In this document: positions 1 through 64,000 of the stretch, in pieces
Layout: each line of letters begins with the position of its first letter
How positions within the stretch are numbered: the stretch's first letter is position 1
Assembly: GCA_934725855.1 (NCBI GenBank)
Contig: CAKVCL010000004.1
Location: 103,934 to 167,933 of the forward strand
DNA length: 64,000 nt
Source of the DNA: an uncultured Cellulosilyticum sp.
GTDB taxonomy: Bacteria; Bacillota; Clostridia; Lachnospirales; Cellulosilyticaceae
Reading direction: 5' to 3'
Program-made: the position numbers and the translations under genes
Notes under the pieces: model-generated
Databases searched by the model: none
What the model saw: only the letters and a program-made list of their open reading frames with translations
What the model was told of the DNA's origin: nothing

Positions 1-29
1 TTCTCCATTAACTTAGCTTGTATATTCAT
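1..29 (-). CDS. 5' end of an unidentified gene (runs off the window)
   Basis: An ATG at 29-27 is preceded on the minus strand by GGAGTGATAAT, a good ribosome site, and opens a frame reading MNIQAKLME before the window ends. It lies 41 bases downstream of the flippase-like gene and points the same way, so it is probably the next gene of the same operon. Nine codons are too few to name a family. The start call rests on the ribosome site only. Confidence 0.5.
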
Positions 30-69
30 ATTATCACTCCTCTCACGGAGTGTATCCAAAAATTGCCGA

Positions 70-1092
70 TTATATTCTCATTCTATTTACTTCATTTTTT
101 TGATTAGGCAAAGCCGTAATGATTCCGCCTAAACAAAGTGGCACATAGAAAGTAATAATCCTCCAGCATAAAACAGCTGTGGGAAGTATAGCTTGTGGGA
201 AAAATAATTGAAACAACAAGAAAAAGCTCCCTTCAGCCACCCCTGAACTACCTGGAATAGGTACAAATGATGAAAACATCACAATAAACGCTGCGGCTGA
301 TACAATCACTAAAACTTGTGCTCCCTTTAATCCAAAGGCTCTATAAACTGCATAAGGAATTAAAAAGTATGCAGTAAGCTGCGAAGCTGTTAAAACCCCA
401 ATTCTAGCAATGAGCATTTTATTCTTTTTCATCTCATCTATATTATTGCCAAATAAATCCACCTGTTTAATTAGTTTTTTCTTTTCGCTGTAGACATCTT
501 TTATAAGATGAAACTTATGTAATAAGTTTATTCCCCAAAAGCCTATTTTCTTTGTTCTTTTTCTCATAAAAGCTGCCATAACTAGTACAATAACAACGCC
601 CAAATTAACTGTAAATCCCACTAGTGACAAGTAAGCAATTCCTTTCACCTTAACGACAAAAAACTTAAGTTGCACAATGAGTACAATCATGGAATATAAG
701 GTTAATGTCAGCTGATAAATAATAAATTTAGATAATAATACACTTGCAGAACTGCCAAGGGGTACCCCTTGCTTCATCATCATGAACGCCTGCATTGGCT
801 GTCCGCCTGAAGCAAAAGGGGTAATGGCATTAAAAAAGTGTCCTGACATCACTACTTTAAAAGAATTCCACAATTTATTTCCTTTATGAATTCTTTCTAC
901 CAATAAATATTGAATGATGGTCTCTATTCCCCAGTAAAGTCCTATACAAGCAAACCCAATGAGTGTCCATCTAATGGATAAGTTAGTAAAATGCTCTAAA
1001 ATCATCGTTGGATTCTCATTGCCAATTAAAATCTTTAATGTTAATAACCCCACACCAAGGATTAGTCCAATATTTGCTAAATATTTTTTCAT
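70..1092 (-). CDS. Flippase-like integral membrane protein (LPG_synthase_TM / UPF0104 family)
   Basis: This 340-residue protein is almost entirely hydrophobic, with about eight membrane helices. It has the pattern of the LPG_synthase_TM (UPF0104) family: an early FNAITPFASGGQP-type loop near residue 90 and a late VPIPGSSGVAEGSF loop near 280, both typical of lysyl-phosphatidylglycerol synthase membrane domains and related flippase-like proteins. There is no cytosolic aminoacyl-transferase domain, so it should not by itself make lysyl-PG; a role in moving a lipid or lipid-linked sugar is inference. Its start overlaps the stop of the upstream glycosyltransferase by four bases (ATGA), so the two are translationally coupled, which favours a shared glycolipid or envelope task. 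Confidence 0.8.
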   Translation of the reverse strand: MKKYLANIGLILGVGLLTLKILIGNENPTMILEHFTNLSIRWTLIGFACIGLYWGIETIIQYLLVERIHKGNKLWNSFKVVMSGHFFNAITPFASGGQPMQAFMMMKQGVPLGSSASVLLSKFIIYQLTLTLYSMIVLIVQLKFFVVKVKGIAYLSLVGFTVNLGVVIVLVMAAFMRKRTKKIGFWGINLLHKFHLIKDVYSEKKKLIKQVDLFGNNIDEMKKNKMLIARIGVLTASQLTAYFLIPYAVYRAFGLKGAQVLVIVSAAAFIVMFSSFVPIPGSSGVAEGSFFLLFQLFFPQAILPTAVLCWRIITFYVPLCLGGIITALPNQKNEVNRMRI

Positions 1093-2153
1093 ACTGTTGC
1101 TTCACCACCAGCAATTACTGAATGTTTACGAGTGGTGAGTACTTCATTATAAAAGTCTTGCCACATTCTTAAAACATTCTCTTTAGAATAAAAGTTACTT
1201 CCTTCTAAGGATTTATTCATTCTCTCCTTATTAAACTCTGCATCATTTTTTAAGCGATTAATATAGCCTATAAATTCTTCATTTGTATTTCCCTTTAAAT
1301 AAAAATCAAATAAGATTTTTGGATAAATGTCTAAATCTCTTAATAAAATAGGCGTATTGCAATTCATGGCTTCTAAAATAATCATTGGAAAGAGTTCATT
1401 GTATGAAGGCAAAAACATGACATTAGCAATATTATAGAGTTCATTCATTACTTGTCTGTCTACAATGCCTGTAAATTTCACATTTTTAGGTGGATTGTCT
1501 AAAATGTTTTTGACCTCTTTATAGCCTGAGGTAATATTTCCAAAAGAAAAGCCTCCTGCCCAGATAAACTGCACATCTGGCATTGCCTTAGCAATCTCAA
1601 TAAAATCAAAAATGCCCTTCCTCATTTGAAGCTGACCAGCACATAAAACAACAAATTTATTTTCATCAATGCCATGCTTTGCCCTAACAGCTTTCTTTGC
1701 CAAATCATCCATTTTATAAAATTTCTCTTTAGATACATAGTTAGGAATATACGTCACCTTGCTTCTAGGTATACCATACTCTTCAAGCTTATCAATAAAA
1801 TAAGGGTTTACCGTTACAAGATAATCCATACTCTTATAAAAAGAAATAATATATTTATAAAATGCCTTTGTAACTACCTTAGGTAATTGCAAACTGCCAT
1901 CTACTGTTTCTGGTAAAAAGTGGACAGCACCTACGGTAACACATCCTCTTGCTTTGACATAAGGTAAGGTTACGTAAAATTCTGGGTTTATTGTATGATA
2001 GTGCATAATATCTGCACATTCTTTCTTATTAACTTCTACAACATATCGGTCATCTAAACCGTTTGTTACTAAATCTAATTGTTCTAGATAGGCAGAGCCT
2101 ACGCCTTGCCCTTTAACTTTATCCGCAGAAGATAACATATTAATTGTTGGCAT
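1089..2153 (-). CDS. Glycosyltransferase family 4 (GT-B fold)
   Basis: The product resembles GT4 glycosyltransferases: an N-terminal acceptor-side half, then a C-terminal nucleotide-sugar half with KFVVLCAGQLQMRKG (the usual start of the second Rossmann domain) and the EX7E-like segment ELFPMIILEAMNCNTP. It probably transfers a sugar from an NDP-sugar to a lipid or envelope acceptor; donor and acceptor cannot be read from sequence. I place the start at ATG 2153 (MPTINMLSS) because GGGAGG sits eight bases upstream; an in-frame ATG at 2177 would place that ribosome site inside the coding region. No signal peptide is seen, so it is cytosolic. It overlaps the flippase-like gene by four bases and is probably cotranscribed with it. 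Confidence 0.85.
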   Translation of the reverse strand: MPTINMLSSADKVKGQGVGSAYLEQLDLVTNGLDDRYVVEVNKKECADIMHYHTINPEFYVTLPYVKARGCVTVGAVHFLPETVDGSLQLPKVVTKAFYKYIISFYKSMDYLVTVNPYFIDKLEEYGIPRSKVTYIPNYVSKEKFYKMDDLAKKAVRAKHGIDENKFVVLCAGQLQMRKGIFDFIEIAKAMPDVQFIWAGGFSFGNITSGYKEVKNILDNPPKNVKFTGIVDRQVMNELYNIANVMFLPSYNELFPMIILEAMNCNTPILLRDLDIYPKILFDFYLKGNTNEEFIGYINRLKNDAEFNKERMNKSLEGSNFYSKENVLRMWQDFYNEVLTTRKHSVIAGGEATV

Positions 2154-2248
2154 ACTCATTGCCTCCCTACAATACATAAATATCTTGATTTAATTCATTC
2201 CATATTATAGCCCAAAAATATTTCTCTTAGGCGATTTCTTAATTTTTT

Positions 2249-2806
2249 TTAATAAATATTATCTTCTATATAAGCATAAGCCACTTTATGTGCTCTTGTA
2301 TAAATGCTTCCACCATATACATTCTTTTCCTTGCCGTTTACTATCTGCTTACTTTTTCCAAAAGCCACAAGTTCTTCTCCTAAATACTCTTCTAAAGAAG
2401 CTTTAAAATAAACATCCTTGGCATATTCTTCTCCAAATTTCTCAAATAATGCTTTTTTAGGATGAGTCGATAGGTCTTCATAGCTTCCATCCTTATAAAA
2501 TTTATAAATACAAAAACAAAAGAAAGCCGTTTTATCTTCTAATTCTAGGTTATCAAATAGTTGGTTGTGTAATGCTTTATTTCCTATATATTGAGAGCAA
2601 AGCATCCCTTTACTTCTTGCATAATTTAATAACCCATCTGATGCCTTTTCATCATCATCTAATACTCTAGCAATAATCGCTTTTGCATCACTTTCCGTTG
2701 CGTCCTCTGGCAATGTAATGCCCATCTTCTTTGCATAATTCTTTTCTGCCATGCTGGCTGGATTTGTATTAATTGTATTTGGCACCTTCTGTCTTTTATC
2801 TCTCAT
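2249..2806 (-). CDS. Hypothetical cytosolic protein
   Basis: A protein of about 185 residues that I cannot assign to a family. It is soluble and charged, has no signal peptide or membrane helix, and contains a cysteine pair around FCFCIYKFYKDG in the middle. The start is set at ATG 2806 (MRDKRQKVPN), where GGGAGG lies seven bases upstream; the longer reading from 2836 would translate through that ribosome site. It is a single-gene unit between the GT4 gene (same strand, 95 bases away) and a divergent exporter gene. It may act on its own; no context points to a role. Confidence 0.65.
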   Translation of the reverse strand: MRDKRQKVPNTINTNPASMAEKNYAKKMGITLPEDATESDAKAIIARVLDDDEKASDGLLNYARSKGMLCSQYIGNKALHNQLFDNLELEDKTAFFCFCIYKFYKDGSYEDLSTHPKKALFEKFGEEYAKDVYFKASLEEYLGEELVAFGKSKQIVNGKEKNVYGGSIYTRAHKVAYAYIEDNIY

Positions 2807-3008
2807 ATTCATTCCTCCCAAATTAGCTTTTACCATTATAGCATTTATTTCTATATAACCACCTATACTTATACTGTCTTCAAACCATCTAGTCCTAATT
2901 TTTTATTTCTCACATACAATATAGTTATATATGATGATACCCATAATAAGTAAATTTATACTATAAACAATAAATATATTAAGGCAATAATTTGAAGGAG
3001 TGATAAAC

Positions 3009-4646
3009 TTGAAAGAGCAAAATCTAGTGACAAGCACTATTCTATTAACTGCAACTTCTTTATTTACCCGAACAATTGGGATGATTTCTTCTATCTATTT
3101 AGCTCAAATATTAGGTGCTCAGGGGATGGGTATTTATGAGTTAACCATGTCTTTATATATGACTGCCGTTATATTCGCTTCCGCTGGTTTATGTGTTACC
3201 GTATCTCGTATGGTTGCTGAAGCACTCGGTCAAAATCAAATCACTTCTTTACCACATATTATGGGAGTAGCCTTTTCTATTGGGCTTCCATTAAGTTTTA
3301 TGGTGGCACTCTTGCTTTTTAGCTTTGCACCTTTCTTAGCAACTCATTTAATCCATCATCCATTAGCTGCATCTGGCCTCCGCTTTCTATCTCTTAGCAT
3401 CCCTTTTATGGCCTGTTCCTCATGCTTTAAAGGCTACTTCTATGCCACAAAGAAAACCATCTATCCAGCTAGTGCAGAGATTTTAGAGCAAGTCGTCAAG
3501 CTCGGGCTTGTTATGACCCTAATTAAACTTTACACCCCTAGCCATACCCTTTCTCTTTATAGTGCTGTGGGTCTAGGACTAACAATTGGTGAAATCGTTT
3601 CTTGGAGTTATATGCTTTCACTTTATATTCATGAAGCTAAACATTTTAAGAAGTGTTCCCCTTATTCTGCTTCAGTTAATGGCTCTATAGGCTCCTATTC
3701 ACGCCAGCCTCATTCTCTTAAATTGACTTTCTTAGCCTTTAGAAGCCTTCTACATAAAATGCTTTCCATTATGCTTCCTATTGCTTGCATCTCTTACCTA
3801 AGCTGTTTATTCTTTTCACTAGAGAATTCTTTGATTCCCTTAAGCTTAAAAAAATACAATGAAGAGCTTTCCGCTTCTATGAGTGTCTTTGGCATGATTA
3901 AGGGAATGATTATGCCGATATTATTTTTCCCCTCTGCTTTTTTGACTGCATTTTCCACCACTCTGATGCCTGAAATTGCAAAAGCCAATGTTCTAAAACT
4001 GCATAAACGGGTCACCTACACTACCAGCAGAGTTCTGCAGCTTACTTTTATCCTAAGTATACTAGTCGTTGCAGTTTTTATGAATTATAGTGATGAGTTA
4101 GGCTTTGTCCTGTATAAAAGTGAAGAAATTGGTCCTTTACTTCGCAGTCTTTCAATCATTGTCCCTTTTGTCTATACTGAAGTGATTGCAGATGGTATTT
4201 TAAAAGGGTTAAATGAACAAGTCAGTTGTCTAAAATATAGTATGATTGATTCGATTTTACGTATCACTCTAATTTACTTTTTGCTCCCTATTAAAGGCAT
4301 TTATGCTTTTGTGGGTATAACCATTATGAGTTGTATTCTAACTTCTACTTTAAGCTTTAATAAACTTCTTGAAACGACACATTTAAAATTTAAACTGATG
4401 AATTGGCTCGTTAAACCGGCTGTTGCAGCTGCCTTTTCTGCTAGTTACTCTAGACTGATTATTTATAAATTATTTCGCTATAGCTTTGGATTAACCACCA
4501 AGGTATTTTTAGGAATCTCTTTTACAGTTATTTTGTATATTCCTCTTCTTTTCTTAATTCAAACCTTAAGTATAGAAGATTTAAGTTGGCTTAAAAGGCA
4601 GCTTAGACTTTTTAAAACCAGCCTCCTGGTAAGACATTCTTCCTAA
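3009..4646 (+). CDS. SpoVB/MurJ-like polysaccharide (lipid) flippase, MOP superfamily
   Basis: A polytopic membrane protein of about 545 residues with some 14 helices. Its N-terminus carries the SpoVB-type signature FTRTIGMISSIYLAQILGA followed by GMGIYELTMSLYM. SpoVB and MurJ proteins flip lipid-linked precursors such as lipid II; SpoVB itself is needed for spore cortex formation. Which substrate is used here is not shown. The likely start is TTG 3009, because AAGGAG at 2995-3000 is eight bases upstream; a GTG at 3000 overlaps that ribosome site and is a poor alternative. The gene is alone on the plus strand and ends at a strong bidirectional terminator shared with pckA. Confidence 0.82.
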   Translation: MKEQNLVTSTILLTATSLFTRTIGMISSIYLAQILGAQGMGIYELTMSLYMTAVIFASAGLCVTVSRMVAEALGQNQITSLPHIMGVAFSIGLPLSFMVALLLFSFAPFLATHLIHHPLAASGLRFLSLSIPFMACSSCFKGYFYATKKTIYPASAEILEQVVKLGLVMTLIKLYTPSHTLSLYSAVGLGLTIGEIVSWSYMLSLYIHEAKHFKKCSPYSASVNGSIGSYSRQPHSLKLTFLAFRSLLHKMLSIMLPIACISYLSCLFFSLENSLIPLSLKKYNEELSASMSVFGMIKGMIMPILFFPSAFLTAFSTTLMPEIAKANVLKLHKRVTYTTSRVLQLTFILSILVVAVFMNYSDELGFVLYKSEEIGPLLRSLSIIVPFVYTEVIADGILKGLNEQVSCLKYSMIDSILRITLIYFLLPIKGIYAFVGITIMSCILTSTLSFNKLLETTHLKFKLMNWLVKPAVAAAFSASYSRLIIYKLFRYSFGLTTKVFLGISFTVILYIPLLFLIQTLSIEDLSWLKRQLRLFKTSLLVRHSS

Positions 4647-4689
4647 ATGCTTAAGCTGGTGCCTAATCCAATTATTTTTTAATAACATC

Positions 4690-4726
4690 AAAAAGCGAGT
4701 GTGAAAATTTCACACTCGCTTTTTTA
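4690..4726. terminator. Bidirectional rho-independent terminator
   Basis: A perfect hairpin, AAAAGCGAGTGTGAAA against its complement, flanked by A-tracts on the left and T-tracts on the right. It can stop the SpoVB-like gene on the plus strand and pckA on the minus strand, whose stop codons converge on it. Confidence 0.9.
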
Positions 4727-4742
4727 TATCATTATGATTTAA

Positions 4743-6347
4743 TTATTTTCTTGGACCAGCTGCTACTAATGCTTTACCAGCTTCGTTTCCTTCGTATTTA
4801 GCAAAGTTCTTAATAAATCTATCAGCTAAGTCTTTAGCTTTAGTTTCCCATTCAGAAGCATCTGCATATGTATTACGAGGGTCAAGGATGTTTGTATCAA
4901 CACCTGGAAGTTCTGTAGGAACTTCGAAATCGAACATTGGGATTTTCTTTGTTGGAACGTTGTTGATGTCTCCGTTAAGGATTGCATCAATGATTCCACG
5001 AGTATCTTTGATAGAGATACGTTTTCCTGTTCCATTCCATCCTGTGTTTACAAGGTATGCTTTAGCACCGCTCTTTTGCATTTTCTTAACGAGTTCTTCA
5101 GCATATTTTGTTGGATGAAGTTCAAGGAATGCTTGTCCGAAGCAAGCTGAGAATGTTGGTGTTGGTTCTGTGATACCACGTTCTGTACCAGCAAGTTTAG
5201 CTGTGAAACCTGATAAGAAGTAGTATTGTGTTTGTTCTGGTGTAAGGATTGATACTGGTGGAAGTACACCGAAAGCATCAGCAGATAAGAAGATTACATT
5301 TTTAGCTGCTGGAGCTGAAGATACTGGGCGTACAATGTTTTGAATGTGGTTGATTGGGTAAGATACACGTGTATTTTCTGTAACACTCTTATCTTTGAAA
5401 TCAATTTTACCATCTTTATCTAATGTAACGTTTTCAAGAAGAGCGTTTCTCTTGATTGCGTTGTAAATGTCTGGTTCTGATTCTTTATCAAGGTCAATAA
5501 CTTTAGCGTAGCAACCACCTTCGAAGTTGAATACACCGTTGTCATCCCAACCGTGTTCGTCATCACCGATAAGAAGACGTTTTGGATCTGTTGATAATGT
5601 AGTTTTACCTGTTCCTGAAAGACCGAAGAAAATAGCTGTATTTTCACCGTTCATATCAGCATTTGCTGAACAGTGCATTGAAGCAATACCTTTTAATGGT
5701 AAGTAGTAGTTCATCATTGAGAACATACCTTTTTTCATTTCTCCGCCGTACCATGTATTGATGATAACTTGTTCACGACTTGTGATATTGAAAGCAACAC
5801 ATGTTTCAGAGTTAAGACCTAATTCTTTGTAGTTTTCAACTTTTGCTTTAGAAGCATTGTATACTACGAAGTCTGGCTTAAAGTTTGCAAGTTCTTCTTC
5901 TGTTGGTTGAATAAACATATTTTTGATAAAGTGTGCTTGCCAAGCAACTTCTACGATGAAACGTACTGACATACATGTATCTTTGTTAGCACCACAGAAT
6001 GCATCTACAACAAATAATCTTTTGTTAGAAAGTTCTTTTTTAGCAAGTTCTTTAACTGCTGCCCAAGCTTCTTCTGTCATTGGATGGTTATCATTTTTGT
6101 ACTCATCAGATGTCCACCATACAGTGTCTTTAGAGTTTTCATCCATAACAATAAATTTATCTTTAGGTGAACGGCCTGTGTAAATACCAGTCATTACATT
6201 AACTGCACCAAGTTCACTTTCTTGACCTACTTCAAAGCCTTCAAGACCAGCTTTTGTTTCTTCTTCAAATAATAATTCATAAGAAGGATTATATACAACT
6301 TCTGTTGTTCCTGTAATGCCATATTTAGTTAAATCAACATTTGCCAT
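4743..6347 (-). CDS. pckA: Phosphoenolpyruvate carboxykinase (ATP)
   Basis: This 534-residue protein is full length for ATP-dependent PEP carboxykinase (EC 4.1.1.49), which interconverts oxaloacetate + ATP and PEP + ADP + CO2. Visible signatures are the kinase P-loop [13 protein letters not shown], the metal-binding [25 protein letters not shown] segment, and the substrate loop [13 protein letters not shown] near the N-terminus. In fermentative anaerobes it often runs towards CO2 fixation and succinate; that direction is inference here. It is monocistronic, with its own terminator, and its codon use is strongly biased to a few codons, as expected of a highly expressed gene. Confidence 0.97.
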
Positions 6348-6577
6348 CTTTATTCTACCTCTTTCTTTTATTATAATATACCAATCAGATAACGGTCTAA
6401 ATACATAGATACCAGTTTATCTTTACATGGAAATGGAATATTCCACCCTTACTTAAAAAGTATATATAATTAAGGTCAATAAATCAATAAAAAATATTCT
6501 TATTTTGAAATATAATTTCAAAAACAAACTTTATCGGCATCAATTTGCATTTATTCCCAACCTAAATAAAATTTATT

Positions 6578-7183
6578 CTACAGTAAGTTACTTTTTGTTG
6601 GGTTATTGACTATTTTTTCATCTACAATTTTTTCTGCTAGACGCTTATAATAATTGGCCTTTTCTGTTAATAAGATGACTTGCAGCATACTTATTATCTT
6701 TTCCTCATCTATGCCTTCTAAGCTAAGGCGCTCCTCTTGAACTTTGATAGACTCTTCTATATGACTTATTTCCTTTCGAAAAGCATTTGCTTCTTCTAAT
6801 TTCAAATCTAATACAATTTGATAGAGTTCGGATAGCACCTCACTACCTATTTCTCCATTATTAATCAAAATACCAAATAAATGCTTAATGTCCCCAATAG
6901 CTAAGACTTGTTTGAGGTCATAAAGCAAAATCATGAGTAGTATATGTTCTTTAGTATATTTTTTCTTAACTGCAGGCATCAACACTTTATCTTTGATATA
7001 GTTATTAATCATTGTCTTGGTTAACAATTTATCTTCCTTATAACGCTTTGTATGCGTTAGTTTATCCTCAAATAAAGTAATCACTTGATCCATATATAAA
7101 TCTAAATTTGGAATCATATCTTGGTCTATTTTTTCATCTAGCTTAAGTTCTTCTATCATTTGACTTAAAGTTTCTTTTTGCAT
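6578..7183 (-). CDS. DUF1836 domain protein
   Basis: The 201-residue product has the DUF1836 core, visible as LLTKTMINNYIKDKVL followed by KKKYTKEHILLM. This is a winged-helix/MerR-like arrangement common in Firmicutes, so DNA binding is plausible but not shown. The C-terminal third is helical and charged. It is monocistronic, with about 230 bases on each side before pckA and the PAQR gene. DUF1836 proteins have no agreed function that I know of. Confidence 0.8.
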   Translation of the reverse strand: MQKETLSQMIEELKLDEKIDQDMIPNLDLYMDQVITLFEDKLTHTKRYKEDKLLTKTMINNYIKDKVLMPAVKKKYTKEHILLMILLYDLKQVLAIGDIKHLFGILINNGEIGSEVLSELYQIVLDLKLEEANAFRKEISHIEESIKVQEERLSLEGIDEEKIISMLQVILLTEKANYYKRLAEKIVDEKIVNNPTKSNLL

Positions 7184-7436
7184 AATCTACTCCTACTTCT
7201 ATTTAAGGTTATTTCATTTGTACTCTTTTAATTATTTCATGGATATTCATCTATTTTAGTTGCATATAGATTTTATATGCCCATTTAGCTTATTTTATCA
7301 TACACAATGCTCTTTTCTAAATCAACATAGTTTATTTATAAAAACCCCATTGACTTATATTATAAGATTATGATATTTTATTTATATATCATTAAGTAGT
7401 TTTAAAAACTACATATTGTTTTTAGGAGATGATTAT

Positions 7437-8078
7437 ATGAAACATTATCTAAGAGAACCGATTAATTCTATTACTCATTTATTGGGTGCGTTTCTTTCTA
7501 TCATAGGCACGATTGTTTTACTCAATCACACTACCTTGCCACTTACTCCAGTAGTCATCGCTTCTATACTAATTTTTGGCATTAGTTTGGTGCTACTCTA
7601 TACGGCAAGTGGTATTTATCATCTTGTTTATACAACAGATGCTATATTACTACGCCTACGTAAGCTGGACCATTCCATGATCTTTATTTTAATTGCTGGT
7701 TCTTATACCCCATTTTGCTTACTTGCATTAGATGGCTTTTGGAAATGGTTTATTATTATTACCGTATGGAGCCTTGCACTCATTGGAATTATTTTAAAAA
7801 TGGTATGGATGAATATGCCTAGATGGCTTTCTACTGGTTTTTATATTGGTATGGGTTGGATTGCATTGTTTGCTTTAAAGCCTTTATATAATTCTTTATC
7901 ATTAGGTGGTTTTTGTTATCTTATATTAGGTGGCGTAATGTATACTATCGGTGGCATTATCTATGGTACAAAGAAACCAAACTTTTCTCCTGATTTTGGT
8001 TTTCATGAGATTTTTCATATCTTTGTCATGCTGGGAAGCTTCTGCCATTATTGGGCTATACTAAACTATGTGGTTTAA
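7437..8078 (+). CDS. Hemolysin III / PAQR family membrane protein
   Basis: A protein of 213 residues with seven predicted membrane helices, matching the bacterial hemolysin III (YqfA/PAQR) family. The family motifs are present: EPINSITHLLGA near the N-terminus, SGIYHL with DHSMIFILIAGSYTP in the middle, and a C-terminal GFHEIFHIFVMLGSFCHY whose histidines bind zinc in PAQR proteins. Bacterial members are linked to membrane homeostasis; true haemolysin activity is doubtful. The start is ATG 7437, with AGGAG eight bases upstream; the upstream in-frame start at 7416 lacks a ribosome site. It stands alone and ends at a bidirectional terminator. Confidence 0.9.
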   Translation: MKHYLREPINSITHLLGAFLSIIGTIVLLNHTTLPLTPVVIASILIFGISLVLLYTASGIYHLVYTTDAILLRLRKLDHSMIFILIAGSYTPFCLLALDGFWKWFIIITVWSLALIGIILKMVWMNMPRWLSTGFYIGMGWIALFALKPLYNSLSLGGFCYLILGGVMYTIGGIIYGTKKPNFSPDFGFHEIFHIFVMLGSFCHYWAILNYVV

Positions 8079-8173
8079 TCTACTTCCGATAGATTATAAA
8101 TTAGGTTTAAGATTACAAGGTTTCCTTGTTATTTTAAATAGATTTTGTTTCATTTTCTTTAAATACAGATAAC

Positions 8174-8228
8174 CTCAAAAAGAAGAGGCTCTAACTTCAG
8201 ATTAAAGTTAGAACCTCTTCTTTTTGAG
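8174..8228. terminator. Bidirectional rho-independent terminator
   Basis: A long hairpin whose arms begin CTCAAAAAGAAGAGG and end with its complement, with a short loop near 8201. It lies between the converging PAQR gene (plus) and nfnB (minus) and can serve both. Confidence 0.85.
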
Positions 8229-8277
8229 TGTCGTATATTAGCGAAACCATTTCTATATTTAAAATACTTAGGATGAC

Positions 8278-9672
8278 CTATTTTGCTTTTGATTGAATGT
8301 ATTCATCCATAGCAGCTGCTGCTTTTTTACCAGCACCCATCGCTAAGATAACGGTTGCTGCACCTGTTACAGCATCTCCACCAGCATAAACACCTTCTCT
8401 AGTTGTAAGACCAGTTTCTTCTTCTGTTACAATACAACCACGTTTGTTGGTTTCTAATCCTTTAGTTGTGCTTCTAATGAGTGGGTTTGGACTTGTACCG
8501 ATTGCCATGATTACACAATCTACATCAAGGATGAAGTTAGAATCTTCTTTAGCAATTGGTCTTCTTCTTCCTGATTCATCTGGTTCACCAAGTTCCATTT
8601 CAACACATTCCATTCCTTTAACCCATCCATCTTCACCAACGATTTGAATTGGATTGTTAAGGTTTTTGAAGATAATCCCTTCTTCTTTAGCGTGTTCTAC
8701 TTCTTCACGTCTAGCTGGCATTTCTTCTTCACTACGACGGTATACGATATATACGTTTTCAGCACCAAGACGTTTTGCACATCTTGCAGCATCCATTGCT
8801 ACGTTACCACCACCAACAACTGCTACGCTCTTGCTATTTTTGATTGGTGTGTCACTACCTTCTCTATAAGCTTTCATTAAGTTTACTCTAGTTAAGAACT
8901 CATTTGCTGAGTAAACGCCTTTAAGGTTTTCACCTGGAATGTTCATGAAGTTTGGAAGACCAGCTCCAGAACCTACGAAAATAGATTCATAACCTTGTTC
9001 AAAAAGTTCATCAATAGAAATAACCTTACCGATTACCATGTTCGTCATCACTTCTACGCCCATAGCTTTAAGGGTCTCAATTTCTTTTTGTACGATTGCT
9101 TTTGGAAGTCTGAATTCAGGGATACCATATACAAGTACACCACCTGCTAAGTGAAGGGCTTCAAATACAGTGACTTTGTAACCTTTTTTAGCAAGGTCTC
9201 CAGCACATGTAAGGCCAGCAGGACCTGCACCAATGATGGCAACTTTGTGTCCATTGCTTTCTGGTACAACCACTTCTTCTTTGCTGTGCTCCATATGATA
9301 ATCTGCTACAAAACGTTCAAGACGACCGATTCCAACGCTTTCTGTTTTGATCCCACGTACACATTTAGATTCACATTGGCTTTCTTGTGGACAAACACGA
9401 CCACAAACAGCTGGAAGGCTACTTGTTTCTTTGATAATTTCATAAGCTTTTTCGAAATCACCATTTTTGATTTCTGTTATGAAATTAGGAATTTTAACAT
9501 TAACTGGGCAGCCACTTACACAAGGCATATTTTTACAATTTAAACAGCGACTTGCCTCTTCTTGTGCCATTTCTACTGTATACCCTAAAGCAACTTCTTT
9601 GAAGTTTGAATTTCTTACCATTGGGTCTTGTACTGGCATTTCTAACTTTTTAGGACTCATATTTGCAGCCAT
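8278..9672 (-). CDS. nfnB: NfnB: NADPH-binding large subunit of NADH-dependent ferredoxin:NADP+ oxidoreductase (GltA-like)
   Basis: The 464-residue protein resembles the small subunit of glutamate synthase. It has an N-terminal cysteine-rich Fe-S region (CLNCKNMPCVSGCPVNVKIP, then CGRVCPQESQCESKC), an FAD site IIGAGPAGLTCAGDLAKKG, and an NADP site VAVVGGGNVAMDAARCAKRLG. With the adjacent ferredoxin-reductase-like subunit it forms the Nfn complex, which couples NADPH oxidation to reduction of ferredoxin and NAD+ (or the reverse) by flavin-based bifurcation. The pairing is decisive: alone it could be called gltD. It starts one base after the nfnA stop, and its ribosome site GGGGGA is inside the end of nfnA. 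Confidence 0.92.
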   Translation of the reverse strand: MAANMSPKKLEMPVQDPMVRNSNFKEVALGYTVEMAQEEASRCLNCKNMPCVSGCPVNVKIPNFITEIKNGDFEKAYEIIKETSSLPAVCGRVCPQESQCESKCVRGIKTESVGIGRLERFVADYHMEHSKEEVVVPESNGHKVAIIGAGPAGLTCAGDLAKKGYKVTVFEALHLAGGVLVYGIPEFRLPKAIVQKEIETLKAMGVEVMTNMVIGKVISIDELFEQGYESIFVGSGAGLPNFMNIPGENLKGVYSANEFLTRVNLMKAYREGSDTPIKNSKSVAVVGGGNVAMDAARCAKRLGAENVYIVYRRSEEEMPARREEVEHAKEEGIIFKNLNNPIQIVGEDGWVKGMECVEMELGEPDESGRRRPIAKEDSNFILDVDCVIMAIGTSPNPLIRSTTKGLETNKRGCIVTEEETGLTTREGVYAGGDAVTGAATVILAMGAGKKAAAAMDEYIQSKAK

Positions 9673-9673
9673 C

Positions 9674-10516
9674 TTAGTTTTCCCCCTTCTTCATTAAATT
9701 ACATTGATGTTCATATGCTTGTCTTTCGAAGTCTTTATACATACTTGATCTAGAAATCGCTTCATCGAAATCTACTTCATGACCATCGAAGTCAGGTCCA
9801 TCTACACAAGCGAATTTAACTTTTCCACCTACTGTAAGACGACAACCACCACACATACCTGTACCATCAATCATAATAGGGTTCATACTAACCATTGTTT
9901 TTACATTATATTGTTTAGTTAATGCACAAACAAATTTCATCATTACAATTGGTCCGATAGCAATAACTTCATCATATTCATTGCCTTCTTTGATAAGTTT
10001 TTCAAGAGCATTGGTTACAAGCCCTTTTTCACCGTAGCTACCATCATCTGTCATCATAAATAATCTTGAGCTTGCTACTTTAAATTCATCTTCAAGAATG
10101 ACTAAATCTTTATTTCTAAAACCAACGATAACGTCTACGTCAGCGCCTAGGTTATGTAATTTTTTAGCAATTGGATAAGCGATCGCTGATCCTACACCAC
10201 CACCTACTACAGCAACTTTTTTAAGTCCTTCTACATGAGATGCTACACCAAGTGGTCCAACGAAATCTTGTAAATATTCGCCTTCTTCTAATCCACTTAA
10301 AGCTTTTGTTGTTTTCCCAACGATTTGGAAAATAATAGTTACAGTGCCTTTTTCACGATCAAAATCTGCAATTGTTAATGGAATACGTTCACCATTTTCA
10401 TCTACTCTTAAAATAATGAATTGTCCTGGTTCTGCTTTTTTAGCAATAAAAGGTGCTTCAATATCCATTAGCATTACTGTAGGATTTAAGACTTTTTTCT
10501 TTACAATCTTATACAT
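9674..10516 (-). CDS. nfnA: NfnA: NAD(H)-binding subunit of NADH-dependent ferredoxin:NADP+ oxidoreductase
   Basis: A 280-residue protein of the ferredoxin-NADP reductase / dihydroorotate dehydrogenase electron-transfer type. An FAD-binding beta-barrel with EPGQFIILRV-like PGQFIILRVDENGERIPLT comes first, then a nucleotide domain with VVGGGVGSAIAYPIAKKL, then a C-terminal 2Fe-2S site with cysteines in DGTGMCGGCRLTVGG and KFACVDGPDF. It carries the FAD at which NADH is handled in the Nfn complex. It is the first gene of a two-gene operon with nfnB. The stand-alone PyrK-type alternative is made unlikely by the neighbour. Confidence 0.92.
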   Translation of the reverse strand: MYKIVKKKVLNPTVMLMDIEAPFIAKKAEPGQFIILRVDENGERIPLTIADFDREKGTVTIIFQIVGKTTKALSGLEEGEYLQDFVGPLGVASHVEGLKKVAVVGGGVGSAIAYPIAKKLHNLGADVDVIVGFRNKDLVILEDEFKVASSRLFMMTDDGSYGEKGLVTNALEKLIKEGNEYDEVIAIGPIVMMKFVCALTKQYNVKTMVSMNPIMIDGTGMCGGCRLTVGGKVKFACVDGPDFDGHEVDFDEAISRSSMYKDFERQAYEHQCNLMKKGEN

Positions 10517-10707
10517 ATAATCCCCCTCTTGTTTATCATTGTTATCGGTAAGAAGTCATTGTACTTCCTGTATATACTCCTCTTTCATTATGCCACCACT
10601 TAGAGAACTTAACAAAACAGGATTTAATATTTTTTACAATTTCTTGAATTTTTGTGATGAATAAATATAAATTTTTTATTTTACCCAAATTTGCATTTAT
10701 GCATAGG

Positions 10708-10742
10708 AAAAATAGGAGATACTTGTCATTAGCATCTCCTAT
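10708..10742 (-). terminator. Terminator of the Fe-alcohol dehydrogenase gene
   Basis: On the minus strand ATAGGAGAT pairs with ATCTCCTAT around a 13-base loop and is followed by TTTTTCC. It lies 47 bases after the stop of the dehydrogenase gene. Confidence 0.75.
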
Positions 10743-10788
10743 CTAAATTAATATAACCTTTAATAATCTGTATAAATATATACTCTTA

Positions 10789-11958
10789 CTAGAAGTTTAC
10801 ATCTGTTCCATAATAGGTGCATGTAAATACTTTCTTCATGTTTTCTACGTCTGTTTTTCTTGGATTAGAACCTGTACATGGGTCAAGCACTGCATTTTCT
10901 GCAATGAAATCTACTGTTTCATTGAATTTTTCTTCTGTTACACCATACTCTTTATAAGATAATGGAATATTTAATTGTTTATTTAAGTCTTTAATGGCTT
11001 GTACTAAAGAATTTGTAAGTTGCTCATTGGTTCTACCTGGAAGCCCCATGATTCTTGCAATATCTGCAAAGCGTTCCATACAAACTCTTGAATTGTACTG
11101 GATAACATATGGAAGCATGATTGCATTACAGCATCCATGAGGAATACCATATTGTGCCCCTACTTTATGAGCTAGGCTATGTACAATACCAAGTAGAGCA
11201 TTAGAAAATGCCATACCAGCAAGACATTGTGCGGTATGCATTTTGCCTCTTGCCTCGGCATCTTCATTATATGAAGCCACAATACTATCATAAATATCAG
11301 AAATTGCTTTTAATGCCAATGGATCGCTAAATGGTGAACGTGCTGTAGCAACATAAGCTTCGATGGCATGTGTCATCGCATCCATTCCAGTATGTGCTGT
11401 TAATTTCTTAGGCATTGTAAGTGGAATATTATCATCAAGAATTGCAATATCTGGTGTAATTTCAAAATCAGCTAATGGATACTTAATATGTGTACTGTAA
11501 TCTGTAATAACAGAAAAAGCTGTTACTTCTGTTGCTGTACCACTAGTAGATGGAATCGCTACGAAAATGGCTTTCTTTCTAAGTTTTGGCATAGAGAATG
11601 GTTCTTTGATATCATCAAATGTTAAGTTTGGATATTCATAAAATACCCACATGGCTTTTGCAGCATCAATAGGTGAACCACCACCAATGGCTACAATAAC
11701 ATCTGGCTCAAATTCTTGCATCGCTTTTGCACCACGAAAAACAGTTTCTATAGATGGATCTGGTTCTACCCCTTCAAATAATAAGGTTTCAATTCCAGTT
11801 TCTTTTAAGACATCTTCAACTCTTTGTAAAAATCCACCCTTTTTCATAGAGCTACCACCAGTTACAACAATAGCTTTTTTATAACCTTTTAAATTTTTAA
11901 GCTCACTAATTGCATCTTTTCCGAAATAAATATCTCTTGGTAATGTAAAACGTGCCAT
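10789..11958 (-). CDS. Iron-containing alcohol dehydrogenase
   Basis: A full-length 389-residue group III alcohol dehydrogenase. The NAD(P) loop VAIGGGSPIDAAKAM and the iron ligands are visible: D and H in HTGMDAMTHAIEAYVA, and two further histidines in HSLAHKVGAQYGIPHG. It reduces acetaldehyde or butyraldehyde to the alcohol (or the reverse) in fermentation. Substrate and NADH/NADPH choice cannot be set from sequence. The start at ATG 11958 is preceded by a GGGGGATG-type ribosome site. It is monocistronic, with its own terminator. Confidence 0.92.
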   Translation of the reverse strand: MARFTLPRDIYFGKDAISELKNLKGYKKAIVVTGGSSMKKGGFLQRVEDVLKETGIETLLFEGVEPDPSIETVFRGAKAMQEFEPDVIVAIGGGSPIDAAKAMWVFYEYPNLTFDDIKEPFSMPKLRKKAIFVAIPSTSGTATEVTAFSVITDYSTHIKYPLADFEITPDIAILDDNIPLTMPKKLTAHTGMDAMTHAIEAYVATARSPFSDPLALKAISDIYDSIVASYNEDAEARGKMHTAQCLAGMAFSNALLGIVHSLAHKVGAQYGIPHGCCNAIMLPYVIQYNSRVCMERFADIARIMGLPGRTNEQLTNSLVQAIKDLNKQLNIPLSYKEYGVTEEKFNETVDFIAENAVLDPCTGSNPRKTDVENMKKVFTCTYYGTDVNF

Positions 11959-12203
11959 GAAGCATCCCCCTTATCCCTTATATCCATATATTTTTCTGTT
12001 TTAGGTTAATTTTAACCATCAACACTCTTATTTTAGCAGTTAAAGTCTTAAATTTCAATGAATAATCTAACAATTAATGATGTCTATTAGTAACATTTTC
12101 ACTACTTGATATTATTATCAAATATCATTTATAGACATATTGTAGTAATAGATTCTATCTATTTTTACAAATACTATTTACTTAGTAATAAATGCATTAT
12201 AAA

Positions 12204-12229
12204 AGGGTGATACTTAAAAGTATCACCCT
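12204..12229 (-). terminator. Terminator of the cold-shock gene
   Basis: AGGGTGATAC pairs perfectly with GTATCACCCT around a six-base loop; on the minus strand it is followed by TTTTATAAT. It sits just after the cold-shock stop codon. Confidence 0.85.
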
Positions 12230-12250
12230 GATATTTACCATAACTGGTTC

Positions 12251-12448
12251 TTAGTGTTTTACAACGTTAGCTGCTTGTGGTCCTCTGTTTCCTTCAACGA
12301 TGTCGAATTCAACTTCTTGACCTTCTTCTAATGTTTTAAAACCTTCGCCTTGGATAGCTGTGAAGTGTACGAAGATATCGTCTCCTTCTTCTCTTTCAAT
12401 AAATCCAAAACCTTTTTCTGCATTGAACCATTTAACTTTACCTGTCAT
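12251..12448 (-). CDS. Cold-shock domain protein (CspA family)
   Basis: A 65-residue single cold-shock domain, full length for the family. Both RNA-binding motifs are present: [15 protein letters not shown] (RNP1 K-G-F-G-F-I) and DIFVHF (RNP2). It binds single-stranded RNA/DNA and acts as an RNA chaperone in the cytosol. The start is ATG 12448, with AAGGAGG nine bases upstream; a longer in-frame reading to 12496 is leader sequence. The leader is long (about 110 bases from the proposed promoter), which is usual for thermoregulated csp mRNAs. Several csp paralogues are normal in Clostridia, so I give no letter. Confidence 0.95.
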
Positions 12449-12573
12449 GTTAAGCGGCCTCCTTATAAATAATATTGCTAAAACACTGCTACGCAAAACG
12501 CTCTTCGGTCTTGCTAATTTTGTTACAAGAGGCCTACCTTCGTTTTTGTTTCAATATTTTAACTTACTTTGTG

Positions 12574-12602
12574 AGTTTATCATAAATTCTAAAAAAAATC
12601 AA
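12574..12602 (-). promoter_or_regulatory. Probable sigma-A promoter of the cold-shock gene, long 5' leader
   Basis: On the minus strand TTGATT and TAAACT are 17 bases apart. The predicted transcript starts near 12567, giving a leader of about 115-120 bases before the csp ATG, of the kind that can fold differently at low temperature. This explains most of the 357-base gap between csp and thyA; the rest is AT-rich and holds the thyA upstream region (a TATAAT at 12757-12762 with a weak -35). Confidence 0.5.
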
Positions 12603-12805
12603 GGTTATTTAGATATTTTAATTAATTAGCATATTCTAAATTTTTAATTGCCTGTAGATTGTTTGTCTAATTTTCCTATATTTTTCTCAAATCTCTTTTA
12701 TTATTTTTAAATTTTTGTCATAAACTATCAGGGTATCTCTTTTTATTTAAATAGGCTATAATTTATAAATATGTGTTAGAAATAAACAGGTAAGGAGTTT
12801 AATTT

Positions 12806-13768
12806 ATGAATCAAGTAGATAAAGATTATTTAGCTATGTGTCAATATATATTAGAGCATGGCACTTTCAAAGAAGACCGCACTGGAACGGGAACCTATAG
12901 CGTCTTTGGTCAACAGTTACGTTTTAATCTTTCAAAAGGTTTTCCGCTGCTCACAACCAAACGCGTGCCTTTTCGCTTAATTGCTTCTGAACTTCTATGG
13001 TTCTTAAAAGGAGATACACGTCTTCGTTATTTACTTCAAAATAATAATCACATTTGGGATGAGTGGGGATTTAAAAAATGGATTTCTTCTAAAGACTACA
13101 CAGGTCCCGATATGACAGACTTTGGTCGTCGTTGTCTTGTGGATGAAGCCTTTAATGAAGCTTATCAAAAGCAACTTGCCATTTATCAAGAAAAAGTATT
13201 AAATGATGATGCGTTTAATGAAACTTATGGTGATTTAGGAAATGTATACGGTAAACAATGGCGTCAGTGGGAAGGTCCAAATGGTAAAGTCTATGACCAG
13301 ATTAAATGGGTTATTCATGAAATTAAAACCAATCCATCTTCAAGAAGACTCCTTGTTAATGCTTGGGATGTAGCATCTGTTTATGAAGGGTTAATGGAAT
13401 TACCTCCTTGTCATTTTTGTTTCCAATTTTATGTATTAGATGGCAAATTAAGCTGTATGTTTAATATGCGTTCTAATGATGTTTTCTTAGGGCTACCATT
13501 TAATATTGCCTCTTATGCATTACTCACTCACTTAATTGCACATGAATGTGGATTAGAAGTAGGCGACTTAGTTTATACGGGGGCAGATGTTCACATCTAC
13601 TCTAACCATATAGAACAAGTCAAAGAGCAGCTCTCTAGAGAGCCTCGCCCACTTCCTACGCTTAAAATTAATCCTAATAAAGCAAGTATCTTTGATTTTG
13701 AGCTTTCTGATTTTGAACTTGTTGGATATGATCCACATCCAGCCATTAAAGCACCTGTTGCTGTATAA
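12806..13768 (+). CDS. thyA: Thymidylate synthase
   Basis: A 320-residue ThyA, which methylates dUMP to dTMP with methylene-tetrahydrofolate and releases dihydrofolate. It shows the N-terminal [13 protein letters not shown], the catalytic cysteine in [14 protein letters not shown], and the nucleotide-contacting [12 protein letters not shown] and DVHIYSNH segments. It is longer than E. coli ThyA (264) by an insertion around residues 90-150, as in several Gram-positive ThyA proteins. AAGGAG precedes the ATG. It is followed after 22 bases by the dihydrofolate reductase gene that recycles its product, a classic pair. Confidence 0.97.
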
Positions 13769-13790
13769 TATTTTGTGGGAGGATTAAACT

Positions 13791-14294
13791 ATGATTAAAA
13801 TAATTGCTGCCGTTAGTAAAAATCTTCAAATTGGAAAAGATAATCAGCTGCCTTGGCATATTTCTGAAGACCTTAAGTATTTTAGAAAAGTAACAAGTGG
13901 GCAAGCGGTTCTCATGGGACGCAGAACTTTTGAAAGTATTGGCAAACCATTACCTAATAGACGAAATATCGTGCTTACTAGAAATACTGACTTTAATGTT
14001 GAGAGTAATGCCAAAAACAATACTGGAAGCATAGAGGTTGTTCACACGTTTGAAGAAGCCCTTGCCTTATGCAAAACTTTAGACCAAGTCTTTATCATTG
14101 GCGGGGGTGAGATTTATACTGCTTTCTTACCCTATGCAGATGAATTGTATCTTACACTGGTAGATAAAGAAATTGAGGGAGATACTGATTTTCCAGCCTT
14201 CAAAGCTGATTTTGAATGTATTAGGTCTACTCCAGGCGAAACAACTACCGAAGACGGTCATAGCTTTGCCTTTACTATTTGGACAAGAAAATAA
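13791..14294 (+). CDS. folA: Dihydrofolate reductase
   Basis: A 167-residue DHFR, normal length. It has the folate/NADPH signatures IIAAVSKNLQIGKDNQLPW, the acidic residue in HISEDLKYF, VLMGRRTFESIGKPLPNR, and FIIGGGEIYTAFLPYADELYLT. It reduces dihydrofolate, made by the upstream ThyA, to tetrahydrofolate with NADPH. It has its own ribosome site (GGGAGGATTAAACT before the ATG) and is the second and last gene of the thyA-folA operon. A MITE-like inverted repeat lies 20 bases after its stop. Confidence 0.97.
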   Translation: MIKIIAAVSKNLQIGKDNQLPWHISEDLKYFRKVTSGQAVLMGRRTFESIGKPLPNRRNIVLTRNTDFNVESNAKNNTGSIEVVHTFEEALALCKTLDQVFIIGGGEIYTAFLPYADELYLTLVDKEIEGDTDFPAFKADFECIRSTPGETTTEDGHSFAFTIWTRK

Positions 14295-14313
14295 ATTGAT
14301 TATGTTAAAAATA

Positions 14314-14428
14314 GGACTGTCGCATTAAGCATTTCAACTTATAAATATACAATCATTAAAGTCAATCCATTTGATTTTGCTTAATAAATTGTACATTTAT
14401 CAGATATATGCTTTTAGCGCAACAGTCC
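14314..14428. repeat. 115-bp MITE-like element with terminal inverted repeats
   Basis: The ends are imperfect inverted repeats: GGACTGTCGCATTAAGCAT at 14314-14332 and ATGCTTTTAGCGCAACAGTCC at 14408-14428. GGACTGT(T/C)GC ends are of the kind seen on IS elements of Firmicutes, and the AT-rich interior has no coding capacity. I read it as an internally deleted IS copy. It could instead act as a folA terminator when transcribed. No clear target-site duplication is visible and I see no second copy in this window. Confidence 0.5.
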
Positions 14429-14484
14429 AATTTCTCTATTATTAATTAAAGCTTAATGTTTTAACTAACCCTTTTACTTGATTT

Positions 14485-15273
14485 CTACCAACCTCCTGAA
14501 GAACCTCCTCCCTTTGAAGAGCCTCCTCCAAATCCACCATATCCACCTCCCCCTCTATTATTTCTGCCTCCACTAAATAAATTGCTCCAAAATAGAATTC
14601 TCCAAAGTCGTCCTCCATTAAAAAATAGATCAAAAAACAAAATACCCAAAATAAAAAGATATAACACAGGACTTATGGCTGACTGTGAGGTTTGATTGAC
14701 ATTGACGGTTAAGGTCGTTTGTAAAGAATGCGTTAGCGTCACATTATATTCTCCTGCAATCTCATCACAAAATTGACTGTATACCTGTGCCAATCCTTGT
14801 CCATAGTAACCCCTACTAAACGCAAAGCTCCCTAGTTCTTGCATAATCCGATTACTTAGGGCATCAGGAATGGCTCCTTCTAATCCTCTTCCTACTTCCA
14901 CCCTCCACCTTTTATCTTGAACCGACAATAAAACAAGTAGTCCATTATCTTTACTCCCTTGCCCAATGCCCCATTTTCTAAAAAGCGTATTGGCATAATC
15001 TTCTATGGGCACGCCATTAGTCGTATTGATTGTCACAATAACTGCCTCAGCTCCTGTTTTTTGTTCTAACTCTCTCCCTAAATTAATAATCCCAGTAGCA
15101 CTATTTTGATCCACTATTTTTGCATAATCATTAAGGTATTTATACGAGGTAGGTCTAGGTACACTAATTTGTGCTAGAACATGACTTAGATTTAGGCATA
15201 AGAGCAAGCAAATGATGCCTAATATCCCTATACATTTTTTTAACTTACCAAGAGAAACACATCGCTTATTCAT
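14485..15273 (-). CDS. TPM domain membrane protein
   Basis: A 262-residue protein: signal/membrane helix at about 10-35, an extracytoplasmic TPM domain (about 45-170; LNDYAKIVDQNSATGIINLG, then GLLVLLSVQDKRWRVEVGRGLEG), a second membrane helix near 205-225, and a C-terminal tail of about 35 residues made nearly all of glycine and serine ending in W. TPM domains occur in proteins implicated in photosystem repair and envelope functions; bacterial partners are often LemA proteins, as here. The start codon shares one base with the lemA stop (TAATG), so the two are translationally coupled. Confidence 0.88.
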   Translation of the reverse strand: MNKRCVSLGKLKKCIGILGIICLLLCLNLSHVLAQISVPRPTSYKYLNDYAKIVDQNSATGIINLGRELEQKTGAEAVIVTINTTNGVPIEDYANTLFRKWGIGQGSKDNGLLVLLSVQDKRWRVEVGRGLEGAIPDALSNRIMQELGSFAFSRGYYGQGLAQVYSQFCDEIAGEYNVTLTHSLQTTLTVNVNQTSQSAISPVLYLFILGILFFDLFFNGGRLWRILFWSNLFSGGRNNRGGGGYGGFGGGSSKGGGSSGGW

Positions 15274-15845
15274 TATTTATTCCCAAAATCCACTACTGGG
15301 GCTGTGGCTGCATTTGGACTTGCTTCAAAAAATTCAGCTGGTTCAAATCCAAACGCATTACTTATGATACTTGTTGGAAATCTTCTTCTCTTGGTGTTAT
15401 ATCTGGTTACTGCCCCATTATAATCTTGTCTTGCAATAGCTAATCTGTTTTCTGTTCCTTCTAATTGAACGGATAAATCTTGAAAGTTTTGATTAGACTT
15501 TAGCTCTGGATAATTTTCAACGACTACTAACAAGCGAGAAATTGCACTAGACAAATCACTATCCGCCGCTGCTTCTTCTTTTATATTATTAGCCCCTGAT
15601 AAACGAGCCCTTGCATTTGCTATATCTGTAAAAATCTCTTTTTCCTGCGATGCATAACCTTGAACGGTATTTACAAGGTTTGGAATTAAATCCAAGCGTC
15701 TTTGAAGTTGTGTTTCAATATTGGCTCTAGCAACATCTACATTTTGCTGACTTTCTACAAGTCCATTATAAATGCCTGCTATCCAGATAATAAAAATTAA
15801 AACAACTATCCCAATGCCAATTAGCCATTTCATACCTGACTTCAT
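15273..15845 (-). CDS. lemA: LemA family protein
   Basis: A 190-residue LemA protein: one N-terminal membrane helix (about 6-25), then a helical-bundle domain starting with VESQQNVDVARANIETQLQ and RRLDLIPNLVNTVQGY, the family's most conserved part, and the C-terminal YNTKRRRFPTSIIS. Its function is not settled; it is commonly paired with TPM or related membrane genes. The start is ATG 15845 with GAAAGGAG upstream; the in-frame extension to 15968 reads through the promoter and the neighbouring terminator. Cotranscribed with the TPM gene. Confidence 0.93.
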   Translation of the reverse strand: MKSGMKWLIGIGIVVLIFIIWIAGIYNGLVESQQNVDVARANIETQLQRRLDLIPNLVNTVQGYASQEKEIFTDIANARARLSGANNIKEEAAADSDLSSAISRLLVVVENYPELKSNQNFQDLSVQLEGTENRLAIARQDYNGAVTRYNTKRRRFPTSIISNAFGFEPAEFFEASPNAATAPVVDFGNK

Positions 15846-15944
15846 AAGAATTCTCCTTTCGCTTTTTATTTTTAGTATGCACGTATTGATCCACAAATAT
15901 AGCGACAAAAATTTAGCAAAACCAATTTGCTCATTTTTAACCAT

Positions 15945-15994
15945 AAAAAAAGAAACAGTCCCTATCAACGGATTGTATAGGTTTACTGTTTCTT
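15945..15994 (-). terminator. Terminator of the RNA helicase gene
   Basis: AAGAAACAGT at 15950-15959 pairs with ACTGTTTCTT at 15985-15994, with further pairing of CCTAT and ATAGG inside. On the minus strand the stem is followed by seven T's. It separates the helicase from lemA. Confidence 0.8.
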
Positions 15995-16043
15995 CTATTT
16001 ATTAAAGATAATTTTTTAGTTTTCTTATGAGGGGTAAAACAGA

Positions 16044-17792
16044 CTATCTTTCTTCTCTAGATTTACTTTGTCTATAATTTGAACGACCTTCGTGGCGTCT
16101 TGAGCCTTCTTGACGTCTTGATTGTTTACGTCCTACTTGTCTTGCTCTACCATCTTGCTTTTTATTAGCGACTTCAATATTTACACGACGACCTTTAAGT
16201 GATTCACCTACTAGGCTTGTCATCACATCATCTAATTGATTTTTTGGTACTTCAAAGAATGAGAATTTATCTAGCATATCTACTCTACCAATTTCTTTTC
16301 CTTTAATACCAGATGTTGAAGCAATGAATTTAACAAGGTCAGATACTTGAATGTTGTCTTTACGACCAAGGTTGATGAATAATCTAACCATATCCCCATC
16401 CATTTTATTTATGTCAAAGTGACCGTTTCTTGTTAACTCTTCATCCGAAATATCTGTAGAAGCGCCCATTACCATTTTATCCATCGCGATTTTAAGGAAG
16501 GCTGCTGCAACATCTAATGAATTTGAGAATTCTTCACTTTCTACATCACCAACTTCTTCAAGAATTCTTTCAATGTGGCTTACATAAGGATTTAATTTTC
16601 CTTGGTGAAGCACTTCTTTGACTTCGTCAATAATGCCTGAAAGTTTGTTTTCTTGAATGTCTTCAATTGAAGGTGGTTTAATACATTTGATTTTTGATTT
16701 TGTATAACGTTGAATGTCACGAAGTTTAATCAGTTCTTTACCTGCTGCAAAAGTATAAGATACCCCTTGACGATTTGCACGACCTGTTCTTCCAATACGG
16801 TGAACATAGTATTCTTCATCACTTGGTACATCATAGTTAAATACTGCATCTACATCATCTACGTCAATTCCACGCGCTGCAACGTCTGTTGCGATTAGGA
16901 TATCAATTAAACCATGTCTAAAACGAGACATGACATTATCTCTTTGGAGTTGTTTCATATCACCATGTAATGATTCTGCACTATAGCCTCTTGCTTGAAG
17001 GTCTTTGCATAAATCATCTACACGTTTCTTTGTATTGCAGAATACAACAGATAACTTGAAGTTATTCGCATCAATTAAACGTGATAAAACTTCTACTTTA
17101 TTACTTTCTCTTACTTCAAGATAGTATTGCTCAATAGTTGGTACCGTTAAAGCTTTGTGTACCACATTAATTGTAACAGGGTCGTTTTGATATTTATTCG
17201 CAATGTCTAAGATTGCTGGTGCAAGTGTTGCTGAAAATAATACAAATTGACGTTTTTCTGGTACGCTCTCTAATATAACGTCAATATCTTCTCTAAAGCC
17301 CATGTTGAGCATTTCATCTGCTTCATCTAGGATAATCTTCTTAAGACCTTCTAACTTAAGGGTTTCTCTTCTTAAGTGATCCATGATTCTTCCTGGAGTC
17401 CCTACAATAATTTGAGGCTTCTTTTTAAGTGCTCTAAGCTGTCTATCAATTTGCTGACCACCATATATTGGTAAAATACGTACGTCCTTTTTATATTTTG
17501 CAAGGGCAGACAGTTCTTCTGCTACTTGAATAACCAGTTCACGCGTAGGACAAAGAATGAGTACTTGAACTCTGCTGTCTTTTGTATCAATGCCTTCTAC
17601 TGCTGGAATACCAAATGCACAAGTTTTACCCGTTCCCGTTGGCGCTTGAGCAATGATATCTTTTCCTTCTAAAATAACTGGAATTGCTTTGGCTTGAATA
17701 GGTGTTGTTTCCTCAAACCCCATATCTCCAGCCGCTCTAATAATTTCTTCCGATACTTCTAGTTGACTAAATAATATACTTTCTATGACCAT
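16044..17792 (-). CDS. DEAD-box RNA helicase, CshA/DbpA type
   Basis: A 582-residue ATP-dependent RNA helicase. All motifs are visible: Q motif TTPIQAKAIP, Walker A APTGTGKT, DEAD box (ILDEADEMLNMGF), SAT (FSATLAP), and HRIGRTGR. After the two RecA domains (to about residue 370) comes a helical dimerisation-like region, then a DbpA-type RNA-binding domain (about 475-550) and a basic R/K/G/Q/S-rich tail. This layout fits the cold-shock/ribosome-assembly helicases CshA or DbpA/DeaD; the tail usually adds RNA affinity. Monocistronic. Confidence 0.93.
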   Translation of the reverse strand: MVIESILFSQLEVSEEIIRAAGDMGFEETTPIQAKAIPVILEGKDIIAQAPTGTGKTCAFGIPAVEGIDTKDSRVQVLILCPTRELVIQVAEELSALAKYKKDVRILPIYGGQQIDRQLRALKKKPQIIVGTPGRIMDHLRRETLKLEGLKKIILDEADEMLNMGFREDIDVILESVPEKRQFVLFSATLAPAILDIANKYQNDPVTINVVHKALTVPTIEQYYLEVRESNKVEVLSRLIDANNFKLSVVFCNTKKRVDDLCKDLQARGYSAESLHGDMKQLQRDNVMSRFRHGLIDILIATDVAARGIDVDDVDAVFNYDVPSDEEYYVHRIGRTGRANRQGVSYTFAAGKELIKLRDIQRYTKSKIKCIKPPSIEDIQENKLSGIIDEVKEVLHQGKLNPYVSHIERILEEVGDVESEEFSNSLDVAAAFLKIAMDKMVMGASTDISDEELTRNGHFDINKMDGDMVRLFINLGRKDNIQVSDLVKFIASTSGIKGKEIGRVDMLDKFSFFEVPKNQLDDVMTSLVGESLKGRRVNIEVANKKQDGRARQVGRKQSRRQEGSRRHEGRSNYRQSKSREER

Positions 17793-17958
17793 TACCTCTA
17801 CAATCTATATAAATTTATAAGTGAAATCCGATTTTAATTAATTTCCTTACACACTATATTGAATGATACTACAAATTCCATAAAATCACAACCTGTAAAT
17901 TGTTCCTATTGCTAGTAAATACGTTTTTTTCTCCAACTTCTGCACCTTATTATTAGTG

Positions 17959-17986
17959 AAAAAAAAGATATAGTTTTACCTATATC
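17959..17986 (-). terminator. Terminator of the WYL regulator gene
   Basis: GATATAG pairs with CTATATC around a six-base loop; on the minus strand it is followed by an eight-base T run. It lies 74 bases after the regulator stop. Confidence 0.7.
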
Positions 17987-18059
17987 CCTTGGGTATTTTA
18001 TCTATTATTTACCATATATTTTCTCCACTTTAGATTAATTCTATACGATATCATTAAAA

Positions 18060-19043
18060 TTATTCTTCTAAATTATATTTTTCAATTGCCCTTTTCAATC
18101 GCTCTTTTATAACTTCTTTTATTTCTACAGGTTCAAGTACTTTGGCATAAGGCCCATAGGATAAAAGATACCCATATAACCACTCATCTTTTGGATAATT
18201 CATGCTGACTATAAAGCTTCCATCTTCTCTTTTTATCACCTGAGTTTCTTCGAATTCATCAAATACCCTGTAGGCTTGTGACGCCTCAATCCATAACTTA
18301 ATCGGCTCATATAACCAACGTCTATCATTAGCCTGATTATTATTTTTAAGCCCATCACTTGCTACACTTTCCTTGATGTCAGTTTCCTCTATAGATGATT
18401 TTATAGTCTCTTTTTCTACCTCTTCTTGATATTTAAATCGCTCAAAACTTTCCTCTAAACAGATCAAATTTCGAATGCGTTTTAGCTTAAAAAATCTCAT
18501 TTGTTTTCTAACATGACAATAGCCTTTAACATACCAATTTCTTGCTTTAAAACAAAGCTGCAAAGGGTCAACTATTCTACTTACTTTTTCCATATTGGCA
18601 TTATAGTAATCAAACTCAATCAATTTGCTGCTTAATATAGCCCCTTTAATCCTTTCAAACTTTTCTTTTTCCCCATCATCCCAGCTTCCAAAATCCACAT
18701 TAATCCATTCAATCTCTTCTTCTCCAAATAAAGCATTTAACTTACCTAAGACTTCGTTTTGAGGCATATAAGGAGTCGCTTCGATTCCTTGCAGGGCAGC
18801 AATAATTTCTTTTTTTTCACTACTGCTTAGATAAGATTTATTAAGGATGAAGTTATCTAATAGACTAATCCCTCCCCCTTTGCCTTTATTGGTGTAAATA
18901 GGCACTCCTGCTTCGCATAAACTTTCAATATCTCTATAAATTGTCCTAGTAGACACCTCAAACCGCTGTGCAAGTTCTTTAGCTGTGATTTGCTTCTTAT
19001 TTAATAGTATGTATACAATCTCAAATAAACGATTAATTTGCAT
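18060..19043 (-). CDS. HTH-WYL domain transcriptional regulator (YafY type)
   Basis: A 327-residue regulator with an N-terminal winged helix (residues 1-60; ITAKELAQRFEVSTRTIYRDIESL is the recognition region) and a WYL domain (about 140-325, including the PLQLCFKARNWYVKGYC segment). Such proteins bind a small molecule or nucleic acid through WYL and control neighbouring or distant genes. A Glu/Lys/Asn-rich insertion near residues 220-245 interrupts the WYL region. Upstream by 24 bases and in the same direction is the MBL-fold gene, so the two are probably one operon. Confidence 0.88.
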   Translation of the reverse strand: MQINRLFEIVYILLNKKQITAKELAQRFEVSTRTIYRDIESLCEAGVPIYTNKGKGGGISLLDNFILNKSYLSSSEKKEIIAALQGIEATPYMPQNEVLGKLNALFGEEEIEWINVDFGSWDDGEKEKFERIKGAILSSKLIEFDYYNANMEKVSRIVDPLQLCFKARNWYVKGYCHVRKQMRFFKLKRIRNLICLEESFERFKYQEEVEKETIKSSIEETDIKESVASDGLKNNNQANDRRWLYEPIKLWIEASQAYRVFDEFEETQVIKREDGSFIVSMNYPKDEWLYGYLLSYGPYAKVLEPVEIKEVIKERLKRAIEKYNLEE

Positions 19044-19067
19044 ATGTTATCCCCTTTACTATGCACC

Positions 19068-19703
19068 TTATGAATCCCCAAATAATTCATCTCTCATAAC
19101 GGGCGTTCCATGTGCCATGCACACCCATTTAAAAGGATAAGCATTTAGCTTTTCTATCGATTTAAAAAGCTTAGCGGTATCCCAATTCATCTTCACTGGA
19201 TAAGGAATACATAGTCCGTCTTTTTCCTCAACTAAATCCCCTGCAAAAAGCACCTCATCATAAATAAGACATATATGCCCCTCGGTATGTCCTGGTGTTT
19301 CTACCACTTCTAATCCATCTACTGTATTTCCGTCTCTTAGCGGTTTCATTTCCTTTATATTTTTTACACTTACGAGCTTGGATAAGTATTTTTTAATGCC
19401 TTGTCTTTCCTTCTGGCCTAATATGTAAGGAATCTCTTCAATTCCAGCCCATACCGTCGCACCCGTTAACTTTTGAAAAAACTGTAAGTTTCCTATATGG
19501 TCTATATCTCCATGAGTGAGCACAATATGTTTAATATATTCTAGTGGTATTTTTTCCTCAGTTAATTCATTCAGTATTGCTCGCCTCATAAATATTAATC
19601 CCGTGTCAATAAGTACCATTTCTTTTTCTCTAATCTTTACAAGATAGCAGTAAGCACCTTTTGTAGCTTCTAATAAATACACCCTACTTGTAATTTTCTT
19701 CAT
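19068..19703 (-). CDS. Metallo-beta-lactamase fold hydrolase
   Basis: A 211-residue MBL-fold protein with the metal-binding THGDIDHIG (HxxxDH), a later histidine in ETPGHTEGHI and an aspartate in LFAGDLVEE, plus a C-terminal histidine in CMAHGTP. This is the small glyoxalase-II-like/YcbL group; the substrate is unknown. The start is ATG 19703, with AGAGGA seven bases upstream; an extension to 19754 adds no conserved sequence. It precedes the WYL regulator gene in a likely two-gene operon. Confidence 0.88.
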   Translation of the reverse strand: MKKITSRVYLLEATKGAYCYLVKIREKEMVLIDTGLIFMRRAILNELTEEKIPLEYIKHIVLTHGDIDHIGNLQFFQKLTGATVWAGIEEIPYILGQKERQGIKKYLSKLVSVKNIKEMKPLRDGNTVDGLEVVETPGHTEGHICLIYDEVLFAGDLVEEKDGLCIPYPVKMNWDTAKLFKSIEKLNAYPFKWVCMAHGTPVMRDELFGDS

Positions 19704-19832
19704 ACTTATTCCTCTCTCCCTTTTTAATGAACAGAAAAAAGTCTTATATCTCATAATTATTACCTATTATAACACAATAATCTCTATAACATAGGTTTTA
19801 TACTTTAAGCAAATTCAAACAATTCTGTACAA

Positions 19833-19878
19833 CGCAAAATCCCCATTACTGAGTTAACCCAGTAATGGGGATTTTGCG
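19833..19878. repeat. Perfect 19-bp hairpin without a T tract
   Basis: CGCAAAATCCCCATTACTG at 19833-19851 is followed after eight bases by its exact complement at 19860-19878. Neither side has the T run of a usual terminator. It lies in the 520-base gap between the MBL-fold gene and the PPOX gene, just beyond the 3' end of the frameshifted small gene described next. It may be a terminator for that gene, a small structured RNA, or a regulatory stem. Confidence 0.6.
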
Positions 19879-19971
19879 GTTGTCACTTTGCTAGTACACA
19901 TATGCTTAACGCTTAATGGTACGCTTATCATTATACTATAAATTTGCCAGTTACAACAGTCTTATCTTTTT

Positions 19972-20189
19972 TTATTTACGTTTTAAGTCATTTGGGGTAG
20001 AAACTGGAGCATTTGTCATACAATCAATATACTCTTCTGTAATGTATGTACTAGTAACAGGTCGTTTCCTTTTGTCATCAGTATCTCCAAAAAAGTTCCT
20101 AATGACTTAGGAATTTTTCCCTGTATTTTTATAATCTGCCTTACAGGTGGCGAGAAATATTTTTTATATTGAATTATTCCAATTTTCAT
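19972..20189 (-). pseudogene. Frameshifted small gene, unknown family
   Basis: The minus strand reads MKIGIIQYKKYFSPPVRQII and on to IPKSLGTF, then goes out of frame at a run of six T's (near 20089-20094). Adding one T restores a reading, FGDTDDKRKRPVTSTYITEE, ending in NDLKRK and a stop at 19972. The joined product is about 72 residues. A TATAAT with an upstream TTGTCC at 16 bases lies immediately before the ATG, and no ribosome site is visible, so either the true start is elsewhere or the gene is dead. A sequencing error in the T run is possible. Confidence 0.4.
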
Positions 20190-20226
20190 TGTATTATACC
20201 AATAAAAAATGAAAGGACAATTGAAC

Positions 20227-20700
20227 ATGAGAAGAAAAGATAGAGAAGTGACGGGTTTACATGAAATAAAAGAAATTATTGATATGAATAAAACAGTATG
20301 TATCGCAATGATAGATCAAGATATGCCTTATGTGCTTCCTATGAGTTATGGCTATGAATTAGTTAATAATGAGCTCATCTTATATTTACATTGTGCAAAA
20401 GAAGGAAGAAAAATTGATATATTAAATATCAACAATAATGTATGCTTTACCATTTTTAATGAAGGAACACCTATCTATGCAGAAATACCTTGCAACTCAG
20501 GTTATTATTTCTCTAGCATTATTGGAAACGGAAAAGTGGAATGGATTAATGAGAGTGAAGAAAAGAAAAAAGCATTAAAAATTATGTTTAAGCATCAATC
20601 AGGTCAAGATGTTGAATTTCATGAAAAGCAAGCAGATAGCGTATGCGTATTTAAAATAGTTTCTGATGATTTTTCTGCCAAAAAGAAAGCTATGAAATAA
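20227..20700 (+). CDS. Pyridoxamine 5'-phosphate oxidase-like (NimA-type) flavoprotein
   Basis: A 157-residue split-barrel protein starting MRRKDREVTGLHEI, the usual opening of the NimA/PPOX-like family, followed by TVCIAMIDQDMPYVLPMSYGY and YLHCAKEGRKIDIL. Family members bind FMN or haem; NimA homologues are sometimes tied to nitroimidazole reduction, but this is not shown here. The start is ATG 20227, nine bases after AAAGGA; the ATG at 20209 overlaps the ribosome site. Single gene, ending at a bidirectional terminator that it shares with tRNA-Leu. Confidence 0.87.
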   Translation: MRRKDREVTGLHEIKEIIDMNKTVCIAMIDQDMPYVLPMSYGYELVNNELILYLHCAKEGRKIDILNINNNVCFTIFNEGTPIYAEIPCNSGYYFSSIIGNGKVEWINESEEKKKALKIMFKHQSGQDVEFHEKQADSVCVFKIVSDDFSAKKKAMK

Positions 20701-20711
20701 TTAGCTTATAT

Positions 20712-20755
20712 AAAAATACACCGGCATGTAATAAATTACATACCGGTGTATTTTT
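20712..20755. terminator. Bidirectional rho-independent terminator
   Basis: A near-perfect hairpin: AATACACCGGCATGTAAT against ATTACATACCGGTGTATT, with A's on the left and T's on the right. It can end the PPOX-like gene (plus) and tRNA-Leu (minus). Confidence 0.9.
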
Positions 20756-20759
20756 GTTA

Positions 20760-20841
20760 TGCGGGCGAAGGGAGTCGAACCCTTACACCTCGCGGCGCTA
20801 GATCCTAAGTCTAGTGCGTCTGCCAATTCCGCCACGCCCGC
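20760..20841 (-). tRNA. tRNA-Leu (anticodon UAG)
   Basis: An 82-base tRNA with a long variable arm as expected for leucine. The acceptor stem GCGGGCG/CGCCCGC closes, the anticodon loop is CTTAGGA, and GGTTCGACTCC forms the T arm. It reads CUN codons. The 3' CCA is not encoded. It stands alone, downstream of nothing recognisable and upstream of a terminator. Confidence 0.97.
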
Positions 20842-20890
20842 CTGACACTTGATTATAATACCAGAAAGTATCAGGCTCGTCTAGTGTTTT

Positions 20891-20919
20891 TTTGAAAAAA
20901 TGCTAGAAATTTATTCTAG
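20891..20919 (-). terminator. Probable terminator of the GTPase/tubulin-like operon
   Basis: On the minus strand CTAGAA pairs with TTCTAG around a five-base loop and is followed by GCATTTTTTC. It is short but correctly placed, 26 bases after the last stop codon of the operon. Confidence 0.5.
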
Positions 20920-20944
20920 AACGCTATTTTCGCTCGCATCTTGC

Positions 20945-23479
20945 CTAATTACTAACTTCTTTCTTATTTGCTTTACTGTCTTGTTTATTATCTTGTTTAT
21001 TATCTTCCTTGTTGTTTTCTTTGTTTTCCTTATCTTCTTGGTTATCCTTTTTGTTATCTTTATCTTCTCGCTCTTCTTTGCTTTCGGCGACTTCTTTAAA
21101 ATTTTCTTCAATGAGCTTATTAACCTTGTCTTCATTCATCTTAAAATCAGGCATAAGCTTCTTAATCACTTCTGGATTTACAGTTTGAGTAGAAAAGGTT
21201 TGCTGGAGCTTGTGGTTTTGCTGATAGAAGTAAACGCTTAAACCGCCTCCTATTATGGCACCTGTAAGAATAATCATACCAAACACTAGTGCCAAATGTT
21301 TACTTAGCCATTTTATGCCTGCTGGTTTTAATGCATCGATTACTTTTTCACCTAATGCTTTTGTTTTGGCTTGCATCCCTAATTTATTTTTAATCATTTC
21401 TTTATCAGGCTTCTCACCTTTTTGCTTACAAGTCATGAAAAACTGTACGACTTCTTTATCAAACTTTTCCTTATCTATGTACATTTCTTGACCTTTAGCC
21501 CAAATGATAAAATCCAGTAAGGTTTCTTTATTGACTTGATTTAAATAAACTAGTACTTTTTTTAGATTCAATTTATAATCATAGCTACCTGAACTTCTTT
21601 CTAAAAAGGCATACACCAGCATATAAAAATCTTCTTTTTTAACTTGTTTCTGGTTGAATTTCTTAATAAGCTCTTGAACCTTTGTATTAACCTGTATTTT
21701 TCTTGGGCTCATATAACTTAAATCGGTTTTTAAGTTTTGGTAATCTTTAATCACTTCATAGTTTGATAATGCATAGCTTCTACTAAACTTTAAATTACAA
21801 AGCGTTTGTTCATTTTCTATATCACTTAATGCCATGCGTTCTAAGAAATAATGTTCCCCACCTTCTAATAGGTTGGTATATAATTCGCTTTTATGGCGTG
21901 CACACCATTTTTGAAGCTTGTCTAAAAAGCTTAAAAGACCTTTGGCATTTTTCATGCAGGTGCAAAATGTATCATAGACAAGCTGAACATAATAGTGGTC
22001 TCTTACTAAGACAGACTCAATCTCTTCAAATTTTGCCATTTGCTCAATCAGCTCTTCTAATGTTTTTACTTCCTTAAAACTCTCATTAATGAGATAATAA
22101 GCCACTTGTTTCCTAAGTTCATCACTTTGGAAAATCTCTTCAAATAAAGAAACATACGCTTTAGGATAAACATGTGCCTTCTCTAATACCATAGACACAT
22201 AAGCATAATCTTTCTTTCGACTTGATAAGGTTAGAAGCTGCAGTACAATCTGAATGCAGTGTGCTTCTTGCTCCCTATTTTTACAAAACCCTAATTTAAA
22301 ATCTAATATCGTTTTAACTTCTTCTCTTTCTGGAAGTTTTCCCGCATTGATTTCTTCTTTAATTAAATCAATGACATAATCTAAAATATCAAATAGATCT
22401 TTTCTGACATCGTCTCCAACATCACTTTGTAAATAAGCTAATATTTGTTTAAGAAGACCTTTTCTAATTTTAGGTTCTGATAAATCAAATGGTTTTCCTG
22501 ATTTTAAGGATAAATGCAGTTCAAATAAAACCATTACTCTACTATAAAACTCTATGTTCCATTCACTTTTGTCCTTAAGTGTTTTGCCTAATGCGCTTGC
22601 CCAATAGTTGATTTTCTCCCAAGCTGTCTTGATTCTTGAATAAATGCCAGCGAGCTTGATAAAGGGTTCTCCTTCTATATCTCCCTCTACATTCATAAAT
22701 TTCTTATTTACAAAATCAAAAATATAGTCTTTGCTTTTGCCATCATATCGAAGTGTATTCTTATCTAAAAAGGTAATTTGAATATTCTTCTTGGGTTCTG
22801 CTTTACTGGCATAAGTTGATACGCCTAAGCCTTCTGTAATATCCCATGGCAAAACGGTATAAAGGTGATATAAAAGCGCTTTTGCCATTTCCCCTAGTTC
22901 TTCAATCTCCACATTTAATGCAATAAAGATTTTCTTTTTAGAATAAGCTGCGCTAAATGCTTCAAAGATTAATTTATGAAAAATCTCATCGGTGATCTCT
23001 AGCTTATTAAATAACTTTTCTCGGTCTAAAAAGTAAGGTTTATTCCCATCATAAGGAATAGCTGCTAGGGTAGGGAGTTCTCTTCCTTGTTCTATATCAT
23101 AGCCTCTTGCAAAGCTGGTAATTCCAAAAAGCTTTTCGGGTTCTTTGATATAGCGTCTTTTCTCGGTTTCGGATAAAACATAATTGTGCATAAAGAATGT
23201 TGAACGAAGCCCTGTGAAATCTTTTGCTTTATAAATGGCTTGTCCTACTATTAATTCCCCAGAGCCACTTGGAATAATCATAAAGTTAGGTGGGTATTTG
23301 GCTTCATCGGTTTCCCCTATTTTATGAAGTTCACTTGGAATATCATAGCTACAAATAGGGTGCAAATTTTTCTTGATAAAGTCTAATTTCAGCATAGGTG
23401 ACTTCGCAACGGTATCATAACCATCTGTTTGAGTAAACAAACCCCCACGTTCCCTCGTATAATATTGTTGCTCTATCAT
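20945..23479 (-). CDS. GTPase-associated protein (GAP1-N1-like) with C-terminal membrane anchor
   Basis: An 844-residue protein, last gene of the operon. The first ~110 residues (IEQQYYTRERGGLF, GYDTVAKSPML, FMIIPSGSGELIVGQAIY, FTGLRSTFFMHNYVLSE) match, from memory, the GAP1-N1 domain (GTPase-associated protein 1, N-terminal). A long helical middle follows, a single membrane helix at about 728-752, and a tail of about 45 residues almost wholly D, E, K, N and Q. It starts one base after the stop of the GTPase gene, so the two are translated together and are likely partners. Orientation of the tail relative to the membrane is not certain. The biochemical role of GAP1 proteins is unproven; activation or scaffolding of the GTPase is inference. 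Confidence 0.7.
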   Translation of the reverse strand: MIEQQYYTRERGGLFTQTDGYDTVAKSPMLKLDFIKKNLHPICSYDIPSELHKIGETDEAKYPPNFMIIPSGSGELIVGQAIYKAKDFTGLRSTFFMHNYVLSETEKRRYIKEPEKLFGITSFARGYDIEQGRELPTLAAIPYDGNKPYFLDREKLFNKLEITDEIFHKLIFEAFSAAYSKKKIFIALNVEIEELGEMAKALLYHLYTVLPWDITEGLGVSTYASKAEPKKNIQITFLDKNTLRYDGKSKDYIFDFVNKKFMNVEGDIEGEPFIKLAGIYSRIKTAWEKINYWASALGKTLKDKSEWNIEFYSRVMVLFELHLSLKSGKPFDLSEPKIRKGLLKQILAYLQSDVGDDVRKDLFDILDYVIDLIKEEINAGKLPEREEVKTILDFKLGFCKNREQEAHCIQIVLQLLTLSSRKKDYAYVSMVLEKAHVYPKAYVSLFEEIFQSDELRKQVAYYLINESFKEVKTLEELIEQMAKFEEIESVLVRDHYYVQLVYDTFCTCMKNAKGLLSFLDKLQKWCARHKSELYTNLLEGGEHYFLERMALSDIENEQTLCNLKFSRSYALSNYEVIKDYQNLKTDLSYMSPRKIQVNTKVQELIKKFNQKQVKKEDFYMLVYAFLERSSGSYDYKLNLKKVLVYLNQVNKETLLDFIIWAKGQEMYIDKEKFDKEVVQFFMTCKQKGEKPDKEMIKNKLGMQAKTKALGEKVIDALKPAGIKWLSKHLALVFGMIILTGAIIGGGLSVYFYQQNHKLQQTFSTQTVNPEVIKKLMPDFKMNEDKVNKLIEENFKEVAESKEEREDKDNKKDNQEDKENKENNKEDNKQDNKQDSKANKKEVSN

Positions 23480-23480
23480 C

Positions 23481-24749
23481 TTAATTCACCTTCTCACCCT
23501 TAATATAACCTAACTTATAAAGCAGCCATAAAAATGGCTCATCGACACGCACCGGTTCTATTACCCCTTCTAACCTGCCATCTACTGGATTTTGTCCAAG
23601 TGAGGATACCGCAAAATAACCCACATTATTAAAATGAACTTCTATCGCATCTAAGAAGGCTAGGTCGACTTGCTCAATGAATCGTTTCACTTCCCCATTG
23701 ATATTTTCATATTCATTCAGGTTAAATCGTCCTTTATGGACATAATTTTGAAATACATTACTGTTTTCTTTAAGATAAGCGTCATCTTCATAAGCCAATT
23801 TTTCTAACATATCGCTTTTGGTCACAACGACCGCTGTTGGTATAGAAGTTCTGCCATCTTCACGTCGCCCTATAAAGTTCTCCCCTAATGAAACGACCAC
23901 ATCTCTTGCTTCTTGGTATTGAGAAGTGAAATCTCCACCATTATTGCCTTGACTTAGGAAAATCTTATGACGTATCGTTGCTAATTGAAGTGGGTCTACA
24001 AGGAACAATATGCCCTCTGCATTTTTAATATGATTTGCATAAAGTTCTAGATAGTCTTCTTCCACCATGCCTTCTCCTGCTACGTCAAAAAAGACTAGGC
24101 TAAGAGGTGCTTTATTGGTATCTTTAAATTTAAATTGAAAAATAAAAGGTTCTTGTTTTCTTTCCTTTTGTGTGGATTCAATCAAAATATTTTGCACAAA
24201 AAGAGGGTCTTGATACTGAGCGCGAAATCTTCTACTGGTTTCACTGCTAATAGGCAGGCAAGCTGCCTCAAAATTATGCGCTGTAACGGTTTCTAGGGTA
24301 TGTATAAGCGATGCCATGTAAACAGACTTTCCAACTTGAGAAGCTCCGATAATCGCAATGATATTGCTTGGCGCACGCCCCGCTGAGTAAGGCAATTCAT
24401 TATGGCAAAATGGACATAGTCTTTTCTTGGATTCAATATTGTATTTATCTCTAATACTCATTAATACCCCATCCGTATAAGACTTGCTTTCTTCTGGAAA
24501 AAGCTTAGGATAAATAATCGCTTCCATCTCTTCACTGCCTTCAAGTCCAAACTTTTCAAGGTAGTCATTCAGTTTCTTATCTTCTTGCAAACAATACTCT
24601 TCGTCTTCTTCCTTATAATGAGCTGCTCTAAACACAACCGAATCCGTTTCAAATTTATTAAAACAATGTGGACATACAATTGGAAATTTCTTAACCACAG
24701 GTTCTTCTTCCTGCTTAAAACCTGCTAATAAATTTTTGAAAAATGACAT
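23481..24749 (-). CDS. Zinc-ribbon P-loop GTPase (double-GTPase / DO-GTP2-like)
   Basis: A 422-residue protein. Two CxxC pairs, C26/C29 (CPHCFNKF) and C112/C115 (CPFCHNEL), look like a split zinc ribbon. A GTPase domain follows: P-loop GASQVGKS at 135-142, switch II DVAGEG at 222-227, and TKSD at 310-313 as the guanine-specificity motif. It fits the DO-GTP2-type GTPases, which occur beside GAP1 proteins; that name is from memory. Unlike Ras-type proteins it has a large insert between P-loop and switch II. No membrane segment: it is cytosolic and probably recruited to the membrane by its GAP1-like neighbour, whose start follows its stop by one base. Confidence 0.82.
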   Translation of the reverse strand: MSFFKNLLAGFKQEEEPVVKKFPIVCPHCFNKFETDSVVFRAAHYKEEDEEYCLQEDKKLNDYLEKFGLEGSEEMEAIIYPKLFPEESKSYTDGVLMSIRDKYNIESKKRLCPFCHNELPYSAGRAPSNIIAIIGASQVGKSVYMASLIHTLETVTAHNFEAACLPISSETSRRFRAQYQDPLFVQNILIESTQKERKQEPFIFQFKFKDTNKAPLSLVFFDVAGEGMVEEDYLELYANHIKNAEGILFLVDPLQLATIRHKIFLSQGNNGGDFTSQYQEARDVVVSLGENFIGRREDGRTSIPTAVVVTKSDMLEKLAYEDDAYLKENSNVFQNYVHKGRFNLNEYENINGEVKRFIEQVDLAFLDAIEVHFNNVGYFAVSSLGQNPVDGRLEGVIEPVRVDEPFLWLLYKLGYIKGEKVN

Positions 24750-24764
24750 CGTGTTTCTCCTTCC

Positions 24765-24888
24765 CTAATCTTTACTCTTCCACTCATCCTTTTTTATTAA
24801 CCTTTACTCGGCACTAACTTTTAATTGTTAACCTTTACTCGGCTGTCAGTTCTAATTATTAATCTTTTAGGCACTAACTTCTAAGTCG
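24765..24888 (-). repeat. Four tandem ~31-bp repeats inside the operon
   Basis: The only sizeable gap between the GTPase gene and the next gene upstream consists of four copies of a unit, starting near 24766, 24798, 24829 and 24860 (spacing 32, 31, 31). On the transcribed strand the core reads GCCGAGTAAAGGTTAA; the two central copies keep it exactly and the outer two are degenerate. The spacing is three helical turns. It may be a protein-binding array in the mRNA or DNA, or simple slippage expansion. Confidence 0.7.
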
Positions 24889-24890
24889 CT

Positions 24891-25523
24891 TTAGTTCTTA
24901 ACAATTCGATAAGCTTCTTTGTAAGGCACCTTATCCGTTAAATAAATCCTTACAAATTCATCCTTATCTACTTCTATTTCTGGCATTTTATTATCACCTG
25001 CTAGAAAATCAGATATGAATTGAAACTGCATGCCGTCCTCTAACCCTACTGGTATATTGCCTTTCTTCTTTACATAGCATAAATATTCTTTAGGCACCCC
25101 AACTTCACAAAATACCTGCATTTGAACAAGCTTCCTTGAACTAAAAAGCTTCTTTTTTTCTTTGATTTCATAACGAATCTCTATTCTTTGGCTGATAACT
25201 TCTATTTCATTACACCCATCTTCAAAGCGCACCAAATACGTTTCAAACCCATCTTGTATATAGGGGCATAGAATGTATTTGCTCATAGCACTGCCTGCAT
25301 TTTGGTCAATAAAGCCGCCAAATGAACTATATTCGCTTTTTGTATATTTACGATAAGGCTTCTCCCAATCAATTTCTTCTTTATCTAATACATTTTGCTT
25401 ATAAATATAGAGGTTTTCTAAAGCATTAGGCCACTTAAAATTTAATACCACTTGCCCATCCTTTATATGTGCTTTTATATCTGAAATTTTAGGGTCTATG
25501 CCATCGTACCATCTTATTTCCAT
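24891..25523 (-). CDS. Small beta-rich protein of the GTPase/tubulin-like operon, unknown family
   Basis: A 210-residue soluble protein without signal peptide or membrane helix. Alternating hydrophobic/polar strands suggest two consecutive beta-sandwich units (about 1-100 and 105-205): for example GQVVLNFKWP, YLVRFEDGCNEIEVIS, and KLVQMQVFCEVGVPKEYLCYV. I do not recognise the family. AAGGAGG lies before its ATG. Its place between a membrane VWA protein and the GTPase suggests an adaptor role, which is inference. Confidence 0.7.
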   Translation of the reverse strand: MEIRWYDGIDPKISDIKAHIKDGQVVLNFKWPNALENLYIYKQNVLDKEEIDWEKPYRKYTKSEYSSFGGFIDQNAGSAMSKYILCPYIQDGFETYLVRFEDGCNEIEVISQRIEIRYEIKEKKKLFSSRKLVQMQVFCEVGVPKEYLCYVKKKGNIPVGLEDGMQFQFISDFLAGDNKMPEIEVDKDEFVRIYLTDKVPYKEAYRIVKN

Positions 25524-25641
25524 AAGTTTTCCACCTCCTTATTTATACTTAGTTATTGATATCCATTACTTGCTATATGTTATTGATACTGATAAACAAA
25601 TACTTTTCTAAGTAAATTTGTAATGCTGTACTGCAATGATG

Positions 25642-26850
25642 TTATACGGTTCGGTTACCATGATAATGGTCTTTAAAAATAACACACCATGTAAAACTCA
25701 TTAAACCCACGCCTAAACATACCCAGTAAGTCAGCCTCACTAAAATGCCCATCCAGCCATTAATAAATAACTTTTCTGCTAATAAGCTCCCTGTAAGTCC
25801 ACCTATGAAAGCGCCAATTAGCATGCCTTTAACTAAATACTTGTTGTCAAACATAATCCCTAATGCAAGAGCAAATAAAAGGGCTATGATAAGTAAAAAT
25901 AAAACTCTAAGGCCTTTATGTAATGAAGAGCCTGCATATGCTCCTGTTCTTGCTGTAATAATAGTTCCTTTTTCTTCATTGTATCGTATCTTTCCAAATA
26001 CCTCATTAAGCATGGTGGTGTCTGAAGTGCTATAATAGGTCCCACCTGTAAGGGTAGCTATTTCTTGTAAATATGTTTCTGCTGAAGGGTCGGTATACAT
26101 CATCCCAATCGTATAAATAGGAATATTGTGATTAACATATTCTGCTACCAGTCCAGCAATATCTGCATCTGAACCATCGGTAGGTGCCCCATCAGATATT
26201 AGAATTAAACTGGCTCCTTTGTTCTCACCTTCAATCAGTCTGTAAGCCTCATGAACCACATTGGCAATGCCTGTTTGTCCATCATTTTTAATATTTAGGT
26301 TCTGAATCTGGGTTTTAAAGGCTTCTTTTTCCTCTTTACTTTGAACACTTGTAAACTCAAGGGCTAATGAGGCATTTTCATTAAAGGTCATAAGCGCTAC
26401 TTTTTTATCACCCTTCAAGTTATCAATAAACTGACTAATCGCCTTAAATCTTTCTGCCTCTGGGTCTGTAGCATCCATACTGCTTGAACGGTCTACCGCT
26501 ATCACAATGTTATCTATCGTTTTTGGCTTATTGATTTCTAGTCCATAGATGACTTGAAAAATGCCTGCTGTGAGTCCTATCATCACTAAAGTCACTGGTA
26601 CAAATAGTTTAAGAGAGGTTTTAAAGTACATCTCCTTCCACCTATAGCCGATTAATTGGGGTGAAACTCTTTGTGAGGCTATAATCATGATACAAAAACA
26701 CATTGCCCCTATTCCAAAATATAAGCCCACTCGTAAAAAATCAGACCAATTTTCTCCTAGCGTTAAAATGCCTTCTCCTACTGCACAAGCTAGAATGGCT
26801 CCTATGATACTAAATAAGACTGCTATTCCACTAAAGCGTCTTGTTCCCAT
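25642..26850 (-). CDS. Membrane VWA-domain protein with intact MIDAS
   Basis: A 402-residue protein: three N-terminal membrane helices (about 7-30, 38-58, 82-103), a von Willebrand A domain (about 113-290) and three C-terminal helices (about 310-390). The metal-binding MIDAS is complete: DRSSS at 120-124, the threonine in DGQTGIANV and the aspartate in LISDGAPTDGSD. Such domains bind a partner protein through Mg2+. With an odd number of helices before it, the VWA domain's side of the membrane depends on N-terminal topology and cannot be fixed here. It resembles BatA/BatB-type proteins of the MoxR-VWA systems in layout, but no MoxR ATPase is nearby; the nucleotide partners here are a GTPase and a tubulin-like protein. 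Confidence 0.85.
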   Translation of the reverse strand: MGTRRFSGIAVLFSIIGAILACAVGEGILTLGENWSDFLRVGLYFGIGAMCFCIMIIASQRVSPQLIGYRWKEMYFKTSLKLFVPVTLVMIGLTAGIFQVIYGLEINKPKTIDNIVIAVDRSSSMDATDPEAERFKAISQFIDNLKGDKKVALMTFNENASLALEFTSVQSKEEKEAFKTQIQNLNIKNDGQTGIANVVHEAYRLIEGENKGASLILISDGAPTDGSDADIAGLVAEYVNHNIPIYTIGMMYTDPSAETYLQEIATLTGGTYYSTSDTTMLNEVFGKIRYNEEKGTIITARTGAYAGSSLHKGLRVLFLLIIALLFALALGIMFDNKYLVKGMLIGAFIGGLTGSLLAEKLFINGWMGILVRLTYWVCLGVGLMSFTWCVIFKDHYHGNRTV

Positions 26851-26868
26851 CTTCTTTCAACCCTTTCT

Positions 26869-29157
26869 TTATGAAAACTTATAATCCTTTTCTTTATACG
26901 CCTCATAATAACGCTCGGCAGACCTTGTAAAGACTAAGTCACTTAGTTTAAATCCACCCATAAGTTGTAATTTTTCAATCACACTTTTTCTCTTATCATT
27001 AATGGTTCCAATTTTATAATTCCTATTGCTTTGGTCCCTCTTATATGCATATTCAATAAACTCACTTTGTCTGTTTCCAAAAAAGTATTTTTCCACATAA
27101 CGATGTGCAGCAAGTGCTGTATCTATGTGCACACAAGGCTTTGAATTTTCTTCTAAGCTTTCATAAAGGAGTTCATATAATTCACTTTTAGCAGCTACAT
27201 CTGTTTCTTCATACTCAACGAGCATATTGGCTCTTGCCAAAAGCTCTTCTTCAAATGATACATTAAAATACTTTTCTTCCTTTAAAAATTCTTCCTCAGC
27301 AATTCTACATACCTTTTGGATAATCTGTTCATCGCTTTCATTTAACACTTTATCAGAAGTTCCCATATACTTATCATCTTGCAGGAAATGTTCTCCCTTT
27401 GCTTTTTTAAGCGTTTCTAATCTTTCTGATACTACTCTTTCATAATACTCTTTAACATTTTGAACCAAGTATTCTTCCTCATAGCGATTGGCTTCATTAA
27501 TCATTTCCATAAAGAAGTTTCCTACATTTTCAAGCTTAATCAGTTCATTTTTTAATACTTTATAAAAATTCTCTATTTCTTCTTGTAGGGATTGTAAAAG
27601 CCTTAGCTTTAAACTTTCTCTTTCATAGTGATATCTTGCTTTATAAACTTCTTCAATCAGATAATCCTTTACTTTTTGAACATACTTTTTATCAAAGAGT
27701 CCAAAATTGCCCCCTATACATTCCCCTACTAGCTTATTTTCCTTTTCTTGTGCTTCTAGTTCATATTGTTTCATTTGATAAAGATATTTATCTTTTTGTC
27801 TTTCAAGCTCACTATAGCTTTCTGATTTTAAAAGCTCTCCTAATGCAAATGGGCCATAGTCTGGATGGCGTACCACTGCACTTAAAAGCCTTTCTTTAAA
27901 TTTTTCTTTCTCTATGTAATCCGTCATCTTTCTACTAGCTGCTTTTATAAAGTTTGCCTCAAAAAAATCCTTAGCTAAATTACCATACAGCATCGTTTCG
28001 GCTTCGCTAAATGCCTGATTTTTTAAGTCTTTAAAGCTTACCCCATTAGAAATGAGGCTTCTAATCTCTTCTACTTGCTGCTCACTTGGCATGAAATTAT
28101 TGATAAGCGCCTCCAGCTGTCTTTCACTTAAGCCGATCTGGTCTAAAAGCACTTTATAATCATGCCCCTCATAGCTTAGTGTTTTTTCATATGCTTTAAA
28201 TAAATGATAGGCAACCGTTAAGTATATGCCTTGTCCTGGCTTTCTTACCTTAGCTAGACGCGCTGTACAATATCGGTTTTCCATACTTTCTCTAATATTG
28301 TTTATAAACGTGTTATAGTTGTACTGCTCTCTGGCTTCTTCTAACTCTACTGCTTTTTGCTCTCTGTTTTTAAGCAGATTAACTGCCACAATACTTTCAT
28401 AATGTGACTTCTTGGCGTTATTTACCATCTGTCCATTTTCCTTTTTATCAGAAAGTAAATATACCAGATGAAATAAAGGTCCATGATACTCCGTCATGAG
28501 CTTCATATCTTCATCCACTAATTCAACCTGCTTAGCGTAATGATACTGGTCACTTTCATACTCATCCAATTCTTTAAACAAAGCAAAGCTAAGTGCCTTA
28601 TTAAGTGGCACTGCATCTTCGCCGCTTTCTTCTAAAAGCACAAATAAATCTGTAAAAACCTGCTTAAAGCTCTGCTCCAGCTTACTTTTAATTAAAACCA
28701 CCACATCACTTAAAAGGACATTCGCTTTATCACTAGCTGCTGTAATCACTGACACATGGATTTGTTCCCAGTAGCTAAACACTTTATTTTTTTCTAAAAT
28801 ACATTGTGATACCTTACTAACTTCTTCATTAAGTGCTTGTAAAAAGCTATCTTCTTCTATGTGCTTACTAACCGCTCCTCTGTCCTCTTCTTCTACCTTT
28901 AAGTCGATGTGAAATTCTTCATTTCCAATCGCTTCTTTATTACTTCCAATCGATAAGTAAATGATGCCCTCACTATTACTCATGCTTCTTTCAACTGCTC
29001 GTTTAATTTCTGTGACACCTTCACTTACTTTATCACCTAGTAACACAAAAAGCATGGGGGCTTTCATGCGAATACCATTACTTTTTAGTGCGTCTTCATC
29101 ATATTTCAGTGCAAAATGCTCTGCTCTTTGAAATATTTCATTTCTTATATTCTCCAC
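26869..29157 (-). CDS. Large helical protein of the GTPase/tubulin-like operon, unknown family
   Basis: A 762-residue protein with no signal peptide or membrane helix. The first ~120 residues look alpha/beta (APMLFVLLGDKVSEGVTEIK, then GIIYLSIGS), and the rest is long, charged helices rich in E, K and L, probably partly coiled-coil. I do not recognise the family. The start is GTG 29157 (VENIRNEIFQ), ten bases after GAGGGGG. It follows the tubulin-like gene by 78 bases. A filament-binding or scaffold role would fit its shape and context, but this is inference. Confidence 0.75.
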   Translation of the reverse strand: MENIRNEIFQRAEHFALKYDEDALKSNGIRMKAPMLFVLLGDKVSEGVTEIKRAVERSMSNSEGIIYLSIGSNKEAIGNEEFHIDLKVEEEDRGAVSKHIEEDSFLQALNEEVSKVSQCILEKNKVFSYWEQIHVSVITAASDKANVLLSDVVVLIKSKLEQSFKQVFTDLFVLLEESGEDAVPLNKALSFALFKELDEYESDQYHYAKQVELVDEDMKLMTEYHGPLFHLVYLLSDKKENGQMVNNAKKSHYESIVAVNLLKNREQKAVELEEAREQYNYNTFINNIRESMENRYCTARLAKVRKPGQGIYLTVAYHLFKAYEKTLSYEGHDYKVLLDQIGLSERQLEALINNFMPSEQQVEEIRSLISNGVSFKDLKNQAFSEAETMLYGNLAKDFFEANFIKAASRKMTDYIEKEKFKERLLSAVVRHPDYGPFALGELLKSESYSELERQKDKYLYQMKQYELEAQEKENKLVGECIGGNFGLFDKKYVQKVKDYLIEEVYKARYHYERESLKLRLLQSLQEEIENFYKVLKNELIKLENVGNFFMEMINEANRYEEEYLVQNVKEYYERVVSERLETLKKAKGEHFLQDDKYMGTSDKVLNESDEQIIQKVCRIAEEEFLKEEKYFNVSFEEELLARANMLVEYEETDVAAKSELYELLYESLEENSKPCVHIDTALAAHRYVEKYFFGNRQSEFIEYAYKRDQSNRNYKIGTINDKRKSVIEKLQLMGGFKLSDLVFTRSAERYYEAYKEKDYKFS

Positions 29158-29235
29158 AATCTATATGCCCCCTCTGCCTTATTTAAATCTTAGCACTTAC
29201 ATCCTCGCTTTTATAAATGAATTTATGGCATTTTT

Positions 29236-32200
29236 CTAGCTTAATTTCTTTTTAAGTTCCTTGGTATAACTTAAAATGCTCTTGTAAAAATCATAGATTT
29301 CTCTACCATCTACCACTTCATGGACTTCATCTTCAATTTCTTCACGTGCATTCCCATACACTTCTAGAATGTGGTCTAAGCTTGCCATAAGCTCTGAAAC
29401 ATCTTCACTTTGTGTCAGTCTTCTCACACGTTTTTCAGACTTTCTCAAAATGACTTCTTTAAGTTTACCCTTTAAAGCTGTAAAACGCTTGTATAATTCA
29501 AATTCTGTATACTTATTAACATCCATCACATTAAGAAGTGGGTCATATAGTTCTTCGTCTTCATCTTTATCATAAAGATATAAAGCCCCTTTCTTATAAA
29601 TCGTGTGGGTGTAAATGGCTTTAACAAAGTCTTCAATTTGCTTCTCGGCTTCTTTAGCGGTTTCAATAACCTTCTTTAATTCTTCAATATAAGCTTCTAG
29701 TTCCTCGTATTTCTTGATTTCTTCCTTTAAAATTTGTTTTTGAGCTGGATAGCGCATAATGCCAGCAAAAGCTAATTCCTCGGTATAGCTGTTCATAATA
29801 GAAGAAACCTGTTTTTCGCCTGTTAAACCATTTTGAACTTGGTTTTCAAAGTCTGCAAGGGCTTTTTTAATCTGAGTAAAGTTTGGTCTTGCAAGGTCAA
29901 GCTCATAGCTTGCGATTTGCACTTTAAGATCCTCATTTTTCACTTGCACAAGCACATATTGGTTATTGAGTCCTGAGTCTTCTCTTTTCTCAATAATATG
30001 ATAACGCATGCCTTTTTCAAAGAGAGTTTTTCCTTCTTTCATCAGCTCTGCTATACGTTCATTGGTATAAGTATCTCCCCATGCTTCCTTTGGAATAGGG
30101 GAAGGTAAATTTACCCAGCTTTTTTTATCTGTCATGACAAGGTGGCGACCCACACCTTCTCTTGTATTAATCGTTTCTTCGTAGAGTTTTTCATAAGCTT
30201 TCAGTGGACCATAAGCATATAATGGCACCCCATTACGTGTGGTTACCCAGAAAATACGATTGGTCAGCTTGCTTTGTCTAAGTGAAAACTTAGCAGCTGA
30301 GTTAGGGTATTTTTCTTGGAAATTTTTAAGTCCCTTATAAATACTTGGGGTATTCGCTGGTACAGATACCATCGCATAGTATGGGAAGTTAAATTCTGAA
30401 CCATTGGTTAAGTAGAATAATGGCACCGCATCCCTAGAAAGCTTAGCTGCAATTTGCTTTTCTACAAGCTCAGAAAGGGATTCTTCATCCCCATATTTCA
30501 TCGCTAAAAATTCTTCCATACTCTTAGAAATTAAATCGGAAAATTTATCGGTAATAAAGTCTGAAATGGAAGAAATAATATCAATCTCAGCTTCATTAAT
30601 CCACTTGTCCGCTTCATCTAAAAGCATCTTAGTAAACTCAGATACTAAAATATTGGCATCATAACCATCTACCATTTTATCAATATAGCTTGCCACATCT
30701 TTTACACTGACCACATTCCAGTGATAAGTGGCATTACCTTTTTCGTCTAATGACTCATTGGCTTCGATTAAAATCTTGCCATCCTTTTCAAAAATCCCAT
30801 TTAACGTATTTAAAATTTCAGTAAAGACCGCATAGAACTTATTGTTTCTTTCAATGAGCAGCATTCTTAAGTCTTCATAAGCTGCAATCATCTTTGTAAA
30901 CTTCTCTACATCGGCTCTTAAGAAATACTCAGTAATCTTGCTTTCAATATACTCATTTTTCTTTTTCTCTTTTGAAATAAAGGCAGACCTTGCATCTTGC
31001 ATCTTCTCAATAGAGTTATCGATTTGATTTTGAATTTGCTGTGGAAGCTTTGCAAGTTGTTCTTTTAAGGTCACGATATTCGCTTCAATCATCTTAACTA
31101 AGCAAAAGCCTTCTTTATTCACTAGCAGATTAGAGGCATAAACTGGGCCAAACTCCGGATTCGTAAATAACCTTTTTACTTCCTCAAATACATTTTCCTT
31201 GAGTTCATTAGGCAGTTGGTTCGTTGCATTGTTAAAGGCTTCTCTTGCCTTCATTAAAAAGTTATTTTCAAGTTCCGCATCCATATTAACCGCTTGTGTT
31301 TTAATAACATTATTGTAAGCATAAGCTTCTCTAGATTCAAAGCCAGGGAGTGCTTCGGGTACATTTTGCTCAAAACGTCTACTTACGCTATCAATATCCA
31401 ATCCAAGTCTTCTAGCTGTCTCTCCCACTTGCTCTTCCGTTGGAATGACTTTAAACATTCCATTAATATGTTTAAACACGCGAAATGCCATATAAGTGGT
31501 CATTTCTTCAATGGGTAAAATAGAAGCAGATGCCCCGATAATATTGTATTTATAGTTAGCTGGCAAAGTGGCTTCACGCATTTGTTTGATATTGGTTTCA
31601 ATGTTGCTAATATAATCGTGGATAGCAAATTCTTCACCAGATTGTTTGTCTTCACTTGCCATAAAGTTTGTAATGTTTTCAGCGGTTACATTCATGCAGT
31701 AGTCATAAGCATTATGTACGGTCTTGCCTTCTGTGTCAGTAGCAGATATCAAGTGGCAAAGGTCAAATGGTGGCACTTGGGTATCCACACTAAGACGTGT
31801 GCCATAATCTTGTTTAAAGTGCTCGCCACGTTCTTCAACATTCATCCAATAATCTAGTTCCTTTAAAGCAGCATAACCATTTTTCTTAATATATTCTTGG
31901 GTATGAATACTAAGAGATGGATTGGCAAGGTTGACATCTGGTGTAAACAAATACCCCATAATATCTGAACGGTCAATGCCATTTCCACCTGCTTCAAGGT
32001 CAAGAATCGCTCTTGTAATATACGCTATATCTAAAAAGCAACCACTTCCTGTTCCCCCTGAAAGTCCTGAAAGGAGGAAAATATAAATCTTACGGTCTGT
32101 TCCTTTTTGAAGCTCTTTAATTTTCTTTTGAATGGCATCCACGACTTGATTAATTTTTGTAAAAAGTAATAAACGTCCCCCTTGTCTTACCCCTGATGCC

Positions 32201-32622
32201 CCATTAATCCCATCTGCAATATGTAATTCGGGTGAAAGCCAAGAAGAAATGCTTGGATGCAGTCTGCCACGATTTTGAAGCATACTGCCTATTCCTGCTT
32301 CTGAAAGCAATACTAATTCATTAAGCGGGTCTAAGCCTACCCCTTTATATTTTTTATTTTTGTCTTGTTCATTGGTTTCAAAGGCTAAGAAATCAACATT
32401 AGCTGGTTTATCCATACGTTTTTTAGTCATTGGGTCTACTGGCAGATTAAAACGCCTATTGATTTGATATTTTAAACGTAAAAGCGCATCAATACCTGTC
32501 CCTCCAAGACCAATCACTAACATCGGATTATCAATAGTGTCTACTCTGATTTTCTTACTAACAATGCCTCCGCCTTGCTGGATATCTAATTGCTGAATAT
32601 GATCTCTAATAATCGGTTTCAT
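29236..32622 (-). CDS. Tubulin/FtsZ-like GTPase (Tubulin_2 family)
   Basis: An 1128-residue protein, the largest in the window. The N-terminal ~300 residues have the tubulin/FtsZ GTP-binding signature: GLGGTG at 38-43 in the first loop, GGTGSG at 189-194 (the tubulin T4 loop), a beta-strand ending MGYLFTPDV, and NGYAALKELDYWMN, which occupies the place of the tubulin H7 helix. These match the Tubulin_2 family rather than FtsZ, TubZ or tubulin. The remaining ~800 residues are mostly helical with no recognised domain. Whether it polymerises cannot be told: the catalytic T7 loop is not obvious. It follows the secreted VWA gene by nine bases and starts after AGGAGGAACAT. Confidence 0.88.
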   Translation of the reverse strand: MKPIIRDHIQQLDIQQGGGIVSKKIRVDTIDNPMLVIGLGGTGIDALLRLKYQINRRFNLPVDPMTKKRMDKPANVDFLAFETNEQDKNKKYKGVGLDPLNELVLLSEAGIGSMLQNRGRLHPSISSWLSPELHIADGINGASGVRQGGRLLLFTKINQVVDAIQKKIKELQKGTDRKIYIFLLSGLSGGTGSGCFLDIAYITRAILDLEAGGNGIDRSDIMGYLFTPDVNLANPSLSIHTQEYIKKNGYAALKELDYWMNVEERGEHFKQDYGTRLSVDTQVPPFDLCHLISATDTEGKTVHNAYDYCMNVTAENITNFMASEDKQSGEEFAIHDYISNIETNIKQMREATLPANYKYNIIGASASILPIEEMTTYMAFRVFKHINGMFKVIPTEEQVGETARRLGLDIDSVSRRFEQNVPEALPGFESREAYAYNNVIKTQAVNMDAELENNFLMKAREAFNNATNQLPNELKENVFEEVKRLFTNPEFGPVYASNLLVNKEGFCLVKMIEANIVTLKEQLAKLPQQIQNQIDNSIEKMQDARSAFISKEKKKNEYIESKITEYFLRADVEKFTKMIAAYEDLRMLLIERNNKFYAVFTEILNTLNGIFEKDGKILIEANESLDEKGNATYHWNVVSVKDVASYIDKMVDGYDANILVSEFTKMLLDEADKWINEAEIDIISSISDFITDKFSDLISKSMEEFLAMKYGDEESLSELVEKQIAAKLSRDAVPLFYLTNGSEFNFPYYAMVSVPANTPSIYKGLKNFQEKYPNSAAKFSLRQSKLTNRIFWVTTRNGVPLYAYGPLKAYEKLYEETINTREGVGRHLVMTDKKSWVNLPSPIPKEAWGDTYTNERIAELMKEGKTLFEKGMRYHIIEKREDSGLNNQYVLVQVKNEDLKVQIASYELDLARPNFTQIKKALADFENQVQNGLTGEKQVSSIMNSYTEELAFAGIMRYPAQKQILKEEIKKYEELEAYIEELKKVIETAKEAEKQIEDFVKAIYTHTIYKKGALYLYDKDEDEELYDPLLNVMDVNKYTEFELYKRFTALKGKLKEVILRKSEKRVRRLTQSEDVSELMASLDHILEVYGNAREEIEDEVHEVVDGREIYDFYKSILSYTKELKKKLS

Positions 32623-32631
32623 ATGTTCCTC

Positions 32632-34401
32632 CTATAATAAGTATTCTATTTGTACAGTTTGACCGCAATCTGCCATGTTAATCGTAAAGCGGTCACCTTT
32701 TTTTAGTTCAATGCCGCCTTCTGCTTTCACAGCGCGACCTGATTTTTCTATGGCATAATTGGAGTGATTGATTAGTAGCACTTTATCCCCTGCTTCCGCT
32801 TTAAAAATAATCTGCTCCGCTGCTTTAAGCTCTGGGGCAAATTGTAAAAGCGCATGTAAACTCACTTTTCCTTGAAATACGCTAAGCTTTTTATATTGTG
32901 GTGGTGTAAGTTTTCCTGTGGTATTATCTCTAAGTTCCACCACCATTTGACCCACTAATGGGCGACGTGCTGCTTGAAGTTTTTTAAGAGCAAATAATAT
33001 GGCTGCTAAAACAAGTACGCCTATTCCTAATCCTACCCATACTAAAGGAGATATTGAATTTGGCTTTTCTTCCTCATTTTTATTCGTAGTGTTACTTGCA
33101 CCGCCTACTGCCTTTCCTACTTGAATGGTTACGCTGCTGCTCATCCTTTGATAACTTGCGTCTTCTACCAATACAGAAATTTCAAATTCGCCTTCGTCTT
33201 TTAAGTCATAACTTCCTTCAAAACGCTGACCATTGACCTTCATATCTACTCTTGTTTCAGTCCCTGACTTCATCTCTTTAACAATAAGTGTCCCTTTGCC
33301 ATTTTGATAAAGCGCATCGTCGCTTATTGGACTGCCTTGTACACTTAAATAGGCACTCACCTCCAAGGCATCCCCTTTATTAAAGCTAGTGGCTATTTGG
33401 TCTAGCATTACTTCAATATCATAATTGTAAACAAGGTCTATATTAATTTGATCTCCTTGTGTTCCTTTCACATAAAGTTTCCAATCTCCAGCCATTGGCT
33501 TTGAAAGCTTTAGTAAATGATAACTTTGTGATTCATGTAAACTCACATTGCTAGAAGGTATAGAAATGTCTTGTCCATTAGGATCAGCTAGCTTAAATTC
33601 TACTGCCCCACTTGCAGTAGCTGAAATATTGGCTTCTAGTACATTGTCATTTGGAATATTAATGGCTACTTCTTCAAAATCTCCTGTTCCCTGAAACGGC
33701 CCTAAATTTTGAACCTTCAAATTAGAGTGTGCCGCAAAAATCTGTGTTAAGATATCAGGTAATTCATTTGGATCTTTGGTTGCAAAAGCTATCGCGCCTG
33801 TTTCATCAGAGATATTTTTAAGGTAAGCTTCATTAAGCTTTCCATTATCATTAAGTCCAATTGTATAAATAGGGTATCCTGCTCCTTTGGCTTCATCCAA
33901 AATCTGAGCAAGCTTCGCATCTATTTGCTGATAGTTTCGCCCTTTTACACCTGCTATCGCATTATTTCCATCCGTAAAAACAATAATAAGTGGCTTGTTC
34001 CCAAGGGAAGTATCTCTTTGATTTTCCATCTCTACGGCTTTAGAAAGGCCTGATGTAATATCGGTATACTCTAAGTCTCTAGATAAACCATCTACAAACG
34101 TTTTAATCTTTTCTTTATCTTCCTGAGTGTTTACTGCCACCATCGGATAAGTCGCATCCACTTCGGAGCCATAGGTCACAAGACCCACTTGATTGCCTGT
34201 GGCTGCCATCATATCGATAAATAACTTAACGCCTTCAAGTCCTAATTTATTAGGATCGGTTTCCTTCATTGAACCACTCGCATCAATCACTAGTATCGCA
34301 TCTAATTGCCCATTATCGGTAGCTGCAAGTAGACTCATTGGTATACTTATTAGTGCTATTAATAATGCTAATAAACTCATCTTTTTTAATATAGGTTTCA
34401 T
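32632..34401 (-). CDS. Secreted, membrane-anchored VWA protein with FHA-like cytoplasmic tail
   Basis: A 589-residue protein. Signal peptide or N-terminal helix (residues 7-27), VWA domain (about 33-230) with MIDAS DASGS at 40-44 and FTDGNN further on, two beta-sandwich-like regions, a membrane helix at about 450-472, and a C-terminal domain of 117 residues. That last domain is all beta (KVLLINHSNYAI, GGIELKKGDRFTINM) and resembles a forkhead-associated fold without confirmed phosphothreonine-binding residues. The VWA domain is outside and the tail inside. Start is ATG 34401, five bases after AAGGAGG; it lies 89 bases inside the upstream gene. Confidence 0.85.
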   Translation of the reverse strand: MKPILKKMSLLALLIALISIPMSLLAATDNGQLDAILVIDASGSMKETDPNKLGLEGVKLFIDMMAATGNQVGLVTYGSEVDATYPMVAVNTQEDKEKIKTFVDGLSRDLEYTDITSGLSKAVEMENQRDTSLGNKPLIIVFTDGNNAIAGVKGRNYQQIDAKLAQILDEAKGAGYPIYTIGLNDNGKLNEAYLKNISDETGAIAFATKDPNELPDILTQIFAAHSNLKVQNLGPFQGTGDFEEVAINIPNDNVLEANISATASGAVEFKLADPNGQDISIPSSNVSLHESQSYHLLKLSKPMAGDWKLYVKGTQGDQINIDLVYNYDIEVMLDQIATSFNKGDALEVSAYLSVQGSPISDDALYQNGKGTLIVKEMKSGTETRVDMKVNGQRFEGSYDLKDEGEFEISVLVEDASYQRMSSSVTIQVGKAVGGASNTTNKNEEEKPNSISPLVWVGLGIGVLVLAAILFALKKLQAARRPLVGQMVVELRDNTTGKLTPPQYKKLSVFQGKVSLHALLQFAPELKAAEQIIFKAEAGDKVLLINHSNYAIEKSGRAVKAEGGIELKKGDRFTINMADCGQTVQIEYLL

Positions 34402-36058
34402 TGTGACCTCCTTCATAATCATTTTGGTTTATTTCTTCTAAACTTACCATTTGAGCTTCAAGTTCCTGTTTGATATAGCCTTCACCATTCCAAATATATG
34501 TATCCGATATCTCTCCTCTTCGATTAATTGTAATGCCATTTATATCAGGCGTTACAATGACACTTATGCCCTGCCTAGCAAAGATATTTTGAATTTCTGT
34601 TTCTCCAACTCGAAGCACATTAATATCTTGTCCATCTTCATTAGAATAAACTATGGCAAGTAACTCTCCACTAGCCATCATTTGGATGGTTTGACCATTA
34701 TTTAATGTACCACCATCCTGTGATGCACCTAGCCGATCTAGATAAGTGCCTTTTAAAGAACAAGTTAGTCTTGTTTCTTGTCCTAATTCTGAATAAGAAT
34801 TGAATCGATAGATTTCAAGTTCTTGAGTCTCTTTATTAATTGCAGCTAAATATTTTTCTGCTCCTAACGCGCCACTGCCCACCTCATAAAACGCATAATT
34901 GCCTATTTGATTTTCAATCAAAAGTACTGGATCATTAAAGTACTTTTGACTATCAATGGCTTGTATTTCCTGGGAAAAGTCTTTTAAGCTTCCCATCGTT
35001 TGATACCAGCTAATTGCTTCATCATAGTACTGGGCATCTACCAAAACTTGTATCTCAACTTCTTTTTGATTAATATATTGGCTTACAAGTTCTTCAATTG
35101 TTTCATCATAATAGTAAGGATTATTTGCTTTTTTATAATCTTGTATCATTTCTACAAATGTATTCATTTGAAGTTTTGTCTCATCAAAGAAGTTTTGAAA
35201 CGCTATGCGGGTTTCCTCTCCTCCTTCTGTGAGTGTTCTTAAAACCGTTTTAGGACAATTTCTTAGCTCATTCAACCTTTGTGCATCTGCTAGCGGTATG
35301 CTGCTCGCTATTTTATCTCTTATGTACGATTTAATCTTTTCTGTAAGCCACTCGGTTTCATAGCCATAATGCCTATTGGTTTCATAAATTTCATCAAACG
35401 CTAGCATCTGATCTTTTAATGCTGCTTCTTTGCTCGTAATCTTTTTAAAGAGCCTTATATCACATGCTTCAAAAAGCTTTGCAATAACTGTCTTTTTATC
35501 CGATGCAAAACAGGTATCTGGTACTTCGTTTATATGTTCTTTCGCCCACAAATACCCGTCTTTAGCATTTTGAAGGATGTACTGCATATTCCCTTTAAAT
35601 TGTACCCATGCTTTTTGGCTTGCCTCAGTAATGGGATAAATTTTCTCAAAATACTCTGTTTGATAAGCTTCTAGTTTGCTTAAATCTAAAGCATGATAGG
35701 TAGATAAAGTTGTCTGAAATAATTCATAATCCACCTGTTCCTTACTTAAGCACAAATTATTGTAGATTTCTTGAAGGGTTTCATTATATTCCGTAATCCA
35801 GCTTAATGTGTCTAGTCTATTTTCTACTTTTCTCTGCTTGTACTCATAATGTGTTAACTCAGTAGCTTCTGTTAGTTTTTCTTCAGCTTCTATCCATTTT
35901 CCCTCATTAAATAATTTAAATCCTGATTTAACCAGTGAAATTTTTTCATACATATAGTAACCTTTATATAAACCAGCTATACACTCAATCGCTAACACAC
36001 CTACTACAATCGTTTCAAGCCACTGACTTCTCTTATATCGATCAATTCTTTTCTTCAT
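34313..36058 (-). CDS. Membrane-anchored protein of unknown family
   Basis: A 581-residue protein with one N-terminal membrane helix (about 13-32) after a basic start (KKRIDRYKR), so the bulk is probably outside the membrane. Residues 40-400 look helical, with a repeat-like NEGKWIEAEEKLTEA start (TPR-like); the last 180 residues are beta-rich (GNYAFYEVGSGALGAEKYLA, DINGITINRRGEISD). I do not recognise the family. Its last 29 codons overlap the following VWA gene in another frame, unusual for so long an overlap; a C-terminal frameshift that extended it is possible. Confidence 0.75.
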   Translation of the reverse strand: MKKRIDRYKRSQWLETIVVGVLAIECIAGLYKGYYMYEKISLVKSGFKLFNEGKWIEAEEKLTEATELTHYEYKQRKVENRLDTLSWITEYNETLQEIYNNLCLSKEQVDYELFQTTLSTYHALDLSKLEAYQTEYFEKIYPITEASQKAWVQFKGNMQYILQNAKDGYLWAKEHINEVPDTCFASDKKTVIAKLFEACDIRLFKKITSKEAALKDQMLAFDEIYETNRHYGYETEWLTEKIKSYIRDKIASSIPLADAQRLNELRNCPKTVLRTLTEGGEETRIAFQNFFDETKLQMNTFVEMIQDYKKANNPYYYDETIEELVSQYINQKEVEIQVLVDAQYYDEAISWYQTMGSLKDFSQEIQAIDSQKYFNDPVLLIENQIGNYAFYEVGSGALGAEKYLAAINKETQELEIYRFNSYSELGQETRLTCSLKGTYLDRLGASQDGGTLNNGQTIQMMASGELLAIVYSNEDGQDINVLRVGETEIQNIFARQGISVIVTPDINGITINRRGEISDTYIWNGEGYIKQELEAQMVSLEEINQNDYEGGHNETYIKKDEFISIINSTNKYTNESTCSYR

Positions 36059-36070
36059 CCTCTGCCTCCT

Positions 36071-37003
36071 CTAATGGCTCAAATAACCTTTGAAGGCCTC
36101 ATCTTCTCCTACCACTTCTTTTACTTCCTGTAATAGCTCCCTTCTAACACGCTCATCCTTTATCCCTTTACTCATCTTACACAATCTAAGAAGTCTTTCT
36201 CTTGAAAAGAACTTAATATACCCTTTCATTTCTGCTGCATACTTATTTAATAAAAACTTAGATTTTAAAGCTCCTTCTAAAACACTCGCCAATATTCTAT
36301 CCCCTTTGTGTTTCATTAAAACCTCTTCCTTATAAGTTAAAATATAAGTCAGTGTGGCATCGTCTACTAAATCCTTCTTGATTTTGGATACTTCGTAAAT
36401 GTAATCCACTAAGTATGCATTATATTCTTGCTGCAACATTTCCTTTAACTCTAAAGGCATATCACTTCTTAAGCTAAAGCTTCTAAGGCAAACCAGCTTA
36501 TAGGTGCGCACCTCATCATTATCTATAAGCTTTGCTAAATATCTAAATCGGTCATACGCCTCTACAGGATGACCTTTTTCTATATCTTGTATAGCAATAT
36601 TCATTTGTTTGCTAAGATCTGCTTTAATCTTATCTTTATTTGCCATTAGATGCTCTCTCATTTCATTTAAAATCAGCTCATTTTTAAACTTATAAAAAAT
36701 ATAACCCGTAGCGCCTGTCCCTATTAATGAAAAAAGTATGGCTATAAAAATGTCTTTTGCATCTTTAGCCAAAATAAATAATGCTACGCAAATTGCTATA
36801 TTCATCAGCTCTCTAATGATAAAATGCTTTTTGACTGTATAAGAAGCCACTGTATCTATACTTATTTCTTCCTCCTCATTGCAATTTACACAGGCTTTCT
36901 GACCTAGATTATACGTTCCACAATGCTTGCAATAAAACAAATAATCTATGTTATGAGCTAGTACAGGCATTTCATTAAAATGAACAATTAATTTATTTTC
37001 CAT
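36071..37003 (-). CDS. Zinc-ribbon membrane protein of the GTPase/tubulin-like operon
   Basis: A 310-residue protein. A zinc ribbon sits at the N-terminus with C25, C28, C38 and C41 (YCKHCGTYNLGQKACVNC). Two membrane helices follow at about 64-79 and 84-104, then a cytosolic helical domain of about 200 residues. The ribbon and the helical part are on the same, probably cytosolic, side. I do not recognise the family. The gene starts inside the last codons of the 52-residue gene (11-base overlap), so they are coupled, and it is followed by the next gene after 12 bases. Confidence 0.75.
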   Translation of the reverse strand: MENKLIVHFNEMPVLAHNIDYLFYCKHCGTYNLGQKACVNCNEEEEISIDTVASYTVKKHFIIRELMNIAICVALFILAKDAKDIFIAILFSLIGTGATGYIFYKFKNELILNEMREHLMANKDKIKADLSKQMNIAIQDIEKGHPVEAYDRFRYLAKLIDNDEVRTYKLVCLRSFSLRSDMPLELKEMLQQEYNAYLVDYIYEVSKIKKDLVDDATLTYILTYKEEVLMKHKGDRILASVLEGALKSKFLLNKYAAEMKGYIKFFSRERLLRLCKMSKGIKDERVRRELLQEVKEVVGEDEAFKGYLSH

Positions 37004-37151
37004 TTGTAGACTCCTTTAATGCCTCTATCAATTCATCACTTATTTCTTTTTTAGTTTTTCCTTGTTTTTTACATCGTAATCCAATCATTAAATATCGCAC
37101 CACACCTATAACACCTATTCCACCAATTATCAACATGAATGCCCTCGACAT
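36993..37151 (-). CDS. 52-residue single-helix membrane peptide, first gene of the operon
   Basis: ATG 37151 follows GAGGTG with four bases between and opens a 52-codon frame that stops at 36993, overlapping the start of the zinc-ribbon gene by 11 bases. Residues 4-25 (AFMLIIGGIGVIGVVRYLMI) form one membrane helix. A basic stretch RCKKQGKTKK follows, then an acidic end. It lies right after the proposed promoter. Its size, overlap and position suggest a genuine first gene, perhaps a membrane adaptor; it has no known family. Confidence 0.65.
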   Translation of the reverse strand: MSRAFMLIIGGIGVIGVVRYLMIGLRCKKQGKTKKEISDELIEALKESTNGK

Positions 37152-37181
37152 TTTACACCTCAATTTCATATAATTACCTTT

Positions 37182-37210
37182 ATTATAACGTGTAGCTTTA
37201 GCTTCAACAA
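37182..37210 (-). promoter_or_regulatory. Sigma-A-type promoter of the GTPase/tubulin-like operon
   Basis: On the minus strand TTGTTG (37210-37205) and TATAAT (37187-37182) are exactly 17 bases apart. The start of transcription should be near 37175, giving a leader of about 24 bases before the 52-codon gene. No second equally good promoter was noticed inside the operon. Confidence 0.6.
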
Positions 37211-37355
37211 TTAATTATGCCTTGAACATTATTAATTTATCTTAATATTTCTTATTATATAGCATGCCTTATTTTGCATTTAGGATTTAATTTTTTCTTA
37301 AGCTTCTTTTTAAAATAACTCCATCAATCCCCTTTAATCTCATTTTTTCTATGCA

Positions 37356-37385
37356 CAAAAAAAGACATAGACTTTAATCCATGCC
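37356..37385 (-). terminator. Terminator of the sensor/transporter operon
   Basis: GACATAGA pairs with TCCATGCC (two G-T pairs) around a six-base loop and on the minus strand is followed by a seven-base T run. It lies 51 bases after the stop of the tethered binding protein and upstream of the GTPase operon promoter. Confidence 0.65.
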
Positions 37386-37436
37386 CTTTTCCATTATACT
37401 CCCCTTGCCTAAGCTTATACCTTTTTTATTTATCTG

Positions 37437-38765
37437 CTATTTTTCTACTCTCATCTCCTCATTATAAATTTTTACTTTCTCATCTAGCTTTTTAACAAAT
37501 TCTTCTGGTGTTATTTCATTATTTAATAACTTGGGTAAATTTTCACTAAACACCTCATTTTGGATAGAGCTATTCCACTTTAATTGATAATTAGGCACTA
37601 GTTTAAACGGCTTATTAACCACTTCAAAATAATCCTTTAGAACCTGTCCATATTCCTCATATACTTCAGGATCACTAATTGCCTTAGAATCTATATAATC
37701 CTTTTGGTTTCTATATTTTAAGAAGGCAACTGCCCCCTCCTGTACTTTCTTATCATACTTAGAGCTTACAACCCAGCCTGACATAGCTGGTGAGCCAATA
37801 AGAACATTTTCTGGAAAAGCTGAAAAACTTATTTTTTTCTCAAATCCTTCTGTTGAATAGTCATTCTTAGATAATCCCTCTATCATCCATCTTCCATTAG
37901 GAATCATAGCTGTTTCTTCTAGATAAAAATGCTTTTCAGCTATATCAAAGTCTTTACCTATAGCATCATTTGTTGTATAGGTAAATGCTTTTTTATAGAC
38001 ATCAATAAGCTCATAAAATGACTTGCTATCATATGTATCTGGAAAAACCTTTTTCATAAACTCACGCCCCTCTTCACTTGTTCCCATATATGAAGTTGCA
38101 AGTAACATAGGTGCCCACGATGTTCCTTCTGTATGTAATGAAAGAGGTGTTATTCCTGCACTTTTAAGCTGATCACATACTTCCCAAAATTCCTTCCACG
38201 TGGTGGGAAAATGTTTGATTCCAGCTTCATTAAATAGTTCCTTATTCCAAAAAATTCCCGAGTAATAAATGGTATTAAGCGGCATGATATATATCTTTCC
38301 ATCATCTTGAGTAATGTCATTAATAATATCTTCTGTAAGACATTTTTTCCACTCCTCATCCTCATTAAAATAAGGTGCAAGATCTATGATTTGATTGTTT
38401 TTCACGAGTAATTTGTAAAATGCAGGATCAAATCCAACATCTGTAACAATAGCTGGTAGTTCATTTACTGAATTAAGCATCTTTAAACGTGCTCTATAGC
38501 TAGTTGCATTACCAGTGAACCATTCTACTTTCACATGATATTTGTCCTTGTATATTTCATTAAATTCTTCAACTAATTGAAGATTACTCTTATTTTGAGT
38601 TGCTTCATCGCATAAAAACATAACTGGTATAATTGTAACTTCCGTATTTTTTTCCTCATGGAAAACAGCTTTTTTATAAGTATCCATATATTTCACAAAT
38701 AGTGCCACACTTATAACTCCTATACCTAATACATAAATTATTCGCTTTATATATTTTGCTTTCAT
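37437..38765 (-). CDS. Membrane-tethered extracellular sugar-binding protein, likely co-sensor
   Basis: A 442-residue family-1 solute-binding protein (the GIFWNKELFNEAGI and WMIEGLSKNDY regions are typical). Its N-terminus has a membrane helix at about 8-25 but no lipobox cysteine and no clear cleavage site, so it should remain anchored by the helix. It ends an operon after the response regulator and histidine kinase, and the nearby transporter has a separate lipoprotein binding protein. This favours a sensing role, presenting the sugar to the kinase. A transport role for a distant permease is the alternative. Confidence 0.85.
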   Translation of the reverse strand: MKAKYIKRIIYVLGIGVISVALFVKYMDTYKKAVFHEEKNTEVTIIPVMFLCDEATQNKSNLQLVEEFNEIYKDKYHVKVEWFTGNATSYRARLKMLNSVNELPAIVTDVGFDPAFYKLLVKNNQIIDLAPYFNEDEEWKKCLTEDIINDITQDDGKIYIMPLNTIYYSGIFWNKELFNEAGIKHFPTTWKEFWEVCDQLKSAGITPLSLHTEGTSWAPMLLATSYMGTSEEGREFMKKVFPDTYDSKSFYELIDVYKKAFTYTTNDAIGKDFDIAEKHFYLEETAMIPNGRWMIEGLSKNDYSTEGFEKKISFSAFPENVLIGSPAMSGWVVSSKYDKKVQEGAVAFLKYRNQKDYIDSKAISDPEVYEEYGQVLKDYFEVVNKPFKLVPNYQLKWNSSIQNEVFSENLPKLLNNEITPEEFVKKLDEKVKIYNEEMRVEK

Positions 38766-38781
38766 CTATATACCTCATTTC

Positions 38782-40548
38782 TTATGTGTTAGATCTCCCA
38801 TTTGGTAAACTAATCCAGCATATCGTACCAACTTTCTCATTGGACTCATACTTAAACGAAAATTCATTACCGTATTTTAATTTTAAACGATTAATTACAT
38901 TTCTTATACCGTAACCACCTTTTTTAGCCTCTATCACCACAGCCTCTCCATCATAAGCTTCATACATCAACTTATTGTATTTATCTACTACTTCCTGTGG
39001 CATGGAACCTCCATTGTCCTTAATGCTAAAAATAATATTATTTGCTTGCTGTCTTATTTCAATTTCTATAACTCCAACCTTCACGGTATTAAATCCATGC
39101 TTTATGCTATTTTCAACAATAGGTTGTAAGATTAATTTGATAATTTTTTGCTCCTTTAGCGATTCTTCACAAGTAATATGATAACTAAATTCTGTGCTTC
39201 CTCTCATCTTCATAATTTCCATATAACTTTTGATATGTTGTAATTCTTCCTCAATAGTTATCTCTTGCTTGCCATTACTAAGTCCGATTCTTAAAAAGCT
39301 AGATAGTTCTTCTATCATTTTCTTCGTTTGCTCATCATGGTTGATTCTAGCCAGCATATAAATATTATCTAAAGTATTATACAAAAAATGAGGATTAATC
39401 TGATGCATCAATAAGTTTAATTCACTTTTACGAAGTGCTTTTTCTCTTAATTCTACTTCTAACATAAGCTGCTGAATTCTTTCTAACATTTGATGATAAG
39501 AAATCGCAATCTCATCTAGTTCTGTATCTGTATGAACTACTAACTTACTTGAATACTCACTTCCATCAAAATTTTTCATAGAAGTATTAATAGCTTGTAC
39601 TGCTTCGGTATATTTTTTTGAAAAAATGTTAATCAGGCAAATTGAAAACAAACAAAAGATCAGCCACACCCCAATAATGATATCCTTTATCTCATTAAAT
39701 ACAGCTTTTATTTTACTTCTAGGCACTAAAATAGCAACCGATATTTTTGAGCCTTTTTCTTGCCTTACAAATAATATGCCTTCTTTTAACTCAATAATTT
39801 GTTTGGACTCATTCTTCTTTACTTGTTCTAAGATCTCTTTATAAGTTTGTTCGGATAATTCCTCATTTACTACATCTTGCCTATAACATAAATGATACTC
39901 TTCATCCCAAAACATATAATTTACACCATCATCCATGTCTTTGATCATATCCGAAAAATAATTGTCATTCATTTTTAACACCATTACCCCTGGTGATACA
40001 AGATATTCCATATGCCTAATATAACGCATAATAAAAAGTGACTCATCTTTCGTACCAAAGAGCGTATCCTTTTGCCAACTCCACTTAGTTGTTGAATAAC
40101 TTCCTTCAAGCACTTTATACAAATCACTTTCTAAAAATTGTTTATAGTTAAAGCAAATAAGCCTAGCTCCATATACATTACCTTTATTGTCAATATAAAC
40201 CGCCCTATTCATATCATCAAAATCTACATAGGCTAGCATTTGTGTAACTTCTTTTCTATTTTTTTCTTCTATCACACTATTTTCAAGAGTCGTTTGAATC
40301 GAAGAATTATCAATGTACTTTTTAAATAACTCATCACTTGTCTTATAATTATTTTCAAATTCATTCACTATCTTCTCACATAAATATTGGTACTTTTCTA
40401 TCGTTAATTTCTCTATATTTTTTTCCACTATATTACTAATCAATCCTACTGTTAATGTAATAATAACAACAAATACCACTAAAGAATAAATTAACATTTT
40501 TTTGCGTATGCCATAAAATAATCTTTTACTTATACTAATATCCTTCAT
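38782..40548 (-). CDS. Sensor histidine kinase, YesM/LytS type
   Basis: A 588-residue kinase: membrane helix at about 18-38, an extracellular sensor region (40-285), a second helix at about 287-310, HAMP-like linker, then the His_kinase domain with phospho-acceptor H387 in QINPHFLYNTLDN and an ATPase domain (QPIVENSIKHGF as N box, KDNGGSMP and GGYGIRNV as G boxes). It is the partner of the AraC-type response regulator, whose stop overlaps its start by 14 bases. Such pairs in Firmicutes control carbohydrate transporters. Confidence 0.93.
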   Translation of the reverse strand: MKDISISKRLFYGIRKKMLIYSLVVFVVIITLTVGLISNIVEKNIEKLTIEKYQYLCEKIVNEFENNYKTSDELFKKYIDNSSIQTTLENSVIEEKNRKEVTQMLAYVDFDDMNRAVYIDNKGNVYGARLICFNYKQFLESDLYKVLEGSYSTTKWSWQKDTLFGTKDESLFIMRYIRHMEYLVSPGVMVLKMNDNYFSDMIKDMDDGVNYMFWDEEYHLCYRQDVVNEELSEQTYKEILEQVKKNESKQIIELKEGILFVRQEKGSKISVAILVPRSKIKAVFNEIKDIIIGVWLIFCLFSICLINIFSKKYTEAVQAINTSMKNFDGSEYSSKLVVHTDTELDEIAISYHQMLERIQQLMLEVELREKALRKSELNLLMHQINPHFLYNTLDNIYMLARINHDEQTKKMIEELSSFLRIGLSNGKQEITIEEELQHIKSYMEIMKMRGSTEFSYHITCEESLKEQKIIKLILQPIVENSIKHGFNTVKVGVIEIEIRQQANNIIFSIKDNGGSMPQEVVDKYNKLMYEAYDGEAVVIEAKKGGYGIRNVINRLKLKYGNEFSFKYESNEKVGTICWISLPNGRSNT

Positions 40549-42157
40549 TAGTCATTTCCTTTTTATACTCACTAGGCAAGTAACCTGTAGTTTTTTTAAA
40601 TACCTGTGTAAAGTAAGAAGAATTTGGTATTCCAACTTCATTTCCGATAGTAATAATGTTACTATTTCCTTCTAGAATCTTTTTCTCTGCTAACTTAATT
40701 CTTTTATTTAATACATATTGCTTAAAAGATATATTCATTGTACTTTTAAATAACCTTCCAAAATAAACAGGACTTAAATACACATGTTCTGCTACATTTG
40801 TTATATTAAGCTCTTCATCCACCAAGTTTTCATCAATAAACTCTAATGCCTTTGAAACATAGTCACTAAAATACTTTTTACTTTTCTCCATAGAATATTC
40901 ATTTTTAATTGAAATAACCTTATTTAAAAGCTGAAACAATACCTCTTTTGCCTGTTCATCACTTAATGACTGTAATAAAGTATAGAAATTATCGAAGCTG
41001 CTCTTAATATCCTGTATTCTTCCATACGTCTCATAAACAAAAAATTCTACGCTTAATGCCACTTTAGAAAGATATCTTTTTATATATTCATTTCTAGATG
41101 AATTTTTTATATCTATTAAAAACTGTATATAAGCTTCTTTAAGTCCTTGTTCATCACCTTTTCGAATACTATTAATAATAAATGTTTCATCATTTGTTGA
41201 ATGAATTCTATCATCATGCTCAACTTCTACTTCAATTCCATCCATCAACATATTTGTACCAGATTCACATGCCAGATTATACATATATTGTAGTTGCTTA
41301 TATAGGGTGTTAATCTCCTGAATTGCTGTAACTACCCCAGATGCAATTGCTGATATTTTCATATTGGTAAATTTTTTGCTCTCATTAACTAAGTCACTTA
41401 CTAATTTTCTTAGCTCACTTAAGTTATTTTTCTCTTTCATATTTAATATAAAAAATACCTTATTAGTACCTTCTTTAAAATACCAGCAATCATATTGTTT
41501 CTTAATTGCCTTTTCAAAAAAGTTAAAAATGGCAAACCCCTGCGTTTCAAACTCTTCTTGGTTTAATATAAAATAGGAAATATCTAATCCGATACAAATT
41601 CCAACGAAATGTCCTTCTTGTAGAATATGATCTCCTGCCATTTCTAATGATTTTATAAATACCTTTTGATCTATTTCCTCTTTTACATATCGTTCAACGA
41701 TTCCATTTAAAAAGCTGTCTTTGTTTTCTCGTAACATTTCCTTTAAGTAGTCATACTCTACTTCTCTTGCTATTGTGCTTATACAATAATCATATACTGA
41801 ACACATAGTTTCTTTTAATGTCACTTCTTCTATGGGCTTTAATAAATAGGCATAAACACCCATATCACAAGCTTTTTTAGCATAGTCAAACTCCTTATAT
41901 GCGCTCATCACCACACAAACAATCTGCTTGTTTAATTCTTTGATTTGACTTACTAAAGTTAATCCTGACGCTTGCTTCATCCTAATATCTGTCAATACTA
42001 CCTGAGGTTCCATATTTTGCACTAATTGTAATGCCTCTTCAGCATTGGTAGCAGAGCCTACAACGACAAATCCCATTTCAGCCCATGGATAAGTTTCAAT
42101 TAGTCCCCTTAAAATAATAGGTTCATCATCAACTATAATCATCTTTATCAGTTTCAT
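40535..42157 (-). CDS. Response regulator with AraC-type DNA-binding domain (YesN type)
   Basis: A 540-residue regulator. A receiver domain (1-125) has the acidic pair DDE at 10-12, phospho-acceptor D56 (VVLTDIRM) and K106-like LKPIEE. A long middle region of unknown fold follows, then two helix-turn-helix units at the C-terminus (about 430-535; NITNVAEHVYLSPVYFGRLFK, then GNEVGIPNSSYFTQVFKK). It probably activates the upstream transporter operon when phosphorylated by the adjacent kinase. It starts 88 bases after the permease gene and is likely on the same transcript. Confidence 0.93.
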   Translation of the reverse strand: MKLIKMIIVDDEPIILRGLIETYPWAEMGFVVVGSATNAEEALQLVQNMEPQVVLTDIRMKQASGLTLVSQIKELNKQIVCVVMSAYKEFDYAKKACDMGVYAYLLKPIEEVTLKETMCSVYDYCISTIAREVEYDYLKEMLRENKDSFLNGIVERYVKEEIDQKVFIKSLEMAGDHILQEGHFVGICIGLDISYFILNQEEFETQGFAIFNFFEKAIKKQYDCWYFKEGTNKVFFILNMKEKNNLSELRKLVSDLVNESKKFTNMKISAIASGVVTAIQEINTLYKQLQYMYNLACESGTNMLMDGIEVEVEHDDRIHSTNDETFIINSIRKGDEQGLKEAYIQFLIDIKNSSRNEYIKRYLSKVALSVEFFVYETYGRIQDIKSSFDNFYTLLQSLSDEQAKEVLFQLLNKVISIKNEYSMEKSKKYFSDYVSKALEFIDENLVDEELNITNVAEHVYLSPVYFGRLFKSTMNISFKQYVLNKRIKLAEKKILEGNSNIITIGNEVGIPNSSYFTQVFKKTTGYLPSEYKKEMTNEGY

Positions 42158-42245
42158 ATGTATCCTCTATTCATAGTTAGCCTTTATTTTATATATCTTA
42201 CTATATAAAGGCATTACTTACCACCTGCTATTTTAAATATTCACT

Positions 42246-43130
42246 TTATTCTTTTGTAGAACCTGCAGTAATTCCATAAATCAAATGTTTTTGTAATGCA
42301 ATATATAAGATAGTAATTGGTACAGCTACTAATACCGCTCCAGCTGCAAATTGAGTATACTGATTATTTGCATCTGAACTAATCAAATCATATAACCCTA
42401 CAGCCAATGTCTTCTTTGAATCTGAACTAATTAATAAACGTGGTAATACATAATCCATCCAAGGCGCCATAAAGGTACTTACAGCTAAAAATGTAATCAT
42501 TGGAAAAGCTAATGGAATGATAATCTTTCTAAATATCTGTAGTCTGGTTGCCCCGTCAATCATCGCTGCTTCATCTAGACTCATAGGAATACCATTTAAG
42601 TACCCTTTCATTAGCCAGACATTATATGGAATCTGTCCAGCAATATAAGTTAAAGCTAATCCATATAAATTATCTAGTAACCCAAAGTTTAAAAACAGAA
42701 TATAAATTGCTGTCATTGCCATAAAGGATGGAAACATTTGTAACACCATAATTCCCATCAAACTTACTTTTTTACCTTTAAATTTAAAGCGTGAATATAC
42801 ATAAGCTGTTAAGGTGGTAATCAGTACAGAACAAACCATATTAACTATAGCAATTTTAAGTGTATTTCCATACCAAAGAATAAAATCTGTATTAATAAAT
42901 AATTTTCTATAATTATTTAAAGTAGGATGTTTAGGTATGATCGTACTAGTAGCTAATGAACTAGAATTATCAAACGAAGTACCAACAATCCATAACACTG
43001 GAACTAGTACAATAATAGCAACTGCTATGATTTCAATATACATCAGTGCTGTTACAATGTTATTTTTTATTTTATGCCTTTTATTTTCTTTAATGGCAGA
43101 CTGTGTATTTAATGTCTCACTACTTACCAT
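42246..43130 (-). CDS. CUT1 sugar ABC transporter permease, MalG type
   Basis: A 294-residue inner-membrane permease with six helices and the EAA loop DEAAMIDGATRLQIFRKIII, the contact point for the ATPase. It pairs with the MalF-type permease upstream. The start is ATG 43130, with GGAGG six bases upstream and one base after the malF-type stop; a longer frame from 43151 would overlap that gene. No ATPase gene lies nearby, so a shared MsmX-type ATPase is probable. The substrate is likely an oligosaccharide. Confidence 0.93.
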   Translation of the reverse strand: MVSSETLNTQSAIKENKRHKIKNNIVTALMYIEIIAVAIIVLVPVLWIVGTSFDNSSSLATSTIIPKHPTLNNYRKLFINTDFILWYGNTLKIAIVNMVCSVLITTLTAYVYSRFKFKGKKVSLMGIMVLQMFPSFMAMTAIYILFLNFGLLDNLYGLALTYIAGQIPYNVWLMKGYLNGIPMSLDEAAMIDGATRLQIFRKIIIPLAFPMITFLAVSTFMAPWMDYVLPRLLISSDSKKTLAVGLYDLISSDANNQYTQFAAGAVLVAVPITILYIALQKHLIYGITAGSTKE

Positions 43131-43131
43131 A

Positions 43132-44499
43132 CTAATCCTCCTTAAAGCCATTTGTACGTTTTAAATTCCATATTGAGATACTTCCAACTAATATAAAGAT
43201 TAAAATAGACATAACTGATGCCATATTATATAACTGATTATCTAGTGTTAGTTTATATACCCAGGTAATCAATATATCTGTTGAGCCTGCAAATTGATAG
43301 TTAACATTTGTTGGCCCCCCATCTGTTAAGAAGTAAATAACATTGAAGTTATTGAAGTTAGATGCAAAACTCATAATAATTAATGGTGCAGCTGAATGTA
43401 ATACAATAGGTAATGTGATCTTTTTAAATTCATCAAAAGGTGATGCACCATCTATTCTTGCTGCTTCATATAAGTCAGCAGATATTCCCGTCATAACCCC
43501 TGTCATCAATGCCATAAAATAAGGAAATCCCAACCACAAATTAATAACTAACAAGGTAATACGTGCTAAATTAGGATTGCTTGGATCTGAAAACCATGAA
43601 ATACGTTCTGAGGTAATACCCATGTCTAATAAAAACTGACTTACTGGGCCGAATTGTCCATTAAACATTGTTCTAAATACTAATAAACTAACCATTCCTG
43701 GAATAGCCCATGGTAAAATATAAATTCCACGCCATAGCTTTTTAAATTTAATTCTTTTACTATTTAAGATTGTTGCTTGAATAAGTCCGAATGCAAAACA
43801 AGTAAAAGTAGAAATAACTGCCCAAACAAGGGTCCATCCAAATATTCCAAAGAATGTCTTGCTCCAAACGGGAATATTGATTAAGTTATAAAAGTTTTTA
43901 AGTCCTACCCAATCTACTAAATGTGTAGGCGGCATATTGGTCTTTGTATAACTTGTAAAGGCTGTTAATGCAGAGAAGATAATTGGCATTACAGCTAAAA
44001 ACATTAATAAAATAATTGCTGGGAGCAAAATAATATAGTGAAATGTAGATTCCCATAAATCTTTAATATATGATTTTGTAGATTGAACTAAACCTGTTTC
44101 ATTATATTTTTTGCAGGTATTATAAGCATCTCTAATATTCCATATGTAAATTGCAATAAAAATAAGTGTAACAAGTACGACAATAATTCCTTTTACCATT
44201 AGTATGATAGAATGGTCGCCATCTGTTACACCTACTAAAGTCATCTTTCTAGGTGTCGTACCTAGAGTAATAAGTCCCCATATTCCTTTTACAAAAAAAC
44301 CACCATTTTCTCTTATTACAAAACTCCCTGTAAAATAATTTCCAGAAATAACTTCAACCAGAACAATCAATAGCTGAAATGCAAAAAAGAAAACGGCTTT
44401 TAAGTATTGCTTATTAATAAATTGTCCTAAACCCCAGATGGCAGCCGAAGCTACCCCTGGGATTAAAGGAGTCATTTTTTTATTTGATGCTTTGCTCAT
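43132..44499 (-). CDS. CUT1 sugar ABC transporter permease, MalF type (long form)
   Basis: A 455-residue permease, longer than most CUT1 permeases (about 300) because of an N-terminal extension with extra helices (to about residue 150), as in MalF/MdxF proteins of maltodextrin systems. The core has six helices and the EAA loop LYEAARIDGASPFDEFKKITL. It forms the channel with the MalG-type protein. It follows the binding protein gene by 33 bases. The long form supports a malto- or other oligosaccharide substrate. Confidence 0.92.
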   Translation of the reverse strand: MSKASNKKMTPLIPGVASAAIWGLGQFINKQYLKAVFFFAFQLLIVLVEVISGNYFTGSFVIRENGGFFVKGIWGLITLGTTPRKMTLVGVTDGDHSIILMVKGIIVVLVTLIFIAIYIWNIRDAYNTCKKYNETGLVQSTKSYIKDLWESTFHYIILLPAIILLMFLAVMPIIFSALTAFTSYTKTNMPPTHLVDWVGLKNFYNLINIPVWSKTFFGIFGWTLVWAVISTFTCFAFGLIQATILNSKRIKFKKLWRGIYILPWAIPGMVSLLVFRTMFNGQFGPVSQFLLDMGITSERISWFSDPSNPNLARITLLVINLWLGFPYFMALMTGVMTGISADLYEAARIDGASPFDEFKKITLPIVLHSAAPLIIMSFASNFNNFNVIYFLTDGGPTNVNYQFAGSTDILITWVYKLTLDNQLYNMASVMSILIFILVGSISIWNLKRTNGFKED

Positions 44500-44532
44500 A
44501 ATTATGCTCCTCCACCTGTTATGTTTACCTCA

Positions 44533-45993
44533 TTATTGTTGTCCTGTTGCTCTTAAGTCAGCATAATCTTTCATTGCTTTAGAAGTAGCTTCCTCAACTG
44601 AGCTGACACCATCCCATACACTACATTCCATATCTTTTGCTACAGTCCAGAAATAACTTACTTCAGGAATAGAAGGCATTGGATAAGAGAATTCAGCTTG
44701 TTTTAAGAACGCTTGAATATTTGCATCTTCAGCTAAACCTTCAATTTGTGTGGTATCTTTTACAGCTGGTACTTTGCCCATTTCTTTATAAGCATACTCT
44801 AATGTTTCATTAGAAATTATCTCCATTAATAATGCTCTTGCTGCTGCTGGATATTTTGTATAAGAAGAAACACAAGCAATTTGTACACCAGAGAAAGTAT
44901 AAGGTTGATTTCCATTTACCATAGGAAGTGGAACAACGCCATATTCATATCCATCTCCCACTACTGTCTCTACATCTTCTGAAATAATTACACCATCAGA
45001 ACCTTCTTCTACAGTTTCCATTGCCCAAGGTCCACTTATTAAATATGGTGTTGTACCTTTTTGGAATTCTACAACTGTAGAGTCCCAAGAAGTATCTGCT
45101 GAATTTACATTCCATATTGGTCTTAATGATTTATAATAATCAAGACCTTGTTTAACAGCATCTGTATCAAAGTTGATTGCTTCGGCATCGGTTCCATCCG
45201 GTCCAAATAATTGATACCCAAATGATGTTAAGAAAAATTCATTTACATATGAATCATTTGCCTGCCAACGAATTGCCCATTTATTGTTTGCTTCATCATT
45301 ATATTTCTTAGCAAATTCAGCAATATCATTAAAGTCTTTAGCTGGTTCTGCTGAATCAATAAGACCATCGGCACAAGCTTTTTCAAGTAGAGTCTTGTTA
45401 TAGATCATTGCAATGCTTTCAGTTAAATAAGGTACTCCATAAAGTTCACCATCTACTTCTACAGTGTTAACAGTAGACTCTAACATTTTGTCACGAACAA
45501 TATCTCCATATCTACCCAGCATTCCTAATACTGAAGCATTCATCGCATTCCCCATTGCATCACTATTGATTAAGAATACATCGGCACCGTTTCCAGCTTC
45601 GCCCTCAAGAGACATCTTACCTACTGCATCTCCTGTAGCAACTACTTGTACTTCAACTTGTACATTAGGATACTTTTGTTGGAAGTTAGCAACAATTTCA
45701 TCACCAAACTTTTCATTATCAACCCATAACTTAAGTGGCGCAGTTCCATTTAATACATCGTCTTCCATGACATACATTTGATTTTCTACATCCCATACAA
45801 TCCCACCATCATCAATAAATTTCTCACTATCACCTTCTGGCGTTGCAGCAACTTCATTATCAGCACTAGCACTGGCATTAGAACTATTACTGGCTCCTGA
45901 CGTATTGGTGTTTTGCTTGTTTCCTCCACATCCACTTAATAACCCCGTACACATAATTGCGCCTAATAATATTAACCTAATCTTTTTGTTCAT
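44533..45993 (-). CDS. Sugar-binding lipoprotein, MalE-like
   Basis: A 486-residue solute-binding lipoprotein. Signal peptide with lipobox LLSGC, then a Ser/Ala/Asn-rich linker, then a family-1 binding fold (YGVPYLTESIAMIYNKTLL, TPYLISGPWAMETVEE). It resembles MalE-type oligosaccharide-binding proteins. The start is ATG 45993 with GGGGGGA upstream; the ATG at 46008 precedes that ribosome site. First gene of the binding protein-malF-malG-regulator-kinase-tethered binding protein operon. The upstream 270 bases hold the terminator of the nitrilase gene and AT-rich DNA where the AraC-type regulator may bind. Confidence 0.93.
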   Translation of the reverse strand: MNKKIRLILLGAIMCTGLLSGCGGNKQNTNTSGASNSSNASASADNEVAATPEGDSEKFIDDGGIVWDVENQMYVMEDDVLNGTAPLKLWVDNEKFGDEIVANFQQKYPNVQVEVQVVATGDAVGKMSLEGEAGNGADVFLINSDAMGNAMNASVLGMLGRYGDIVRDKMLESTVNTVEVDGELYGVPYLTESIAMIYNKTLLEKACADGLIDSAEPAKDFNDIAEFAKKYNDEANNKWAIRWQANDSYVNEFFLTSFGYQLFGPDGTDAEAINFDTDAVKQGLDYYKSLRPIWNVNSADTSWDSTVVEFQKGTTPYLISGPWAMETVEEGSDGVIISEDVETVVGDGYEYGVVPLPMVNGNQPYTFSGVQIACVSSYTKYPAAARALLMEIISNETLEYAYKEMGKVPAVKDTTQIEGLAEDANIQAFLKQAEFSYPMPSIPEVSYFWTVAKDMECSVWDGVSSVEEATSKAMKDYADLRATGQQ

Positions 45994-46210
45994 AATATCC
46001 CCCCGCATATATATTTTCTTATAGCATTTTTGCTTTTTGTAACTTAATTATATACATTTTACCAAGTCATAATATATAATTTTTTATACTTCTTCTATCA
46101 ATTTTTATACATAATGTTTTAAAACTTTATTATCATATTTTCAATAGTTGCACTATATATCTAAAGTATCAGTAGCTATATCACATTTTTTACAACATTA
46201 TTTCAGCACA

Positions 46211-46253
46211 TAAAAATACTTCATAAACTAGCCCTTTCTAATTTATGAAGTAT
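46211..46253 (-). terminator. Terminator of the nitrilase-family gene
   Basis: ATACTTCATAAA at 46216-46227 pairs with TTTATGAAGTAT at 46242-46253; on the minus strand a TTTTT run follows. It lies 11 bases after the nitrilase stop. Confidence 0.75.
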
Positions 46254-46264
46254 CTTAATTTTAT

Positions 46265-47146
46265 CTATTCACTTAGTTCCCTATATAATCTGTTATAGAT
46301 CTCTGGTCTAAAATCTGCTCTTCCTAATAGTGGATTTTGTTCAAACACACCTCTATGTGCTAACGTTAAATCAATCGTTGCCATATACAGCTCTTGCTCC
46401 TGACCATTTTCATCCCCAAAAGGATATCCTGCATAATAATGTATATCTTGCATTTTTTGAGAAGGTCCTATAATATTACTTCCTCCCCAAAAGTCATTCA
46501 GTAAATCTTTCCCACATAAATTAGCCGTAGCTATATAAATTCCATTCATCAGCACGGTACTTTCTAATGTAGTTTTTCCTTTCTTAAATCCTCTGCTTTT
46601 GGCATAAGCCGTTGGATTAATGATGAGTCTAGCCCCTTTAGCAACATAATACCTTGCTAGCTCTGGGAAAGAATAAATATCATAGCAAATACATACCCCA
46701 ACTTTTCCCCAAGGCGTGTCTAATAAGCAAGGTTTATCCTCAGATGTTGCCCAATTAGGCTCATCTAATGCTAAATGAATTTTTCTATAACTCTCTATTT
46801 TACCGTCAGGTTTTGCAATAAATGCTGAGTTATAAACATTTTCCCCTTCTTGCTCTGGTAGCCCTACTACTATAAACATTTGATACAAGCTAGCTAGCTT
46901 CATTAATTCTTCTGCTACATATCCTTTTTGACTTTCTGCATTAATGACTTGCATCTTTTGAATCTTAGAGGTGGTTTCATCATTGTCATCATCATAACCT
47001 GTTAGGCTCATTTCTGGGAAAACAATAAACTCTACGCCTCTTTTACAAGCACATTCGATATATCCTTTAATCCGTTCAAAGTTTTGAGACTTATCTCCCC
47101 ACTCTGCTCTAAAATTGACGACTGCTAAATTTAAAATAGATTTCAC
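46265..47146 (-). CDS. Carbon-nitrogen hydrolase (nitrilase superfamily)
   Basis: A 293-residue nitrilase-fold hydrolase with the full catalytic triad: E in FPEMSLTGYD, K in RKIHLALDEPNW, and C in GVCICYDIYSFPELAR. It cleaves an amide or nitrile C-N bond in the cytosol; the substrate cannot be deduced. The start is GTG 47146, after AAAGGGGGAAATAGA. It is transcribed alone between the tRNA-Gly terminator and the sugar-transport operon, and no neighbour suggests a pathway. Confidence 0.88.
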   Translation of the reverse strand: MKSILNLAVVNFRAEWGDKSQNFERIKGYIECACKRGVEFIVFPEMSLTGYDDDNDETTSKIQKMQVINAESQKGYVAEELMKLASLYQMFIVVGLPEQEGENVYNSAFIAKPDGKIESYRKIHLALDEPNWATSEDKPCLLDTPWGKVGVCICYDIYSFPELARYYVAKGARLIINPTAYAKSRGFKKGKTTLESTVLMNGIYIATANLCGKDLLNDFWGGSNIIGPSQKMQDIHYYAGYPFGDENGQEQELYMATIDLTLAHRGVFEQNPLLGRADFRPEIYNRLYRELSE

Positions 47147-47280
47147 TCTATTTCCCCCTTTGAGTAACTTTAATTTATATATCGACTCTGTATATCATGT
47201 CTATAATTTTATTCCTATCATCTATTTTCTCTATATCCACATTTTTATCTTCTACATCTGTATTTTAATTTTAAACGACG

Positions 47281-47316
47281 AAAAAGGGGCAAAACTAAAC
47301 GGTTTAGTTTTGCCCC
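47281..47316 (-). terminator. Terminator of the 5S rRNA-tRNA-Gly unit
   Basis: GGGGCAAAACTAAAC (47286-47300) faces its exact complement at 47302-47316; on the minus strand the stem is followed by TTTTTCG. It is an unusually stable stem just after the tRNA 3' end. Confidence 0.92.
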
Positions 47317-47326
47317 TTTCTAAGAG

Positions 47327-47399
47327 AGCGCGAAACGGGACTCGAACCCGCGACCCTCTCCTTGGCAAGGAGATGCTCTACCAACTGAGCCATTCGCGC
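47327..47399 (-). tRNA. tRNA-Gly (anticodon GCC)
   Basis: A 73-base tRNA. Acceptor stem GCGCGAA/TTCGCGC, anticodon arm TCTCC-TTGCCAA-GGAGA with anticodon GCC, and T arm around GGGTTCGAGTCCC. The CCA end is not encoded. It is six bases downstream of the 5S rRNA and shares its promoter and terminator. Confidence 0.97.
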
Positions 47400-47404
47400 A
47401 TAAA

Positions 47405-47522
47405 TTTGGCAACCACTTACTCTCCCAGCCAGTCTCCCGACAAGTACCATCAGCCGCTTAGGTCTTAACCTACGTGTTCGGGATGGAAACGGGTGTTTCC
47501 CCTAAGCGCATCGTCACCAAAA
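47405..47522 (-). rRNA. rrf: 5S rRNA (isolated from 16S/23S)
   Basis: About 118 bases. The minus strand begins TTTGGTGACGATGCGCTTAG, continues through the conserved CCCGTTTCCATCCCGAACACG and GGGAGACTGGCTGGGAGAG, and ends GTGGTTGCCAAA, which pairs with the 5' end. There is no 23S upstream: the preceding sequence is a promoter and a degraded small gene, then the GH26 gene. The nearest 23S is 16.4 kb away. Ends are set by pairing and are good to a few bases. Confidence 0.95.
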
Positions 47523-47552
47523 ATTATCGTAGTCGTCTTGACTACATAAGTA

Positions 47553-47581
47553 ATCATACATGATAAATTGCTACATGTCAA
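47553..47581 (-). promoter_or_regulatory. Strong sigma-A promoter of the 5S rRNA-tRNA-Gly unit
   Basis: On the minus strand a perfect -35 TTGACA (47581-47576) and a -10 TATGAT (47558-47553) are 17 bases apart, with an A/T-rich stretch (AAAAAAGAAACAAAAATAG) upstream that looks like an UP element. Transcription should begin near 47546, about 24 bases before the 5S 5' end. This shows the 5S is a self-standing unit. Confidence 0.85.
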
Positions 47582-47681
47582 CTATTTTTGTTTCTTTTTT
47601 AATTGACACCCTATAACTATCCTTTTCAATAATTATAGGGCTTATTTATATACGTTTTAGATTACATCCTTTCTGGAACTT

Positions 47682-47772
47682 CTATTCCTCAGTAAACTCA
47701 AATAGCTGTTCTACCACTCTGCTTCATTCCTGCTTTTTCTTGGTATTTCTTTATTCTAGTGACTAAGACCAT
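47682..47772 (-). pseudogene. Remnant of an XRE-family (HTH) regulator with internal deletion
   Basis: An ATG at 47772 with AAGGAG upstream opens MVLVTRIKKYQEKAGMKQ, which is how short XRE/Cro-type repressors begin. The reading then breaks, and in the next frame VVEQLFEFTEE and a stop at 47682 match how the same proteins end. The middle (about 40 residues with the recognition helix) is missing. It shares the 373-base gap between the GH26 gene and the 5S unit; a hairpin CCCTATAA...TTATAGGG at about 47606-47640 is also there. Confidence 0.5.
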
Positions 47773-47895
47773 TACTATACTCCTTTTGAATCCATAATTG
47801 TAAAAATAAATTAAAAGCTGTAGCTATTATGAAACTAGAAGTTAAACAAATTTCTGGTAAACGCCTTATGAAACATTAGTTTTAATTTTTTATCT

Positions 47896-49224
47896 CTAGT
47901 TGGGTTCTTTAATTTCTAGCTTGTTAAAATCTCCTTGCTGCGCAGCAAAGATGGATTTCGGGTTATTGTAAAATCTAATAAAGCCGTCCAGCATTTCATG
48001 ACCAATAAGGGTATCATTGTTTTTCTCAGTTACATAAGGTGTATAGTGCTGCCTCTTACGGAAATTCGCCCATAGTAAGAAATAACTTGCATTAGTCTGT
48101 GAAACGGCTTCTAAAATTTCATTATACCAATCTTTTCTTTCGTTTCCTGTTTCAAAAAGTACCACATCTCCATTGGATACACCTGTTTCAGTTACTGCAA
48201 AGAGCTTGTGATGGGTTTTAGCAAAGCTACCTACAATATCAAGCTGTTTTGTAAAATCTTCTATAAAGTGGTCACCCATCTTTGGCATTGGGTGATACAT
48301 ATCAAAGCCCACCATATCCACGTAAGCATCTCCCGGATAACGCTCTTCAAATTCACTGACGCTTTGATTTTCAGAACCTGGGCTATACACATAAAGTAAG
48401 TTATGAAGCCCTTTTTCATCTCGTAAGTATTTCACGATATACTGATATAACTGTTTGTATTCTTCTTCACTACAAAATGCTTCTCCCCACCAGAACCAGC
48501 TTCCTGTATTTTCATGAAGGGGTCTAAATAAAATAGGGACGTCTTCTCCAACTTCCTCAACGTAAGCTGCAATCATATCGAGATAAGCGGTAAAGATGTA
48601 ATTCAGTTCTCCTTTTGGCATCACTTTAGTAACAAGTCCTTTCTCAGTTACCCATGAACCATCTATTTCATTGCCTTCACTTAAGAAGTTAGCGCTCTTC
48701 CAGTCTAAATAGCCTTCACTATTTTTTTGATTTTCACTTCTTAGTGCCATGATTCTATAGTTTGGCATATGGGCAGATAAAGTAATCTCCGCCCCTTCAT
48801 CAACCGCCTGTCTTGTTAAGGCAGCACAGGCTTTAATACGCTCCTTATTATCGGCTATCTTTTCTCCACCTTGATTTGAAGGATACTCATTTCCCATAAG
48901 GGCTAGGGCATCTATTCCCACAACTGCTGCAATAGAACCTGTGACATCCTTGGTGTCTGAGTTTGATAAATAGGTAGGTCCTACTTTATACCATGTATCA
49001 TTTTGATGACCATAAAGCACGCAATCTGTTTTGCTTACTGCTTCAAGATAGGCATATAATTTTTTAACTGAAAGGTTGGCTTTAGAGTCTACCAAATTCA
49101 TCTTACAGCTTATGGGTACTTTTTTCCCATTGGCTGTAAGCGTATCTGCCTCTACTATAATCCCTTGTTTTTGCTGAATACGTTCTGTACTTTTTACTTG
49201 ATATTGATTTTCCATCTTCTCCAT
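47896..49224 (-). CDS. Glycoside hydrolase family 26 (beta-mannanase type), cytoplasmic
   Basis: A 442-residue GH26 enzyme. The acid/base glutamate is E238 in FRPLHENTGSWFWWG and the nucleophile is E346 in FAVTETGVS, both in the canonical setting. GH26 enzymes mostly cut beta-1,4-mannans. There is no signal peptide and no carbohydrate-binding module, so it acts inside the cell, probably on imported mannooligosaccharides. An N-terminal extension of about 65 residues precedes the barrel. Start is ATG 49224 (MEKMENQYQ), seven bases after GAGGG and 20 bases after the GH3 stop; 49254 is an alternative that overlaps GH3. Cotranscribed with GH3. Confidence 0.9.
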   Translation of the reverse strand: MEKMENQYQVKSTERIQQKQGIIVEADTLTANGKKVPISCKMNLVDSKANLSVKKLYAYLEAVSKTDCVLYGHQNDTWYKVGPTYLSNSDTKDVTGSIAAVVGIDALALMGNEYPSNQGGEKIADNKERIKACAALTRQAVDEGAEITLSAHMPNYRIMALRSENQKNSEGYLDWKSANFLSEGNEIDGSWVTEKGLVTKVMPKGELNYIFTAYLDMIAAYVEEVGEDVPILFRPLHENTGSWFWWGEAFCSEEEYKQLYQYIVKYLRDEKGLHNLLYVYSPGSENQSVSEFEERYPGDAYVDMVGFDMYHPMPKMGDHFIEDFTKQLDIVGSFAKTHHKLFAVTETGVSNGDVVLFETGNERKDWYNEILEAVSQTNASYFLLWANFRKRQHYTPYVTEKNNDTLIGHEMLDGFIRFYNNPKSIFAAQQGDFNKLEIKEPN

Positions 49225-49243
49225 CACTAATCCCTCTATCTTA

Positions 49244-52027
49244 TTATTCTGCAATAAATTCTAACCAATTCACAATAACGGTTGGTTTAACTTCTTTAAA
49301 TCTTAAATGATAGCATCCTTCTTCTAATTGCATCTTAATTAATTTATGAAGTACGTTTTTACCACAAGTTCCATTTCTTTGAATGGTTAAAACAAGTTCA
49401 TCATTTAAATTCATATTGCAAGCTACTTGTGCTGCTTCTGTACCAGGTACAAAGATTTCTGCCATTAATGTATAGATACCCGCTTTAGTCACATGAAGCA
49501 CAAGGTCTTCTGCCATGTTTATGATTTCAATTTTTGTTTTGGCACCTAATTCATGTGCATTTTCACACATTTCATCTAATGCTTTAAAGCTTCTTACACC
49601 CTTTTTAAAGGTTTGTTTTCTAAAGAATACTGGTGCTTCCATTAAGAAATTGCAAATGTTTGCCCCTGCTCTTTGAAGTTCACCGATTTGTAAATTCCCT
49701 TTTTCTAATTCATCGAGCGTGTTATCTCCATATACGTTCACTTCTGCACCAAAGTTATTCACGACCATGTAAACATCATTTTGTGCACGTACCATAGATG
49801 CCATATAACGGTTATCTGGCTTCCCACCATCGATTACATTATTAATGAGTGCCCACCAGTCAGACATGACAAAACCATCAAAGCCCCATTCTTTACGTAA
49901 AATGGTGGTACATAAATCATAGTTTGAAGAGGTCCAGTAACCATTTAGTGGATTATAAGTCGTCATAACAGACCTTGCATGACCTTCTTTAACTGCCATT
50001 TCAAACCCTTTTAGATAGATTTCTCTTAAAGCTCTTTCTGAAACCACAGATTCTACATGGAAACGGTTCGTTTCTTGATTGTTAGAAGCAAAGTGTTTAA
50101 GCGTTGCATGTGCCCCGCCTTTATGAATTCCTACAGTAGCTGCTACTGCAAATACACCTGTAATAAGTGGGTCTTCTGAATAATACTCGAAGTTACGTCC
50201 ATTTAATGGATTACGTCTAATGTTCATTCCTGGTCCAAGTAAAAGGTCGATTTCATTTTTCGCAAGCTCTTTTCCTTCCATTTCGTAAAGGGCTTCAACT
50301 AATGGTGCATCCCATGTAGCTGCAAGAAGGGTTCCGATTGGAATTTGAGTCGCACTGCATCCACTTTCCATACGAATACCAGATGGCCCATCAGCTGTAG
50401 CCGCTACTGGAATACCATACTCTACTAATTTTTCACTGACACCACCAAATGCAGAAGCTGTACCAGGTGTTGCAAGTGGGCTACTCATCCCTTCTCCTCT
50501 AACGATTGTAGCAAGTTCCTTAGCTGTTAACTGGCTAATGAATGCTTCCATGCTCACTTTCTTATCATAAACATCTCTTAATTTGTAACCTTTATCTCCA
50601 GTTACCTCAAGATTCTTAGGTAATCTTGCTTCGATACGTTCCTTAATAGAATATTCTCTAACAGGTACGTCTTCATAAATTAATTCATATGTACCATCTG
50701 CTTTTTTCTCACCTGGTTTCATACGTTTAAACGCTTCTTTAGGTGCTAATGCTTGCTCTAATTGTTCTACTACTTCAGTATTTTCCACTACATAAGCCGC
50801 TTTTGTGTCCACATTAACCGCTTTTGCGTTTCTTATGCTGTTTCCTACATAAATAACATACTCACCTTGTTCTAATACATAAGCAAAACGATGTCCTGTA
50901 ACCCCTGAGTCATCATAAGAAGCCATTTGACTGACTGGAAATTCTACTGTAACGGCTTGTGTTTCACTTGGTTTTAAAGCATTTGTCTTTGTAAAACCTG
51001 CTAATACTTTTGCTGGTTTTCCTAACTTGCCTTGTGGGGCACTAAAGTAAACCTCACAAACTTCTTTTCCTGCATAAGTATTTCCAATATTTTTAATATC
51101 TGCTGTAACTTTAATATAAGCTTTACCTTCTTTAGTCACTACCGTTGCTGCTTCATTGCTCATTTCAAAGTTTGTATAAGATAAGCCATAACCAAATTCA
51201 TATCTTACTTTATCTGGGCAAAACGTTTCAAAGTAACGATACCCTACATAAATATCTTCTTGGTACTGATTTTTCTTTAAATCTCCATAGTTTGCTGTAG
51301 AAGAATAATCTTCAATCGCATAAGCAATCGTATCTGTTAATTTACCGCTAGGTGTCACTGCTCCTGAAAGCACATCAACTACGGCATTACCGCCTTCCAT
51401 ACCACCTTGCCATACATAGATAACACTTTGGATAGGATTTTTATAAGCCTTATCCATCCAGCTCATATCAAGGATATTCGACACATTAAGAACCACAACC
51501 ACTTTATCAAAGTATTTGGTTACCCTATCTAACATTTCTTGTTCTGTTTGTGTGAGTAAGTAGCTACCTTCTACGACTAAGTTATCTTTATCTTCACCAG
51601 CTGTACGACCAATCACAACAACGGCTTTATTGGATTTCTTGCTTGCTGCTTCTACAATTTCATCTGTTAATGGCATTTCTTTTTGAAACCAAGGCTCTGC
51701 TGCCCAGCCACCGCCACCATTATCAAATGGATTTTCTTTCCCCCATGCTTCATAAATTGCTGCAAGCTCTTCGTTGATGTGCATGGTTTTGTTATTTCTA
51801 AAGCCTTCTAAAATGTTGGTTGTATACTCAACATTGACACTACCACCTGAACCTGTTCCATTTCTATAGTAGTTAATTTGTGTTCTTCCGAAAATAGAAA
51901 TTTTATCATCTTTTGTGAGTGGTAAAACTTGTCCTTCATTTTTTATTAAAACAGCACCTTCTGCTGCAACTTTTCTAGAAAATTCTGCAAACCCTTCTAA
52001 TGAGCCACCCATTTTATTTGTGTTCAT
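49244..52027 (-). CDS. Glycoside hydrolase family 3 with inverted domain order, cytoplasmic
   Basis: A 927-residue GH3 enzyme with the two catalytic domains exchanged. The alpha/beta sandwich domain comes first (KVAAEGAVLIKNEG near 20-33; Gly-rich segments and the fibronectin-III-like part to about 430), then the TIM barrel (about 500-800) with KHFASNNQE and the nucleophile D in FVMSDWWA near residue 723. A C-terminal module of about 90 residues follows. Such permuted GH3 proteins are known in Clostridia and rumen bacteria; activity (beta-glucosidase, beta-xylosidase or other) is not settled. No signal peptide. Start is ATG 52027 after GGAGGAAAGAAG. It probably trims oligosaccharides produced or shared with the GH26 enzyme. 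Confidence 0.9.
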   Translation of the reverse strand: MNTNKMGGSLEGFAEFSRKVAAEGAVLIKNEGQVLPLTKDDKISIFGRTQINYYRNGTGSGGSVNVEYTTNILEGFRNNKTMHINEELAAIYEAWGKENPFDNGGGGWAAEPWFQKEMPLTDEIVEAASKKSNKAVVVIGRTAGEDKDNLVVEGSYLLTQTEQEMLDRVTKYFDKVVVVLNVSNILDMSWMDKAYKNPIQSVIYVWQGGMEGGNAVVDVLSGAVTPSGKLTDTIAYAIEDYSSTANYGDLKKNQYQEDIYVGYRYFETFCPDKVRYEFGYGLSYTNFEMSNEAATVVTKEGKAYIKVTADIKNIGNTYAGKEVCEVYFSAPQGKLGKPAKVLAGFTKTNALKPSETQAVTVEFPVSQMASYDDSGVTGHRFAYVLEQGEYVIYVGNSIRNAKAVNVDTKAAYVVENTEVVEQLEQALAPKEAFKRMKPGEKKADGTYELIYEDVPVREYSIKERIEARLPKNLEVTGDKGYKLRDVYDKKVSMEAFISQLTAKELATIVRGEGMSSPLATPGTASAFGGVSEKLVEYGIPVAATADGPSGIRMESGCSATQIPIGTLLAATWDAPLVEALYEMEGKELAKNEIDLLLGPGMNIRRNPLNGRNFEYYSEDPLITGVFAVAATVGIHKGGAHATLKHFASNNQETNRFHVESVVSERALREIYLKGFEMAVKEGHARSVMTTYNPLNGYWTSSNYDLCTTILRKEWGFDGFVMSDWWALINNVIDGGKPDNRYMASMVRAQNDVYMVVNNFGAEVNVYGDNTLDELEKGNLQIGELQRAGANICNFLMEAPVFFRKQTFKKGVRSFKALDEMCENAHELGAKTKIEIINMAEDLVLHVTKAGIYTLMAEIFVPGTEAAQVACNMNLNDELVLTIQRNGTCGKNVLHKLIKMQLEEGCYHLRFKEVKPTVIVNWLEFIAE

Positions 52028-52137
52028 CTTCTTTCCTCCATTAATCATTGATGTTTTTATTATAGTGAAAGCAGCTATCGTATGATATAATTCTTCTATG
52101 CAAAAATAGAAATATTCTGTCGTCCTTGGAGGTTTTT

Positions 52138-53019
52138 ATGCTTTATCCCGAACAAAAAAAAGAAATTATTGATGGTGTATCCTATAACTATTTATGTCAT
52201 ATTCAGTATGTCAATGGTGCTGGTAACGTCTACCCTGCTCATTTTCATAGTTACATAGAAATTCTTTATGGAGTGGTAGGTAGTTATGAGATTTTTTTAA
52301 ATGGAAAAGGCCACCACTTTAGTTCGGGTGACCTTGTTATTATTAATTCTAAAGAAGTTCATCAAATTGATTCCCTTTCCAATGCAGCAGGTGAATATAT
52401 TGTCCTGCGTTTTGAACCAGAAGTGATTTATAATAGTATGTTTGCCAATTACTCTCAGTTCAAATATGTGTTTTCTTTTATGCTTGAGAATTCTCAGCAT
52501 CAAAAAGTCATTCCTGCATCAGAAATTAGTGAAACCTTTATTCCTGACCTACTTTATGATATGTTAGAAGAATTCTCCACTAGGCAATATGGATATGAAT
52601 TAGCCATTAAAAACCACATTGGGCGTATTTTCTTATGGCTCCTTCGTTATTTTCATCATAAAGGGTCTGATTTTATCACCTTGCCAGATTCTGCCCTTGA
52701 ACACCTTCAAGCTGCCTTTAACTATATTGAACTTCATTATGATGAACCTCTAACCGTTCCTGAACTTGCCTCACTATGTAATATGAGTCCTAACTATTTC
52801 TCTAGGACTTTTAATTTGCAGATGGGGATGAATGTCAATGAATATATTAATTATATACGTATTTCCGCCGCTGAAAAACTCTTAATCTCCACCACCATGA
52901 ATATTACAGAAATCTCAACAGCGGTCGGTTTTAATACCACCAGCTATTTTATCAAGCTTTTTAAAAGCTATAAACATATCTCTCCGAAACAATTTAGAAA
53001 AGAGCTTGTTGCCCTCTAG
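52138..53019 (+). CDS. AraC family regulator with cupin sensor domain
   Basis: A 293-residue regulator: a cupin-like ligand domain (about 15-150; PAHFHSYIEILYGV carries the usual metal/sugar-site histidines) and a C-terminal pair of helix-turn-helix units (LTVPELASLCNMSPNYFSRTF and NITEISTAVGFNTTSYFIKLF). It is divergent from the GH3-GH26 operon with 110 bases between, where a TATAAT at 52093-52098 may serve it. It likely activates GH3-GH26 in response to a sugar. Start is ATG 52138, after GGAGG; the upstream in-frame TTG at 52126 overlaps the ribosome site. Confidence 0.9.
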   Translation: MLYPEQKKEIIDGVSYNYLCHIQYVNGAGNVYPAHFHSYIEILYGVVGSYEIFLNGKGHHFSSGDLVIINSKEVHQIDSLSNAAGEYIVLRFEPEVIYNSMFANYSQFKYVFSFMLENSQHQKVIPASEISETFIPDLLYDMLEEFSTRQYGYELAIKNHIGRIFLWLLRYFHHKGSDFITLPDSALEHLQAAFNYIELHYDEPLTVPELASLCNMSPNYFSRTFNLQMGMNVNEYINYIRISAAEKLLISTTMNITEISTAVGFNTTSYFIKLFKSYKHISPKQFRKELVAL

Positions 53020-53020
53020 C

Positions 53021-53215
53021 TTATAGGAATCTATTTTTGATTTCCTCATATTTTTCACCTGTAATAAGGGCATCTTTATCGATGCCTTTAAATTTAACTT
53101 CAATATCACTTAAACTTGCAAAGATTATTTTAACTTTAGGATTAAGGTCTGAAATAATCTTTGCACATTGTAACCCACTGTATACTGAGTACAATAGATG
53201 TCCCCATAGTCTTCT
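53021..53215 (-). pseudogene. C-terminal fragment of an unidentified protein
   Basis: The minus strand keeps one frame open from the neighbouring gene's end through LYSVYSGLQCAKIISDLNPK and VKIIFASLSDIEVKFKGI to a stop at 53021, without any start codon and ribosome site. The amino-acid pattern looks coding; the VKIIFASLSDIE part is reminiscent of the end of a receiver domain, but too short to be sure. It is probably a truncated gene. It could also be a chance open frame. Confidence 0.3.
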
Positions 53216-53220
53216 TCTAA

Positions 53221-53817
53221 CTATGAGATGGTTTTGTCACCGAATTGTATAAGTACCGTTAAATTAATCCTTACTGTAATTGATTGATCTCCTTTAATCG
53301 CATTATAGAATGGCTGTGGATTTGTAGGATCAAAAAGTATCATTTGATTATTTTGCCCTACTACTCCTACCTGACCAACCACACTTGAAATTGAGAATTT
53401 TGATAAAATAATATTTTGAATGTCAGCGATATTATTAAATACGCCTACTACATAATCTATCATATAACTACCATTACTTGAAAAAGCAATAGGTCCATCA
53501 TCATCACTTACTGCATCTATTGGTTCTAAACCTAGAAATGATACATTATAATATAAAGGTCCTACTAATTTGAGTAAATATTGAACGACTCCCGTTGTAG
53601 ATACTTGTTCGCTAATATAGAAACGTAATGCGTGTTGATCTATATTAACAAGCCATGAAAATGGTGTATTGTTATATCTATAACCTGGAATAATCTCAAT
53701 ATTAGGAATGATCTCAAATGCCAAACCCTGTGCATTCATTGTAAGTAAATCATACTGTTCTGTAGATGAATTTAAATTAGGTTGTGGTAGTTCATAGTTC
53801 TGAAAATCATTATTCAT
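53221..53817 (-). CDS. Unknown protein, paralogue of its neighbour
   Basis: A 198-residue acidic protein with no signal peptide or membrane helix, predicted mostly beta. It resembles the neighbouring 299-residue protein: both have GPLYYN followed by a short hydrophobic strand in the middle and similar flanking strands (NIDQHAL and NINKSAL-type motifs). I do not recognise the family. Proteins of this kind without export signals in spore formers are often spore-coat or exosporium components, but that is inference. Start is ATG 53817 (MNNDFQNY), after GGAGGAAGAAA. Confidence 0.7.
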   Translation of the reverse strand: MNNDFQNYELPQPNLNSSTEQYDLLTMNAQGLAFEIIPNIEIIPGYRYNNTPFSWLVNIDQHALRFYISEQVSTTGVVQYLLKLVGPLYYNVSFLGLEPIDAVSDDDGPIAFSSNGSYMIDYVVGVFNNIADIQNIILSKFSISSVVGQVGVVGQNNQMILFDPTNPQPFYNAIKGDQSITVRINLTVLIQFGDKTIS

Positions 53818-53879
53818 TTTCTTCCTCCACATAAATAATTTCTTATAATATAGTATTAAACAATGAAGATATTATACTT

Positions 53880-54779
53880 TTAGTTTTTTTCCCTGTCATA
53901 ACAAGTTGACTTAATGGTAACTTTATAAGCAAAATTCAAAACTTTTTCAATGTCTGGATTAACCAATACGCATTGATATTCTTCTAAATTGGCATATCTT
54001 GACAAACATCTACCATCTTGTAACATAATACTTTGCCTTTCACAAGTAACATCAATTGTATAACCTGTTAGGCTTTCACCCCCCATAGGAATATAACTAA
54101 TAATTTTATCAATAACGAGTGAACCTTTTTCATTAAAATAAGCTGGAATAATTTGTATACATTTGTCTCTATCGTCACAATTTGACTCACAGCTATAATC
54201 ACAGTTTAGTGATGATTGAATTGGTAGCATGGTTTGCAATGGTTGTGCTGGTGTAAAGTTTTTTACAGTTAAATTGTAATACAATGGACCATTTAGAACA
54301 GCAACTTGCATCTTTGATACTTCTGGACATCCACAATCATGGTAACCCATATCTGCACATACATAATATTGTGTCATTGTATTAACAGATAGTGCGGACT
54401 TATTAATGCTCAAATTCCATTCATAATTGCGTCCTTCTGGAAGGATATATCCAGCTGGAATAGTCACACTGATATTAAGTGGGATACTGATATCTTCTAT
54501 GTCGTCTTTTACTACATTTGTAAAGGTATAACTTGTATTGCAATTTGTATTAATCCCATAAGCATCAAATGGACAGCATTTAGATTGCTGCCTTCTGCCT
54601 TCCACTATAGATGGAGCTTTTTGATCAATTGTTTTTTTCATATCATGATCGTATGAATAGTCATGTTGACTATAGTCCTCATCTACTTCTACATCGACTT
54701 GATTTTGGCATGGATAGTTGTCTTGCTTATATTTATTTTTTCTTCTTCCCCAACCATCCTGATAGAATTCTCGACTCAT
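53880..54779 (-). CDS. Unknown cysteine-rich protein, paralogue of its neighbour
   Basis: A 299-residue protein with no signal peptide. The first ~75 residues are disordered and charged (YKQDNYPCQNQ, HDYSYDHDMKK). The rest is beta-rich, with about 16 cysteines concentrated in two stretches (YHDCGCPEVSK; CDYSCESNCDDRDKC). It shares the GPLYYNLTV core with the 198-residue protein downstream, so the pair arose by duplication. Cysteine-rich cytosolic proteins of sporulating bacteria are often coat proteins; this is unproven. AAGGAGG precedes the ATG. The pair is an operon with 62 bases between. Confidence 0.72.
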   Translation of the reverse strand: MSREFYQDGWGRRKNKYKQDNYPCQNQVDVEVDEDYSQHDYSYDHDMKKTIDQKAPSIVEGRRQQSKCCPFDAYGINTNCNTSYTFTNVVKDDIEDISIPLNISVTIPAGYILPEGRNYEWNLSINKSALSVNTMTQYYVCADMGYHDCGCPEVSKMQVAVLNGPLYYNLTVKNFTPAQPLQTMLPIQSSLNCDYSCESNCDDRDKCIQIIPAYFNEKGSLVIDKIISYIPMGGESLTGYTIDVTCERQSIMLQDGRCLSRYANLEEYQCVLVNPDIEKVLNFAYKVTIKSTCYDREKN

Positions 54780-54910
54780 CTATAAGCCTCCTTATCATAT
54801 CGTGAGTATAGTAAATACTCTATCTATCACTTTATGATATGCGAGAGTCTTTATTTTGGTGTAAAATTATATTTTCTTCAAATAGACTTTTCCATAATCA
54901 ATTATTTAAG

Positions 54911-54957
54911 CACACAAAAAAACTGAGTATTAAATTTATACTCAGTTTTTTTGTGTG
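54911..54957 (-). terminator. Terminator of the second sugar-transport operon
   Basis: CACACAAAAAAACTGAGTAT pairs with its complement around a loop of about six bases, making one of the longest stems in the window. On the minus strand CTGAGTATAA...TACTCAG is followed by TTTTTTTG. The permease stop codon directly abuts it. Confidence 0.85.
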
Positions 54958-55848
54958 CTAACCTTTAACCGCTCCAACTGTCAAACCTTCAACAATTTGA
55001 TTACTAAATAAACAATACACTAAAATACTTGGTGCAATGGCTATAATAATTGCTGCAAACATCTGAACATAGTTTGTAGAATAAGGTCCTACAAAGTATG
55101 TTAAAGTTACTGGTAAGGTTTTCTTTTCTGCATCAGATATAAATACCATAGCTAACAATAATTCATTCCAGTTTCCTACAAAAGTCATTAGACCTGAAAC
55201 AAAAAAGCCTGTTTTAGCAAGCGGTAACCCAATCTTAGCAAAGCATTGATAGATATTACATCCATCGATACAGGCCGCTTCAAATATCTCTCCGGGCATA
55301 CTCTTAAAGAAACCTACTAGTAGGAATATCGTCATTGGCAACGCAAACGTTGTATAAGGAATGACTAGCCCCAAAAGTGAATTAGTTAATTTTAATTTTG
55401 TAAAACGTACAAATAGAGGAATTAACACACAATGTACTGGCACCATCATCCCAACTAAGAAGTAAGACATCATTGCTCCTGAAAATTTCCATCTCATTCT
55501 GGCAATCGCAAAGGCTGCCATAGACCCAAAAATCATACTGACTGCTAAGGCTGCACCACAAACAATAATTGAGTTGACAGTTGCCTTACCTAATCTACCG
55601 ACTGTCCAAGCAAAAATATAGTTGCCTAGCTGCAGCACTTCAGGTGGTGCAAAAGGTGATTTAAATACTTCTGCATTGGTTTTTAAAGAAACACTGACCA
55701 TCCATAATAAAGGAAATATATAAACGACTACTAATAAACTTAAGAAAATATAAATGATTATCTGAGTAGGAGAAATAGCTTTTTTATCTTTTCTTATAGT
55801 CTTTGGTTGAGCTAATTCTTTATTTTGCATTGTTTTCATCTGACTCAT
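54958..55848 (-). CDS. CUT1 sugar ABC transporter permease (MalG type), second system
   Basis: A 296-residue permease with six helices after a basic, cytosolic N-terminus and the EAA loop FEAACIDGCNIYQCFAKIGLP. It forms the channel with the other permease of this operon, 11 bases upstream. It is not a close copy of the 42-kb permease, so the two transporters probably have different sugars. No ATPase is encoded here. Confidence 0.93.
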   Translation of the reverse strand: MSQMKTMQNKELAQPKTIRKDKKAISPTQIIIYIFLSLLVVVYIFPLLWMVSVSLKTNAEVFKSPFAPPEVLQLGNYIFAWTVGRLGKATVNSIIVCGAALAVSMIFGSMAAFAIARMRWKFSGAMMSYFLVGMMVPVHCVLIPLFVRFTKLKLTNSLLGLVIPYTTFALPMTIFLLVGFFKSMPGEIFEAACIDGCNIYQCFAKIGLPLAKTGFFVSGLMTFVGNWNELLLAMVFISDAEKKTLPVTLTYFVGPYSTNYVQMFAAIIIAIAPSILVYCLFSNQIVEGLTVGAVKG

Positions 55849-55859
55849 TGTATCTCCTC

Positions 55860-56747
55860 CTACATCTCATAATTATCAACCTTAATGCACTTATTCACAA
55901 TAAGTGTTACTAATAAACATAATATAAGTAAAACAACAGCGATTGCACTGGAATATCCATATTTAAAATACTTAAAGCCTTGATCATATAAATGAGTCGC
56001 TAATACTTCAGAGTTATGATTAGGCCCACCTTGTGTCATATTGTACACTAAATCAAAGAATTTAAGTGAACCAATACAATTTAATGATATAGAAGTAATC
56101 ATCATTGGTTTAATAAGTGGTAAGGTAATATAGAAAAATGCCTTTACCTTTGATGCTCCATCTATATATGAGGCTTCATACATATCTGTAGAAATACCCA
56201 TAATTTGTGCCATATAAAGCATCATATTTTGACCAACATATTGCCATAATGCGACAAAGGCAATTACCCACATAGGCATAGAAATAAATCCAGATATATC
56301 TGACAGCCACATTGGCCCTTTAATTCCAAACGTAGCTAGAATTTGATTAATACCCATTTTCGGGTTAAATAAAAACGCCCATAATAAACCTAATGCTGCA
56401 GAGGAAAGGACAGAAGGAAGATAGTAAATGTTTTTAAAGAAGTTCCTTCCTTTTTTAATGTTGGTTAATAGTACTGCTAATAATATACCCACAATTTGTT
56501 GTGAAACGACTGAGAAAATCATAAAGAAAAATGAGTTCTTTAATGCAATACGCATGGTTTGATCATCTCTAAATAATTTAATATAGTTATCAAATCCAGT
56601 AAATTGCGGTTTAGTTAATGATTCATAATTACAAAGTGAATAATACACTACTTGAATAATAGGAACGAATAGTACAAGGGTGAATAAGATAAAGGCAGGT
56701 GCAATAAATATCACGATTGCCTTTTTGTTTCTTAAAAGCTTATCCAT
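55860..56747 (-). CDS. CUT1 sugar ABC transporter permease (MalF type), second system
   Basis: A 295-residue permease, six helices, EAA loop YEASYIDGASKVKAFFYITLP. It lacks the long N-terminal extension of the MalF-type protein at 43-44 kb. AAGGAGG precedes its ATG. It lies 90 bases after the binding-protein gene, with a stem-loop between them. Confidence 0.93.
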   Translation of the reverse strand: MDKLLRNKKAIVIFIAPAFILFTLVLFVPIIQVVYYSLCNYESLTKPQFTGFDNYIKLFRDDQTMRIALKNSFFFMIFSVVSQQIVGILLAVLLTNIKKGRNFFKNIYYLPSVLSSAALGLLWAFLFNPKMGINQILATFGIKGPMWLSDISGFISMPMWVIAFVALWQYVGQNMMLYMAQIMGISTDMYEASYIDGASKVKAFFYITLPLIKPMMITSISLNCIGSLKFFDLVYNMTQGGPNHNSEVLATHLYDQGFKYFKYGYSSAIAVVLLILCLLVTLIVNKCIKVDNYEM

Positions 56748-56785
56748 AAGAGACCTCCTTTATCATCTACTAGAATTTATGGATA

Positions 56786-56820
56786 AAATAAATACGGGGC
56801 ACTATGCCCCATATTTATTT
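56786..56820 (-). terminator. Intra-operon stem-loop after the binding-protein gene
   Basis: AAATAAATACGGGGC pairs with GCCCCATATTTATTT (one mismatch) around a five-base loop, and only a short T run follows on the minus strand. This is a usual device for making much more binding protein than permease: it protects the upstream mRNA or partly ends transcription. Confidence 0.75.
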
Positions 56821-56837
56821 TACTTAAGCTCAAACAC

Positions 56838-58229
56838 CTATTTATTTCTTACATTTTTATCATAGTAGTCTTGAACTTTCTGGAATGCTTCTTCTGGAGT
56901 TGCAGTACCAAGGAAAATTTCTACCATTGCGTTATCAAATGTATCACCTGCTTCTACACTTGCAAGAGATTCATTATAGAAACCAAATGTACCTGTTGTA
57001 GTTGCTAAAATATCTTTAACATAAGATAATTGTTTAGGTGCTTTATTTGTATCAAAATCAACACCTGTTACAGGAATCTTTCCACCAACTTCAGCAATGT
57101 ATTTTTGTGCTGTATCATCTGTAAATTGTTTCATAAGAGCAATACAAGCATCTTTGTGCTCTGTCGTTGCACTCATTACAAGGTTATCTGTTTTAACAAT
57201 CATACGGTTAGGATCTGCTCCACCTTCGATTCCAGGGAATCTAAATACACCACATTTGTCTTCAAATTCTGGATTGTTACCATTGATTTGACCAATAGCC
57301 CAAGAACCTTGAATCAACATACCAGCTTCTCCATTGTAGAAGTTCGCTGTTGCTTGGTCATTTGAATCACCAACTGCTGTTTCTTGGAAGTATGCAGATA
57401 ATTCTTTAAGGTCATAACCTGCTTTAATAAATGATTCACTTGTCCAGTCAAGTGTGCCATCCGTAATGCCTTGTAAGTTATCTGGACCACCTTCACGGTC
57501 ACATAAGTAACCAGCTACCATTGATAAACACCATGCGGTATTAGCTGAACAAGAAATAGGTGCAAATCCAGCATCTTTAATCTTTTGACAGTCTTCTAGT
57601 AATTCAGTAAAGGTTTCTGGTGGTGCTGCTATACCTGCTTTATCAAAGATTTCTGTATTGTAGAATACACAAGCCGCTGCAAAGCAAGTTGGCACTGCCA
57701 TGATTTTTCCATCGTATGTAATCTTTTCAAAAATACCATCACTAAAGGTATCGTACCAGTCTTTTTCTTGGTTTTGTAAGATATCTGTTAAGTCTGCTGC
57801 AACGCCTGAGGTTACATATTGTGTTAAGTTTGGCCCTGGATTACAGATAAATAAATCTGGTGTATCTCCTGCAGCGATTAAGGCATTTAACTTCGTATCA
57901 TATTCCTCAAGATTAGTTGTAATAACATTAACATGATATTGACCTTTATATTGGTCGTTGAATCTATCAATAACCTCCTTATAACCTTTAGTAATTAAAT
58001 CTTCTGTAGCAGTTAAGTCATCCCAGAACATCCAAGTAATTTCTTCTTCGTTGCCTGTAGCCTCTGTAGTAGATGCTGTATCTGCTGAATCATCTGACTT
58101 AGCTGTATCTGTTGTTTCTGATGTGCTTGATGTATTAGTTGCCCCTGTATCAGTAGACACTTTACACCCAGCCAACATTGTTGATAATATAGAAGTACTT
58201 AATAAAGCTAATACAAGTTTCTTTTTCAT
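56838..58229 (-). CDS. Sugar-binding lipoprotein, second CUT1 system
   Basis: A 463-residue solute-binding lipoprotein: signal peptide with lipobox LAGC, a Thr/Ser/Ala/Asp-rich linker (about 24-60), then a family-1 fold (MAVPTCFAAACVFYNTEIFD, GEAGMLIQGSWAIGQING). It is first in the binding protein-permease-permease operon. The start is ATG 58229, seven bases after AGGAGG; the in-frame ATG at 58286 lies beyond that. Substrate unknown; the nearby pseudogene of an alpha-galactosidase hints at galactosides. Confidence 0.93.
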   Translation of the reverse strand: MKKKLVLALLSTSILSTMLAGCKVSTDTGATNTSSTSETTDTAKSDDSADTASTTEATGNEEEITWMFWDDLTATEDLITKGYKEVIDRFNDQYKGQYHVNVITTNLEEYDTKLNALIAAGDTPDLFICNPGPNLTQYVTSGVAADLTDILQNQEKDWYDTFSDGIFEKITYDGKIMAVPTCFAAACVFYNTEIFDKAGIAAPPETFTELLEDCQKIKDAGFAPISCSANTAWCLSMVAGYLCDREGGPDNLQGITDGTLDWTSESFIKAGYDLKELSAYFQETAVGDSNDQATANFYNGEAGMLIQGSWAIGQINGNNPEFEDKCGVFRFPGIEGGADPNRMIVKTDNLVMSATTEHKDACIALMKQFTDDTAQKYIAEVGGKIPVTGVDFDTNKAPKQLSYVKDILATTTGTFGFYNESLASVEAGDTFDNAMVEIFLGTATPEEAFQKVQDYYDKNVRNK

Positions 58230-58315
58230 AGCATTACCTCCTAAAAGTTTTAACTTCAAGATTGATTGATAACTTATATGCATCATTGTATCAACATTCT
58301 TTCATCTTCACTATT

Positions 58316-58362
58316 TAAAAATTGCCAACTAATTTTAAAAAATTGCTTTTTTTATGTGCAAT
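58316..58362. promoter_or_regulatory. Candidate AraC-regulator operator in the divergent promoter region
   Basis: Between the binding-protein gene and its divergent AraC regulator, TTAAAATTGC recurs as TTTAAAAAATTGC, with the ATTGC parts 21 bases apart (two helical turns), and GCAAT follows in inverse orientation at 58358-58362. Direct half-sites two turns apart are usual for AraC-type activators. This is pattern only. Confidence 0.3.
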
Positions 58363-58461
58363 TTATACATATTTATATATTATGTTTATTTTTTCTATTC
58401 CTTTAATGCATTACTCTATGTTCAAACAAGTTATGTCAGATTTATAAGGAGGCTTACCTAT

Positions 58462-59322
58462 ATGATTGAACAATTAAATGGCATACATGAAATAGTAAAT
58501 TATAAAGAAAATACTAATATTCGTCTTTACGATAATGTTAAGAATGAAAATTATCCTGCTCACTGGCATACCCCCATTGAAGTCATTATGCCTATTACAA
58601 ATGGTTATACCATTATTCTTGGAGACACTATAACTGAACTTGCCCCTTCTGATATCCTCTTTATCGGTCCTGGTGTCGTTCATGCGCTTAATGCTCCGCC
58701 CACTGGCAGAAGACTTATTTTACAAATAGAAACCTCACTTCTTAGACAACTTAAAGACATTGACGCTATCTTAAGTCTTATTTCTCCTGCCATTACGATA
58801 ACGCCTAAAAGTTCTCCTACACTTCATAAGGTTCTATTTTCTAATATGATGACTATTGCTAAGGAATATAATGCGTCTTATCCTTTCTATGAAACAGCTA
58901 TTTACTCTATCTTTATGGATATGCTTGTTTATATTGGAAGGAATACTTCTGAGCTTGTTGAGCACTTTCATACGAAAAATCAAATTTCTAAAGAGCATAT
59001 GGATAAATTTATGTCTATTTGCACCTATATTTCCGCTCATTGTACAGAAGACCTCAATTTAGATGAGATTGCCCAAATAGCGGGTTTTAGCAAATATCAT
59101 TTTACAAGACTCTTTAAACAATATACCAATACCACCTTTTATAAATATCTTACTCAAAAACGTATTGAACATGCTGAACAACTCCTTATTGACCCTGATT
59201 TATCCATTACTGAGGTAGCTTTAAATTCTGGTTTTTCCAATCAATCTGCCTTTATTAGAATGTTTAAAATGATGAAATCCTGTACGCCCACTGAATATAG
59301 AAATATGTACGACCACTCTTAA
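58462..59322 (+). CDS. AraC family regulator with cupin sensor domain, second system
   Basis: A 286-residue AraC-type regulator: N-terminal cupin with YPAHWHTPIEVIMPI, and C-terminal helix-turn-helix pair (NLDEIAQIAGFSKYHFTRLFK and SITEVALNSGFSNQSAFIRMFK). It lies head-to-head with the second sugar-transport operon and is its probable activator. The start is ATG 58462, nine bases after AAGGAGG; the in-frame reading upstream to 58354 is hydrophobic non-coding sequence. Confidence 0.92.
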   Translation: MIEQLNGIHEIVNYKENTNIRLYDNVKNENYPAHWHTPIEVIMPITNGYTIILGDTITELAPSDILFIGPGVVHALNAPPTGRRLILQIETSLLRQLKDIDAILSLISPAITITPKSSPTLHKVLFSNMMTIAKEYNASYPFYETAIYSIFMDMLVYIGRNTSELVEHFHTKNQISKEHMDKFMSICTYISAHCTEDLNLDEIAQIAGFSKYHFTRLFKQYTNTTFYKYLTQKRIEHAEQLLIDPDLSITEVALNSGFSNQSAFIRMFKMMKSCTPTEYRNMYDHS

Positions 59323-59348
59323 AATAAGCTTTTGTTCTAAAAGGTTAT

Positions 59349-59398
59349 AAAAAAATAGTGAGATAGAATTTCTTGTTATTCTATCTCACTATTTTTTC
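59349..59398. terminator. Bidirectional rho-independent terminator
   Basis: AAAAATAGTGAGATAGAAT pairs with its complement around an eight-base loop. A's flank it on the left and T's on the right, so it can stop both the AraC gene (plus) and the chemoreceptor gene (minus), which converge here. Confidence 0.9.
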
Positions 59399-59399
59399 G

Positions 59400-61109
59400 T
59401 TAGATAATAAATTTATTTACTTCTCCTTCTAGTCTATAGCCTCTCTCTTTATTAATATCCGCCTGTTTCTCATTTTCCTCCATAAGCTCTACTAAATGAG
59501 TGGTTGCATCTGTAACTTGCCCTATACCTTGAGTACTTTCCCTAACTGCAATAGCTACATTATTCATTGATTCAACAATACCTTGCATATTATCTTCTAG
59601 TCTATTGGCCTCCTTATCAATTGCTATAACCAGACCATTGATATCTTGAATACTTTGACTATATTTTTTCCCTGCTGCTTGCAACTGATCATAGCCTACT
59701 ATTGCCTCATTATTTACAAACTCCATCATTTCTTCTGCTTCACTCACTAATTCATTGACTGCTTCGTTTACACTCTTTGCAATTCCTTCAATCTCATTAG
59801 CTGCATGTGCTGAGTGAGCTGCTAATTTTGAAATTTCATCTGCAACAACAGAAAATCCCTTTCCTGCTTCTCCTGCTCTGGCAGCCTCAATGCTGGCATT
59901 TAATGCAAGTAAATTTGTTTGACTGGTGATTGCTAGTATCTCTTGAGTAAGTGCATTAATCTTTTCTACTTCTTGAGATTTCTTTATCTTATCATTTAGA
60001 GCGCTAACTATTAAATAAGCTTTTTGTTTTACTTGAGTTGCTTGCTCATTTGCATTTTCTTCCGTTTGTTTTGCATCTATCCCTATTTCCTCAATTATAT
60101 GTGTACTTTTTCCTATTCGGTCATGCATAGCTGAAACAATTCCTCTTATCTCATTGGTAAGCTTATAAACTGCCTCCGTAGTATTTGAGGTATCTTGCAT
60201 TGTTAAATTCATCTTTTCTATGATATTGGATATGTTTCCCATTTCAACTTTTGATAAATTCGCATCCTTTAAAACAATCTGAGCCGACTCTGAAAGTTCC
60301 TCAGAAATATGGTGAATATTAGTTACTACTTCATGAATATAGGCTATAAGTTGATTAACACTATCTGCTATGCCTGCAACTTCATCATAAGAATTAATCT
60401 CAAGATTTTGTGTTAAATCACCATTATCGTTCACCATTTCCTCTAGTTTCGTATTAACTTTCTTCAAATTCTTCAAGATACGATTAACCACTATAGTCAT
60501 CACAACACTTGATAAAATCGTAGCTATTACGATTAAACAGATTTGTCTAATACGTAAAAGCCTTAATTCAACTTGTATATGACCTGCTCCATAATCAACC
60601 CCTAGAATTCCTACCACTTCCTTCTGACTATTAAAAATGGGAACGAATGCTGAAGCTACTTTTTCATGAGTCCCTTCACTCAATTCAGTTGGACGATATG
60701 CCTCTCCCTTAAGTGCGACTTCTAATCCCTCATCCTTAAAATCTATAGGTGTCCAAATAGGATTGGCTTCTTCTTTTTGGCAAATATCCATAACATATCT
60801 AATCTCATTGTCAACTAATCGTAAAATGTAAATATACTCTATAATTGAACGATCTGTAATCTTATCTACATTATTATACATTGTTAGATATTCATCACTA
60901 TTTCCAGATTCTGGTCCAAATGTAGCAAGTATATCTCCATCTACTTGCGTTGCTGCTATTTGGGCAATATCCAATGCCTCCCTAGAAGCTAAACTAATAC
61001 TCTCATGTTCCATACTTATTATACACCATACACTCATAGTAACATATACAAATATATTCACTATAATTGTTGGAATAATAAGTTTCCTACTAATCCCCTT
61101 TTTTTTCAT
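59400..61109 (-). CDS. Methyl-accepting chemotaxis protein
   Basis: A 569-residue receptor. Membrane helices at about 8-32 and 185-210 enclose an extracellular sensor of about 150 residues (probably a single dCache/PAS-like domain: [21 protein letters not shown]). HAMP and then a methyl-accepting coiled-coil follow, with the hairpin tip [38 protein letters not shown] region intact. It should signal to CheA/CheW encoded elsewhere. Start is ATG 61109, nine bases after GGAGG; 61145 is an unsupported extension. Ligand unknown. Confidence 0.92.
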
Positions 61110-61235
61110 TATAATTTTCCTCCATTTTTTGCTGTCCAACATCACTATTATAAATCTATTATTTTATATTTTCACTATCTTCTTTATTGTTTTACCGTTT
61201 ATAACATCAAAGTATATATTCTTCTATAATTGGAC

Positions 61236-61271
61236 AAAAAAAAAGACTTTCACTCTAATAAGGTGAAAATC
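61236..61271 (-). terminator. Terminator beyond the GH27 pseudogene
   Basis: GACTTTCAC pairs with GTGAAAATC around a nine-base loop; on the minus strand it is followed by a nine-base T run. It remains where the end of the pseudogene would be. Confidence 0.75.
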
Positions 61272-61286
61272 CTTTTTTAACCTTTA

Positions 61287-61855
61287 TTATTTGCAACTTA
61301 ACTTAAATAACTTTACACTATGTTGTATCACATAACTGACAACTTCATTTCCCTTTCTGTAAATTTCTCGTCCTGAATCTCCTTTTTGATTGATTTCAAG
61401 AAGCTCTTTATGGGTCATTAATGAAAGTGTAAACTCATCATTATAAATCATATCCCCACCAAATATCAAAGGTGAACGGAATATGCACCATAATGACATA
61501 AGCATTTTTTGTTCATCATGTGTGAATCGGGTCATTCGATCCCCACCATTGGAACGAATGCCTATTCTCCCTAGTGGTAACATATCACAGTCTGGCCAAC
61601 TTCCTTCTTTAACATACGGAAACCAATCTCTACAATAATCAAACATTTTCTTAAGCAGCTCCCGTATTCATCCATCTCAAGCTTAGCATTTAAATTATAT
61701 TCTGCACTTGTAGCAGTTGGCTCAAACCATTGTATATCCACAACGACATATTCCCATCCATATGGTTTTAAATTTTTTGCCATATAGTCTGCATTACGAC
61801 GTACTTCTTCTTCCCTTACACTTGCTTCATAACAGTCCCAACTATTCCATCCCAT
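61287..61855 (-). pseudogene. Deleted GH27 alpha-galactosidase gene
   Basis: The first part reads PMGWNSWDCYEASVREEEVR and YMAKNLKPYGWEYVVVDIQW, the usual start of GH27 enzymes, up to MDEYG. At about 61660 it joins, out of frame, LLKKMFDYCRDWFPYVKEG and WPDCDMLPLGRIGIRSNGG, which lies near residue 270-300 of the family. About 190 residues of the barrel, including the two catalytic aspartates, are missing. The end is also shortened, with a stop at 61287 after VVSYVIQHSVKLFKLSCK. No ribosome site fits the 61855 ATG and an upstream in-frame stop is close. It is a decayed gene between two chemoreceptor genes. Confidence 0.85.
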
Positions 61856-61903
61856 TGGTGAGTAACTATTTATTTAAATCCCCTCTGCTTAAAACACCAT
61901 TAA

Positions 61904-61933
61904 AAGGCTTAAAGATCAACCTCTTTAAGCCTT
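61904..61933 (-). terminator. Terminator of the upstream chemoreceptor gene
   Basis: AAGGCTTAAAGA pairs exactly with TCTTTAAGCCTT around a six-base loop and on the minus strand is followed by TTAATGG. It lies 16 bases after the chemoreceptor stop. Confidence 0.75.
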
Positions 61934-61948
61934 GACAAATTATAATGC

Positions 61949-63403
61949 CTACTGTGTAATACTTTGTGCTGTTTCCAAAATTCCATCCATTGCAACAGAT
62001 ATTTCTTTGCAAGTTTGATAACTTTCATCCTGAATTTCTACGGTTTTTACTGATTGAGAGTGTACTTCCTCGCTCACTGCAGACAAATTAGTAATATGGT
62101 CCATAATCCCTTCATTAGCATCTCCTAAGTTCTTACAGCACGTTCCTAATCGACCAACACTTTCATATGTATTATCTAAATGCTCATAGATTTTTTCAAA
62201 ACTTTGTTTTGCACTTCTCATCATTTTTTCTTCATTTTGTACTCTATCAGAAGTGTCCTGAGTAATTCTCACCATTTCCGCTATTTCTGTAATTAATTCT
62301 CCAAGTACAGCTTCAATTTGTGCAGTAAATTGATTGGTTCCTTCAGATAACTTTCTTATTTCTTCAGCAACAACAGAAAAGCCTTTTCCTGCTTCTCCAG
62401 CTCTTGCAGCTTCAATAGATGCATTTAAAGCCAAAAGATTTGTTTGAGCTGATATACCTCGAATTGCATCTGTAAGACTACTAATGTTCTCTGTTTTCTT
62501 TCCTAACACTTCCATATTAGCAGCTACTTGCTCGCTCTGTTTTACAATTTGCTCATTATCTTGACTTAAACTTGCAATGCTCTTTTCACATTCTCTACTA
62601 ACCTCCACTGCATCTGAAACACTCTTAATAGATTCTTGACAGGTTACTTGTATTGCCTTAACATCTCCTTGAATATTGTTTGTATATTCCATTTGCTTTT
62701 GAATACTATTAGCGGTATCTAATGTACTACTAGTAATTTCGTTACCTGCCTCTTTAGTCCATTCCATTTGATTTTCTAAGTTATGAGTTAATTTATTTAT
62801 ATCTTCAATTTTATTTTTTAAATACTCAGATTTATCACTTAAGAACTTAATTCTATTTTTTTGCTTTTCTTCATGATGGTTAATGATTGCCTCATCTTCA
62901 TCAGAAAACTCTTTTTGCTTTTTATTAGTTAATATACACATTATAAAATACATAAATATTGTGTATATGTTCATTATCATATCTTTAACATCACAAGTTC
63001 CTAAAAATAACCTTGCTATACTAATAGATACGACTGATAAAAATATTGCAAAAAGTGCGAATCTAGTAAATTTCATATCATGATATACAACAATAATACT
63101 ACTAGAAATCAAAACAAAGCATATAAATACTGGATATTGTGTAAACAAGAAAATTCCAGTAAACATACTTCCTGAAATGCAACATACTAAATACCTAACC
63201 CAATATGCATCTATAAACTTCTTTGTCTTAAAGAGTAGCTCTACACAAATTACCGTTGAAATAAAAACACCTATAGACCAAATAACAGGAAATAGCTTTC
63301 CACCATTAAAATACTCTATAAATGCCCAAACTACCATAGATATACTGAAAATTTCTGTTCCTTGTCTTGCCACAAAGCTATTACACTTTCCTTCTCTATT
63401 CAT
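61949..63403 (-). CDS. Methyl-accepting chemotaxis protein with multi-helix membrane sensor
   Basis: A 484-residue receptor of a different plan. The first ~165 residues form about six membrane helices with almost no extracellular loops. Then a charged linker, and a signalling coiled-coil (about 200-480) with the tip [20 protein letters not shown] and [19 protein letters not shown] intact. No HAMP domain is obvious. The sensor could respond to the membrane state, to small hydrophobic molecules, or to energy status; this is inference. Start is ATG 63403, after GGAGGCAAAT. Confidence 0.9.
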
Positions 63404-63742
63404 ATTTGCCTCCGTTCCATGCTTTACAGCATAAGTATTTTATAAAATTTTTAGTACCCAAAATTAATACATTAATACTTAGACTTTAACACCATTACTT
63501 TGAGTTATTTTGTTAATAATGTATAATATATTTAAATATATTTAAATTATTATTATATAAATTATATTTGATTACATTATATACTTTTTCTACAAATTTG
63601 TCTATTTTATTTGATTATATTTTTATTAATTTAAATATTTTATTTTTAATAACCAATAAATCAGTTACTGAAAATGCAATGGATATTTTTTAAAGGCATT
63701 AAGAAATTCTCCATCTATAAACCTAGATGTAATATCTATAAT
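63404..63742. other. AT-rich gap, no gene seen
   Basis: About 340 bases, very A/T-rich from about 63470 to 63660, with runs of TTTAAATA and TTATTA. I see no open frame with a ribosome site and no RNA gene. The chemoreceptor's promoter should lie here but no single site stands out. Confidence 0.6.
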
Positions 63743-63765
63743 AAAAAAAGACAGCCGAGGCTGTC
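63743..63765 (-). terminator. Terminator of the 16S-23S rRNA unit
   Basis: GACAGCC and GGCTGTC flank a two-base loop and on the minus strand are followed by seven T's. It lies about 170 bases after the 23S 3' end, with only processing-type repeats (GAACAT..TGTTCA, TGAGC..GCTCA) between them and no 5S gene. Confidence 0.8.
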
Positions 63766-63932
63766 ATAGTAATTAATATGAAATAATCAAAAATTATTAT
63801 TAAGTTCTTAATCATACTTTAAAAAACAAATACTACATAAGTTTGTTTAACCGTTTGAGCATTTTCGCTCTATGAACATCTTGTGTTCATTTTGAACGTC
63901 TTTTGTTCATTTTAAACTTTAGCTCATTTACT

Positions 63933-64000
63933 AGGTCAAACCCTCGAACCGTTAGTACTTAGTACCTTAATGTATTACTACACTTACAGCCTAAGCCTAT
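63933..64000 (-). rRNA. rrl: 23S rRNA, 3' end (runs off the window)
   Basis: The minus strand ends GTACTAACGGTTCGAGGGTTTGACCT, close to the conserved 3' end of Firmicute 23S rRNA (GGTACTAATnGnTCGAGGnCTTGACC). The preceding GTAAGTGTAGTAATACATTAAG fits helix 100/101. The rest lies beyond the window. The exact end is inferred from the terminal helix. Confidence 0.85.

Follow-up and report, generated by a model that had tools for sequence, protein, structure and literature searches.

A conserved operon of Cellulosilyticum encoding an FtsZl1-type tubulin, a second tubulin without the GTP loop and a DO-GTPase/GAP1 pair, with a possible role at the cell envelope

Introduction

The locus described here raises the question of what a bacterial cell does with an operon in which tubulin-like proteins, a zinc-ribbon GTPase with a GAP1-type partner and vWA proteins are encoded together. 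The window, that is the whole stretch of DNA analysed, is 64,000 nucleotides long and comes from an uncultured Cellulosilyticum sp. (GCA_934725855.1, contig CAKVCL010000004.1). A preliminary description had read the genes as one membrane-bound, GTP-controlled system for defence or envelope remodelling. Homologous loci and genomes are referred to by L and G numbers.

Results

Layout of the operon

Ten open reading frames (ORFs), lettered A to J in the order of transcription, run on the minus strand from 37151 to 20945.

Gene A, 36993..37151, minus strand: 52-aa peptide with a single transmembrane segment (58 aa from 37169); ORF with homologues in L001, L002 and L005
Gene B, 36071..37003, minus strand: 310-aa protein with a zinc ribbon (CKHC...CVNC) and two transmembrane helices (sequence, transmembrane scan)
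Gene C, 34313..36058, minus strand: 581-aa protein with a single transmembrane segment (sequence, transmembrane scan)
Gene D, 32632..34422, minus strand: 596-aa secreted vWA protein with C-terminal transmembrane segment and cytosolic tail (PF00092, transmembrane scan)
Gene E, 29236..32622, minus strand: 1128-aa Tubulin_2/FtsZl1 protein, T1 GLGGTG, T4 GGTGSG (PF13809)
Gene F, 26869..29157, minus strand: 762-aa pseudo-tubulin with replaced T4 and a helical insertion of about 350 residues inside the predicted tubulin fold
Gene G, 25642..26850, minus strand: 402-aa vWA protein with three transmembrane segments before and three after the vWA domain (PF00092, transmembrane scan)
Gene H, 24891..25523, minus strand: 210-aa protein without transmembrane segment, conserved YVKK-type motif (alignment A3, transmembrane scan)
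Gene I, 23481..24749, minus strand: 422-aa zinc-ribbon DO-GTPase with GASQVGKS, DVAGEG and TKSD (PF19993, PF19975)
Gene J, 20945..23479, minus strand: 844-aa GAP1-N2/GAP1-M protein with one transmembrane segment (729-747) and a polar C-terminal tail (PF20013, PF20014, transmembrane scan)

By their coordinates six of the nine junctions are overlaps or gaps of at most 18 bases (A/B and C/D overlapping, I-J 1, D-E 9, B-C 12 and F-G 18 bases), the other three being E-F with 78, G-H with 118 and H-I with 141 bases. The same-strand arrangement with mostly short gaps and several one-base or overlapping junctions, as first described, is therefore correct, and so are the at least five membrane-anchored products, since a simple hydropathy scan finds membrane segments in A, B, C, D, G and J. 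The start of gene A favoured in the preliminary description (37151) looks better than the mechanical one at 37169, a ribosome-site-like AGGTG preceding it by eye. A candidate promoter, TATAAT at 37187-37182, was recognised by eye and is sigma-A-like on the same basis; promoter-like sites were not enriched over shuffled sequences (50 observed, 59.7 expected). Conservation and profile matches are far beyond chance; the operon is genuine and well conserved, and its type has been predicted before.

An FtsZl1-type tubulin and a second tubulin without GTP loop

Protein E matches the Pfam family Tubulin_2 (PF13809) at E=6e-83 (279.5 bits, cut-off 27), in agreement with its earlier reading as a Tubulin_2-type protein with GGTGSG. 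That reading counted one tubulin-like protein, and this has to be corrected, as the 762-aa F is a second Tubulin_2 relative (33 bits, cut-off 27, E 5.1e-8). The profiles of E and F align over 618 columns (E=1e-7, 94% probability, 18% identity); the C-terminal parts of both, when cut out, fail to align (E 0.095). In hhalign comparisons with FtsZ, E pairs in the T4 region only and F gives nothing of note.

The two proteins differ in the nucleotide-binding loops. T1 GLGGTG and T4 GGTG[S/G]G are kept in all 53 rows of the E alignment (A2, own sequence included), 50 of which carry strict GGTGSG, against a GTP-binding loop GGTG[S/T/G]G in none of the 43 rows of the F alignment (A1, own sequence included). 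The T4 position of F is taken by a conserved [S/D]DPxNVLLPD-like stretch (D143 in 39/43 and N146 in 37/43 rows). Among ORFs longer than 500 aa from the fetched loci the T4 motif is present in 46/47 E and 0/45 F proteins, the lone E without it being that of L003, which is cut off by the contig end. For one tubulin alignment P0032 (63% coverage) was omitted from the 39 homologues listed, and the other used 48 of the 120 listed among 615 found. Judged by these alignments, the GTP loop is lost in the second tubulin F. The invariant D336 of E (53/53) starts a helix that aligns with the catalytic T7-H8 of FtsZ, making this the putative T7, an assignment made by eye. Column 283 of F, which hhalign pairs with D336, is acidic in 2/43 rows; a different acid, E277, is kept in the paired T7 region in 32/43 rows, which counts against a reading of lost catalysis.

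The model of F matches the tubulin fold with modest Foldseek scores (best E 6.8e-4, TM ~0.4 by target length, rmsd 6-9), and the helical insertion is predicted to lie inside that fold. E is modelled poorly (pLDDT 71), so that the evidence for an inserted arm is that of F alone; helical stretches are predicted in E at 447-731 and 959-1127 with moderate model confidence. E has the traits of FtsZl1/Tubulin_2 proteins, namely a predicted coiled coil and helical C-terminus, with vWA and GTPase genes as neighbours. It is 87% and 86% identical to its counterparts in L001 and L002. In the Paenibacillus loci L004 and L010 identity to the window's proteins is 54% for E and 28-29% for F. The relatives of E include one recorded as Paenibacillus polymyxa.

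vWA proteins, the DO-GTPase/GAP1 pair and the remaining genes

Both vWA domains were recovered by Pfam (PF00092, 5.6e-17 in D and 2.1e-18 in G). As regards the two intact MIDAS sites claimed earlier, the DxSxS part holds: it is intact by eye in D and G of the window and present in 43/43 D and 44/44 G ORFs of relatives above 300 aa. In G the vWA domain is flanked by three transmembrane segments on either side and would thus be extracellular if the N-terminus is inside. The bulk of C is probably outside the cell too; a bacterial SH3 domain (SH3_3) occurs in 3/14 C members (best 1.1e-11), the C of the window having none.

That a zinc-ribbon GTPase is encoded beside a GAP1-like protein is confirmed, I matching DO-GTPase2 (PF19993, 3.6e-10) and PF19975 (1.7e-7), both above cut-off, and J, encoded downstream of it, matching GAP1-N2 (PF20013, 4e-41) and GAP1-M (PF20014, 2.4e-11). 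Pfam profile searches thus recover both the tubulin and the GTPase folds. The DNA of the J tail contains tandem repeats. H gave no significant match to Pfam or PDB profiles, and PDB sequence searches with E, J and I and with profiles of H, C and J returned nothing useful.

Conservation across genomes

GAP1-N2 was detected in 23/59 Paenibacillaceae, 26/200 Bacilli and 10/196 Clostridia genomes, with one match each; nine of the ten Clostridia matches are above cut-off. The two Bacilli samples overlap and together give 38 different positive genomes. In every one of them the order D-E-F-G-H-I-J is kept and B adjoins D, divergent and on the opposite strand; the neighbour conservation on which the single-system reading depended therefore holds in all 38. 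C was seen in 23/38 of these loci, the fetched stretch possibly cutting it off in some. The counted gene order is fixed for an eight-gene block, B and D-J.

L001 has the order ABCDEFGHIJ and L002 ABDEFGHIJ, each on one strand, and the Clostridia locus L006 has the DEFGHIJ block. Among Clostridia genomes with GAP1-N2 the full set is shown in G001 (L001) only. Eight of the other nine were fetched (L049-L056; G344 was not): five of these loci match none of the ten profiles, and L051, L055 and L056 carry a distant GAP1 (225-288 bits) on contigs that end 0.7-1.7 kb upstream, too short to judge the set. L008 and L009 have shorter F-like proteins of 381-383 aa beside E (the L009 match being weak, 26 bits), and their remaining eight profiles have no match.

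Some ORFs are split (B and G in L031, C in L035, J in L010). Neighbouring genes are common to at most 5/38 loci, the flanks being too short to judge synteny. A tRNA-Leu(TAG) lies downstream in all four Cellulosilyticum-like loci (L001, L002, L003 and the window).

Inheritance and mobility

Trees were compared for 29 of 30 genomes, G006 being dropped for a broken rpoB reading frame in its assembly. E and rpoB have 15/26 splits in common; of 16 rpoB splits with strong support the E tree strongly contradicts one, which concerns the close relatives G014 and G046. The values for F and rpoB are 16/26 with one strong conflict, and for the GTPase I and rpoB 15/26 with none. The trees of E, F and I show no strongly supported conflict among themselves, E and F having the most splits in common of all tree pairs (20/26). 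The rank correlation of rpoB and E distances is 0.83 over the 29 genomes and 0.29 within the 23 Paenibacillaceae, where 11/20 splits are common.

N6-methylase served as control and was taken from the 18 best-scoring of 30 positive genomes in the family sample. It has 0/15 splits in common with rpoB, contradicts 7/8 strong splits and has a correlation of 0.02, the congruence of this control being worsened by its mixture of paralogous subtypes. It has up to four matches per genome, against the single GAP1-N2 copy.

A search of 50,697 phage records with E gave no match, and of 72,556 plasmid records three matched remotely, with 28.5-30.1% identity over a quarter of E; a viral scan with two patterns gave one remote contig (24% identity). 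The GTPase I has two remote plasmid matches. The history of the block thus seems to be mainly one of inheritance and loss, and nothing points to carriage by mobile elements. A mobile-island reading was also considered and is not favoured, given the absence of E from the phage records and the tRNA downstream of the operon.

Discussion

The mechanism that we infer for the operon, from the families, motifs and gene order observed, is that of an envelope-coupled, GTP-controlled tubulin scaffold, a reading to which we give a little less than an even chance; polymerisation, pairing of E with F, switch logic and sensing are its presumed parts. E would be the GTP-binding tubulin, assembling at the inner face of the membrane. 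F, a paralogue of E with the fold kept and the nucleotide loop gone, may dock at an E interface without hydrolysis and act as cap, nucleator or fixed subunit, which would make the assembly asymmetric and stable. F, and probably E as well, would carry a long helical arm inserted into the C-terminal half of the fold and reaching out from the polymer to the membrane or to partner proteins. Switching may be the task of the DO-GTPase I, with the membrane-anchored GAP1 protein J as its partner, and would be governed by the extracellular vWA proteins D and G and the wall-side C, acting as sensors of metal-dependent or wall ligands. That active and nucleotide-free tubulin paralogues, both with a long arm inside the fold, form a transmembrane-signalled cytoskeleton gated from outside by vWA proteins through the DO-GTPase and GAP1 is a tentative proposal that we regard as rather less probable. 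We know of no tubulin or FtsZ with such a design.

The published alternative is an anti-phage conflict system, in which the GTPase and GAP1 set a threshold and the tubulins build a containment superstructure (Kaur et al. 2020, PMC7159879). The family and components are the same as in the accessible part of that paper, the distribution is patchy (23/59, 26/200 and 10/196 genomes) and agreement of E with rpoB is incomplete inside the Paenibacillaceae. Against this, the best PADLOC match (2023 library, containing systems described by that date) has an E value of 0.019, one weak P-loop match; Pfam recognises no effector domain; every positive genome has a single copy, in contrast to the multiple methylase matches; the E tree departs far less from rpoB than the control, paralogue mixture considered; and phage records gave no match and plasmids three remote ones. 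What the preliminary description said of a single membrane-linked, GTP-using set is supported by our data, and its defence part finds no support in the PADLOC, effector and phage and plasmid searches. Mostly vertical inheritance and loss without mobile carriage would be expected of a physiological system more than of a rapidly moving defence module, and are still compatible with defence. Vertically inherited defence systems exist, so these points are not decisive, and we regard a conflict role as possible, if doubtful.

A developmental envelope system of spore-forming Firmicutes, serving sporulation or multicellularity, appears improbable to us. Spo0A is present in 26/26 carriers and 142/174 non-carriers of the Bacilli sample (Fisher p=0.008, without correction for ancestry) and in 7/7 carriers of another set, one of them common to both, and a link of GAP1-N2 with a multicellular habit is made in the part of PMC7159879 available to us. 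Ancestry and genome size confound the Spo0A test, to which we give little weight; moreover most Spo0A-bearing Bacilli of the sample (142/168) are without the operon, and its candidate promoter looks sigma-A-like by eye. As for F, it might be a separate adaptor or chaperone of tubulin descent instead of the polymer partner of E, which would be compatible with a conflict or a developmental role alike. Its faster divergence (28-29% identity against 54% for E in L004 and L010) and the short F-like proteins beside E in L008 and L009, where the other eight profiles are unmatched and the L009 match is weak (26 bits), are in favour of this; yet an F-like gene adjoins E even where other partners are missing, as among the L008 neighbours, and E and F have the highest number of common splits. 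We consider a separate F unlikely, a little less so than a developmental role.

Comparison with known systems

The literature searched, most subscription papers lying outside it, held no experiment on this gene set and no biochemistry of E or F; the only experiment found on a Tubulin_2 gene, in the accessible text, concerns a different gene set in Synechocystis (PMC9880817). There, cells with an interrupted sll0445 were impaired in phototaxis and had altered photosystem II fluorescence, and the gene product was found in complexes that also contained proteins of pilus assembly and of the photosystems. Sll0445-Sll0447 resemble our system in a Tubulin_2 protein with membrane-linked partners and in having a mutant phenotype; the partners are FtsA-like and DivIC-like, and GAP1, DO-GTPase and vWA proteins are not named in the part available. 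A paper on phage shock proteins refers, in its accessible part, to a DO-GTPase with a predicted action in membrane-related stresses (PMC11237479). Both lean towards a membrane role.

CetZ, TubZ, BtubA/B and alpha/beta-tubulin are more distant (5-12% identity in the rows listed), and F differs from them by its missing nucleotide loop and the insertion of about 350 residues. To our knowledge none of them belongs to a vWA/GAP1 operon.

The preliminary description implied that the full set was undescribed, which is not so. The prediction of Tubulin_2/FtsZl1 operons that include vWA and GTPase genes goes back to 2010, when Makarova and Koonin (Biol Direct, PMC2875224) defined the FtsZl1 family by, in the sections available, an N-terminal tubulin domain, a coiled coil, a helical C-terminus and vWA and GTPase neighbours, as found here, and proposed membrane remodelling. 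They could not identify T6-H7 or the tubulin C-terminal domain, whereas our model of F has elements resembling those of tubulin behind the coiled coil. Kaur et al. (2020, eLife, PMC7159879) described Firmicutes GAP1-N2 systems with a DO-GTPase, two coiled-coil tubulins, two vWA proteins (one with multiple transmembrane segments) and a polar GAP1 tail, all as in our operon. In the part of their text at hand the coiled coil follows the tubulin domain, where our F model places it internally; neither tubulin is called degenerate, where our F is without GTP loop; genes B and C, both present here, are not named; and FNIII and YtkA domains are named which Pfam did not find here, H occupying the place of the FNIII-repeat protein with no significant match and neither D nor its L004 relative matching YtkA. 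As far as shown, and relative to the accessible text of both papers, what is new is the GTP-loop loss in F, the internal coiled coil in its model, and the count of a fixed gene order in a block that shows little evidence of mobility. With its eight genes in constant order (B, D-J), its pair of an active and a pseudo-tubulin and the predicted inserted arm, the operon offers a defined set for expression and imaging, and would allow the two published ideas, membrane remodelling and phage conflict, to be tested directly against each other.

Genomic surroundings of the operon

The genes adjoining the operon and the RNA genes nearby are the following (window coordinates):

37437-46008, genes for solute-binding proteins, a histidine kinase, an AraC-type regulator and an ABC permease, which apparently bear no relation to the operon
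47326-52048, tRNA-Gly and 5S rRNA, followed by GH26 and GH3 glycosidase genes
20760-20841, minus strand, tRNA-Leu(TAG), about 100 bases downstream of the GAP1 gene (J)

The tRNA-Leu(TAG) is also found downstream of the operon in the three Cellulosilyticum-like loci L001, L002 and L003. Within the operon, the gap between H (210-aa protein) and I (DO-GTPase) contains a 31-base tandem repeat in three copies (24794-24884).

Divergent and partial loci in relatives

In one Bacilli genome the vWA gene G and the zinc ribbon gene B are each present as two ORFs (L031:12270-13045 and L031:3356-4296), which are frameshifts or assembly errors. Distant GAP1 proteins of other Clostridia (L051, L055 and L056) are all located on short contigs. 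The E-related record P0129, a Paenibacillus-like protein under the name of an unrelated enterobacterium, is probably contaminated and was left out of the analysis.

Two loci carry the Tubulin_2 protein E adjoining a short protein (381-383 aa) resembling the pseudo-tubulin F:

L008:9938-14384, E and short F-like protein
L009:4275-8723, E and short F-like protein

Scanning with the other eight operon profiles gave no match near either pair, and the L008 neighbours scanned are of housekeeping type. Such pairs may constitute a minimal E-F unit.
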